Assembly: GCF_017306585.1 (NCBI RefSeq)
Contig: NZ_JAFKIC010000141.1
Location: 1-41,898, forward strand
DNA: 41,898 nucleotides
Reading direction: 5' to 3'
Source: Mesorhizobium sp.
Lineage (GTDB): Bacteria > Pseudomonadota > Alphaproteobacteria > Rhizobiales > Rhizobiaceae
Of the stretch, positions 1-41,898 are shown in pieces. Position numbers and translations under genes: made by a program. Positions within the stretch are counted from its first letter, which is position 1. Every line of letters starts with the position of its first letter. A model generated the notes under the pieces. It worked only from the letters and a program-made list of their open reading frames with translations. It was not told where the DNA came from and made no database searches.

Positions 1-664
1 GCCCCAGGCCGATGGACAGGGCCGCGGCCAGTTCCGAACCGTTGACGCTGTTAGGCCCCGATATCAGGTGGCTGCCGCCATGGGCCCTGTTCTCGATCAG
101 CGTGAGCGCGGCGGCGGCGCAATCGTCGACGGAGGTCCATGCGATCCGCTGCGAGGCGTCGATCGGCATTTGGAACATGCCTCCTGCCAGGTCGTGGCGG
201 ACGCTCGGTTTGAGGAGATTGTCGAGATACATGGTCGGACGGACAATCGCGACTGACAGGCCGGTCGATCTGACCATGGTTTCGATCTCGGCATTGGCGA
301 CGAAGCTTTGCTCCTCACAGGGCGCGCTGCGGCTTGCGCTGGCAAGTTTCAGGACCAGACAATCGACCCGCGCCGCCCTCGCCGCCGCCACGGCGTTGGC
401 GGCAAGGCCGCGAACAATCTCGGGCGGTCCGATCGGCACCTGCAGCACCACCGCGCTAACGCCGGCATGAGCCGCCCGGAGCGAGGCGGGATCCGCCAGA
501 TCGCCTTGCGCAAGGTCAATGCCCAAGCGCGCCAGCGCGGGACTCCTTGCCGGATCGCGCACCAGCGCCGTGACGGAAAATCCACGCCGGGCTGCCTCTC
601 GGGCCACGGCGCCGCCCTGGACGCCATTGGCCAAGTAGACAAGGATACGTTCGGATTTGGACAT
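1..664 (-). CDS. NmrA-like NAD(P)-binding protein, 3' end outside window
   Basis: The minus strand is open from an ATG at 664 to the window edge, giving 221 complete codons with no stop. An AAGGAG ribosome binding site lies just upstream of the ATG. The N-terminus reads MSKSERILVYLANGVQGGAV, a beta strand followed by a glycine-rich turn as in NmrA/atypical SDR proteins. A GDLADPASLRAAHAGVSAVV segment follows, the usual acidic residue and second strand of that Rossmann fold, and later comes VAIVRPTMYLDNLL, which matches the RPxxFxxN region of the family. Members bind NAD(P)H as redox sensors or reduce quinones and similar substrates; the substrate here cannot be read. It is transcribed away from the DUF308/TetR pair. 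The fold is secure, the role is not. Confidence 0.8.
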   Translation of the reverse strand, partial: MSKSERILVYLANGVQGGAVAREAARRGFSVTALVRDPARSPALARLGIDLAQGDLADPASLRAAHAGVSAVVLQVPIGPPEIVRGLAANAVAAARAARVDCLVLKLASASRSAPCEEQSFVANAEIETMVRSTGLSVAIVRPTMYLDNLLKPSVRHDLAGGMFQMPIDASQRIAWTSVDDCAAAALTLIENRAHGGSHLISGPNSVNGSELAAALSIGLG

Positions 665-1130
665 GCTCTGCTCCTTTTGGAACGGGTCCTGGAGCGGCAT
701 CACCATGACAACGCCCAACAGACCCGAGGCGCGCTGGCGCCGGGACTGTCGGGGGTTCCCGTGAAGGCACGAGAACAGAACTTCACCCTGAGAGGGCGAA
801 GGGCTTGGGCCTACCCAGACCAAGCCAGCCATTTTCGACGAAAGGAAATTACTGGGGCCGGGTGGAAATGTCCATCATCGCCACCCGGCAGCCAGCGGAG
901 ACGATCTGTCCCGGGATTGGACAAGGGGACCAACGCGTGCGTGCCGCCGAGGGCGGCTGCTTAGCAAAAGCCGAGGACATGTCCGGGGCCTTCGTTCTCG
1001 GCCGATGTGGGCACAGGCGAACGTCGATCACGTGGTTGGAATGTCGAGAAGACAGCGATCGGCTCAAGGCATATTGACAGTCAATCGTCTACCTACTAGT
1101 TGGTAGGTAATTGAAACGAGAGCTTCCATC
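665..1130. other. divergent intergenic region
   Basis: This 466-bp gap separates the divergent NmrA-like and DUF308-like genes. No open frame in it has a convincing start or family resemblance. The right end carries the promoter and TetR-type operator described separately. A 10-bp palindrome GGACATGTCC at 975-984 is the only other symmetry seen. Confidence 0.5.
1074..1109 (+). promoter_or_regulatory. promoter with TetR-type palindromic operator
   Basis: TTGACA at 1074-1079 is a consensus -35 box. A 17-bp spacer leads to TAGTTG at 1097-1102 as a weak -10. An inverted repeat TACCTAC-N6-GTAGGTA spans 1090-1109 and covers that -10. A TetR-family gene follows one gene downstream, so autoregulation of the pair by steric block is the natural inference. 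Seen: the symmetry and spacing. Inferred: binding by the 1874-2461 product. Confidence 0.6.
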
Positions 1131-1742
1131 ATGCCTGAACACATCAACGACCAGAGTCGCGTCGCCTCATCGAACGAGTGGCTAAGAAACTATTATTATC
1201 TGCGGTTTGCCGTATCGGCAGCCTGGGTCGTGGCAGCTTTCACTGTCGCGAAAAGCAGTGTACCAGTCGCCGCCGCCATGCTGATTGCCTATCCCGCATG
1301 GGACGCGCTCGCCAACTACGTGGACGCCCGGCGTACCGGCGGCCTCGGCCGCAACAGGTCGCAACTGCTCAACTTCGCCATCAGCATCCTAGCCGCGATC
1401 GCGGTCGCCATCGCGCTCGGTCACGGCATGAACGCGGTGCTCTCGGTTTTTGGCGTCTGGGCTGTTGTCGCGGGCGTGTTCCAGCTCCTGACAGCGGTGC
1501 GGCGCTGGAAGACCAGCGGCGCTCAGTGGGCGATGATCCTGAGCGGCGCCCAATCGGCGCTGGCAGGTCTTTTCTTCGTCAGGATGGCCGGCGGCACGCA
1601 GGTCGTCGGCATCGTCGATGTCGCCCCCTACGCCGCGTTCGGCGCCTTCTACTTCCTCGTCTCCGCCTTGTGGCTGTCGATCGGCGACGCCTTTCGCAAA
1701 TCGCGGCCGGCCGCGAGCCAGGCCAATTCCGGAAAAATGTGA
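1131..1742 (+). CDS. DUF308/HdeD-like integral membrane protein
   Basis: The 203-residue product has a short polar N-terminus and then about six hydrophobic segments: near residues 25-60, 80-100, 105-122, 135-152 and 160-185. A charged tail ends in the cytoplasm. Glycine- and alanine-rich helices in evenly spaced hairpins fit the DUF308 family, which includes HdeD of the acid-stress response. No catalytic motif is visible. The start is the first ATG after the operator-bearing promoter at 1074-1109, and the TetR gene follows 131 bp downstream on the same strand. The gene is therefore likely induced together with its regulator. The biochemical role is unknown. Confidence 0.65.
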   Translation: MPEHINDQSRVASSNEWLRNYYYLRFAVSAAWVVAAFTVAKSSVPVAAAMLIAYPAWDALANYVDARRTGGLGRNRSQLLNFAISILAAIAVAIALGHGMNAVLSVFGVWAVVAGVFQLLTAVRRWKTSGAQWAMILSGAQSALAGLFFVRMAGGTQVVGIVDVAPYAAFGAFYFLVSALWLSIGDAFRKSRPAASQANSGKM

Positions 1743-1873
1743 ACGGCCGGGCTCGGCGAGTTCAGCGAAATCTGCGCTCGCAATTGCATCAAAACAGGGA
1801 CCTGGCGCGGGTTGCCGTTTGCGCGAAACCGGCAACCCGCTAAGGACGAACGAGCCCTCCGCCGGAGCAAAAC

Positions 1874-2461
1874 ATGAGCAAGCTTTCGAACACTGCCGAC
1901 GAAATCCTCGCCGCCGCGCGAACCTTCATCGTCTCCGGCGGATACAATGGCTTCAGCTATGCCGATATCGCCGAAGTGATCGGCATCCGAAAAGCCAGCA
2001 TACATCACCATTTCCCCAGCAAGGCCGATCTCGTGCAGACCTTGCTCAAGCGCTACCTCGACGATGCCGTGACGGGCCTGGGAGGGCTCGAGCGCAATGT
2101 CCCCGAACCGCCCGAGTTGCTTCGAGCCTATGCCGGTATCTGGGCTCGATGCATCGAGGATTCCAGCATGCCGTTCTGCGTCTGCGCGCTGCTTGCCAGC
2201 GAACTGCCGGCCCTTCCGCCGGAGGTTGGCCTGGAAGTGCGGGCGTATTTTCGGTTTCTCTCGAAATGGCTGGCCGACGTCATCGCGCGTGGCGCGGAGA
2301 CAGGCACGCTGGTGATTTCCGCCTCGCCGCGCGTCGAGGCCGAGGCTTTCATGGCGACCGTGCATGGCGCGATGCTGTCCGCGCGCGCTTATGGCGATGT
2401 CTTGACCTTCGGCATGATCCTGACGCCGACGCTCCGTAAGTTGAACCCTGCGGCCGACTGA
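1874..2461 (+). CDS. TetR/AcrR family transcriptional regulator
   Basis: The 195-residue product starts at an ATG preceded by GGAG. Residues about 8-55 form the TetR DNA-binding domain, with the recognition region YADIAEVIGIRKASIHHHFP followed by SKADL, a canonical TetR signature. The C-terminal ligand-binding domain contains a cysteine pair in the stretch MPFCVCAL and an ELPALP segment. It probably represses its own operon through the palindrome at 1090-1109. The neighbours are an NmrA-like protein on one side and a degenerate aldehyde dehydrogenase on the other, so an electrophile or redox signal is a reasonable guess but no more. Confidence 0.85.
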   Translation: MSKLSNTADEILAAARTFIVSGGYNGFSYADIAEVIGIRKASIHHHFPSKADLVQTLLKRYLDDAVTGLGGLERNVPEPPELLRAYAGIWARCIEDSSMPFCVCALLASELPALPPEVGLEVRAYFRFLSKWLADVIARGAETGTLVISASPRVEAEAFMATVHGAMLSARAYGDVLTFGMILTPTLRKLNPAAD

Positions 2462-2485
2462 TCTGGGCAACAACCGCCGGCGCAA

Positions 2486-3901
2486 TCAGGCCGACTGGCC
2501 TATCAGCCTGGCCTGGACATAGCCTTCCAGACTGTCGTCGCCATGGCCGCCGCCTATGTCGCCATAGGGCTGGGTGAGAACCCGGCCGTCGCGCTGGTTG
2601 AGGAACAGCATGTCGCTGGCGAAGTCGCGGTTCAGCCTATCCATCCTTTTCCGAGAGGTGGTGAAGGCATGCAGCGCCAGGACGGGGCGAAGACCGTTCA
2701 GCCCGGCAATCCCATCCTCGTAGCGGTCGAAACGGTTGACCACCGTGATCGGGCCGAACGGTTCGGTGTTCATCAAAAGCGCATCCGCCGCCACGTCCGT
2801 CAGGACGGTGGGCCAGAAGAAGCAGCCCAGATTGCCCATGCGATGGCCGCCGGCTGCCAAAGTGGCGGAACCGGCCACGGCGTCGGCGACCAGGGCCTCC
2901 ATCTTCGCTGTGCGGCACCCGTTCGCCAGCGGTCCCATCTCGACGCCTTGCTGGAGCCCGTTTCCGATCGTGATCCGTCGCGTCGCCTCGATGAAATCGT
3001 CGAGGAACCGTGCATGGATGGAGCTTTCGGTAAAAATGCATGTCGGCGCGAAACGCGCCTGTCCGGCATTCCTGAACTTGGCCCTGCAGAGCGCGGCCAC
3101 CGCGAGTTCGAGATCGGCGTCGCTGAAGACGATCGCCGGCGCTGGCCCGCTGAGTTCGATCGCCAGCCGCTTGCCGCGGGTCTTGGCCAGGGCCGCCAGC
3201 CGCGCGCCGAGCAGGGCCGGGCCGCTGTAGGAACCCCGCGCAATGGCGGGATGCGCGATCAGATAGGGCGCGATGTCGGCCTGCGGGCCATACACCAGGT
3301 TCAGCACTCCGGCAGGCAGGCCGGCGTCGGCGAGCGCAACGACCAGCGCGGCGCAACTGGCCGGCGCCGATGGTGGTCCGGCAAGCACGATCGACGAGCC
3401 GTCGGCCAGTGCCGCCGCCACCTTTCGCGCGGCCTGCCCGAGCGGAAAGCTCCACGCCGCGAATGCTGCTACGGGGCCGATCGGCTCATCCGGCGCGGCT
3501 TGCCTGGCCTCTGCGCTCACGGTCCCACCGCCATGACTGGCGCCCTCATTGGCGAACCAGTCGAGCAAGGCGGCGGCTGCCGCCGCCTCCGCGCGCGCTT
3601 CGGCAAGTGGCTTTCCCTGCTCCATCGTCAACAGATGCGCGATGGGCTCGACCCGCTTGCGCAACAGATCGGCCGCCCGCATCAGGATCCGGCCTCGCTC
3701 GGCCGCACGCATCCGCCGCCATGTCCAGAATGTGCGCTCAGCGCACGCCGTGGCCTCGTCCAGGTCCTGCACGCCGGCCGTGGCGACGGTGCCGATGCTG
3801 GCCTCCGTGGCTGGGTCGAGGACAGGAACATCAGGCAATTGCCCTCCGCGCCAGCGGCCGTTGATGTGCAGCAAGCTGTTCGCATAGGCATAGGTTTTCA
3901 T
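2486..3901 (-). CDS. aldehyde dehydrogenase-like protein lacking catalytic residues
   Basis: The 471-residue product aligns by eye along the whole aldehyde dehydrogenase fold and looks closest to the succinate-semialdehyde dehydrogenase branch. The start at 3901 is chosen because GGAGGG lies just upstream; an in-frame start at 3982 adds 27 residues without family resemblance. Key residues are altered. The catalytic motif NAGQxC reads NAGQAR, so Arg replaces the nucleophilic Cys near residue 283. WNFP reads WSFP near 150, removing the oxyanion Asn. The NAD-contacting Lys of VLKP is Ala in VLAG near 174. The general-base Glu in IELSG remains. The frame is intact, which argues for a retained non-catalytic protein rather than recent decay. 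Confidence 0.85.
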   Translation of the reverse strand: MKTYAYANSLLHINGRWRGGQLPDVPVLDPATEASIGTVATAGVQDLDEATACAERTFWTWRRMRAAERGRILMRAADLLRKRVEPIAHLLTMEQGKPLAEARAEAAAAAALLDWFANEGASHGGGTVSAEARQAAPDEPIGPVAAFAAWSFPLGQAARKVAAALADGSSIVLAGPPSAPASCAALVVALADAGLPAGVLNLVYGPQADIAPYLIAHPAIARGSYSGPALLGARLAALAKTRGKRLAIELSGPAPAIVFSDADLELAVAALCRAKFRNAGQARFAPTCIFTESSIHARFLDDFIEATRRITIGNGLQQGVEMGPLANGCRTAKMEALVADAVAGSATLAAGGHRMGNLGCFFWPTVLTDVAADALLMNTEPFGPITVVNRFDRYEDGIAGLNGLRPVLALHAFTTSRKRMDRLNRDFASDMLFLNQRDGRVLTQPYGDIGGGHGDDSLEGYVQARLIGQSA

Positions 3902-4291
3902 TGTCCCTCCGGCCACGATCGACATGCCAACCGCCGATGGATCCCCCTTCGGCATGACTTCCGATGCCCGGACCCCGAGCATCCGTGGCGACCCTCACCG
4001 CCAGGAACGACTATGCGACCCCTTCGTTTCGCTAGTTTTTCCGCTCTATTGAACGTTGTTTCTGGATTGTTTCGCGCGACTGCCCGCAATCACAGGACGA
4101 ACCCGACGCTCCCAAGCGCCGCTGTGGAGATCAGGCCGACAGCCGCACGCCTGTTGGGCCGTCATAAGTTGCTGGCGGGCACCGATGGATCGGCGGGTCG
4201 AGCGCTGAGTGACCCCAGGAAAAATGTGAACCGGTTTTCCCGGGAAAAGCGCGCAGCGCCTTCCCTCGGGAATTGCGCAAGGACAAAGAGT
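3902..4291. other. intergenic region between ALDH-like gene and comM
   Basis: This 390-bp region lies upstream of the ALDH-like gene and downstream of comM; both genes are on the minus strand. It should hold the ALDH promoter and the end of the comM transcript. A palindromic repeat sits at 4227-4253. No supported gene was found. Confidence 0.5.
4227..4253 (+). repeat. palindromic intergenic repeat, copy 1
   Basis: The core TTTTCCCGGGAAAA is a perfect 14-bp palindrome within GTGAACCGGTTTTCCCGGGA. A second copy in opposite orientation occurs at 40355-40381. Such dispersed palindromes are typical of rhizobial intergenic space. In the comM direction it is followed by a run of T, so it could also help end the comM transcript. 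Confidence 0.6.
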
Positions 4292-5671
4292 CTAGGCCGC
4301 CTGCGCCACGCGTTCCGAACTCATGCGGTAGGAAATCGCCTCGGCCAGATGGATGCGGCCGACGGTCTCGCTGGCATCCAGATCGGCCAGCGTGCGCGCC
4401 ACCTTCAGCACGCGGTGGTAGGCGCGGGCGGAGAAGGCCAGCTTTTCGCTGGCATCCCTGAGCAGCGACAGGCCGGCGGCATCGGGCGCGGCGATAGCCT
4501 CGATGACCGAGGGCGCGCAATGCGCATTGGTGGTGGCGCTGGTGACGCCGAGCCGCTCGAAGCGCTCGCGCTGGATGGCGCGGGCGCGCGCCACGCGTAT
4601 GGCGACGACGGCGCTCTTCTCCGCCTGGTCCGGCTTGATCAGGTCGCTGGCCGAAACCGCCGGCACTTCGATCCTGAGGTCGATGCGGTCGAGCAGCGGG
4701 CCGGAGATGCGCGCCTGATAGTCGGTGCGGCAGCGCTCGCCGCGCACGCAGCGATAGCCCGGCTCACCGGCCATGCCGCATCGGCACGGATTCATCGCCG
4801 CCACCAGCTGGATGCGCGCCGGATAAGTGACCCGATGGTTGGCGCGCGCAATCATGCAGTCGCCCGTCTCCAGCGGCTGGCGCAGCGCATCCAGCGTCTG
4901 CGGCGTGAACTCGGGAAATTCGTCGAGGAACAGCACGCCGTGATGGGCGAGCGACACTTCGCCGGGCCGGGCGCGCAGGCCGCCGCCCACCATCGCCGCC
5001 ATCGAGGCCGAATGATGCGGCGCGCGGAACGGCCGCCGGTCGGTCAGTTTACCCTCGCCGAGTTCGCCGGCGACGGAGGCGATCATCGAGACTTCCAGCA
5101 GTTCCTTCGGCGCCAGCGGCGGCAGGATCGACGGCAGCCGCTGCGCCAGCATCGACTTGCCCGAACCGGGCGGCCCGACCATCAAGAGATTGTGCCCGCC
5201 GGCTGCCGCCACCTCCAGTGCGCGCTTGGCGGTCTCCTGCCCCTTGATGTCTGCGAGGTCGGGCAGGTCGCGCGCCGTGGCGTGGATGCCGGCCTCCGGT
5301 CGCGACAGCACCTGCGTGCCTCGGAAATGGTTGGCGATGGCGATCAGGCTGCGCGGCGCCAGTATGTCGAAGTCCTTGCCGGCCCAGGCGGCTTCGGGGC
5401 CGCAGGCGAACGGGCAGATCAGGCCCTTGCCTTCCGCATTGGCGCCGATCGCCGCCGGCAGCGCGCCGGCGACCGCCGTTATCGTGCCGTCGAGCGACAA
5501 TTCGCCCAGCACCACATAGCCGGCCAGCATGTCGCCGGGGATGGCGCCGAGCGCCGCCATCAGGCCAAGCGCGATGGGCAGATCGTAGTGGCTGCCTTCC
5601 TTGGGTCGCAGTGCGGCGTGCGTCTGGATTAGCGGATGTGTACTGCAGTTGCCGCAGGCCATGAAAGGCAA
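4292..5671 (-). CDS. comM: ComM/YifB Mg-chelatase-like AAA+ ATPase, N-terminus removed by island
   Basis: This is the C-terminal 432 residues of ComM, a hexameric AAA+ helicase that promotes branch migration during natural transformation in Vibrio. True comM sequence runs from 5605 to 4292. The frame continues into the island to an ATG at 5671, so a 459-residue protein with a foreign 22-residue leader is possible. Walker A GPPGSGKS is at about 166-173, Walker B is in VLFLDEF, and a Cys-rich segment with CRCGMAGEPGYRC follows. The missing N-terminal 78 residues are encoded at 20792-20559, beyond the island. The N-terminal part is an S5-like domain in this family. The gene is probably inactive, although all ATPase motifs remain. 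Confidence 0.93.
   Translation of the reverse strand: MPFMACGNCSTHPLIQTHAALRPKEGSHYDLPIALGLMAALGAIPGDMLAGYVVLGELSLDGTITAVAGALPAAIGANAEGKGLICPFACGPEAAWAGKDFDILAPRSLIAIANHFRGTQVLSRPEAGIHATARDLPDLADIKGQETAKRALEVAAAGGHNLLMVGPPGSGKSMLAQRLPSILPPLAPKELLEVSMIASVAGELGEGKLTDRRPFRAPHHSASMAAMVGGGLRARPGEVSLAHHGVLFLDEFPEFTPQTLDALRQPLETGDCMIARANHRVTYPARIQLVAAMNPCRCGMAGEPGYRCVRGERCRTDYQARISGPLLDRIDLRIEVPAVSASDLIKPDQAEKSAVVAIRVARARAIQRERFERLGVTSATTNAHCAPSVIEAIAAPDAAGLSLLRDASEKLAFSARAYHRVLKVARTLADLDASETVGRIHLAEAISYRMSSERVAQAA
5592..5605. other. attL core of the comM island
   Basis: CTGCCTTCCTTGGG is identical to 20560-20573. On the minus strand it encodes the ComM residues PKEG and part of Ser. To its left lies ComM sequence continuing HYDLPIAL; to its right lies island sequence. 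The integrase gene starts 166 bp away, as expected for a tyrosine-integrase attachment site. Confidence 0.88.
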
Positions 5672-5771
5672 CGGACTCGGCGTTTCGCGAGTTTACCGGA
5701 GAGGGCCCCGGCTAGCCCTTGTTTCCATTATGATGGTGAGCCTATGGTGAGCAGACACCGGAAGGGGCCGC

Positions 5772-7052
5772 TTGAAAATGCCAAAACTCACCAAGGCCGT
5801 CGTCGACGGTGCCGATCTACGCCCGAAACAATACACCATTTGGTGCTCGGATCTGAAGGGCTTCGGCGTCTATGTCCACCCTACCGGTCGGCGAACCTAT
5901 TTCGTCGACTATCGCTCCGGCGATGGCGCACGCCGGCGGATGACAATCGGTCGACACGGCGTCATCACCACTGAGCAGGCGCGCAAGCTCGCGATTGAGA
6001 CAATGGGCGGTGTGGTTCTGCAGAAGGCTGATCCGTTGCTCGAGCGCAAGACACGCCGGAAATCCATGACGGTGGCGCAGCTCTGCGACCAATACCTGAA
6101 GGCGGCGGAAAAGGGAGCGATCCTCGGCAGGAGCCGGCGGCCGAAGAAGGCATCTACCATTGAAATCGACCGAGGTCGGATAGCACGGCACATCAAACCG
6201 CTGCTCGGCACGAAGCTTGTGATTGACCTCACGCGCGCCGACATCGTGAAGTTCGTTCGGGACGTGACGGCCGGCAAAACGGCTAGGCGCGATCGCTCGG
6301 GCAAGAACGGCAATCGCGTCTTGGTCACGGGAGGCGCCGGCACCGCGGCGCGCACGACGGGCTTTCTCGGCGGCATCCTTACCTATGCCATCGGCGAGGG
6401 TATCATCACCGCCAACCCCGTGCAGGGCGTTCCCTTGCCGGCAGACAACGTGCGAGATCGCCGGCTGACCGCTGGCGAATACCGCGCAATTGGAAAAGCG
6501 TTGACCGGGGAGCAATCCGAAATTGACACGCCGCAGGCAATCACCGGCGCCTGGCTGCTTGCGCTCACTGGATGCCGGCTTGGCGAGGTCTCAACGCTGC
6601 AGTGGGACGAAGTCGATGAGGCCGCCGGTTGCTTCCGGCTGATGGACAGCAAGAGTGGGCCATCCGTGCGCCCTGTGGGGCGAGAAGCGTTCGACGTGCT
6701 GCGCAAGGCCATCCGCGTGCCCGGCAATCCCTACGTGCTCCCCGCCCTCCGCAAAACGGGCCATTACAACGGATTGGCCGGAGCATGGGCGCGCTTCATG
6801 GAGCGAGCTGAACTGGAAGGCGTCACGCCGCACACCATGCGGCACTCCTATGCATCTGTCGGCGGGGATCTCGGATTTGCAGACAGTACAATCGCTGCCA
6901 TGCTCGGCCATGCCGGCGGCACCGTCACCAGTCGTTACGTCCACCGCCTCGATACAGTGCTGGTCGCGGCTGCGAACAAGATCGCCGGCGAAGTTTATCG
7001 GCAGATGACTGGAAAGACAGCAGAGTTGTTGGAGCTGCCGTTGCGGGCTTAG
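5772..7052 (+). CDS. tyrosine-type integrase of the comM island
   Basis: The 426-residue product has an N-terminal DUF4102-like arm-binding domain (about 1-90), with FGVYVHPTGRRTYFVDYR. A core-binding domain follows (about 95-215), then the catalytic domain. The catalytic residues are all visible: Arg269 in TGCRLGE, Lys294 in SKSG, His354 and Arg357 in HTMRH, His380 in LGHAG, and the nucleophile Tyr389 in SRYVH. It should catalyse integration and excision at the 14-bp comM core. The start is TTG at 5772 or ATG at 5778; GGAAGGGG lies just upstream of both. It overlaps by four bases the end of the convergent Arc-like gene. Confidence 0.95.
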   Translation: MKMPKLTKAVVDGADLRPKQYTIWCSDLKGFGVYVHPTGRRTYFVDYRSGDGARRRMTIGRHGVITTEQARKLAIETMGGVVLQKADPLLERKTRRKSMTVAQLCDQYLKAAEKGAILGRSRRPKKASTIEIDRGRIARHIKPLLGTKLVIDLTRADIVKFVRDVTAGKTARRDRSGKNGNRVLVTGGAGTAARTTGFLGGILTYAIGEGIITANPVQGVPLPADNVRDRRLTAGEYRAIGKALTGEQSEIDTPQAITGAWLLALTGCRLGEVSTLQWDEVDEAAGCFRLMDSKSGPSVRPVGREAFDVLRKAIRVPGNPYVLPALRKTGHYNGLAGAWARFMERAELEGVTPHTMRHSYASVGGDLGFADSTIAAMLGHAGGTVTSRYVHRLDTVLVAAANKIAGEVYRQMTGKTAELLELPLRA

Positions 7053-7450
7053 TCTCCACCGACGATCGACCAGACGGTAACAATGCGACCCCAAATGGGG
7101 TCAGTTTTTTCACGTTCCACCATACCCTTCAAATCCCCCTCGTCACCGCTCGCGGCCTTGCTGATAGCTCGGGCGAATTGCTCAATAAGTTGCTCAGAAA
7201 TCACTCCTGCCTTTCGCAGGGCATCATTCTGCGCCTCTGTTGCCTGGATATATTTACCGAGTACCTCTCGGACTGCTTCGCTCTCGGAGAGGGCAGCAGC
7301 CGGATCGAAACTGGCTTCCAGACGAGAGACAATCTCCGCGTTCATCGATTGATCGTTGCTCTGCGCCGCCTCCGCAATCTTAGTTCGCATACCGTCGGGT
7401 AACCGAACGATAAATTGATCTTGGTCCCTCACGCGGACTCGCTTGGCCAT
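7049..7450 (-). CDS. Arc-family ribbon-helix-helix repressor
   Basis: The 133-residue product begins MAKRVRVRDQDQFIVRLPDG and continues RTKIAEAAQSNDQSMNAEIV, which is the Arc-type ribbon-helix-helix DNA-binding domain. The beta strand is in QFIVRLP and the two helices end in the S-MNAEIVSRLE signature. The remaining 85 residues are helical and charged, probably for oligomerisation. It is divergent from the AlpA-like gene across a 121-bp region holding two palindromes centred on CACATGTG. Arc-type proteins bind such operators as dimers of dimers, so it is the likely repressor of the excisionase-like/replication operon. The assignment of the operators to this protein is inferred. Confidence 0.85.
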   Translation of the reverse strand: MAKRVRVRDQDQFIVRLPDGMRTKIAEAAQSNDQSMNAEIVSRLEASFDPAAALSESEAVREVLGKYIQATEAQNDALRKAGVISEQLIEQFARAISKAASGDEGDLKGMVEREKTDPIWGRIVTVWSIVGGD

Positions 7451-7476
7451 CTAAACCCACATCTTGTCAGGATCGA

Positions 7477-7492
7477 TATCACATGTGCGATA
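7477..7492. promoter_or_regulatory. operator 1, imperfect palindrome
   Basis: TATCACATGTGCGATA is a 16-bp near-palindrome sharing the CACATGTG core with operator 2. It lies upstream of the rightward promoter and 27 bp upstream of the Arc-like start codon, so it could control that gene as well. The centres of the two sites are 57 bp apart. Confidence 0.65.
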
Positions 7493-7498
7493 CGTTTC

Positions 7499-7527
7499 TT
7501 GACTTAACCATCGTTCGCCCTTCTAAT
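7499..7527 (+). promoter_or_regulatory. sigma70-type promoter of the AlpA-like operon
   Basis: TTGACT at 7499-7504 and TCTAAT at 7522-7527 are separated by 17 bp, matching the consensus at five of six positions in each box. The predicted start of transcription falls at the beginning of operator 2, so repressor bound there would block initiation. Confidence 0.7.
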
Positions 7528-7533
7528 CCAGTG

Positions 7534-7549
7534 ATCGCACATGTGCGAT
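7534..7549. promoter_or_regulatory. operator 2, perfect 16-bp palindrome
   Basis: ATCGCACATGTGCGAT is perfectly self-complementary. It lies about seven bases past the -10 box and ends 23 bp before the start codon of the AlpA-like gene. Its core matches operator 1. Confidence 0.7.
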
Positions 7550-7571
7550 GATCGCTAAAGGAGTTGTGGTT

Positions 7572-7805
7572 ATGGCGAACAATGACCGCCCTCGTCTCCG
7601 TAGGACGGAGGTGCCCGCTTACCTGTTGAACAATCACGGCATTCCCGTCGCGTTGGCTACCTTGAACAAGCTCGCCTCGATTGGTGGGGGTCCGGAGATG
7701 CAGTACGCCGGCAGAATTCCGCTCTACACACGAGAGGCCCTCGACGCATGGGCGGAGCGCCGCCTTTCCAAGCCGGTCCAGTCCACCGCCGGGAGGGCGG
7801 CCTGA
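7572..7805 (+). CDS. AlpA/excisionase-like winged-helix DNA-binding protein
   Basis: The 77-residue product starts at ATG 7572, nine bases after AAGGAG. An upstream in-frame ATG at 7548 lies inside operator 2 and has no ribosome site. The sequence RRTEVPAYLLNNHGIPVALATLN followed by PLYTREALDAWAERRLSKP has the layout of MerR/AlpA-like excisionase domains. These have a recognition helix after ATLN and a closing helix with the conserved DAWAE. Such proteins act as recombination directionality factors or activators for nearby integrases. It is the first gene of an operon running to about 10282, each gene overlapping the next. Role in excision is inferred. Confidence 0.72.
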   Translation: MANNDRPRLRRTEVPAYLLNNHGIPVALATLNKLASIGGGPEMQYAGRIPLYTREALDAWAERRLSKPVQSTAGRAA

Positions 7806-7990
7806 TGTCGGCCGCGACCAAACCGATAGATCATCCTGTCGCCGAGGCGGCGGCCTCGATGGCGTCGACCACGCGCGCAAAGCGCGGTGGTGCGGCGGTG
7901 TCGGCTCTTATGAAGCGCTTTGATTTGACGACGACCCAAGCGGTTGAGGCGATCCGCGCCAATGCGCTCCGGCTCGCGAGGGCGCCATGA
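7805..7990 (+). CDS. small hypothetical protein of the island operon
   Basis: The 61-residue product starts at an ATG that overlaps the previous stop codon (TGATG), and its own stop overlaps the next start (ATGA), so it is translationally coupled on both sides. It is alanine-rich and basic, with a predicted helical pair in SALMKRFDLTTTQAVEAIRAN, which could be a small DNA- or protein-binding module. I do not recognise a family. Its place in a coupled operon with an excisionase-like protein and a RecA-like ATPase suggests an accessory role in element maintenance. Confidence 0.6.
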   Translation: MSAATKPIDHPVAEAAASMASTTRAKRGGAAVSALMKRFDLTTTQAVEAIRANALRLARAP

Positions 7991-8373
7991 CTAACGCCGC
8001 CTTGCACAACCGAATCGTCAACATACTGATCGACCCTGCCTACGCCTGGACGTCATCGTGTGATTTCTTCGACGAGGTACGCAGGAGAGAGCCCGAAGCC
8101 ACCAATCTCGACATCGTACGCGCGGGCATCGAAGTGCTTGAGCTCCGGATCGAGCAAATCCGGGCCATGGTCACAGCGTTCCGCCCCCGCGGAAACGAGA
8201 GCCCCGTCTTCGACGAACAGCTCAGCGACCTGCAAGCAGCGGTCGCCGGCGTGTGGCTTGCATTTACACCAGAGGGCGATGGCCGGGCTGTTCAGGCTCG
8301 GTTCAACCTGTCTGAGCGCCAAACCATAGACGCCCTTGAACGCTCCACTAGGATGCTGGGGGCGCCGCGATGA
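7987..8373 (+). CDS. hypothetical protein of the island operon
   Basis: The 128-residue product is acidic and mainly helical and contains no motif I recognise. Start and stop both overlap their neighbours by four bases (ATGA), which supports the reading frame. The C-terminal part, FNLSERQTIDALERSTRMLG, looks like a helix-turn-helix-sized segment but is not diagnostic. No signal peptide or membrane segment is present, so it is cytoplasmic. The function is unknown. Confidence 0.6.
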   Translation: MTNAALHNRIVNILIDPAYAWTSSCDFFDEVRRREPEATNLDIVRAGIEVLELRIEQIRAMVTAFRPRGNESPVFDEQLSDLQAAVAGVWLAFTPEGDGRAVQARFNLSERQTIDALERSTRMLGAPR

Positions 8374-8648
8374 CCGGCCGAAATTGGGATCGTGAGCGCG
8401 ATCGCTCGCGCGTCGCACGCCGTGGCGCGGAGACGATCGACGGCGCCGGCGTGCGTCATGGCCCGCCGGCGGCCCGAAAGCCAAAGGAAAAGCTTCGTGC
8501 CGAGATTGAGGCCTCCACCACGCCTGGCGTCACCGTGGCTAAGCTTCTGGTCTGCTGTTGCGGTCACCGCGGCACCGTGCGCGTCCCCATCGCCAAGCTT
8601 GGCCGGGCCAAGTTCCGGTGCCAGCGCTGCAAGGAGCTGACGCCGTGA
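8370..8648 (+). CDS. small zinc-ribbon-like protein
   Basis: The 92-residue product has a basic, disordered N-terminal half rich in Arg. A compact C-terminal module follows with CCC-G-H, a 15-residue beta segment containing TVRVPIAKLG, and then CQRCKEL. The two Cys clusters form a plausible Cys4 zinc ribbon. It is coupled to the preceding gene by ATGA and to the next by GTGA, and the ribosome binding site of the ATPase lies inside its last codons. Such ribbons often act as DNA-binding partners of replication proteins; that role is inferred. Confidence 0.65.
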   Translation: MTGRNWDRERDRSRVARRGAETIDGAGVRHGPPAARKPKEKLRAEIEASTTPGVTVAKLLVCCCGHRGTVRVPIAKLGRAKFRCQRCKELTP

Positions 8649-9865
8649 ACGCCCACAGCTTTCGAACGCTTCTTCAGATCGAGCATCATGTCCTGGCGGG
8701 CCCGGCCCGCCGCCGATTTGTCGTGCCGGGCGTCCTGCCTGCAGGTGTGTGCTTCCTATACGGGGCGAGCGGCACCGGGAAAACAGGTGTCGCCGTGCGA
8801 ACCGCGATGGCGGTTGCAGCCGGCATCCAATGGGCAGGTAGGTCGACCGCCAAGGGCTCGGTCCTCTACATCGCGGGCGAGGACTTTGACGGGGTGCAAG
8901 AGCGTCTAGTGGCCGCAATGAAGGCCCTTGGCCTCGCCGCATCGGACGTTCCTTTGGGCCTGGTCGAGCCTTCAGCCGGTGGACTCGTCGCCCCGGCATT
9001 TGAAGCGACGACACTCAACGAGGCCGATGCCCTGGCTGCAACCACCGGGCAGAGAGTCAGCCTGCTGGTTATCGACACGCTTGGCGCATGCTTCGGCGAC
9101 GAGAGCCAGGACGATGCCCGGCCAGCATCGAATGTGACCGGCAAGATTGACCGAATAAGCCGCCGCCTTGGATGTCCGGTCCTCGCCCTTCATCACACAG
9201 GAAAATCGACGAGCTCAGGCATGCGGGGATCGCAAGTGTTTTTCGATCGCGCAGACGCCGTTCTGAAGGCGTGGCGTCATGGGTCGTCGACATTCATCGA
9301 GGTGGAAAAGCTCAAGAATGGCCCCGGAGGTGCACGTTTCGCCTTCGATATTTCCGCCGAGGAGATCGAGACCTCGGCCGGTCCAATTTCGGTTCAGGTC
9401 GTCAAGGATCTCCGGTCGATCGCGCCGGCCGAAGCCGGCGCCGAGCCCGATTTCGCAACGCCAACCAGGCGCAAAGACCACGATCACGCATTCGATATTT
9501 TGAAGGCAATTTCGGTGTCAGCGACGGTAAGTTTGCTGACATGGAAAAACGCGTGCTTCAACGAATGGTCGGACCGCTCTGACACCGCGAAAAGGACTGC
9601 GTTTAGTCATGCGAAGAAGCGCCTCATAAGTGCCGGTCAGATCAGCATAAAACGTGATTTTGTCAGCGTTATTGTCAGCGAAAAATCAGCAGAAATACCG
9701 CTGACAAAACATGCGTCTCAGAGCGGTTTGTCAGCAAAAGTGTCAGGGCCCGCCCCTATAGGGGGCGGCCCAACGCTGACAACCGAGCCGTTGTCCTCAA
9801 TGGGAGAGAAAGTGGAGGTTCCGCGAAAGACGCAGCGTCCGGCTCGAACAGGAACGGGTGGCTGA
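8645..9865 (+). CDS. RecA-like AAA ATPase (RepA/AAA_25 type)
   Basis: The 406-residue product starts at GTG 8645, eight bases after AAGGAG and overlapping the previous stop. The Walker A motif GASGTGKT is at residues 40-47 and a Walker B LLVIDTLG is near 150. The GMRGSQVFFDRADAV stretch near 205 is typical of plasmid RepA-type hexameric helicases. The C-terminal third (after about residue 275) has a winged-helix-sized segment and then low-complexity sequence. Its DNA there carries repeated TGTCAG words and a GC-rich inverted repeat. The protein is likely the element's replication or maintenance ATPase. It is the largest member of the coupled operon. Confidence 0.85.
   Translation: MNAHSFRTLLQIEHHVLAGPARRRFVVPGVLPAGVCFLYGASGTGKTGVAVRTAMAVAAGIQWAGRSTAKGSVLYIAGEDFDGVQERLVAAMKALGLAASDVPLGLVEPSAGGLVAPAFEATTLNEADALAATTGQRVSLLVIDTLGACFGDESQDDARPASNVTGKIDRISRRLGCPVLALHHTGKSTSSGMRGSQVFFDRADAVLKAWRHGSSTFIEVEKLKNGPGGARFAFDISAEEIETSAGPISVQVVKDLRSIAPAEAGAEPDFATPTRRKDHDHAFDILKAISVSATVSLLTWKNACFNEWSDRSDTAKRTAFSHAKKRLISAGQISIKRDFVSVIVSEKSAEIPLTKHASQSGLSAKVSGPAPIGGGPTLTTEPLSSMGEKVEVPRKTQRPARTGTGG
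9516..9781. repeat. iteron-like cluster of TGTCAG hexamers
   Basis: Nine copies of TGTCAG or its complement occur in 266 bp. Direct copies begin at 9516, 9661, 9673, 9729 and 9741. Inverted copies begin at 9536, 9579, 9701 and 9776. Most extend towards TTGTCAGCG. They lie inside the 3' end of the ATPase gene, which is where the protein becomes low-complexity. This could be an origin with iterons for a replication initiator; binding is not shown. Confidence 0.6.
9746..9771. repeat. GC-rich inverted repeat inside the ATPase gene
   Basis: CCGCCCCT and AGGGGGCGG are complementary apart from one bulged base and flank a two-base centre, so this could form a stable hairpin. It is embedded between two TGTCAG words, which suggests a DNA-level function beyond coding. 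Confidence 0.6.
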
Positions 9866-9866
9866 C

Positions 9867-10229
9867 ATGGAACGGCAACTTGATTTCGATTTTGACGCGA
9901 AGCCAGGTGTGCTTCGATTTCCTGGACCCCGATCGCGCCCAAGGGGCGCGCGGACGCGGAGAGTGCCAGAAGGGGCCGTCATCCCGTTTCCACCAGAGAG
10001 CAGGACATCTCTAATTCGATCGGTCGCTTTGGAATTGGATCGGATGGGAACGGAAGACGCAGAGCAATTTTGGGACCGAACGATTTTGCTCCTACAGGAG
10101 GAAATGGCAGGCCAGTCGGTCGATGTGGCTTTGCGACACCTCAAATCATTCCGTGCAGCAGTTCAGGTCGAACTCGACGCGGTGGCGGCCGGTCCGCAAA
10201 GCGGCCGGCCAACGGGAGGTGCAGCATGA
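9867..10229 (+). CDS. hypothetical protein, possibly DUF6074-like
   Basis: The 120-residue product starts at ATG 9867; an in-frame GTG at 9858 would overlap the ATPase stop and is the alternative. After an acidic start (MERQLDFDFD) and a basic linker comes VIPFPPESRTSLIRSVALEL. A predicted helical region to residue 105 follows. The order 'VIPFP', Arg, then helix with trailing helices resembles short rhizobial proteins grouped as DUF6074. I am only moderately sure of that. It is translationally coupled to a very short reading frame downstream. Confidence 0.6.
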   Translation: MERQLDFDFDAKPGVLRFPGPRSRPRGARTRRVPEGAVIPFPPESRTSLIRSVALELDRMGTEDAEQFWDRTILLLQEEMAGQSVDVALRHLKSFRAAVQVELDAVAAGPQSGRPTGGAA

Positions 10230-10282
10230 CAGAAACGGAAACGCCGCCCTTCGGCCAGGGCGCGGACATTGCACTGTCATAG
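10226..10282 (+). CDS. 18-residue coupled small ORF
   Basis: The reading frame MTETETPPFGQGADIALS starts at an ATG overlapping the preceding stop (ATGA), with GGGAGGT a few bases upstream. The good ribosome site and coupling are seen; a function is not. It may be the surviving start of a longer gene lost when the operon end was rearranged. The 270 bp that follow to 10552 hold no supported gene, only a 12-bp palindrome GCGAATATTCGC at 10433-10444. Confidence 0.3.
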   Translation: MTETETPPFGQGADIALS

Positions 10283-10552
10283 GCTCGCATCATGGGTTCT
10301 CCTTGGATGACCGAGAGTCGCACAATAGCACCCATAAATCATCAGTTTGTTGCAACGGCTTGCAAAAAGATGCGTGTTTTGTGCGGCTTTGATCGATCAG
10401 GCAGCGGAAGGCCCCTATGGACGATAAGGTCGGCGAATATTCGCGGGGCTGCGCTCCGCTGGCGCTCTCCCCCTCGTACGGTCCCTAGACGCAAAAGTTG
10501 TCAAAGACACAGCGCACGTCCAATGTGACAGTCAAGCACAGCGGGGGGATAG

Positions 10553-11068
10553 ATGGTCTCAGCATCTAGCGTCTTGGGAGCGGCTGGCGAGCACTACGTG
10601 ATGTGCCAGTTGCTACGTCGTGGTCTTATCGCCGCACTGGCGCCGGTCGGCGTGCCCAACTGTGATATCGTTGTGTCAGATGACGTTGGTGATAGGCTCT
10701 GCGCTATCCAGGTAAAGACGCGCAACGCGAAGGGGTCCGACGGCGGCTGGCATATGCGACGCAAGCACGAAGGAATAAAAACCCCGACGCTGTTCTATGC
10801 CTTTGTAGACTTTGGGATCGGCATCGCTGCGCAACCCATTTGCTATGTCGTTCCCAGTTTGACAGTGGCGGACGTGATATCGCGGTCGCACCAAGCCTGG
10901 TTGGCGACTCCAGGCGTAAAGGGACAGCAGCGAAAGGACACCGATTTTCGACGGTTCTTGCCGGACTATGACCGGATGGGTATCCGCATCGGTTGCGGCA
11001 GAGATTGGCTTGAACCCTTTCAAGAAGGGTGGGGCATCCTTGCAGAGAAGATCGCATCAACTAGCTGA
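10553..11068 (+). CDS. PD-(D/E)XK-like nuclease
   Basis: The 171-residue product carries the ordered pattern of a PD-(D/E)XK nuclease core. Glu13 lies in the first helix (AAGEHYVMCQLLRRG), Asp38 in CDIVV at the start of the beta hairpin, and Gln53-x-Lys55 in IQVKT. A basic loop with GGWHMRRKHE follows. The length suits a minimal single-domain nuclease, and no signal peptide is present. It lies 74 bp upstream of a HerA-like ATPase on the same strand, a pairing seen in DNA-end processing and phage-defence systems. Co-function is inferred from position only. Confidence 0.7.
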   Translation: MVSASSVLGAAGEHYVMCQLLRRGLIAALAPVGVPNCDIVVSDDVGDRLCAIQVKTRNAKGSDGGWHMRRKHEGIKTPTLFYAFVDFGIGIAAQPICYVVPSLTVADVISRSHQAWLATPGVKGQQRKDTDFRRFLPDYDRMGIRIGCGRDWLEPFQEGWGILAEKIASTS

Positions 11069-11142
11069 TTGTTAATGGTTATTGTTCGTCACGTTGTACT
11101 TTTTGTGGTAGTCTCTGCCAGAGATCAGGCGGGGATGCTGCT

Positions 11143-12543
<1,401 letters not shown>

Positions 12544-12741
12544 TCACCACAGAAGGAGATCGATGAAGCTAACGTGCCTCTTAGCGAGCGCGTCGAGCTC
12601 GTGAGCCGCCTGCTCAGCGGAAATCTTCCCGTCTGCGTGGCGTTTGCGTATTTCGGCTGCGGCTTCGCGAAGCTCTTGCAAACGCATCGAGTGCCGGGAC
12701 GACCGGGTTGAAGGTAGAGCTTTCTCTGCGAGTTGGGCCAT
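12544..12741 (-). CDS. small helical hypothetical protein
   Basis: The 65-residue product starts at ATG 12741 after GGAAGG. An in-frame ATG four codons upstream is possible. Most of it is a charged amphipathic helix, MRLQELREAAAEIRKRH, then a helix-turn-helix-sized AEQAAHELDALAKRH and a hydrophobic end. It is convergent with the HerA-like gene, whose stop abuts its own. It follows the membrane GAF-like gene by 17 bp on the same strand, so the two may be co-transcribed. No family is recognised. Confidence 0.5.
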   Translation of the reverse strand: MAQLAEKALPSTRSSRHSMRLQELREAAAEIRKRHADGKISAEQAAHELDALAKRHVSFIDLLLW

Positions 12742-12758
12742 GTGCCTTCCCAATTCAG

Positions 12759-13628
12759 CTAGACCAAGTCGTTAATGCGACTAAACACGGGCTCACACGT
12801 AACCATTATCACATCAGCGCGGTTCCCGTAAAATGCGTATGGGCGCTGGCAGTCAATTGAAACGAAACCACGCACGACCTCCGACCCGTCTCGGGCTCGG
12901 ATAACGGGCACAAAGAACAATGATCTGTAACCTACCTTAGATTGCGTGGGGCTTGCTCTGACTCGCTTCGGCATCTCACGCAGATCATGCAACACCCTGG
13001 GCTCTCTTCCCCGCTGACATGCGTGCCAGCCTATCAGATTCGGCCCATGAACGTCTCGGTTGGTGGGCCGTTCATTGCCAGGATTGCGGTGCCTGATCTT
13101 CATCTTGGTCGCGCTATTTCCGTCAAACAAAACCAGCGATACCGAAACCTCGCCTTTTTTCGACCGCGTAACGAGCCTGACGTAGTTTTCAATTATTCCC
13201 AGGCATGCCCTTATCGCGTCGTCGCGGCCGGCCTGCGCTACCGCGTTGCCTTTTACACCAGAGAGCAAATCACCCAATCGGACCATCATCTCGGCTTGGA
13301 TTTCGCTTTGGCCCGACGTCTTGTCTCGGGAGAGCCTGTCGAGCACCCCAGCAAATGAATGGCCGATAAAAATCCCAGCAAATGCCATAGTCGCAATCGA
13401 AGCTTGGATGGAGCCGTAGAAGTAGGCGACGGCAGGGGACGATGCCGCCATGGCCGTTTTTACCAGCCAGTGGAAAAGCCCGAAGAATCTTAAGTCGCGG
13501 GGAACTTTGTTGTAAAAATAGCCTTTGAGGTATCGCTTGATGCGATAGCCCCGGCCATGGCTATCTGACAGCCAGGTTTCTATCTTTTTGTCGGTTTCTT
13601 CTGACACGCGCCCACTGGCCGACGGCAA
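12759..13628 (-). CDS. two-TM membrane protein with GAF-like domain
   Basis: The product is 289 residues from a TTG at 13628; a GTG at 13607 is an alternative start and no ribosome site decides between them. A basic cytoplasmic N-terminus is followed by two hydrophobic segments (about residues 48-68 and 74-96). A soluble C-terminal domain runs from about 110 to the end. Its last part, with YRSLFFVPVIRARDGSEVVR then GFVSIDCQRPYAFYG, has the strand-loop-strand pattern of GAF domains, which bind nucleotides or other small ligands. The island location and the topology would suit a membrane sensor or effector. No partner enzyme is evident. Confidence 0.55.
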   Translation of the reverse strand: MPSASGRVSEETDKKIETWLSDSHGRGYRIKRYLKGYFYNKVPRDLRFFGLFHWLVKTAMAASSPAVAYFYGSIQASIATMAFAGIFIGHSFAGVLDRLSRDKTSGQSEIQAEMMVRLGDLLSGVKGNAVAQAGRDDAIRACLGIIENYVRLVTRSKKGEVSVSLVLFDGNSATKMKIRHRNPGNERPTNRDVHGPNLIGWHACQRGREPRVLHDLREMPKRVRASPTQSKVGYRSLFFVPVIRARDGSEVVRGFVSIDCQRPYAFYGNRADVIMVTCEPVFSRINDLV

Positions 13629-13766
13629 TATTCCCCGCGCCAGAGATATGCTGATCGTTCAGAAGTTGCCAGCCGGTAATCAATTATTCACAACTTGTAG
13701 GATTGCGCTCATTATAGGGTGCAAGCCAACGCGTGCAGCGCGCATTCAAGGAGCGAGGAACTGAAG

Positions 13767-13988
13767 ATGAATGACTTACAGAACGCCGCCAAACAGACAG
13801 CGGCCACTCAAGCCGCCGCCGCCGCATCTCTTGCCGGCGGGATAATTGCGGCATCTGGCCGACCTTGGACAATGGAGGAAGCAATATCCGTCTACCATGA
13901 CGCCTTCTTCTCTATGTTCCCGCAGCCGGGACATGGCAGATATGACATGTGGAAGAACCAATTTACGGGCTCGAAGAAATACGAATGA
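13767..13988 (+). CDS. small hypothetical protein
   Basis: The 73-residue product starts at ATG 13767 after GAGGAA. An Ala-rich helix (QTAATQAAAAASLAGGII) precedes the motif RPWTMEEAISVYHDAFFSMF and an aromatic tail. The first part could be a weak membrane segment, but its low hydrophobicity argues against it. The gene diverges from the GAF-like membrane protein across 138 bp. I do not recognise the family, though the W-T-x-E-E-A-I stretch looks conserved rather than random. Confidence 0.55.
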   Translation: MNDLQNAAKQTAATQAAAAASLAGGIIAASGRPWTMEEAISVYHDAFFSMFPQPGHGRYDMWKNQFTGSKKYE

Positions 13989-14214
13989 TCACCAAACCTG
14001 CACACCAATCTGGTTGAGGTTGGCGGCGATCGCTTTCGCCGCATTGTCGCGCCGCATGCGGAACGTCGAATAGGCCCAGCCGCGCGGCGCTGGCACTCGA
14101 CCCTCGGCGTGACCGGCTCGTCACTCATGAACGGCGCGGCTTTCGGCCTTTGATCTCGTCCAGTTCGTCCTGGAGGTAGCCGTTCAGGACGATCATTTCC
14201 TTCAGCGCCTTCAT
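13989..14214 (-). pseudogene. decayed gene remnants
   Basis: On the minus strand, an ATG at 14214 opens 29 codons (MKALKEMIVLNGYLQDELDE and on) ending at 14125. A second ATG at 14128 overlaps that stop but soon enters Arg-rich non-protein-like sequence. In a different frame, a protein-like end containing RGWAYSTFRMRRDNAAKAI and finishing GVQVW-stop runs from 14096 to 13989. The two good segments do not share a frame, so this looks like one or two small genes broken by an indel. Identity is unknown. Confidence 0.4.
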
Positions 14215-14440
14215 CGTATCGCCCTTGTGCGGGAGACGAATTTCTCGGCGACCTTCTGCGGCGCCTTGTGGCATCGTTTCTCTCGCGAGATGCAACTATC
14301 GCCACAAGCCTTGCCGGCCGAACACGTTTTGCAGCAGCCTTCGATCGGGGGATAGTTGGAGCAGGGCGCCCGACGATCGACTCCGGATTGGTCGGCATGA
14401 AAATGCCGACAATCGCCAACGCGGCGATGATCCGAAACAT
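14211..14440 (-). pseudogene. frameshifted copy of small secreted Cys-rich protein
   Basis: An ATG at 14440 after GAGGGAAG begins the signal peptide MFRIIAALAIVGIFMPTNP, nearly identical to the intact copy at 19578-19793. Relative to that copy, 13 bases are missing after the TCGATCGGG at 14340-14348. The GCCKTCSAGKACGDSC region is therefore thrown out of frame. The original frame, if restored, would end at 14211 and differ at the C-terminus (CHKAPQKVAEK instead of CHKAPGCACDG). Both copies lie in the island, 5.3 kb apart in the same orientation. Confidence 0.75.
14261..14440. repeat. direct repeat A of a duplicated small gene
   Basis: This segment matches 19601-19793 with scattered single-base differences and one 13-bp gap. 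The duplication covers almost exactly the coding region, so it may reflect two related genes acquired separately or an old tandem-type duplication. Confidence 0.75.
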
Positions 14441-14559
14441 GAGTTCTTCCCTCAGAAGTCAGGGGATTAAAGCATCTGAAAAGGTTGCGGTCGAGTGGCC
14501 AAACCTAGCCGTGCTCCTTCGCTCGCCCGCGAACACATTCAAATGAGGCAATGTCTGTA

Positions 14560-14856
14560 TCAGGCGTCAACCGTCCAGGTGGCATTTTCGCCATTCTGGA
14601 TGAGCTTGATCGTCGCCGTCTTTGCAAACGTCGCAACAAAAGAATAGTGGACGCTCAGGATGTCCTCTTGAAGCGGTTGGTCGTCCTCGATCGCGGAAAC
14701 GGTCAGTCCAATGTCTCGGCATTTATCGATCAAAAAATGATGTCCGTGCTCAGTCGTGCCTTTGTAGTCCATCAAGCTGTCAACGATAGCCTTGGCGGCT
14801 TTGCTCGGGTCGGCCGAACTTGCCAGCATATTGCCCCGTAGCCAGGCCGAGACCAT
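14560..14856 (-). pseudogene. C-terminal fragment resembling SDH-family Clp-fold serine protease
   Basis: The 98 codons from ATG 14856 start abruptly with WLRGNML. They contain HGHHFLIDKCRDIGLTVSAI, then EDDQPLQEDILSVHYSFVAT and a TIKLIQN end. I associate this order (HxxxI..C..IGL, then 'LQ..ILSVH') with the C-terminal part of SDH-family Clp-fold serine proteinases. No catalytic domain is encoded upstream. Instead the frame meets an A6/G7 homopolymer tract and a comM relic. It is therefore judged a 5'-truncated remnant, although the surviving frame is open. Confidence 0.45.
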
Positions 14857-14883
14857 CTCCCGGGTCCCTTCCCCCCCCTTTTT

Positions 14884-14936
14884 TGCACGCGCTCACGGCT
14901 CTCGGCCACCGCCTTGTCGGGCAGGCCGACGATGTG
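14884..14936 (-). pseudogene. comM: relic fragment of a second comM allele
   Basis: These 53 bp match 20647-20699, inside the N-terminal part of the resident comM, at 50 positions. On the minus strand they encode HIVGLPDKAVAESRERV in the comM reading. The three differences are all synonymous third-codon changes (GAA/GAG, CGC/CGT, GAA/GAG). Matching stops sharply at both ends. The fragment therefore comes from a functional comM of another lineage and not from the resident gene by recent copying. Confidence 0.85.
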
Positions 14937-14987
14937 GATCATAAGGTGGATTAATTACCGCTTTGTTGGCTCGTCGAGGTGCGGCAG

Positions 14988-15356
14988 TTAACGTGGTTCG
15001 TTCATCGGAACTATCAACGCATCAATCATTGCCGTTGCCCGCGCCAAGGCGGCCCTTGCAGCGCTTAGTTCTATCGTCAGTTCGTATTCGTCGCGGCCCG
15101 CCATCTTCAGCAGTCCATGGAGCACGGCGTTCGAGTTTTTCGCCAGTAGTATCAAATGCCAGCCGTCTGGGCCCCTGGCGCCCGACAACCAGTATTTCGC
15201 AGCTCGATCGCTTGCTCCGGTCCAATGCATCACCGTCTTCGTTGCGCGCGCACTTGTACCTAACTCTGAGCGCAAGGCAGTGGAGATTGTTGAGGCATAG
15301 CGACCAGCCTCTCCCTTACGTGATTTCGGAACAATTGTGCCTTTCTTCGGAAACAT
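14988..15356 (-). CDS. putative DNA-binding regulator divergent from the recombinase unit
   Basis: The 122-residue product starts at ATG 15356 after GAAGGAGG. Residues 20-60 contain ALRSELGTSARATKTVMHWT followed by GASDRAAKYWLSGARGP, a helix-turn-helix layout in which the second helix precedes a WLSG turn. A helical C-terminus ends the protein. I recall similar short proteins beside recombinase genes in rhizobia but cannot name a formal family. Only 63 bp separate it from the divergent serine recombinase gene, so it probably regulates both. Function as repressor is inferred. Confidence 0.6.
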   Translation of the reverse strand: MFPKKGTIVPKSRKGEAGRYASTISTALRSELGTSARATKTVMHWTGASDRAAKYWLSGARGPDGWHLILLAKNSNAVLHGLLKMAGRDEYELTIELSAARAALARATAMIDALIVPMNEPR

Positions 15357-15419
15357 AGTTCGGCCCTCCTTCGGCTAAACTCCCTGTCCCGAGGCCATTA
15401 TAAATGCGTCCACGCACTG

Positions 15420-16997
15420 ATGGTAATCGATTGGAGCCAGACCGGGACAGGAAAGCCGAAGGAAGTTGAACGGGGGCGAACTCGTGCAGCAGCCTACGTC
15501 CGGATGTCGACTGAGCACCAAAAGTATTCTACTGACAACCAGTTGGCGGTAATCCAGCGCTACGCCGACCGCCGCCAATATGAGATTGCCCGCACCTACA
15601 CAGATTCCGGGAAGAGCGGACTACGGCTCGTGGGTAGAGATGCTCTTCAAGCCTTGCTGCAGGACGTGGAGAGTGGCCTCGCCGATTTCATGGCGATCCT
15701 CGTGTATGATGTCAGCCGATGGGGCCGTTTCCAAGACCCCGATGAAGCCGCAGCGATTGAGCTTCGCTGTAAGCACGCGGGCATTGTCGTTCACTACTGC
15801 GCCGAGCAGTTTGAAAACGATGGCAGCATTGGGTCGTCGATCGTCAAAACCGTGAAACGCGCAATGGCTGGGGAATACAGCCGCGAACTGTCGGTTAAGG
15901 TGTTTGCCGGGCAGGCTAACCTCATTCGCTTGGGCTTTCGGCAAGGAGGAGCCCCGGGATTTGGATTGCGCCGTGTGCTTGTTGACCAAACCGGAAATCG
16001 AAAGGCCGAACTCGCTCGGGGCGAGCATAAGAGTATCGCGACCGATCGGGTTGTGTTGGTGCCGGGTCCCGCAGGCGAAGTTACGCTGGTCCAGCAAATC
16101 TACAGGTGGTTCGTCGAAGATAGGCTGGGCGAGCGTCAAATAGCTGGTATGCTCAATGATCGAGGGGTGCTTACCGATCTTAACAGACCCTGGACGCGTG
16201 GGGCGGTCCACCAACTGCTGATCAACGAGAAATACGTTGGCAACAATGTCTGGGGCCGCACATCATTTAAACTGAAGCAGGTTCACAAGAGAAACCCACC
16301 GGGAATGTGGGTCCGCCGTGATGGCGCGTTCGAACCTGTGGTGCCAGTAGAAGCTTTCACGGCAGCGCAAGAGATTATAGAAGCGCGTGCACTCCGAATG
16401 TCTGACGAGACCATGCTAGCCAAGCTGGAAGAGGTACTGCGACAAAAGGGCATGCTGTCCGGTCTCATTATTGACGAGGTCGATGACCTGCCATCTAGCA
16501 GTTCCTACGCTTCCCGGTTTGGGAGCTTGCTTCGTGCGTATGCTTTAGTGGGGTTCGTGCCGGATCGTGACTATCGCTACCTTGAGATTAATCGTCAGCT
16601 AAGACAGCTACATCCCGATATAATAAAAGACGTTGTCAGAGGCATAGATGAGGCGGGTGGCCGGGCCGTCCAAGATGCCGGCACTGACCTGCTGCGCATA
16701 AACAGTGAATTTACGGCCTCGATTGTAATCGCGCGATGCATAGAGACCTGCGCCGGCGCGCTGCGATGGAAGATTAGGCTAGATACTGCGCTCAATCCTG
16801 ACCTAACCATTGCGGTGAGGATGCGCCGTGGCAATGAAGCGCCGCTCGACTACTATCTGTTGCCTCGCCTGGACATGCACGAGGCGGTACTTCGTCTCTG
16901 CGAGTTCAATGGTCTGTCGTTGGATTGCTATCGGTTCGACAGCCTGTTCCATTTGTATGATATGGCCGCGCGCAAGCAAATGTTGGAGACTGGGTAA
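15420..16997 (+). CDS. large serine recombinase
   Basis: The 525-residue product has an N-terminal resolvase domain (about 22-170). The nucleophile is Ser30 in AAAYVRMSTEHQKYSTDNQ, and the VYDVSRWGRF motif of the catalytic pocket follows. A recombinase domain comes next (about 180-290, with QGGAPGFGLRR and the GERQIAGMLNDRGV region). The C-terminal region is unusual: there is no visible zinc-ribbon Cys pattern and a long helical tail. No clear ribosome site precedes the ATG at 15420, and TATAAA lies about 20 bp upstream. The stop overlaps the next start by one base, so the recombinase and two ParB-like proteins form one unit. Confidence 0.92.
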   Translation: MVIDWSQTGTGKPKEVERGRTRAAAYVRMSTEHQKYSTDNQLAVIQRYADRRQYEIARTYTDSGKSGLRLVGRDALQALLQDVESGLADFMAILVYDVSRWGRFQDPDEAAAIELRCKHAGIVVHYCAEQFENDGSIGSSIVKTVKRAMAGEYSRELSVKVFAGQANLIRLGFRQGGAPGFGLRRVLVDQTGNRKAELARGEHKSIATDRVVLVPGPAGEVTLVQQIYRWFVEDRLGERQIAGMLNDRGVLTDLNRPWTRGAVHQLLINEKYVGNNVWGRTSFKLKQVHKRNPPGMWVRRDGAFEPVVPVEAFTAAQEIIEARALRMSDETMLAKLEEVLRQKGMLSGLIIDEVDDLPSSSSYASRFGSLLRAYALVGFVPDRDYRYLEINRQLRQLHPDIIKDVVRGIDEAGGRAVQDAGTDLLRINSEFTASIVIARCIETCAGALRWKIRLDTALNPDLTIAVRMRRGNEAPLDYYLLPRLDMHEAVLRLCEFNGLSLDCYRFDSLFHLYDMAARKQMLETG

Positions 16998-17890
16998 TGA
17001 GTGCTGTTCCTGCCCAACGCGTTGAAATGATTCCGATCAATCGGATCACTGTGGTTAACCCGCGGATACGCAACAAAAAAGTATTCAAGGAGATCATCGG
17101 CAATATTGCCGAAATCGGATTGAAGCGACCCATCACGGTGACTCGAAGGGCGGAAGCGGGGGGACCATCATACGATCTTGTGTGCGGTCAGGGGCGATTA
17201 GAGGCGTTCAAAGCGCTCGGGCAGAAAGAGGTACCGGCGCTTGTTGTAGCTGCCAATCAGGAGGACTGCCTCGTCGCGAGCTTGGTAGAGAATTGCGCCA
17301 GGCGTCAGCTTCGCGCAATCGACCTTCTTCAAGATATCGGGGGGCTTAAGCAGCGCGGTTATTCCGTGCCTGAGATTGCCCGCAAGACGGGACTCACCGG
17401 CGAATATGTCTACGCCGTTATACGGCTCCTCGAAAAAGGCGAGCAGCGCTTACTCCGCGCTGTGGAATCCGGCCAGATCCCCTTCAGTGTGGCATTGGAG
17501 ATTGCGGAGGCCGATGGTGACGGGGTTCAAGGCGCGCTTCAGAATGCTTACGAGGCGAATCTTCTCCGTGGCCGCAAGCTGCTTGTGGCGAAGCGCCTTG
17601 TTGAGGCACGACGTCATCTCGGAAAGGGGCTCAAGGTTCATCAAAGCGCAAAGCGCTCTGCGCCTCTCTCCTCGGAAGCGTTGGTCCGTGCCTATCAGCA
17701 AGATGCTGATCGCAAGAAAGTTCTGATACGCCGAGCGGAGGCCGCGAAAGGCCGGTTGGTCTTCATTGCTGAGGCCTTGCGTCGGCTCGTCGCTGATGAC
17801 GCTTTTATCCGTATGCTTGGCGAGGAGAGCTTGAGCGACCTTCCTGCTCCAATTGCATTGCGGATACGCAGGGAGGCGATTTTGTCGTGA
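16997..17890 (+). CDS. ParB/RepB N-terminal-domain protein
   Basis: The 297-residue product has a ParB-type nucleotide-binding domain (about 8-100). PINRITVVNPRIRNKKVF leads into CGQGRLEAFKALGQKEVPAL (the GxxR box) and the second box VENCARRQLRAIDLL. A helix-turn-helix follows in YSVPEIARKTGLTGEYVYAV. In canonical ParB proteins these boxes form the CTP-binding clamp. Start and stop overlap neighbours by one and four bases, which indicates translational coupling. No ParA-type ATPase is encoded nearby, so classical partition is unlikely. Action on the recombinase's DNA sites is a plausible inference. Confidence 0.9.
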   Translation: MSAVPAQRVEMIPINRITVVNPRIRNKKVFKEIIGNIAEIGLKRPITVTRRAEAGGPSYDLVCGQGRLEAFKALGQKEVPALVVAANQEDCLVASLVENCARRQLRAIDLLQDIGGLKQRGYSVPEIARKTGLTGEYVYAVIRLLEKGEQRLLRAVESGQIPFSVALEIAEADGDGVQGALQNAYEANLLRGRKLLVAKRLVEARRHLGKGLKVHQSAKRSAPLSSEALVRAYQQDADRKKVLIRRAEAAKGRLVFIAEALRRLVADDAFIRMLGEESLSDLPAPIALRIRREAILS

Positions 17891-18777
17891 GGACACTACG
17901 CGGAACCGTAAGCGTCGAGAGGGCTTTCGAAGACGCCAGCCTGCGAATTCCGATTGCGGACATCATGCCGTTGAAGGTCCTAACGCCCGCAGTCTTGAAA
18001 TCGGTTAAGTACGCCCAAATCGCCGCTTCGATACAGGAAGTTGGTATCATCGAGCCACCCGTGGTGGTGCGCGACAAGAAGGATAGCGAGCGGTTCCATC
18101 TGCTCGATGGCCATGTCCGTATCGACATCCTGCAAAAGCGTGGGGACTTAGAAGTAGTATGCCTGGTTGCCACCGACGACGAGGCTTACACCTACAACAA
18201 GCGGGTCAGTCGCATAGCAATCATTCAGGAGCATAAAATGATCCTGAAAGCCATTGAGAAGGGTGTCCCGGAAGAGCGCCTAGCAAAGGCACTCAACGTG
18301 AACATTTCCAACATTCGCCAGAAGAAGGCGCTGCTGGACGGCATATGCCCTGAATCAGCCGAGCTGATCAAAGACAAGCATGTTCCAATCAACACGATAG
18401 GCTTGCTTAAGCAGCTGAAGCCAGTCCGTCAGATCGAGGCGGTCCAGTTAATGATCGCAATGAACAAGTTCACCTTCACCTATGCGCGCTCGCTCGTGGC
18501 CGCTACGCCGGAGTCCCAATTAGTGCGCGGCAAGAAGTCAGTAAAGGGACTGAGTGACGAGCAGATCGCATTGATGGAGAACGAATCCGCCCAACTCGAG
18601 CGAGAATTTCGGACAATCGAACAGGACTATGGTACCGACCATTTGGATTTGGTGTTGGCGATAGGTTATGTGACGCGGTTGCTTGGAAATGCCCGCATTG
18701 TTCGGTATCTTGCCGCCAACTACGCGGACGTTCTTTCGGAATTTCAGAAGATTGCCGAACTTCAGAAGGCTGCTTAA
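17887..18777 (+). CDS. RepB C-terminal-domain, ParB-like protein
   Basis: The 296-residue product starts with GTG at 17887, overlapping the preceding stop. Its N-terminal ParB-like domain (about 18-100) includes SIQEVGIIEPPVVV and the box LLDGHVRIDILQKRG. NKRVSRIAIIQEHKMI and a helix-turn-helix in VPEERLAKALNVNISNIRQK follow. The C-terminal half (ESAELIKDKHVPINTIGLLK and beyond) resembles the RepB partition family. It is the last gene of the recombinase unit. Having two different ParB-like proteins side by side without ParA is the notable feature. Both should bind DNA in the cytoplasm. Confidence 0.88.
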   Translation: MRTLRGTVSVERAFEDASLRIPIADIMPLKVLTPAVLKSVKYAQIAASIQEVGIIEPPVVVRDKKDSERFHLLDGHVRIDILQKRGDLEVVCLVATDDEAYTYNKRVSRIAIIQEHKMILKAIEKGVPEERLAKALNVNISNIRQKKALLDGICPESAELIKDKHVPINTIGLLKQLKPVRQIEAVQLMIAMNKFTFTYARSLVAATPESQLVRGKKSVKGLSDEQIALMENESAQLEREFRTIEQDYGTDHLDLVLAIGYVTRLLGNARIVRYLAANYADVLSEFQKIAELQKAA

Positions 18778-18933
18778 GCTGTCGACTGGCTAAGCGTTAC
18801 AAATTTGGCAACCATGGTCTTCAACTGCCGGGAAACCTTGACTCACATCGTGAGAAGGCTCGCCCCTGTTCCGCCGCAATGCGGCTGCACGGGACGATCG
18901 ATAGGGATTTCAGACCTTTAAGGGAGACCTCGC

Positions 18934-19254
18934 ATGATCATTCATAAAGCCGTTGCGGCCGTGGTTCTGGCCGCCGCGCTTGCGGGCTGCCAGTCGCAGA
19001 CCGAAGGCCAGCAGCGGGCCACGACGGGCGCCCTGCTCGGCGGCGCCGGGGGCGCCCTCGTGGGCCAGGCGATCGGCGGCAACACTAAGAGCACGGTCAT
19101 CGGCGCGGCGAGCGGCGCGCTGCTCGGCGCCGTCGTCGGTTCCGCCACCACCCCACAGGAACCGCGTGGCCGGCAGCTCTGCCGCTACCAGGACCGCTAC
19201 GGCCAGATCTACACCGCGCCGTGCGACGATCGCTACTACAACGGCAATTACTGA
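18934..19254 (+). CDS. glycine-zipper lipoprotein (17-kDa antigen type)
   Basis: The 106-residue product starts after AGGGAGACC. The signal peptide MIIHKAVAAVVLAAALAGCQ ends in a lipobox (LAGC) and should be lipidated at Cys19. The mature part has a glycine zipper, TTGALLGGAGGALVGQAIGG then AASGALLGAVVGSA, which forms a helical hairpin in membranes. A C-terminal segment follows with CRYQDRYGQIYTAPC. This matches the 17-kDa surface antigen/YMGG family, probably in the outer membrane. Its 3' half lies opposite the end of the frame at 19097-19567. Confidence 0.85.
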   Translation: MIIHKAVAAVVLAAALAGCQSQTEGQQRATTGALLGGAGGALVGQAIGGNTKSTVIGAASGALLGAVVGSATTPQEPRGRQLCRYQDRYGQIYTAPCDDRYYNGNY

Positions 19255-19567
19255 TTGAAGATCTAGCTGATGGAGGCCGCGTTGACAGCGGCCCCCTTCG
19301 CCAGTCGATCTCGTTGCCGTCGTCATCCTCATCAGATCCACGGTTGGGATCCTCGATATAAGTTTGGCAGCTCTCGTTGAATGACTGACTGTTCGAGCTG
19401 CAATCGCTTTCGTCGGTGATCTCGTTCTGTTGAGCCCAATCGTAGCCAGCCTTGTGCCCCGAGCAATCTTCCGTGCACTCGTTGCCGCCGAAAGTCTGTT
19501 GTGCGCTGGCCGCCGACGACCACGCCAAGGCAGCGGCACCAGCCAGAATTGCAACTCGTCGGACCAT
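19097..19567 (-). CDS. secreted protein with Cys/Asp-rich domain, aberrant C-terminus
   Basis: The start at ATG 19567 follows AGGGGGAAA; the frame could also open at 19585. MVRRVAILAGAAALAWSSAA-SAQQ is a clear signal peptide. The mature part, NECTEDCSGHKAGYDWAQQN followed by SDCSSNSQSFNESC and EDPNRGSDEDDDGNEID, is an exported domain I have seen in rhizobial proteins. After about residue 80 the frame runs into Arg/Ser-rich sequence antisense to the lipoprotein gene. The natural stop has thus probably been lost by a frameshift or junction. The true domain ends near 19325. Function unknown. Confidence 0.6.
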   Translation of the reverse strand: MVRRVAILAGAAALAWSSAASAQQTFGGNECTEDCSGHKAGYDWAQQNEITDESDCSSNSQSFNESCQTYIEDPNRGSDEDDDGNEIDWRRGPLSTRPPSARSSISNCRCSSDRRTARCRSGRSGPGSGRAAGHAVPVGWWRNRRRRRAARRSPRR

Positions 19568-19577
19568 TTGTTTCCCC

Positions 19578-19793
19578 CTATCCATCACATGCGCACCCCG
19601 GCGCCTTGTGGCATCGTTTGTCTCGCGAGATGCAACTATCGCCACAAGCCTTGCCGGCCGAGCACGTTTTGCAGCAGCCTTCGATCGGGATTGTCGACCA
19701 GGGGATAGTTGGAGCCGGCCGCCCGACGATCGACGCCGGATTGGTCGGCATGAAAATGCCGACGAGAGCCAGCGCCGCGATGAACCGAAACAT
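19578..19793 (-). CDS. small secreted Cys-rich protein (GKACGDSC motif)
   Basis: The 71-residue product starts at ATG 19793 after GGGAGGGGG. MFRFIAALALVGIFMPTNP is a signal-like hydrophobic leader. The mature part holds nine cysteines in GCCKTCSAGKACGDSCISRD and CHKAPGCACDG, suggesting disulfides or metal binding outside the cytoplasm. Short proteins with a GKACGxSCI core recur across Proteobacteria as uncharacterised secreted proteins. A frameshifted copy is present at 14211-14440. It sits 11 bp upstream of the next secreted-protein gene on the same strand, so the two are probably co-transcribed. Confidence 0.75.
   Translation of the reverse strand: MFRFIAALALVGIFMPTNPASIVGRPAPTIPWSTIPIEGCCKTCSAGKACGDSCISRDKRCHKAPGCACDG
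19601..19793. repeat. direct repeat B of a duplicated small gene
   Basis: This is the intact partner of the segment at 14261-14440. It contains the 13 bp that are missing from the other copy. Confidence 0.75.
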
Positions 19794-20016
19794 GAGTGCC
19801 CCCTCCCAAGAAGCAAGCATCAAGCTATTTGGAAGTCGAGCAGCGCCGCCCGGGCAACCCTGGCGCTGGTTATCGCGCCTAGTCTACCTCTCTACTCTGC
19901 CATCCCACATAACTTGGCGCAAATAGCCGCCACATTTGAATTATAAGACTGATTGCATATCAGTCGCGCCATCACCGTTAATTTAAGCGTCGCTTCATAT
20001 TGTCGGTATTGATCAA

Positions 20017-20370
20017 CTAGAAACAAGATAGTTGGTCGGCAAGTTGGTGCCAGGAAGTACTGGGTGGTAAGCCATTATTCCCGGAGCGAACGTCAGCCAA
20101 AACGCTACACAAGCATTTCCGTCGCTGCAAACCATTGCCCTCCGCAATAAAGCGCTTGCGGCACTCTAAAAGACGCTTTTCAATTGCCCTAACCTCTTTG
20201 TCAGAATAGCTAGAAAAGAAAGATATACTTCCACCGTCAAGTGTATTTGGTGTTATCGTCTCTCTTCGGCGCCTCAGATAGTCCTCAAATGGCTCCTTCC
20301 CCAGAGTGTACAGGTCGGTCAACGCGCTTACAACCGCTGCTAAGCTCGCTATAGTGTCTAAGCCTGCCAT
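20017..20370 (-). CDS. hypothetical cargo protein near attR
   Basis: The 117-residue product starts at ATG 20370 after GGGGGAAAAA. An N-terminal helix, MAGLDTIASLAAVVSALTDL, precedes a charged linker (YLRRRRETITP) and a helical stretch with KEVRAIEKRLLECRKRF. A Cys- and Ser-containing end follows. There is no signal peptide despite the mildly hydrophobic start. The surrounding DNA is clearly more AT-rich than the rest of the window, a sign of recent transfer. Position at the island's distal end is typical of variable cargo. No family recognised. Confidence 0.55.
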   Translation of the reverse strand: MAGLDTIASLAAVVSALTDLYTLGKEPFEDYLRRRRETITPNTLDGGSISFFSSYSDKEVRAIEKRLLECRKRFIAEGNGLQRRKCLCSVLADVRSGNNGLPPSTSWHQLADQLSCF

Positions 20371-20552
20371 TTTTTCCCCCGTAGAAAAATATTTCTACGC
20401 ACAATAACATTCAATTTTCGACGACAAGGCAAGTCCCCCCGCTTTTTAGCCTCGAACATCGACCGTCAGCTGTGCTCAGAGGACGTGAGTATCCAGTGAG
20501 TACAAATCTGAGGCGCAGCCGAGATCCTTGAAAAATAAAGCGGGATGGACAG

Positions 20553-20792
20553 TTAGTAACTGCCTTCCTTGGGCAGGTCGGCCGGCGCCAGGTTGACCGT
20601 CACCTTCTTCGACGGCATCGACAGGCCCGACGCATGAAGGGCGGCCTGCACGCGTTCGCGGCTTTCGGCCACCGCCTTGTCGGGCAGGCCGACGATGTGC
20701 ATGTTGACCTTGCCGGGCGCGATCATCACCTGCACATCGACCGGCACGGCCTCGATGCCCTGGAAAGCGACAGTGCGGACCCGCGCCACCAT
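20553..20792 (-). pseudogene. comM: N-terminal fragment of ComM cut by the island
   Basis: ATG 20792 opens ComM with MVARVRTVAFQGIEAVPVDV and continues through VNMHIVGLPDKAVAESRERV to NLAPADLPKEGS. At the attR core it passes into island DNA and stops two codons later (TAC TAA). The 78 ComM residues join exactly to HYDLPIAL at the other end of the island, giving 510 residues in total, the usual length for the family. The fragment has only the start of the N-terminal domain and no ATPase motif, so it cannot work alone. Confidence 0.93.
20560..20573. other. attR core of the comM island
   Basis: CTGCCTTCCTTGGG repeats the core at 5592-5605. Resident comM continues to its right (CAGGTCGGCC, encoding ADL in reverse). 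To its left is AT-richer island DNA. Confidence 0.88.
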
Positions 20793-20975
20793 GTTTTGCC
20801 CCCGGGATATTGGCCTGTCCGGCCGTGCGATCAGGCCAGCGATGGCCCTTTCCGCAAGACAATCACAATTTCTTGATCAGAGCAAGAACATTACAGGAAC
20901 AGATAGCCGAGTTATTGATGAAAGGCGGGCGTTCGCGTTGAAAGTCCGGTTGCGGCGGCAGCTGTCATTGCCGGT

Positions 20976-22145
20976 CTACACGCCGGAAGCGTTCACGGGA
21001 TCGCTCGAACGCTTTCTTACCCGCCAGGTGAAGACCGATGTGGCCGCGTAGTTCCAGACGGCGCCAAGCAGAATGCCGGCCAGACCTGCCGACCACCATC
21101 TATAGTGGCTGTTCGCGAACAGGTAGTTCGCAATGCCCACGTTTGCGAAAGCGCCCACGGAGCACACGAGCATGAAACTGAACAAGCCGTAAATCACCTC
21201 CCTGACGCCCCGGAGGCGGCGGTCGCGATAGGTCAACGTGTTGTTTACGAAGAAGTTGAACACCATCGCGGTGAATGTCGCGAGGCCTTGAGCGGCGAAA
21301 AAATCGGCAAGGCCGGTGGCGAGAAGCACCGACAACACGGCCATATGAACGAGGACGCCAAGACCGCCTATCAGGGAAAAAGATATGAAGCGCGCCGGAA
21401 TGACGTGACCGACCAGCTTGTCGGCCAGCAGCATCAGGTATTCCCAGGTAACCAACGCATCCAGTTTGCTCTCGCCGGCCTGCCTTGTCCGGAACTGGTA
21501 GGCGACTTCCCGGATTCTCAACGGAGATTTCGCCGAAGCGCAGATATCCAGCAGGATCTTGTAGCCTTGGCCGGACAGATCCCTGACCGAATTGTCGAAA
21601 GCCGGCCTGGTGATGGCGAAGAAGCCGCTCATCGGGTCGCTGAGATCGTTTTTGGTCACCACCTTGGCCAGCCACGTCGCGAAGGCGCTGATTTGTGCGC
21701 GGCGTTTGTCCCAGGAACCCAGCCCGCCCCCTTCGACGTATCTTGAACCAACCACCAGGTCGGCGGTATTGGCTTCGAGGAAGGAAAGCATTTCCGGTAT
21801 GATGCTCTCGTCATGTTGGAGATCGGCATCTATGACGACCATGAAGGGAGCGGTCGTGCTGAGCATGCCTTCCGTGACGGCGGTAGAGAGCCCGCGCCGG
21901 CCGATGCGATGAATGAGCCGGATCCCCGGGACGGTTGCCGCCAATTTCGCTATTTCGGCTCTTGTTCCGTCAAGGGAATCGTCATCGACAAAAACGATCT
22001 CGTGGTCTGTGCCTTCGAGCGCGATCCCGACTGCCGCCGCGATCCTGGAAACATTCGCAACTTCATTGAACGTCGGAATGATCACGGAAACCAGGGGGGC
22101 AAAATGCGACGTCGCATTTTGACTGTCTCTGACGTCGATATTCAA
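20976..22145 (-). CDS. GtrB-GtrA fusion: polyprenyl-phosphate glycosyltransferase
   Basis: The 389-residue product starts with TTG at 22145 after GGGGGAG. The first 240 residues are a GT2 domain of the DPM1/GtrB type, with VSVIIPTFNEVANV, FVDDDSLDGT, the metal-binding VIDADLQHDE and DPMSGFFAI. From about residue 250 a GtrA-like domain of four transmembrane helices follows (RFISFSLIGGLGVLVHMAVL, then FNFFVNNTLTYRDRR). The protein probably makes polyprenyl-phosphate sugar at the inner membrane and helps flip it. The downstream partner in the same operon is a GT-C enzyme that could use it. The sugar is unknown. Confidence 0.88.
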   Translation of the reverse strand: MNIDVRDSQNATSHFAPLVSVIIPTFNEVANVSRIAAAVGIALEGTDHEIVFVDDDSLDGTRAEIAKLAATVPGIRLIHRIGRRGLSTAVTEGMLSTTAPFMVVIDADLQHDESIIPEMLSFLEANTADLVVGSRYVEGGGLGSWDKRRAQISAFATWLAKVVTKNDLSDPMSGFFAITRPAFDNSVRDLSGQGYKILLDICASAKSPLRIREVAYQFRTRQAGESKLDALVTWEYLMLLADKLVGHVIPARFISFSLIGGLGVLVHMAVLSVLLATGLADFFAAQGLATFTAMVFNFFVNNTLTYRDRRLRGVREVIYGLFSFMLVCSVGAFANVGIANYLFANSHYRWWSAGLAGILLGAVWNYAATSVFTWRVRKRSSDPVNASGV

Positions 22146-22199
22146 AAGGCTCCCCCGGTCATCTGGGTCTGCTACCGCAACGATACCATGAAATAAAAC

Positions 22200-23564
22200 T
22201 CACCAGTGCAGAAGGGGGTCCGCTTTCACGACCGTCAATTTTCCATCGTCGATCAGCTTGGTGACGGCGTCAGGCGGAAGATGGCCGGTCAGAACCTGCT
22301 GTTGGACGTAGAAGGGGTCGATGACGAAGGGCTTTCCCGAACGGTAGCTGGCGAGCGTACAGAAGCAGGTCGCGTCCCCGGGCGTGTTCTTGAGGCGGGC
22401 GACCGTCGCGGACATGGCGGCTTCGCGCGCGGCGATCTCCGCGTGGAAGCTCGGGTCCACCAGCAATCGCACCGGTTCAACGCGCGCGGACGCCACCAGG
22501 CGCAGACAAATGGCGAGCAGAAGGACAAATCGCAGCGCCTGCGGCGACCAGCGCCGGGCGAGCGGCAGAACCGGCGCGTTGGCGAAGGCAAGGCCGGTGG
22601 CGACGGACACCCCGAAGACCAGTTCGAATTGCGCGTTGTAGGCTACGCCATCGCCGGTTTTCTGGACGAAGAACATCACGAGGCCAAGGATGTTCAAGAG
22701 ATTGCAGAACCGGATATTGGGATCGGCACTGCGCGTGATGCCGACGTAAGCCCACGCGACCAGGCCGACGGCGATCCATTGCAGATGCCCGATGGCGCCG
22801 AAGGCGTGCTTTAACGCATAGGCGCGCGGCGACCTCAAATTGGTGAAGAAGTCGGGGCCGAAGGCAAGGTAACAAACGAAAAATCCAAGCGCGATGGCGA
22901 GCGCCGCCAGAAGCGCCGACTTTACCATCTGCCGCGGCCGGTTCATGCCCAGCCAGATCATCGCCGTCAGCGGCATGACGACGATGTTGTGCTTGATGAA
23001 CCCCGCACCCACCATCAGCAGGATGGACAAGGCATAGCCGCGATCCCGCGACCTGGCCCGCAGGAAGGCAACCAGGCCAACCGTCATGACCGCTTGCGCC
23101 AGCAAATGCGGGTCGTCCATCCCGACATAGCCGGTAAAAAAACGGCACATGGTGGCGCCAAAAAACAGCGCGCCGATCCAGGCGGAGGTGGTGTCGCCAC
23201 CGAGCAGGCGGACCGCGCGGAAAACGCCCCAGGCGATCACCAGGACCGCCGCGAGCGACAGCAACCGCCCGGCCAGAACGGCGTCACCGATCAATCGCCC
23301 CAGACCGCCGACGATATAAAAGGAAAGCGGCGGATAATTATTGGCGATCAGCTGACCGGCGGCGGGATAGAGCGGCATCCGACCCATCGCCGCGTCGGCA
23401 TAGTAGGCGTTCCACCCCTCGTTGGTATCGATCTCGATGTTTAGAAAAGCCCGATAGATCGGCCACAAGGCCGCGAGCGCGGTCAGCAGGGCGAGGCAGC
23501 CGATCATGACCGACACGCGGCGGGTCGAGGAAGTCTCGCCGACCTGGCTCATCGTTGCATTCAT
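22200..23564 (-). CDS. GT-C family membrane glycosyltransferase
   Basis: The 454-residue product has about ten hydrophobic segments. The first lumenal loop carries IEIDTNEGWNAYYADAAMG, the acidic motif typical of lipid-linked-sugar-dependent GT-C enzymes. VGMDDPHLLAQ in the second loop is also acidic. A soluble periplasmic tail with paired Cys (DATCFCTLASY) ends the protein. It lies 54 bp upstream of the GtrB-GtrA fusion on the same strand, so the pair could supply and then use a polyprenyl-linked sugar to decorate a surface polymer. ATG 23564 and ATG 23552 are both possible starts. Confidence 0.8.
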   Translation of the reverse strand: MNATMSQVGETSSTRRVSVMIGCLALLTALAALWPIYRAFLNIEIDTNEGWNAYYADAAMGRMPLYPAAGQLIANNYPPLSFYIVGGLGRLIGDAVLAGRLLSLAAVLVIAWGVFRAVRLLGGDTTSAWIGALFFGATMCRFFTGYVGMDDPHLLAQAVMTVGLVAFLRARSRDRGYALSILLMVGAGFIKHNIVVMPLTAMIWLGMNRPRQMVKSALLAALAIALGFFVCYLAFGPDFFTNLRSPRAYALKHAFGAIGHLQWIAVGLVAWAYVGITRSADPNIRFCNLLNILGLVMFFVQKTGDGVAYNAQFELVFGVSVATGLAFANAPVLPLARRWSPQALRFVLLLAICLRLVASARVEPVRLLVDPSFHAEIAAREAAMSATVARLKNTPGDATCFCTLASYRSGKPFVIDPFYVQQQVLTGHLPPDAVTKLIDDGKLTVVKADPLLHW

Positions 23565-24008
23565 CTGGTGCCAGGTCCGGATCGGATTTGCGGATGGAGC
23601 GGGCGGTCCCGCCGCCGCCTTTTTTGGAGACAGGGTCGCCTGTGTTGGACAGCGGAGCCACGGGATAATCGAACCCCCACTTTCATCTCTCTAACTTCAA
23701 AAATCGCTTTTCCGCAATGCTATTACTTGGCGATGCATCTATTTCTTTCCGGCAGGTCGTAGCTGCTTTCATTGGGCGGGCCGATCGGCGCCATGTTGGC
23801 CCGCCGCATCAAGCCTTGCGATCGGCCGGGCGGCCTTTTCGTGAAGGCGCTCGCAGCTCTTGGTCAAATCAAGAACAATGAAAGAACAGAAAAGCGTGCC
23901 GGTTGCAGGGAGGTTGTACTCGATTGAAAAAGCGGAACATGGTTAATACAAAATGAAAACGACCTGCCTGTGCTTGGCCTCGGAAGCCGCGTTTCTCCGG
24001 GGACAGCT
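23565..24008. other. intergenic region upstream of the glycosyltransferase pair
   Basis: These 444 bp lie between the AraC gene end and the glycosyltransferase operon start, both on the minus strand. The stretch near 23876-23960 is AT-richer. No gene or clear regulatory palindrome was found. Confidence 0.45.
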
Positions 24009-25082
24009 CTATGCCGGCGCGGATATCGCGCTCGATCGCCGTTCGATCGGTTTGAGATATTGCAGGAGATCGCGGGACGCCAGCAATTCCATGTCTTCCA
24101 TCTTTGATTGCGAGGCGAGACTCCTGACATCTTTCGGCGACAGGCCGAAAAGTTTCTTGAAGGCGCGCGTGAAGGCCGACGGGTGGCTGAACCCGAGATC
24201 GAAGGCGAGTTGCGAAATACGCACTTCAGGCTCCGTCGTGTCCGCCATGCGGCGAAAGGCAAATCTGAGCCGCCGTTCGTTGATATAGGCGCTGACTCCC
24301 CCGAGCGGCTCGAACATCCGGTAGAGCGTCGAGCGGGTAATGCCGAACTCGTCGATCAGCGTGTGAAGCGTCAGCTCGGAACCGGAAAGCCGCTGTTCGA
24401 TGGCGGCCCTGATCGCGGCCAGGGAAATCGTCCTGCGGCCGGGTCTGGCCTCATTCTGCTGGCTCGACAAGGGTTCGAGACACGCCGTCGCGAGTTGGAT
24501 GATGGTGTCGGCAACAGCCCCGGCCTCGGAAACCGGAAGGTCCGGCCCAACCGCGATGACGTTTTCCATCACGCCGCGCAGAATGGTTGTCAGGGGTCCT
24601 TGCCGGCGCACGAAACCGTGAGCGTCGTCGAGGAACGGTACCATGGGCTCGAGCCTGCGGCGTGACACCGCCAGGCTTACATTCTCGACGACCGGCGCTT
24701 CGATCGCCATTTCCTGCGAAAGGTCGAGAAACGCGAAATCCCCGGCCTCGATGCGCCTGGTCTTGCCGGCGATCGTCAGGTCGAAATGGCCGCGCGTGTA
24801 GCAGACGACCAGGATCTGATCCATGCCGTGACGCGCCATGGTCCTGATCGTGCGGGTGAACCGGCCCGCGCCGCTCTTCACCCGCGAAACTGTTACCTGG
24901 GGCAGGGGATAGATTTCGGATGTCGCGAAGAACGGAACACCGTCCATGAGAGACGGCACGTCGAAATCGAAGGCCGGCGAAACGATCCTCGAATAGGACA
25001 GGACACTTTGGGGGTCATCTTCGGGAAACACCCCGCGATAGCAATCTATGAAGGCCGGCTGTGTGTCGTTCTGCGAATTCAT
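24009..25082 (-). CDS. AraC family transcriptional regulator
   Basis: The 357-residue product starts at ATG 25082; a TTG one codon earlier is also open. The N-terminal half resembles the AraC-binding-like domain, with LVVCYTRGHFDLTIAGKTRR and AGDFAFLDLS forming a cupin-like sheet. The C-terminal DNA-binding domain (about 225-325) shows both helix-turn-helix units. The first is LHTLIDEFGITRSTLYRMFE and the second is ISQLAFDLGFSHPSAFTRAF followed by KKLFGLSPKDVR. The gene diverges from the autotransporter across about 230 bp and may control it or the glycosyltransferases. Target unknown. Confidence 0.9.
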   Translation of the reverse strand: MNSQNDTQPAFIDCYRGVFPEDDPQSVLSYSRIVSPAFDFDVPSLMDGVPFFATSEIYPLPQVTVSRVKSGAGRFTRTIRTMARHGMDQILVVCYTRGHFDLTIAGKTRRIEAGDFAFLDLSQEMAIEAPVVENVSLAVSRRRLEPMVPFLDDAHGFVRRQGPLTTILRGVMENVIAVGPDLPVSEAGAVADTIIQLATACLEPLSSQQNEARPGRRTISLAAIRAAIEQRLSGSELTLHTLIDEFGITRSTLYRMFEPLGGVSAYINERRLRFAFRRMADTTEPEVRISQLAFDLGFSHPSAFTRAFKKLFGLSPKDVRSLASQSKMEDMELLASRDLLQYLKPIERRSSAISAPA

Positions 25083-25312
25083 CAATGGTCTCTGGCAAAT
25101 CGTCGCGTGACGGAGACAATGTCATACGATCCGTACCGCCAGCAAAGCCGCGCTTTACCGATCGTCCCATTTTTTTAACCCGGCGTCCCAACCGGCCACA
25201 TCAGGCTTGAACGCGCCTCGCGCCCGTCGGAACAGTCCCCGGCGTGGGCGAGGGGTGCATGCGGACATGGTTTTCCGCCACCGCTCATATATGGGCGGGG
25301 GCTGCCGGGACC

Positions 25313-28300
25313 ATGGGAAATCAGTTTATGCGTTGGGCCGTTCTGGCCCGCATTCTGGTTGTTGCGGGTATCTTTGTTTGCGGTGCGGTCGGGTGGGCGG
25401 CGCCAGCTTACACGGCACCATCGCCACCTGTTTCATCGGCGCAATTCACTCCGGCTACTGGAATAGCGGGTCAAACGGTTGTTCTGACAATCGGGTTTAC
25501 AAATCCCAACGCCACACCCCTGACGAATGTCAGCACCTCAGCCTGGTTGACCAACGGCGCCTACTTCAGTTCGGTGGACAGCAATACTTGCGGCGCCACC
25601 ACGTCTCTTGCTTTGAATTCAAGGGCTGAGATTTCCGGTGGGTCATTGGCCGGTCTTGCGAACTGCAGCATAAAACTGATTGTTCAATTGCCAAATAGCC
25701 CGGGATTCTTTTCTGTACGCAATCAAGACGGGGGAGTTTCCTCAAACGAATCCGGAAGCACCCGAGACGGCACCTTCTATATCGGCCTGACCAGCTACGC
25801 AGTGCTGACGACCAGCCAGGCTATTCCTTCGATCACCGCTTACCAATCCACGTCTATCGGTACGGGCCTGACGCCTGTCACCGCGAGCGGCGGCAACGGG
25901 CCCTCTTTTGCGATATCGCCAAGCCTTCCGACAGGTCTTTCGTTCAATGCCGCAAACGGCGAAATCACCGGAACGCCGACTGTTACCTCGACCGCGAAGA
26001 CATACACTGTCACCGCCACCGATCAGTCCAGTCCGGCGCAAACGTCGTCAAAAACCTTCCAATTGCAGGTGTTGGCCGTTTCTCCGCCCAATTCCGCACT
26101 GTCATATGTCTATGCGGGAACGCCGATCGCCGGCCAGGTGGTGAAGGGGCAACTGGTACTGACAAATCCCAATCCGGTGGGGCTGACGGGCATTACCGTC
26201 CGTGTTCATAACAGCAACGGCGCCAGGTATCCCTCACCGGCAAATCTGGTCAACGGCTGCGGCGGCAGTGTAGATGTCGGCAATGGACCCAATGGCCTTG
26301 TTCTCTCAGGCGCAACCCTGCCTGGCCTTGGCAGCTGCACCCTTACAGTCGACATTCTGCTTCCATCGTCCGCGGGCAATACTTCCATCGACACCACGCT
26401 CGATGCCGCCACGGCCACCGAATCTGGCAGCGCCTTTGGAAGCAAGGGCTACTCGGTCCTCACGTTTTATAATCTGCTGACGACCACTCGGGCCGTCAAC
26501 TCTTTGAACGTCTATCAAGGCGTGACGGTCAGTTCCGTCACACCTGTCATGGCGTCCGGTGGCGCACCGGCAATCACCCTCGGCATATCGCCGACTTTGC
26601 CTGCAGGCCTGCAATTCAACACCTCGACAGGCGCGATCACCGGCACCGCCTCCGCAACGTCGCCGACAACAACCTACACCGTCACGGCAACCGATGAGGC
26701 CAATCCGCCGCAGACGTCCTCCAGGACATTCGATCTGACGGTCACAAGCCCGGTGGTGGCCACGCAAACCGTGCCGACGCTGACCCTGACCAGCGGGCGG
26801 GCGGCCACGTCTGTCACACCGGTGACAGGCAGCGGCGGTATCGCCGCGCTGGCTTACAGCGTAAACCCGTCCCTGCCCGCCGGCCTGTCTCTCGATCCAT
26901 CGACCGGCGCCATCACTGGTACGCCAAGCGTCGCATCCGCCGCCACGACCTATACTGTCTTGGTAACCGACGCCGGCGGCGCCACGGCATCCAACACATT
27001 CTCGCTCACCATCAACAGCGCGGTCACGGCCACGCAGGCTATAGCGACGGCGATACTCACCCAGAATCACGCGGCCACGTCGTTCACTCCCGTTACCGGC
27101 GGCGGTGGCACCAGCCCGCTATCCTATTCCGTATCGCCGGCGCTCCCGGCAGGATTGAGCTTCGACACCGCGAACGGGCAGGTCACCGGTACGCCAAGCG
27201 GCTCAGCGGCCGCCACGACCTATACGGTGACGGTGAGCGACGCCAACGGCGCCTCGGCATCCAATACGTTCTCGCTCGCCGTCAACGGCGCGGTGACCGC
27301 CACGCAGGCGGTCGCCACGACGAACCTCACGCAGAATCACCCGGCCGCGTCGTTCATCCCCGTGACCGGCAGTGGTGGAGCCGGCGCGCTATCCTATGCC
27401 GTATCGCCGGCGTTGCCGGCAGGATTGAGCTTCGACATCGCGAACGGGCAGGTCACCGGCACGCCAGGCGGCGCAGTGGCCGCCACGACCTACACGGTGA
27501 CGGTAACCGACGCCAATGGCGCCACGGCATCCAATACGTTCTCGCTTGCCGTCAACGGCGCCGTCACCGCCACGCAGGCGATAGCGACGACGATCCTCAC
27601 CCAGAGCCACGCGGGCGCGTCGTTCACCCCCGTGACCGGCGCTGGCGGAACCAGCCCGCTGTCCTATGCCTTGTCACCCGCGCTGCCGGCGGGATTGAGC
27701 TTCGACACCGCGACCGGAGCCGTCACCGGCACGCCAACCGTCGCATCGGGCGCCACGACCTACACGGTGACAGTGACCGACGCCAACAACGCCTCGGCAT
27801 CCAATACCTTCTCGCTTGCCGTCGGCAGCGCCGTCACGGCGACACAGGCGGTGGCTTCCAAGGCGCTCATCGTCACCTCGCCGGTGACCCCGTTTACGCC
27901 CGTCACCGGCGGCGGTGGAACCGCGCCCTTGTCCTATGCCGTCTCGCCGGCCTTGCCGGCGGGCCTCGACTTCGGCACGGCCGACGGGAAGGTAAGCGGC
28001 ACGCCGACGACCGTCAGCGCGACGGCCAGTTATGTGGTGACGGTGACGGACGCCAATGGCGCGACGGCGACCGGCAGCTTCAGCCTCAAGATCGACAGCA
28101 TCGGGCAGACCATCACCTTCACCTCGACACCGCCCAGCCCCGTCCATGTCCATTCGCCCGACTATCTGGTCTCGGCCACCGGTGGCGGGTCCGGCGAGCC
28201 CGTCCTGTTCTCGATCGACGCATCGAGCGGCGCGGGCGTCTGCAGCATCTCGGGCAACACGGTATCGTTCCTCTCGCAGGCCGGCACCTGCATCGTGAAC

Positions 28301-29617
28301 GCCAATCAGGCCGGCGATGTTCACTACGCGGCGGCCCCGCAGGCCCAGCAGACGATCGCGGTCGCCACCACGGATATCGGCGCGGTGACCGAGGCCATAG
28401 GTGGCTTCATCTCCGACCGTGCCAACCAGATCGTCAGCAACCAGCCTGACTACAGCAGCCATGGCATGGGCCGTCTGAACGAGGCCGCGGGCCAGGGCGG
28501 CGGCGCTGGTTCTTCCGATCCCACGAACCAACAGGCAGCGGGGCTGAAATCCGGCCTGCCGCCAGCGGCTTTCGGATCGCGTGCGGGAGCAGTCAGTCCA
28601 CTCCTCCCAACCGCCGCACTGGCTTATCAAGATACCGCCGGCCGCCAGGATCCCTATGGCCTGCAGGCGATGCTGCTGGGCGCCGTGCAGAATGCCGGTC
28701 AGTCCGGATCCATGGACCGGCTGAGCTATTCCGGCGCCTTCGATGCCACCGTGAATGCCCATGACGGCTTCGCCGCTTTCTTCCATGGCTCGCTCTCGCA
28801 GTTCACGAAGTGGCAGGAAGCCGCACTTGGCCTCAACGGCTCGCAGGGCGGCTCACATTCCTACTCGCCCTTCGACCTGTGGGTGGAAGGTACCTATGCC
28901 GGTTACAATGGCGAACGCAGCGGCCGGTTCGGCCTGTTCACCGCGGGTGCGGATTATGTGATCAATCCCGGTTTGCTGGTTGGTGCGTTCAGCCAGGTCG
29001 ACACGATGAAGCAGACATCCGGTACGGCCGTCTCCGGCACCGGATGGATGGCCGGGCCTTATGCCACGGTGCGTCTGACCGACCGGCTGTTCTGGACATC
29101 GCGGGCCGGGTGGGGCCGCTCCAGCAACAGCCTTTCGGACTCCGGCGACTTCACGTCCACGCGCTGGCTGGCCTCCACGGAAATCTCGGGCAAATGGAAT
29201 TTGGGGCAGGGGGTAACCTTCACCCCGAATCTGGGCTTCACCTATTTCCAGGATAAGACCGACGCCTACAAGGACACTTTCGAAGTCACCATTCCGGGCG
29301 TGAAGACCGAGCTGGGCCAGCTTAAATTCTCTCCCGAACTGTCCTATGGCTTTGCGACCGACGGCGGACTGTGGGTCGAGCCGTCCTTCGCGCCGGAACT
29401 GATCTGGAACTTCGCCTCCACCAATGCGGATGGCTTCGATGCCCTGTCCGACACCGCGACCGGCCCGACAGGCTTGCGCGGTCGCATCAAGGCCGGCCTC
29501 AATTTCCGCACCGCGCGGGGCGTGTCCTTCTCGGCCACCGGTTCCTATGACGGCATCGGATCGTCCGGCTATTCCGCCATAGCGGGCCAGGCGCGGATCA
29601 ACGTGCCGCTGAACTGA
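25313..29617 (+). CDS. autotransporter with repeated putative-Ig domains
   Basis: ATG 25313 is preferred because a signal peptide follows (WAVLARILVVAGIFVCGAVG, cleaved near WAAPA). Starts at 25244, 25259 and 25328 are also open. The 1434-residue product has two DUF11-like N-terminal modules. About seven He_PIG-type Ig units follow, each with an LPAGLSFD...GTPT...TYTVTVTDANG core; five are tandem 90-residue copies. A linker (AVTEAIGGFISDRANQIVSN) leads to a beta-barrel of about 280 residues from near 1155, rich in alternating aromatic strands. The passenger should be exposed on the cell surface as an adhesin-like protein. The chain ends INVPLN rather than the usual terminal aromatic residue. 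Confidence 0.88.
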   Translation: MGNQFMRWAVLARILVVAGIFVCGAVGWAAPAYTAPSPPVSSAQFTPATGIAGQTVVLTIGFTNPNATPLTNVSTSAWLTNGAYFSSVDSNTCGATTSLALNSRAEISGGSLAGLANCSIKLIVQLPNSPGFFSVRNQDGGVSSNESGSTRDGTFYIGLTSYAVLTTSQAIPSITAYQSTSIGTGLTPVTASGGNGPSFAISPSLPTGLSFNAANGEITGTPTVTSTAKTYTVTATDQSSPAQTSSKTFQLQVLAVSPPNSALSYVYAGTPIAGQVVKGQLVLTNPNPVGLTGITVRVHNSNGARYPSPANLVNGCGGSVDVGNGPNGLVLSGATLPGLGSCTLTVDILLPSSAGNTSIDTTLDAATATESGSAFGSKGYSVLTFYNLLTTTRAVNSLNVYQGVTVSSVTPVMASGGAPAITLGISPTLPAGLQFNTSTGAITGTASATSPTTTYTVTATDEANPPQTSSRTFDLTVTSPVVATQTVPTLTLTSGRAATSVTPVTGSGGIAALAYSVNPSLPAGLSLDPSTGAITGTPSVASAATTYTVLVTDAGGATASNTFSLTINSAVTATQAIATAILTQNHAATSFTPVTGGGGTSPLSYSVSPALPAGLSFDTANGQVTGTPSGSAAATTYTVTVSDANGASASNTFSLAVNGAVTATQAVATTNLTQNHPAASFIPVTGSGGAGALSYAVSPALPAGLSFDIANGQVTGTPGGAVAATTYTVTVTDANGATASNTFSLAVNGAVTATQAIATTILTQSHAGASFTPVTGAGGTSPLSYALSPALPAGLSFDTATGAVTGTPTVASGATTYTVTVTDANNASASNTFSLAVGSAVTATQAVASKALIVTSPVTPFTPVTGGGGTAPLSYAVSPALPAGLDFGTADGKVSGTPTTVSATASYVVTVTDANGATATGSFSLKIDSIGQTITFTSTPPSPVHVHSPDYLVSATGGGSGEPVLFSIDASSGAGVCSISGNTVSFLSQAGTCIVNANQAGDVHYAAAPQAQQTIAVATTDIGAVTEAIGGFISDRANQIVSNQPDYSSHGMGRLNEAAGQGGGAGSSDPTNQQAAGLKSGLPPAAFGSRAGAVSPLLPTAALAYQDTAGRQDPYGLQAMLLGAVQNAGQSGSMDRLSYSGAFDATVNAHDGFAAFFHGSLSQFTKWQEAALGLNGSQGGSHSYSPFDLWVEGTYAGYNGERSGRFGLFTAGADYVINPGLLVGAFSQVDTMKQTSGTAVSGTGWMAGPYATVRLTDRLFWTSRAGWGRSSNSLSDSGDFTSTRWLASTEISGKWNLGQGVTFTPNLGFTYFQDKTDAYKDTFEVTIPGVKTELGQLKFSPELSYGFATDGGLWVEPSFAPELIWNFASTNADGFDALSDTATGPTGLRGRIKAGLNFRTARGVSFSATGSYDGIGSSGYSAIAGQARINVPLN
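26750..28099 (+). repeat. tandem 270-bp repeats in the autotransporter
   Basis: Five units of exactly 270 bp start near 26750, 27020, 27290, 27560 and 27830. The three middle units are close at the DNA level; for example, GCATCCAATACGTTCTCGCT recurs. The outer two are more diverged. Each encodes one 90-residue Ig-like domain, so gain or loss of a unit keeps the frame. Confidence 0.85.
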
Positions 29618-29662
29618 AGAGGCGGACGATGCGCGGTTGAAAAAGCGGATTTGTAGCTCGAA

Positions 29663-30604
29663 CTACTTCCGCTTCCCCTCCACCGCGTCCCAGAACAGGG
29701 CGGCGATGTCGGCGCCGCCGAAGCGCTTGACCTCGCGCACGCCGGTCGGCGAGGTCACGTTGATCTCGGTCATGTAGTCGCCGATGACGTCGATGCCGAC
29801 CAGGATGAAGCCGCGCTCCTTCAGGGAAGGTCCGATGCGGGCGCAGATCTCGCGCTCGCGGTCGGTCAGCTCGGTTTTCTCGGCGCGGCCGCCGACATGC
29901 ATGTTGGAACGGGAATCGTGGTCCGCCGGCACCCGGTTGATGGCGCCCACCGGCTCGCCGTCGATGAGGATGATGCGCTTGTCGCCCTTGCGCACGTCCT
30001 TCAGGTAGCGCTGCACGATATAGGGCTCGCGCGACAGCTGGCCGAACATTTCGAGCAGCGAGGCGAGGTTGCGGTCGTCCTCCTTGAGGTGGAAGATGCC
30101 GGCGCCGCCATTGCCGTAGAGCGGCTTGACGATGATGTCGCCGAACTCCTTGCGGAAGGCGGCCACTTCCGATGGGTCCTTGGTGATCAGCGTTTCCGGC
30201 ATCAGGTCCGGAAACTCGGTGACGAAGATCTTTTCCGGGCTGTTGCGCACCCAGGCAGGGTCGTTGACCACCAGCGTCTTGGGGTGGATGCGTTCCAGGA
30301 TGTGCGTGGTGGTGATGTAGTTCATGTCGAAGGGCGGATCCTGGCGCAGCAGGATGACGTCCATTTCCGACAGGTCGGTGCGCACCTTCTCTCCGAGCGA
30401 GTAGTGGTTGCCCTTTTCGTCGCGCACCTGCATCTCCTCGATGCGGGCGAAAACCTTGCCGTCGCGCAGCGACAGCCGGTCGGGTGTGTAGTGATAGAGC
30501 TTGTGGCCGCGCCGCTGCGCTTCCAGCGACAATGCGAACGAGGTGTCGCCGGCGATCGACACGGTGGAGACATGGTCCATCTGGACGGCGATTTTCAACT
30601 TCAT
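29663..30604 (-). CDS. gshB: glutathione synthetase
   Basis: The 313-residue product starts at ATG 30604 after GGGGA; upstream in-frame codons add no family sequence. It catalyses the ATP-dependent joining of gamma-glutamylcysteine and glycine in the cytoplasm. The N-terminal domain has [20 protein letters not shown], then [20 protein letters not shown], diagnostic for bacterial GshB. The ATP-grasp part has [34 protein letters not shown], and [13 protein letters not shown] near the C-terminus, containing the metal-binding Glu/Asn. Length is normal. In many alphaproteobacteria gshB and comM are near neighbours, but here about 9 kb of surface genes separates them. Confidence 0.97.
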
Positions 30605-30727
30605 GGCGGGTCCCCGGCGCGATTGGAGCGACGTGCATCCCCTTGAATGCACAAAGTACGCTCCAACACTTTAAGTCGAACAGCGATATAAGGGTCGCGG
30701 CGGCTTCTGCCAATCGGCCCGGTGTTC

Positions 30728-30814
30728 TAAAGCGTGTCCTGCGACACGCTTTAGGTCTTTGGCTTCATGCATGCCGTCGTCCCAAAACCGGGCCCACTTT
30801 TGGGCGGCATGCAT
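30728..30814. repeat. double-hairpin rhizobial-type intergenic repeat
   Basis: The first stem is TAAAGCGTGTC / GACACGCTTTA at 30728-30753. The second joins ATGCATGCCG (30767-30776) with CGGCATGCAT (30805-30814), with further pairing of CCCAAAA and TTTTGGG inside. The pattern belongs to a dispersed palindromic element common between rhizobial genes. It ends at the stop codon of the GtrA-like gene and may terminate that transcript. Confidence 0.7.
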
Positions 30815-31188
30815 TAACGGTCGAAGACCAGCCTGGAATAGCCGAGGAAGGACAGCGCCATGGCGACCAGCGAGGCGGCGGCGAGCGCGGCCAGTGGCGG
30901 GATCGCCGGCAGCGCCACCAGCAGGGCCGAATAGACGAAATAGTTGACGATGCTGGTGGCAATGCCTATGCCGCCATAGCGGGCGCCTTCCCGCGCCATG
31001 CCGCGCGCCGACGGCGCGAATGTCAAATGCCGGTTGAGCTGCCAGGTGACGCAGAGCGCGAAGCCGATCGACAGGATACGGGCAACGAACGGTCCGAGCG
31101 GGGTGACGGCCAGCAGCAGCCAGAGCGCTGCCGCGTCGGCGACGAAACCGATGCCGCCGGCGAACACGAACCGGAGGAGGCGCTGCAT
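30814..31188 (-). CDS. GtrA family membrane protein
   Basis: The 124-residue product consists almost entirely of four transmembrane helices. The conserved FVFAGGIGFVADAAALWLLL begins it, QLNRHLTFA follows helix two, and SFLGYSRLVFDR ends it. Length and layout match GtrA, proposed to move lipid-linked sugars across the inner membrane. It starts 3 bp after the upstream GT2 gene's stop, so the two are co-translated or coupled. Its stop codon touches the palindromic repeat at 30728-30814. Confidence 0.88.
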   Translation of the reverse strand: MQRLLRFVFAGGIGFVADAAALWLLLAVTPLGPFVARILSIGFALCVTWQLNRHLTFAPSARGMAREGARYGGIGIATSIVNYFVYSALLVALPAIPPLAALAAASLVAMALSFLGYSRLVFDR

Positions 31189-31191
31189 CGC

Positions 31192-32193
31192 TCAGGCCGC
31201 GCGCGGGGCCTTGCCCGGCTCGGCCTTGCGCACCAGCTCGCTGGCCTGCCGCTCGGCGCGCCCGGAAGGCATGGACAGATAGAAGATACGCTTCTGCTCG
31301 GCGCGGCCGCGTGAAACGGAATCAAGAATCAGTCCCGTCACCGCGGCCAGCATGGAGAGCAGCAGCAGCCCGACCGACAGCACCCAGGTCGGCATGCGCG
31401 GCACGAGGCCCGTCTCGGCGAATTCGAGCAGCACCGGCGCCATGAGGAACAGGCTCGCGCCCAGGAAGAACAGCGAGAACGCGCCGAAGAAGCGCAGCGG
31501 CTGCGTCTCCTTCATCAGCATGGCGAACATCCACAGGATCCTGGCTCCGTCGCGAAAGGTCGACAGTTTCGACGACGAGCCTTCGGGCCGGCGGCCATAG
31601 TCGAGCGCGATTTCGCTGACCGGCAGTTTGAGCTGCGAGGCATGCACCGACATTTCGGTCTCGATCTCGAATCCACCGGACACGGCGGGGAAACTCTTCA
31701 CGAAGCGCCTGGTGAAGGCGCGGTAGCCCGAGAAGATGTCGGTGAAGTCGCTGCCGAACAGGGACTTGTAGAGGCCGTTGAAGATCCGGTTGCCGAAGGC
31801 ATGGCCGGCCCTGCCGGCATCGTCGGTGACGCCGCGCCTGGTGCCGACCACCATGTCGCAGCGCTCGGTCAGGAGCGTGTTGATCAGCTGCGGCGCATCT
31901 TCCGGCGCATAGGTGCCGTCGCCGTCGGCCATCAGGTAGATGTCGGCGTCGATGTCGGCGAACATGCGCCGCACCACATTGCCCTTGCCCTGGCGCGGCT
32001 CGCGAACCACGATCGCACCCGCCGCGCGGGCCCGTAGCGCCGTCAGGTCGCGCGAATTGTTGTCGTAGACATAGATGGTCGCGGCCGGCAGCGTTTCGCG
32101 GAACCGGCGCACCACTTCGGCAATGGTCAGTTCCTCATTGTAGCAGGGCAGGAGCACGGCGATGGCGGGCTCACGGCTGATGTCTTGCGGCAT
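31192..32193 (-). CDS. GT2 family polyprenyl-phosphate glycosyltransferase
   Basis: The 333-residue product starts at ATG 32193 after GGAGACGAAA; an in-frame start at 32220 is less supported. The catalytic GT2 domain has VLLPCYNEELTIAEVVRRFR, YVYDNNSRDLT, the metal-binding YLMADGDGTY, and SDFTDIFSGYRAFTRRFVKS. Two C-terminal transmembrane helices lie near 235-260 and 272-295. It probably transfers a sugar from a nucleotide donor to a polyprenyl phosphate on the cytoplasmic face. GtrA follows immediately, and the divergent GT-C gene could use the product. Confidence 0.9.
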   Translation of the reverse strand: MPQDISREPAIAVLLPCYNEELTIAEVVRRFRETLPAATIYVYDNNSRDLTALRARAAGAIVVREPRQGKGNVVRRMFADIDADIYLMADGDGTYAPEDAPQLINTLLTERCDMVVGTRRGVTDDAGRAGHAFGNRIFNGLYKSLFGSDFTDIFSGYRAFTRRFVKSFPAVSGGFEIETEMSVHASQLKLPVSEIALDYGRRPEGSSSKLSTFRDGARILWMFAMLMKETQPLRFFGAFSLFFLGASLFLMAPVLLEFAETGLVPRMPTWVLSVGLLLLSMLAAVTGLILDSVSRGRAEQKRIFYLSMPSGRAERQASELVRKAEPGKAPRAA

Positions 32194-32357
32194 TTTCGTC
32201 TCCGACTGCCTGCCAGCCACGCGGCCGCGTGCCGAAAACCGGCTCCTTTCAGGCGGTTTTACTATTTATTGAAGCCGTTAAGGCTAGGTTTAAGGCCGAC
32301 TTCATGAGTGTCGACCGGCCCTGAAAAGGGCGCGGCGCTTCCGCCAGGGCGATCAGG

Positions 32358-34157
32358 ATGGGCATGGCAAGGGACGGAGCTTCCACCTGGAGGTCCGATA
32401 TCGCGTTCGCGCTGCTGGCCGCCTTGCTGCTGCTGGCGCTCAATGCCCATGCGGGTTTCCCGCAACTGGCCAATCCGGCGGGTGACAATGACAGCCTGCT
32501 GCAACTGGTCGAAGCGCGCGACCTGCTGGCCGGTCAGGGCTGGTTCGACCTGCACCAGTACAGGATGGGGCCGGAAGGCGGCTTCGTCATGCATTGGTCG
32601 CGCCTGCTCGACGCGCCGCTGGCGCTGGGCATGCTCGGCGCGTCCGCGCTGACGCGCAGCACGGCAATGGCCGAAAGAATCGTCCAGATCGTCTGGCCCA
32701 CCCTGCAGTTCTGGCTTGCGCTGTTTTTCATCCTGCGCGCCGCGCGCGCCTTTGCCGGCGAGCGCGCGGTGCTGCCGGCCGCCGTCGTCGGCGGCGCGGC
32801 CATGTATTACATCGGCATTTTCTCGCCCGGCGCGCTCGATCATCACAACATCCAGCTTATGCTGACGCTGGCGAGCCTCGCTCTGCTGCTCGAAGCGCCC
32901 GCGCGACGTCGTGCCGCCTTCGTCGCGGGCATCTGTGCCGTGCTGACATTGGCCATCGGCATGGAAAGCGCTCCCTATGCCGCAACGCTGGGCGCGGTCG
33001 TCGCCCTCTTGTTTCTCGGCGGCGGCGGGAGCGAAAGGCCTGTTGCCAGGGATTTCGGCCTCGGCGTCGCCGGCGCCTCCGCTGCCGTCTTTGTCGCCAC
33101 GGTTCCGGCCTCTGCATGGATGCAGGCCCAGTGCGACACCTTCTCGATCGCGCAATTCGTGCTCGCCATGTTTGCCGGCATCGGGCTTGCGGGTATCGCC
33201 TCGCTGAAGACGGCCAACGCAACGATGGTCCGCCGCCTGGTCTCGCTCGGCCTGCTTGCCGTCGCTCTGGTCGCGGTCTTGACCGTCCTGTTCCCACAAT
33301 GCCTGGCGGCGCCCTACGCCAATCTCGACCCGCGCCTCCAGCGCATGTGGCTCGGTCATATCGAGGAAGCGCAATCGATCTTCCGCCTGATCCTGGACGA
33401 CCCCGCCAGGGCGGTGGCACGGTTTGCCACGCCGTTGCTGGCGATCATCCTGATGGCGCTTCGCCTGCGCGCCGGCGGCTGGCGGCGGCAGGACAGCCTG
33501 GTCGGCGCTCTGCTGGTGGTGGCGTTTCTGGTCAGCGCCTGGGAAGTGCGCGGCTCGACCTTCTCCATCGTCTTCGCGGTGATCCCGCTTTCGGCATGGA
33601 TCGCCAAATGGCGGCAACGGGCGGAGAGCAGCCCGTCCGGCGCCACCATGCTCAGGATGGCGGCGGCCTGGCTGATTTCGGTGAACGCCATCTGGTCGGG
33701 CGCCGCCGAGGCCGCGTCGAATGCCTTCGACGCCGGCGTACCCGTCGGGAATGCCGGCATCGATGCGCCCTGCAACAGCAAGGCGTCGTTTTCCGCGCTT
33801 GGCGCGATGGCCCCCACCACGGTCCTTGCCATCTCCAATCTGGGGTCGCCGATCCTCGCCTTCACCGGCCATCGCGTGCTTGCCGGGCCCTATCACCGCA
33901 ACGTCGCGGGAAACCTGCTGGTGTTCGATGCCTTGCTGGGTTCGGCCGCCGACGCCAAGGCCGTCGTCGAAAGCCACCATGTCGGGCTGGTCGCGCTCTG
34001 CGCCGGCAATCCGGAAAGCCGGCTGCTCGCGGCCAGCGCGCCGGACGGTTTCCTGGCCGGCCTGATGCAGGGCCACGTGCCGGACTGGCTGGAGCCGGTC
34101 GCCGCGACCCGTGGCGCGCCACTCGAACTCTATCGCGTCCGCTCAACCGGCGGCTGA
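32358..34157 (+). CDS. large GT-C-like membrane protein
   Basis: The 599-residue product has around eleven hydrophobic helices between residues 15 and 430 and then a soluble tail. The first lumenal loop after helix one contains AGDNDSLLQLVEARDLLAGQ followed by WFDLHQYRMGPEGGFVMHWS. This acidic and aromatic layout is like oligosaccharyl- or mannosyltransferase GT-C proteins. SPGALDHHNIQLMLTLASL provides a second conserved acidic loop. It starts at ATG 32358 (or 32364) and diverges from the GT2/GtrA genes across about 165 bp. The likely role is use of a lipid-linked sugar in the periplasm; the acceptor is unknown. Confidence 0.75.
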   Translation: MGMARDGASTWRSDIAFALLAALLLLALNAHAGFPQLANPAGDNDSLLQLVEARDLLAGQGWFDLHQYRMGPEGGFVMHWSRLLDAPLALGMLGASALTRSTAMAERIVQIVWPTLQFWLALFFILRAARAFAGERAVLPAAVVGGAAMYYIGIFSPGALDHHNIQLMLTLASLALLLEAPARRRAAFVAGICAVLTLAIGMESAPYAATLGAVVALLFLGGGGSERPVARDFGLGVAGASAAVFVATVPASAWMQAQCDTFSIAQFVLAMFAGIGLAGIASLKTANATMVRRLVSLGLLAVALVAVLTVLFPQCLAAPYANLDPRLQRMWLGHIEEAQSIFRLILDDPARAVARFATPLLAIILMALRLRAGGWRRQDSLVGALLVVAFLVSAWEVRGSTFSIVFAVIPLSAWIAKWRQRAESSPSGATMLRMAAAWLISVNAIWSGAAEAASNAFDAGVPVGNAGIDAPCNSKASFSALGAMAPTTVLAISNLGSPILAFTGHRVLAGPYHRNVAGNLLVFDALLGSAADAKAVVESHHVGLVALCAGNPESRLLAASAPDGFLAGLMQGHVPDWLEPVAATRGAPLELYRVRSTGG

Positions 34158-34363
34158 TCGACGCGGGAATACAGGCTTGATGCAGGTTTTGCGGGCTTCT
34201 CGCAGATATCAGGCCCTTTGCTGGAGCATAGTTCCCGAGCCAAGCCGGGTTGCATTTGCGCAATTGTATCCGGCTTCGGAAAATCGATTTCCGAGATACG
34301 TTTCCTAAAGGGTTTGCTGCCAGTCTCGAAAATAAATTCCGACGTCAGGAAACAGGGACACCG

Positions 34364-35713
34364 ATGCAAACTCCGTTTGGCACCGGTCAGGCAAATAGGG
34401 AAAGCACGGATCTGGCCTTCACCGATCCGTTGACCGGGCTTGGCAACCATCGCCGCTTTTTCGACAAGGTCGATCGCCTGATCAGCGACCGTGCCGACGA
34501 TCCCGCGCCCTTCACCGTCGGCATTCTCGATCTCGATGGCTTCAAGCCGATCAACGACCTGTTCGGCCACAAGGCCGGCGACGATATCCTTATCCAGGTC
34601 GCCATGCGGCTGCGCGCCTCGATGGACGGCCATTCGACCGTCTGCCGCATCGGCGCCGACGAATTCGCTTTCCTCTACCCGCTGGTGTTTTCGGAGGAAG
34701 CGGCGGCCGAGAAATCGCGCATGCTGATCGAGATCCTGTCGGCGCCCTACGATGTCGGCGAACGCACCGCCAGGCTTTCGGCCTCGGTCGGCTGCTCGCT
34801 GTTCTATTCCGGCGACGAGACCACCGAGATCCTCATCAATAAGGCCGAGACGGCGCTTTACCACGCCAAGCGCTCCGGCCGCGGCCGGGTCGTCGTCTAT
34901 ACCAGGGAGATGGAAGAAGCGGCCAAACGCGTCACCCGCATCGAGCAGGCGCTGCGCCGCGCCGTCTCCGCCGGCGAGGTGGAGCCGCATTTCCAGCCGA
35001 TCGTCGACCTCAACACGCGCCGCACCATCGGCTTCGAGACGCTGGCGCGCTGGACCGACCGCGATCTCGGCGCCGTCCCGCCAACCGTCTTCATTCCGAT
35101 CGCCGAGGAACGCGGCATCATCGGCCCGCTGTCGCAACTGGTGTTGCGCAAGGCGACCGAGGCGGCCAAGAGCTGGCCGGCGGATCTGTTCCTGTCCTTC
35201 AACCTGTCGCCCTCGCAGCTCGTCGACCAGAACACCGGCCTGCATATATTGGCGATCCTCGACCGCACCGGCTTCGATCCGCGCCGGCTGGAGATCGAGA
35301 TCACCGAGACCGGCCTGATGAACGACCCGGCCTCGGCCGCGCAGATCGTTGAGGATTTGCGCCGCGTCGGCATCCGCGTCTCGCTCGACGATTTCGGCAC
35401 CGGCCAGTCCTCGCTTGGCCGCCTGCGCGAATTTCATTTCGACAAGCTCAAGATCGACCGCGCCTTCGTCTCCTCCATTCTCGACGACCGGCCTTCCGAG
35501 CACATCATCCGCGCCATCCTCGCAATGTGCGAGGGGCTCGGCATGGACGTGGTCGCCGAGGGCATCGAAGAGGAAGCGCAGGCCGATCGCCTTGTCCAGT
35601 TCGGCTGCGCCGGCGGGCAGGGCTACCTGTTCGGCAAGCCGGCCGACGCCGACGCCACGCTCGGCTATCTCCGCGATTCCTTCCGTGGCGCCCTGCGCGC
35701 CAAGGCGATCTGA
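34364..35713 (+). CDS. GGDEF-EAL cyclic-di-GMP protein with degenerate GGDEF
   Basis: The start at ATG 34364 excludes an N-terminal stretch with no domain similarity, giving 449 residues. The GGDEF domain (about 18-175) has TDPLTGLGNHRRFF and ILDLDGFKPINDLFGH, but the signature is GADEF at 97-101, with Ala for the second Gly. That often abolishes cyclase activity. The EAL domain (about 195-445) has FETLARW, FNLSPSQL, EITETGL, SLDDFGTGQSSLGRL, LKIDRAFV and VVAEGIEEE. All the expected metal and catalytic positions are present. It is therefore probably a phosphodiesterase lowering cyclic di-GMP. No sensor domain or membrane segment precedes it. Confidence 0.92.
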   Translation: MQTPFGTGQANRESTDLAFTDPLTGLGNHRRFFDKVDRLISDRADDPAPFTVGILDLDGFKPINDLFGHKAGDDILIQVAMRLRASMDGHSTVCRIGADEFAFLYPLVFSEEAAAEKSRMLIEILSAPYDVGERTARLSASVGCSLFYSGDETTEILINKAETALYHAKRSGRGRVVVYTREMEEAAKRVTRIEQALRRAVSAGEVEPHFQPIVDLNTRRTIGFETLARWTDRDLGAVPPTVFIPIAEERGIIGPLSQLVLRKATEAAKSWPADLFLSFNLSPSQLVDQNTGLHILAILDRTGFDPRRLEIEITETGLMNDPASAAQIVEDLRRVGIRVSLDDFGTGQSSLGRLREFHFDKLKIDRAFVSSILDDRPSEHIIRAILAMCEGLGMDVVAEGIEEEAQADRLVQFGCAGGQGYLFGKPADADATLGYLRDSFRGALRAKAI

Positions 35714-35764
35714 GCCGGCGATTCCACGCTCCAGCCGGAGCCCGCCCCCGCCTTTGGCGGAAAA

Positions 35765-35793
35765 TCCGGGCTTTTGTCTGACATAAGCCCGGA
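35765..35793 (+). terminator. hairpin after the GGDEF-EAL gene
   Basis: TCCGGGCTT and AAGCCCGGA form a perfect 9-bp stem around an 11-base loop, 52 bp past the stop codon. A short T run (CTTTTC) follows some bases later, so termination is likely but not textbook. Confidence 0.45.
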
Positions 35794-35868
35794 AATCCGT
35801 CTTTTCGCCCTTGCCCGCGAAGCGTCTCTGGCTAGGATGCGCGCCGGTCATCCCGGGAGACGAAAATC

Positions 35869-36636
35869 ATGATGCCATCGGCGCGTTTTGCCGACCTCGA
35901 AGGCGCCTCGGTGCTGATCACCGGCGGTGGCTCCGGCATCGGCGCGGCGCTGACCGAGGGCTTCCTTCGCCAGGGCGCCAAGGTCGCCTTCATCGACATC
36001 GCAGAAAAGCCCAGCATCGAGCTTGCCGACCGCCTCGAGAAGGAACTCGGCCGCCGGCCGCTCTATCTCAAGACCGACCTGCGCGACATCGAGGCGCTGC
36101 GGGCGTCCGCCGCGAAGGCGGCCGAGGCGCATGGGGACGTCACCGTGCTCATCAACAACGCCGCCTGGGACGAGCGCCACGAGGTCGCCGACGTCACCGT
36201 CGATTTCTGGGAAAACAACCTTGCCATCAACCTGCGGCCGCATTTCTTCACCGCGCAGGCGGTGGCGCCGGGCATGAAGCGGGCCGGCGGCGGCTCGATC
36301 ATCAATTTCACCTCGACCTCCTACCTGATCAACCATCCCGACATGCCGGCCTACACCGCCGCCAAGGCGGGCATCCTCGGCCTCACCAAGGGGCTGGCCG
36401 GCAAGCTTGGCGCCGACCGCATCCGCGTCAATGCCGTGGCGCCGGGCTGGGTCATCACAGAACGGCAGCAGGAACGCTGGGTGACCGAAGGTGCGCTTGC
36501 CGCCCATGTCGCCAAGCAGTGCATCAAGGAGGTCATGCGCGCAGACGACATGGTCGGCACAGTGCTGTTCCTGGCCTCGGGCGCCTCGCGCATGCTGACG
36601 GCGCAGATGCTTATCGTCGATGGAGGCTTCCTGTGA
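35869..36636 (+). CDS. SDR dehydrogenase, probable sugar 1-dehydrogenase
   Basis: The 255-residue product starts at ATG 35869 after GGGAGACG; a second ATG follows directly. It has the classical SDR cofactor motif TGGGSGIG at 18-25, NNAAW near 96-100, and catalytic Ser149, Tyr162 and Lys166 in STSYLI...MPAYTAAKAGI. It ends VDGGFL. It is the first gene of an overlapping operon with dgoK, dgoA and a lactonase. That context suggests oxidation of D-galactose (or a related sugar such as fucose or arabinose) to its lactone with NAD(P)+. The substrate is inferred. Confidence 0.88.
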   Translation: MMPSARFADLEGASVLITGGGSGIGAALTEGFLRQGAKVAFIDIAEKPSIELADRLEKELGRRPLYLKTDLRDIEALRASAAKAAEAHGDVTVLINNAAWDERHEVADVTVDFWENNLAINLRPHFFTAQAVAPGMKRAGGGSIINFTSTSYLINHPDMPAYTAAKAGILGLTKGLAGKLGADRIRVNAVAPGWVITERQQERWVTEGALAAHVAKQCIKEVMRADDMVGTVLFLASGASRMLTAQMLIVDGGFL

Positions 36637-37592
36637 GCCCGGGATTGGCCGGCAGCGTACCCGCGGTCGCGGCGCTCGACTGGGGCACGACCCGTCTGCG
36701 GGCCTGGCTGATCGACGCCGCCGGCAAGGTGCTGGCCGAGCGTCGCGGCGACGACGGCCTGATCACCGCGCGCGAAAAAGGCTTTTCGAACGTGCTGGAA
36801 GGCCACTTGGCGGCCATGGGCGCGCCTGACGCGCTGCCCGTCATCATCTGCGGCATGGCCGGCTCGCGGCAGGGCTGGATCGAGGCGCCCTACGTGACCG
36901 TGCCGTCGCCGATCGGCGCCATCCTGCGCGGCGCTGCCCGCATCGAAGGCGAGCGCCGTGACATTCGCATCGTGCCGGGCCTCGCCCAGCGTCTGGCCGA
37001 CGCGCCTGACGTGATGCGCGGCGAGGAAACACAGCTCGCGGGTTCCGGGTTGCCGGCAAAGGGGCGGCATCTCGCCTGCATGCCGGGCACGCACTCGAAA
37101 TGGGTCGTGGTCGAGGATGGCGCGGTCGCGGGCTTCGGCACATGGCCGACCGGCGAACTGTTTTCCGTGCTGGCAGCGCACTCGATCCTCAAGCATTCGC
37201 TGGGCGAGCATCCCGCGCCGGTGACGGCGGACAGTCCGTTCTTCCGGCAATGGTGCGAACGGGCGCTGGGCGAGGGCGGCGACGTCACCTCGAAGCTGTT
37301 TGCCATCCGCGCCGCCGGGCTCCTGCACGATCTGAAATCGGAGGATGCGGCGGCCTGCCTGTCCGGGCTTCTGATCGGCGGCGAGATCGCTTCGGCCAGG
37401 CGCCGTTATGGCGCCGGGAATGCGCCGGTCGTGCTGATCGCGTCGGGCGCGCTCGCCTCGCTCTATGCGGCCGCGCTCGGCCTTGCGGGGCTTTCCTTGC
37501 GCACCGTCGGCGCGGATGAAGCGGTGCAGGCCGGCCTTTTCGAGGCCGCGCGCGAAAACGGCATGATCGCCAGAACCGGAGCAGCTCCATGA
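36633..37592 (+). CDS. dgoK: 2-dehydro-3-deoxygalactonokinase
   Basis: The 319-residue product starts with GTG at 36633, overlapping the SDR stop and following GGAGG. It phosphorylates 2-dehydro-3-deoxygalactonate before aldol cleavage. The N-terminal VAALDWGTTRLRAWLID contains the DWGTT phosphate loop of this kinase family. CGMAGSRQGW, ACMPGTHSKWVVVEDG, FGTWPTGELFSVL and a late GADEAVQAGL are family blocks. Its stop overlaps the dgoA start by four bases, so kinase and aldolase are translated together. Confidence 0.92.
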   Translation: MSPGLAGSVPAVAALDWGTTRLRAWLIDAAGKVLAERRGDDGLITAREKGFSNVLEGHLAAMGAPDALPVIICGMAGSRQGWIEAPYVTVPSPIGAILRGAARIEGERRDIRIVPGLAQRLADAPDVMRGEETQLAGSGLPAKGRHLACMPGTHSKWVVVEDGAVAGFGTWPTGELFSVLAAHSILKHSLGEHPAPVTADSPFFRQWCERALGEGGDVTSKLFAIRAAGLLHDLKSEDAAACLSGLLIGGEIASARRRYGAGNAPVVLIASGALASLYAAALGLAGLSLRTVGADEAVQAGLFEAARENGMIARTGAAP

Positions 37593-38227
37593 GCCAGACG
37601 GCCCCTTTCCCCGAGCTCAAGCGCGGCCTGGTCGCCATCCTGCGCGGGCTGAAGCCGTCGGAGGCGATCGCCATGGGCCAGGCAGTCTTCGATGCCGGCA
37701 TCGAGGCGATCGAGGTTCCGCTCAATTCGCCCGAACCGTTTTCGTCGATCGCCAGCATCGTCGACGCGCTGCCGAAGACGGCCCTGGTTGGCGCCGGAAC
37801 GGTGCTGACCGCAGCTGACGTCGATAGTCTTCACCAAGCCGGCGGCCGGCTGCTGGTCAGCCCCAACATCGATGCCGAGGTGATGGCGCGCGCCATGCAC
37901 CATGGCATGGTGACGATGCCCGGCGTGTTCACGCCCACCGAAGCCTTCCAGGCGATCCGGCTCGGCGCCTCGGCGCTGAAATTCTTCCCCGCCAACGTGC
38001 TCGGCGCCTCGGGCATATCGGCCATCCGCGCGGTGCTGCCGGCGCAGACGCTGGTCGGCGCGGTCGGCGGCGTCTCGGAAAAGGATTTCGCCGGCTACAA
38101 GGCGGTTGGCGTGACGGTCTTCGGACTTGGCTCCAGCCTGTTCAAGCCTGGCATGAGCGTGGATGACGTTGCAGCACGCGCGCACGCAGCCGTTGCCGCC
38201 TGGGACGCGGCATTCGGAGAAGCATGA
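37589..38227 (+). CDS. dgoA: 2-dehydro-3-deoxy-6-phosphogalactonate aldolase
   Basis: The 212-residue product cleaves the phosphorylated keto-acid to pyruvate and glyceraldehyde 3-phosphate. The class I aldolase residues are in place: Glu42 in AIEVPLNSPEPF, and the Schiff-base Lys131 in SALKFFPANVLG. GAGTVLT, SPNIDAEVM and AVGGVSEKDF are also typical of the KDPGal/KDPG fold, and IEVPLNSP favours the galactonate branch over Eda. It overlaps dgoK upstream and the lactonase gene downstream by four bases each. Confidence 0.93.
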   Translation: MSQTAPFPELKRGLVAILRGLKPSEAIAMGQAVFDAGIEAIEVPLNSPEPFSSIASIVDALPKTALVGAGTVLTAADVDSLHQAGGRLLVSPNIDAEVMARAMHHGMVTMPGVFTPTEAFQAIRLGASALKFFPANVLGASGISAIRAVLPAQTLVGAVGGVSEKDFAGYKAVGVTVFGLGSSLFKPGMSVDDVAARAHAAVAAWDAAFGEA

Positions 38228-39108
38228 TGAGCGAAGCCATCGTTTCGGTTTTTTCCGACCACGTCTGCCAGCTCGGCGAAGGGCCGAGCTACGACCCCGC
38301 CACCGACGCTTTGTTCTGGTTCGACATAGTCAACGGCCAGCTCCTTGAAAAGCAGCTCTCAGGTGGCGCCACCAAGGTCCACGATCTCGGCCAGATGGCC
38401 AGCGCCATCGCCATCATCGACGACAAGCGCCAGTTGATCGCAACGGAGACCGGCCTGCATGTGCGCGATGTCGCCACCGGCAAGCTGACGCTGAATACGC
38501 CGATCGAAGCCGACAATCCGGTCACCCGTTCCAATGATGCGCGCGTCCATCCCTGCGGCGCCTTCTGGGTCGGCACGATGGGCAAGGGCGAGGAAAAGGG
38601 CGCCGGTTCGATCTACTGGTTTTTCAAGGGCGAGCTGCGCCGCCTGTTTTCCGACATCACCGTCACCAACTCGATCTGCTTTTCATCAGATGGCGCGATC
38701 GCCTACTACACCGACACCTCGACCGGGCTCCTGATGCGCGTCGCCTGCGACCCGGCGACCGGCCTGCCCTTTGGCGAGCCGAAAGTCTTCGTCGATCATC
38801 GCGCGGCCAAGGGCTATGTCGACGGCTCGGTGCTCGACCGCGACGGCATCCTGTGGAACGCCGTCTGGGGCGGTAGCGTCATCGAGGCCTATGGCCCCGA
38901 TGGCAAACTCGTGCGCACCGTCGCCATGCCGGTGACGCAGCCCTCCTGCCCGGCCTTTGTCGGCAAAAACGCTGACCGGCTGGCGGTCACCTCGGCCTGG
39001 TCGGGCAAGAACGAGAAACAGCGACTGCTCGACCTGCAGGGCGGCATGACGTTCCTGCTCGACATTCCCGTCAACGGCCGCCTCGAGCCGCGCGTGCTGA
39101 TCGCCTGA
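38224..39108 (+). CDS. SMP-30/gluconolactonase-like sugar lactonase
   Basis: The 294-residue product starts at ATG 38224, overlapping the dgoA stop; ATG 38227 is the alternative. CQLGEGPSYDPATDALFWFD contains the metal-binding Glu of the beta-propeller. RSNDARVHPCGAFWVGTMG carries the Asn/Asp pair, and DGSVLDRDGILWNAVWGGS the catalytic Asp region of SMP-30 lactonases. It should open the lactone made by the operon's dehydrogenase. A sugar-acid dehydratase needed between this step and DgoK is not in the window and is presumably elsewhere. Confidence 0.9.
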   Translation: MMSEAIVSVFSDHVCQLGEGPSYDPATDALFWFDIVNGQLLEKQLSGGATKVHDLGQMASAIAIIDDKRQLIATETGLHVRDVATGKLTLNTPIEADNPVTRSNDARVHPCGAFWVGTMGKGEEKGAGSIYWFFKGELRRLFSDITVTNSICFSSDGAIAYYTDTSTGLLMRVACDPATGLPFGEPKVFVDHRAAKGYVDGSVLDRDGILWNAVWGGSVIEAYGPDGKLVRTVAMPVTQPSCPAFVGKNADRLAVTSAWSGKNEKQRLLDLQGGMTFLLDIPVNGRLEPRVLIA

Positions 39109-39232
39109 ATCCGCCAGTCGACCCGCATGCCTCGCTGTTACGCAGGCGTCCACGACGGGTCGGTTTCGCGCAAGCTGTTTGCGCAGGCCGTGCGATGGTG
39201 GCCCATCGCATCGCCAGCAATCCGGATCTATC

Positions 39233-40285
39233 ATGCAGAAGCCCAGCCTTGTCCTTGTCTATGAGCCGGAAAAGGCTTGCTTCGACCGTCTGATCGCAGA
39301 TGGTTACGGCCCGCAGCGCGCCACCGAGATTTCCTCCTACCTGGCGCAGTCGACCGATCTGGCTCCCGAGTTCGGCGTGCTTGCCGCGGCCTGTGAGGCG
39401 CGGGGCCTCTCCTTTGCTCCCGTGGAACTCGACGATGCGGCCAGGGCGCTTGGCGGGGCGGATCCCAGGAATACGCTGGTGTGGACGCTCTCCGACGGTA
39501 TCGCCTATTTCCGGGGCGGCGCCGCGCCCGCCTTGGCACGCCTTGGCGGGTTCAGGACGATCGGCGCCGACGATTCCCTGTTCGCGCTCTGCCAGGACAA
39601 GTTCCGCTCCGGCGCCGTGCTTGGCGCGCTCGGCCTGCCGGTGCCGCAAGCCGGTCTTGCCCGCGACGGGAAGTGGCTGGTCGAGCCGCCGGCCTCGGCC
39701 AAGGGCTGGTTCGTGAAACCCAACCGGCTCGGCGCCAAGATCGGCATCTGGCCGGATTCGCGCTGCGATGATCTCGGCCACGCACTGGAGCTCAGCCGAC
39801 GCGTTTTCGAAGCCTACCGCGACGACGTGGTCGTGCAACCCTATGTCGCCGGCCGCAACGTGCGCGCCAGCTTCCTCGGGCTGACGCCGCAAGTCGGTGT
39901 CGAGGCGCTCGGCGTCGCCTTTGTCGATTCAGGCGCCGATTTCCAGACCATGGCGGACAGCATGGCGCTTTACGGCGAAACCGGCGAGGCGGCGAAGGCG
40001 GCCGGCCAATATGTCGAGCCGGAACTCGTCGCCGTCGCCGACGTCCAGCCAGGAGCCGACGCCAGGATCCGCGCCATCGCCTCGCGGCTGATGAACGGGC
40101 TTGGCCTGCGCGACGTCTTTTCGGTCGACCTGCGCGTCGAGGCCGACGACACGGTTCATCTGATCGAATTCGAAGTCTGCCCCGGCCTGCCCTGCTTCGA
40201 TTTCCGCGCCTATTGCCGGTCGCAATGGAATCTGAGCCTTGCCGAAGCGATGGCCGAAACGGCGGCGAGTCGCTTCGGCAACTGA
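39233..40285 (+). CDS. ATP-grasp ligase, D-Ala-D-Ala ligase-like
   Basis: The 350-residue product starts at ATG 39233; upstream in-frame codons lack similarity. An N-terminal domain is followed by an ATP-grasp core. WFVKPNRLGAKIGIWPDSRC is the ATP lysine and flexible loop, VVVQPYVAGRNVRASFLG the second strand pair, and LIEFEVCPGLPCFDF holds the late metal ligands in Ddl-like order. The substrate-binding parts differ from true Ddl, so it is probably an amino-acid or dipeptide ligase with a special product. It stands alone between the dgo operon and the LtrA-like gene. Confidence 0.78.
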   Translation: MQKPSLVLVYEPEKACFDRLIADGYGPQRATEISSYLAQSTDLAPEFGVLAAACEARGLSFAPVELDDAARALGGADPRNTLVWTLSDGIAYFRGGAAPALARLGGFRTIGADDSLFALCQDKFRSGAVLGALGLPVPQAGLARDGKWLVEPPASAKGWFVKPNRLGAKIGIWPDSRCDDLGHALELSRRVFEAYRDDVVVQPYVAGRNVRASFLGLTPQVGVEALGVAFVDSGADFQTMADSMALYGETGEAAKAAGQYVEPELVAVADVQPGADARIRAIASRLMNGLGLRDVFSVDLRVEADDTVHLIEFEVCPGLPCFDFRAYCRSQWNLSLAEAMAETAASRFGN

Positions 40286-40354
40286 AGCCTTCGCGTTGTC
40301 GGCCGCGCACCCGTTGCCCGCAGCGATGCGCGCGGCCCTAACTGCTTGTTTTCA

Positions 40355-40381
40355 CGCGCTTCCCCGGGAAAACCGTTTCAC
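40355..40381 (-). repeat. palindromic intergenic repeat, copy 2
   Basis: Read on the minus strand, GTGAAACGGTTTTCCCGGGG matches the copy at 4227-4253 with two differences in those 20 bases. It lies between the ATP-grasp and LtrA-like genes. Confidence 0.6.
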
Positions 40382-40435
40382 ACCTTCGCTACGATTGCTT
40401 TACTGTCGGCCAAAGACCCCAGCGAAGGCCGCTTG

Positions 40436-41698
40436 ATGACCACAACCTCTGTCATTCCCGAAACCCTTCACCACCACATCAGGCGCATGGCCGGGCGTGA
40501 TCCGCATGAGGTGCATCGCGTCGCCACACCGCTCGAACTGCTGTTCGACCTGACCTTCGTCACCGCGTTCAGCTTCGCCTCCTCGCAACTGGCCCACGCG
40601 CTGGCCGAGGGGCACCACACAGCCGCATTGCTGGGCTTTGCCTTCGCCAGTTTCGCCATCTGCTGGGCCTGGATCAATTTTTCCTGGTTCTCCTCCGCCT
40701 ATGACACCGACGACTGGATGTTCCGCCTCATCACCATGGTGCAGATGATCGGCGTGCTGGTGCTGGCCATCGGCCTGCCGCGCATGTTCGCGTCCATCGA
40801 GCACGGCGAACACCTCGACAATTCGGTGATGGTGTTCGGCTACGTCATCATGCGCGTCGCCATGATCTTCCAGTGGCTGCGCGCGGCACGGCAGGATCCC
40901 GCACGGCGCGGCATCTGCCTCACTTATGTCATCGCCATTGCCATCGCCCAGATCGGCTGGGTGGTGCAGATCCTGGTCGATTTTTCGGTCGCCACCAGCA
41001 TCGTGCTCGCCGTCATCCTGCTTCTGGTGGAGCTTGCAGGCCCGGTGATCGCCGAGCGCAGGCATGGCGGCACGCCCTGGCATGCCCACCACATGGCCGA
41101 GCGCTACAGCCTGTTCGCCATCATTGCGCTCGGCGAAGGCGTCGTCGGCACGCTGGCGAGCCTGTCGGCGGTGGTCGAGGAACAGGGTTGGTCGCTCGAT
41201 GCCGCGCTGGTCTGCATCGCCGGCACCGGCCTCACCTTCGGCATGTGGTGGGTCTATTACATGCTGCCCTCGGCGCCGGTGCTGCACGCGCACCGCAACC
41301 GGGCCTTCGTCTGGGGCTACGGCCAGATGCTGATTGTCGCTTCAATCGTGGCGACCGGCGCCGGCCTGCATGTCGCGGCATATTTCATCGAACACAAGGC
41401 CCATATCGGCCCGCTCGCGACGCTGCTGGCCACCGCTATTCCCGCCGCCGTTTTCCTGGCGGGGGTCTATGCGCTCTACACCTATCTCGTCCGGCGTTTC
41501 GACCCGTTCCACATCTGGCTGCTGGTCGCGACGGCGGCGGTGGTCGCGCTCGCCATACTGGCCGCGCTTGCCGGTGTCGACATGGCTGTCTGCCTCGTCA
41601 TCCTGATGCTGGCGCCGGCCGTTACCGTCGTCGGTTACGAAACGCTCGGGCACCGCCACCAGGCGCAAGCGCTGGCCAGTGACGAACATCCGGCGTGA
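40436..41698 (+). CDS. LtrA-like (low temperature requirement A) membrane protein
   Basis: The 420-residue product starts at ATG 40436; an upstream in-frame ATG at 40346 would run through the palindromic repeat. The family hallmark is at the N-terminus: HRVATPLELLFDLTFVTAFS. WAWINFSWFSSAYDTDDWMF and HMAERYSLFAIIALGEGVVG follow. About twelve hydrophobic helices fill the rest. LtrA was named for low-temperature growth in Listeria, and its molecular role is still unclear. It is convergent with the DUF1330 gene, 21 bp apart. Confidence 0.88.
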   Translation: MTTTSVIPETLHHHIRRMAGRDPHEVHRVATPLELLFDLTFVTAFSFASSQLAHALAEGHHTAALLGFAFASFAICWAWINFSWFSSAYDTDDWMFRLITMVQMIGVLVLAIGLPRMFASIEHGEHLDNSVMVFGYVIMRVAMIFQWLRAARQDPARRGICLTYVIAIAIAQIGWVVQILVDFSVATSIVLAVILLLVELAGPVIAERRHGGTPWHAHHMAERYSLFAIIALGEGVVGTLASLSAVVEEQGWSLDAALVCIAGTGLTFGMWWVYYMLPSAPVLHAHRNRAFVWGYGQMLIVASIVATGAGLHVAAYFIEHKAHIGPLATLLATAIPAAVFLAGVYALYTYLVRRFDPFHIWLLVATAAVVALAILAALAGVDMAVCLVILMLAPAVTVVGYETLGHRHQAQALASDEHPA

Positions 41699-41719
41699 CC
41701 TCGCCTTCCCCCGCCAGGC

Positions 41720-41898
41720 CTAAATGCCCTCCACCAGCACGATCTCGCCATCGGCGACCTTCTGGCGGATCGCCACCGCGCGCTGATATTCCGGCGAATG
41801 GTAGCAGTCATGCGCGGCGGCCAGCGAGGGAAACTCGATGATGACGTTGCGGGCGCGGCCGGGTCCCTCGGCCTTTTCATGCTCGCCGCCGCGGGCCA
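41720..41898 (-). CDS. DUF1330 protein, 5' end outside window
   Basis: The minus strand is open from the window end to a stop at 41720. The visible 58 residues read ARGGEHEKAEGPGRARNVII, then EFPSLAAAHDCYHSPEYQRA and VAIRQKVADGEIVLVEGI. The EFPS...A..CYHSPEYQ.A...R pattern is the signature of DUF1330, a small ferredoxin-like dimeric fold of unknown role. The start codon lies beyond the window. Confidence 0.88.
   Translation of the reverse strand, partial: ARGGEHEKAEGPGRARNVIIEFPSLAAAHDCYHSPEYQRAVAIRQKVADGEIVLVEGI

Follow-up and report, generated by a model that had tools for sequence, protein, structure and literature searches.

A displaced comM fragment within a Mesorhizobium island is probably the attachment scar of a mobile element lost from codon 31

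The window analysed here, the whole stretch of 41,898 nucleotides from Mesorhizobium sp. (contig NZ_JAFKIC010000141.1), carries comM in two parts separated by an island, and a short third piece of comM lies within that island. This piece is the sole comM sequence in the window besides the two resident parts, and the question that it raises is how a fragment of the interrupted gene came to be located inside the DNA that interrupts it.

Judged on its sequence, the segment 5606-20556 is a tyrosine-integrase island at codon 74 of comM, as in genomes G029 and G015, because of its integrase, its core, and its presumed arm sites (Table 1). The integrase is beside one comM half, the core is a direct repeat at both ends, and the same arrangement is seen in G029 and G015, where arm-type pairs similar to GTGAGC-n5-GTGAGC were seen by eye. 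The relic and the codon-31 element end that adjoins it are both situated within this island. Elsewhere in the window, at 26598-28068, there are long internal repeats (68–75% identity) in an open reading frame of 1457 residues (25244-29617) that is autotransporter-like by eye.

Table 1. Features of the window bearing on the origin of the comM relic.
Feature	Position	Strand	Remarks
Resident comM C-terminal part, nt 220-1533 (codons 74-510)	4292-5605	-	Mg_chelatase domains
Left attachment core TGGCTGCCTTCCTTGGG	5589-5605	+
Presumed arm-type pair GTGAGC-n5-GTGAGC	5736-5752	+	by left core
Tyrosine integrase of codon-74 island	5772-7052	+	92% / 77% identical to same-site integrases in G029 / G015
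Small-gene block copy A	14259-14444		88% identical to 19599-19797
Protease-like gene, C-terminal fragment	14560-14856	-	cut on relic side; without Pfam matches (E limit 0.5)
comM relic, nt 91-146 (codon 31 to part of codon 49)	14884-14939	-	native reading direction; probable comM-side attachment-site half
17-base codon-31 element end CATAAGGTGGATTAATT	14940-14956	+	probable element-side attachment-site half; nine-junction alignment
Cassette adjoining element end	14988-18777	both	four genes; domain and homology searches
Small gene of cassette	14988-15356	-
Serine recombinase of cassette	15420-16997	+
Two RepB/ParB-like genes of cassette	16997-17890, 17887-18777	+
Small-gene block copy B	19599-19797		near island's right end
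Presumed arm-type pair GTGAGT-n5-GTGAGT	20485-20501	+	by right core
Right attachment core TAACTGCCTTCCTTGGG	20557-20573	+
Resident comM N-terminal part, nt 1-233	20560-20792	-	ends with the repeated core; no break at codon 31

An earlier note on this DNA had reported that 53 bp match resident comM at 50 positions, with three synonymous differences. This was reproduced, in that 14884-14936 is identical to 20647-20699 at 50/53 positions in the same orientation, and the differences, at codons 43, 45, and 46, are all synonymous. The match extends to 14939, for 52/56 identical positions, which places the earlier right edge three bases short. The fourth difference, in codon 31 just beyond the 53 bp first listed, is non-synonymous, Ile for Met, and presumably falls in the attachment core. 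Were three substitutions placed at random in codons 32-48, the chance of all being synonymous would be about 1.7%. Inside the window the next-best 56-mer has 24 mismatches to the relic, and a search of the window's own genome with the relic returned resident comM as the only comparable match, the next best having an E value of 0.03. A chance similarity or an assembly join might be considered, since the assembly consists of 385 contigs and a run rich in C and T adjoins the relic, but it is scarcely credible given the 52/56 identity, the lack of a comparable match elsewhere in the genome, and a breakpoint and 17-base end that are common to other genomes.

It had also been claimed that the piece is not a copy of the resident gene and that it derives from another lineage. 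The first part holds to the extent that a recent copy of resident comM is disfavoured, while an origin in another lineage is not borne out, as the relic has 3–5 mismatches in 56 to 27 of the 29 comM loci with which it was compared (4 to the resident), and the comparison proposed as a way to the donor lineage singled none out. Taken as sequence, 56 bases such as these cannot name a donor and would only argue against a recent copy of resident comM; donor identification from them was set aside. A simple tandem duplication of resident comM was likewise set aside, since it leaves the codon-31 edge and the element end unexplained.

The relic is flanked, as had been described, by a truncated protease-like gene on the left and by a serine-recombinase unit on the right. 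In tblastn against plasmids the protease-like fragment has three matches, the best to a hypothetical protein (39%) and the next to an annotated Clp protease subunit (35%). The C-rich and T-rich run lies where this fragment meets the relic, at 14864-14883, and is a possible deletion join. Plasmid records searched with the relic and its surroundings gave five matches, each of which stops at the relic's own edge (query 45-100).

The right edge of the relic is at nt 91 of comM, in codon 31, and this breakpoint is common to G013, G076, and G089, three genomes of the genus in which comM is split at nt 91 with the N-terminal part 29–38 kb off. These were found by the break alone, in a search with full comM, and are therefore independent of the sequence that follows the relic. 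When 14840-14980 was compared with the 146 genus genomes, 138 matched, and nearly all of the matches listed stop at 14939 or up to six bases earlier. Four other genus genomes match past the relic into the DNA on its right, where the alignment has comM cut at the same codon and then the same short sequence. The same junction is present in three genomes of other genera (G377, G405, and G419) and in an unclassed Rhizobiales record (L141). A scan of named genomes for the exact junction pattern identified Mesorhizobium amorphae CCBAU 01570, M. erdmanii USDA 3471, a Mesorhizobium metagenome-assembled genome, and L141, the first three of which are taken to be G003, G013, and G089 and are not counted as extra junctions. 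The junction pattern is present in 7 of 394 family genomes, as against 0 for the reversed control, and four of the seven are true comM junctions (the window, G377, G405, and G419); the other three, G324, G346, and G458, were dropped, there being no comM match at those loci.

Nine junctions were aligned (the window, G013, G076, G089, G003, G377, G419, G405, and L141); G042 was excluded because its element end has approximately 17 extra bases. In the 17 bases that follow the comM sequence, columns 3, 7, 11-15, and 17 are invariant (8 of 17), columns 5, 6, 9, 10, and 16 are held in 7–8 of the nine junctions, and columns 1, 2, 4, and 8 vary, while beyond column 17 no base is common to more than five. 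Five of the nine were recovered via the 17-base sequence (G377, G419, G405, and L141, with G003 by extended match), so these are not independent tests of it. In the complete codon-31 elements an inverted copy of the 17-base end stands on the N-terminal side, and both ends have a short core, ATNCAGAT, whose third base differs between them in all three. Such an arrangement is what a serine integrase would be expected to leave on splitting attP into attL and attR. There is one end only in the window, where an inverse copy of the 17-base end was looked for and none was found, and a search of the window's genome for a second comM N-terminal region identified a single region. The orientation of the relic and the shared junction support the earlier description of it as a comM remnant in native orientation, and the proposal that a second element was once inserted in a copy of comM is borne out by the nt 91 breakpoint and the 17-base end in nine junctions.

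Breakage of comM is not confined to codon 31. On a search of 146 genomes of the genus, with two candidates scored per genome and 39 genomes examined more deeply, comM is intact in 113, so that an uninterrupted codon-31 site does exist in relatives. It is split at codon 31 in 3, at codon 74 in 3 (that of the window included), and at codon 213 in 21, with 6 otherwise broken or missing. This third site, codon 213 (nt 638), is before the Walker A motif. Of its 21 cases four are weaker: no N-terminal part was found in G139 and G073, that of G129 is shortened, and G048 is near contig ends. Among the six others, G130 and G101 are at contig ends, G122 (79% complete) did not match, and the gene is otherwise shortened in G014, G144, and G065; G064, which has two full comM copies on two contigs, was counted once as intact. 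Two of the codon-213 elements, in G105 and G024, are just 7–8 kb long.

In G013, G076, and G089 there is a serine integrase of 603–614 residues within 90 bases of the comM N-terminal junction. These three codon-31 integrases, and two from codon-213 elements, have all of the resolvase, recombinase, and zinc-ribbon domains (PF00239, PF07508, and PF13408), and integrases of the two sites are 36–44% identical in the pairs compared. In a search of 40 chosen genomes at E 1e-20, in which L141 was not included, 16 matched. The integrase was found in 6/6 genomes with codon-31 elements (47–100% identity), and abuts the junction in the four that have both on one contig; in G377 and G405 they are on separate contigs. 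Codon-213 genomes account for eight further matches, three at 46–50% and five at 38–44% identity, and two weak matches (32–33%) are away from comM. Of the ten codon-213 genomes in this panel, eight have the related serine integrase 52–90 bases from the C-terminal comM part, G096 and G116 being those without. At the same threshold there is none in the other 24 of the 40 genomes, including the scar genomes G000, G003, and G042, and no relative of the codon-31 integrase is present in the window's genome. In phage records the relatives are at most 34% identical among the best 10 of 128 records.

The relic would thus be the comM side of the attachment site of a lost mobile element that had inserted at codon 31, most likely one with its own large serine integrase, a reading to which we assign a probability of about 0.85, because the same breakpoint, the same element end, and an integrase are found in all six codon-31 genomes tested. 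Several features count against it. The left edge of the relic, in codon 49, coincides with none of the known sites and calls for a deletion; the window has a single end and no such integrase; and the end in G042 has its extra bases.

The figure was lowered from 0.88 because of a cassette like that beside the relic, which is found alone between comM halves in Sinorhizobium sp. C101, so that another recombinase may serve such ends. In C101 (NZ_CP104135.1, labelled plasmid pC101a, 3.5 Mb; L151 4243-9636) comM nt 1-639 is followed by the same four-gene cassette as in the window, its two ParB-like genes included, and then by comM nt 621-1503. The insert is approximately 3.9 kb and the cassette is its sole content, with some 40 and 26 bases between it and the comM parts and no large integrase; its recombinase is 62% identical to that of the window. 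The C101 cassette could be a minimal mobile unit. In K101 and M103 the same recombinase and comM matches are seen at a spacing similar to that in C101.

That the recombinase of the window, perhaps with its ParB-like partners, itself inserted the cassette into comM at codon 31 was at first rejected, and was restored as an alternative after the C101 cassette was found. The recombinase is 480 bases from the junction, and relatives of it (approximately 45% identical) are 2–5 kb from the comM N-terminal part in G009, G091, and G135; the C101 arrangement also speaks for this alternative. It has PF00239 and PF07508 but no zinc ribbon PF13408 up to E 0.5, and no similarity to the codon-31 or codon-213 integrases was found (blastp E limit 0.01). 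The earlier note had suggested looking for recombinase units of this family that end at the same comM codon elsewhere, and the outcome was mixed: the 17-base end is absent within 1.5 kb of the four closest relatives fetched from the genus, and although the C101 cassette is in comM, it is at codon 213, where its end resembles those of codon-213 elements, which carry a large integrase, and not that of the window. In G009, G091, and G135 a large integrase abuts the other, C-terminal, comM half, for which reason the cassette is favoured as cargo. Insertion by the recombinase of the window is, on this evidence, improbable. The cassette may be cargo retained when the rest of the element was lost, or the integration agent itself; as cargo, 14988-18777 would perhaps have belonged to the lost codon-31 element.

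Relatives of the recombinase are common, being present in 70 of the 146 genus genomes (E 1e-20) and in 214 plasmid records, and in several of the loci fetched the two RepB/ParB-like genes are downstream of it. In 15 more distant relatives (L067-L081) a glycine-zipper gene is upstream and divergent, while in the window (14988-19255) it is downstream and in G009 it is on both sides, inverted. A close relative of the cassette, L082 in G125 (420-4355), adjoins genes that by eye resemble the transposition genes TnsA, TniA, and TniB.

Displaced pieces of comM are not peculiar to the window: among the 113 genomes whose comM is intact, at least 20 have them (E 1e-6). For twelve of the 36 extra pieces, that of the window included, an edge is no more than 9 bases from nt 91 or nt 638, where random placement gives a mean of 1.7 and none of 10,000 placements reached 12, although this excess is overstated, as the pieces are not independent and some are probably inherited. 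Without the window the count is 11/35. The other 24 of the 36 have no such site edge. Scars with the same codon-31 edge as the relic are found in G042 and G003. Orphan comM starts that end at nt 98-101 are present at G023:C134:26186, G144:C133:104239, and G129:C1:3922133, the N-terminal-side edge expected from a codon-31 insertion; G129 also has a codon-213 edge, where two elements may have met and the middle of comM been lost. Just downstream of comM in G135 (C2:2654968) and G120 (C1:730131), and also in G037, G074, G143, G145, and G090, there is a decayed piece of approximately nt 356-508 or 356-645, perhaps one old displaced N-terminal part that has been inherited by many.

In three genomes the displaced piece remains close to the intact gene in sequence. 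The N-terminal part in G103 is in the native upstream neighbourhood and shares 98.1% identity with the intact copy, which lies 12 kb further on; the C-terminal part in G075 has 98.7% identity, and approximately 356 bases of the DNA downstream are duplicated; and the piece of codons 31-104 in G042 is 96.4% identical. From such comparisons these look like cases in which comM has been recovered on one side and the broken half left behind, although comM halves borne by an element would look the same.

An imprecise excision, in which a codon-31 element left its donor chromosome with a piece of comM on one end and both were afterwards brought into the island, is unlikely, though compatible with the relic being an attachment scar; the relic would then at no time have been part of a comM gene at its present location. 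It would account for scars of which just one edge is at the site while the position of the other is arbitrary (scar lengths 56 bp in the window, 81 bp in G003, and 221 bp in G042), and for the G003 scar being on a contig other than that of comM. Against this, the displaced pieces in G042, G075, and G103 are beside comM in its native neighbourhood, which fits displacement in place, and a scan of viral contigs for the rejoined comM site and for the junction gave no match to either. The earlier note would have abandoned its view if the segment were a widespread non-coding repeat unrelated to comM, or were present in islands not linked to comM; no such case appeared, the nearest thing to it being the G003 location. 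The scar there (G003:C16:8530-8610, L138, M. amorphae) has 8 mismatches in 53 to the relic.

In the 88% repeat of the window (14259-14444 and 19599-19797) comM sequence comes after each copy, which suggests that these are right ends of two related islands at codon 74, fused by deletion. Two such islands, in two comM copies flanking the element end and the relic, would also be compatible with an attachment scar. The small-gene block is before the relic and before the island's right end in the same order and orientation relative to comM, its two copies are 88% identical to each other and at most 82% to any other copy among those listed, neighbouring intact and partial comM copies are found in G042, G075, and G103, and the protease-like gene is cut on the relic side. 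The repeats could, however, belong to a dispersed gene family, and a second attachment core or arm pair was looked for near 14883 without success, which leaves the two islands as a tentative possibility, to be given more weight than imprecise excision.

The attachment-scar reading would then run as follows. A mobile element, most likely with its own large serine integrase, would have inserted in comM at codon 31, so that the relic is the comM flank on the gene's C-terminal side and the adjacent 17 bases are the element's end, the integrase and the other end having been lost. The comM that remained, or that replaced it, has no break at codon 31 and is occupied at codon 74 by a different island, with a tyrosine integrase. 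Since codon 31 is uninterrupted in the resident N-terminal part, the contributors would have been two comM copies, or two chromosomes. One-sided recombination may have restored comM and left the old half beside what remained of the element, as seems to be so in G042, G075, and G103, and later deletions and codon-74 insertions may have brought the scar within the island that is there now. Such a course of events is one consistent possibility, inferred and not demonstrated.

More generally, it is an even chance that comM in Mesorhizobium has been repeatedly broken at three fixed codons by two integrase families and repeatedly recovered, each recovery leaving a half-gene fossil whose exact edge names the site, the relic being one such fossil. 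Whether mobile elements strike comM to block their own removal, and whether hosts regain the gene, is a question already posed in print. Scars with site-specific edges would record past invasions physically in genomes that now have an apparently intact comM, and one could then measure how often a transformation gene is lost and regained; if the generalization is true, such fossils would let the invasion and rescue of this gene be counted and dated across the genus. The codon-31 and codon-213 integrases, with different sites in one gene, are in addition a natural set for the study of site choice.

That comM is an integrase target is already in print, and as an attachment scar the relic belongs to a familiar class, for which its relatives account well; it is set apart by the repeated occurrence of such scars and by the presence of three fixed sites in one gene. 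A literature search for Mesorhizobium with comM or chelatase integration sites, from which most subscription journals fell outside, found nothing on this and returned one Methylobacterium paper. Integrative elements of Mesorhizobium are reported to integrate site-specifically at tRNA genes, guaA, radC, and dusA (PMC8627217), and the main text of that report, on the same genus, is without the words comM, chelatase, or competence. Of predicted site-specific large serine integrases, 12.4% target the magnesium chelatase/ATP-dependent protease gene (Durrant et al. 2022, PMC10083194), and competence genes are reported to be enriched. Those integrases share with the codon-31 elements the target gene family, the kind of integrase, and the attL/attR logic, although Mesorhizobium is not mentioned in the main text and the target-site section has nothing on several sites per gene or on displaced halves.

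Disruption of comM by diverse elements has been argued to reflect conflict over transformation (PMC4774983, PMC11472951), and the second of these raises the recovery of comM by recombination, with recent tracts over the gene in 35/386 A. baumannii genomes with complete comM, which is not above chance. Recovery was read there from recombination tracts, whereas the displaced half-genes described here, with their site edges, would be physical remains. There is also a likeness to the prophage WO sr1WO in the magnesium chelatase gene of Wolbachia (PMC9203015), which also involves a large serine recombinase and in which portions of the gene flank the prophage and are separated after rearrangement. 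That element is the phage of an endosymbiont, while the piece of comM in the window is an orphan scar inside another island.
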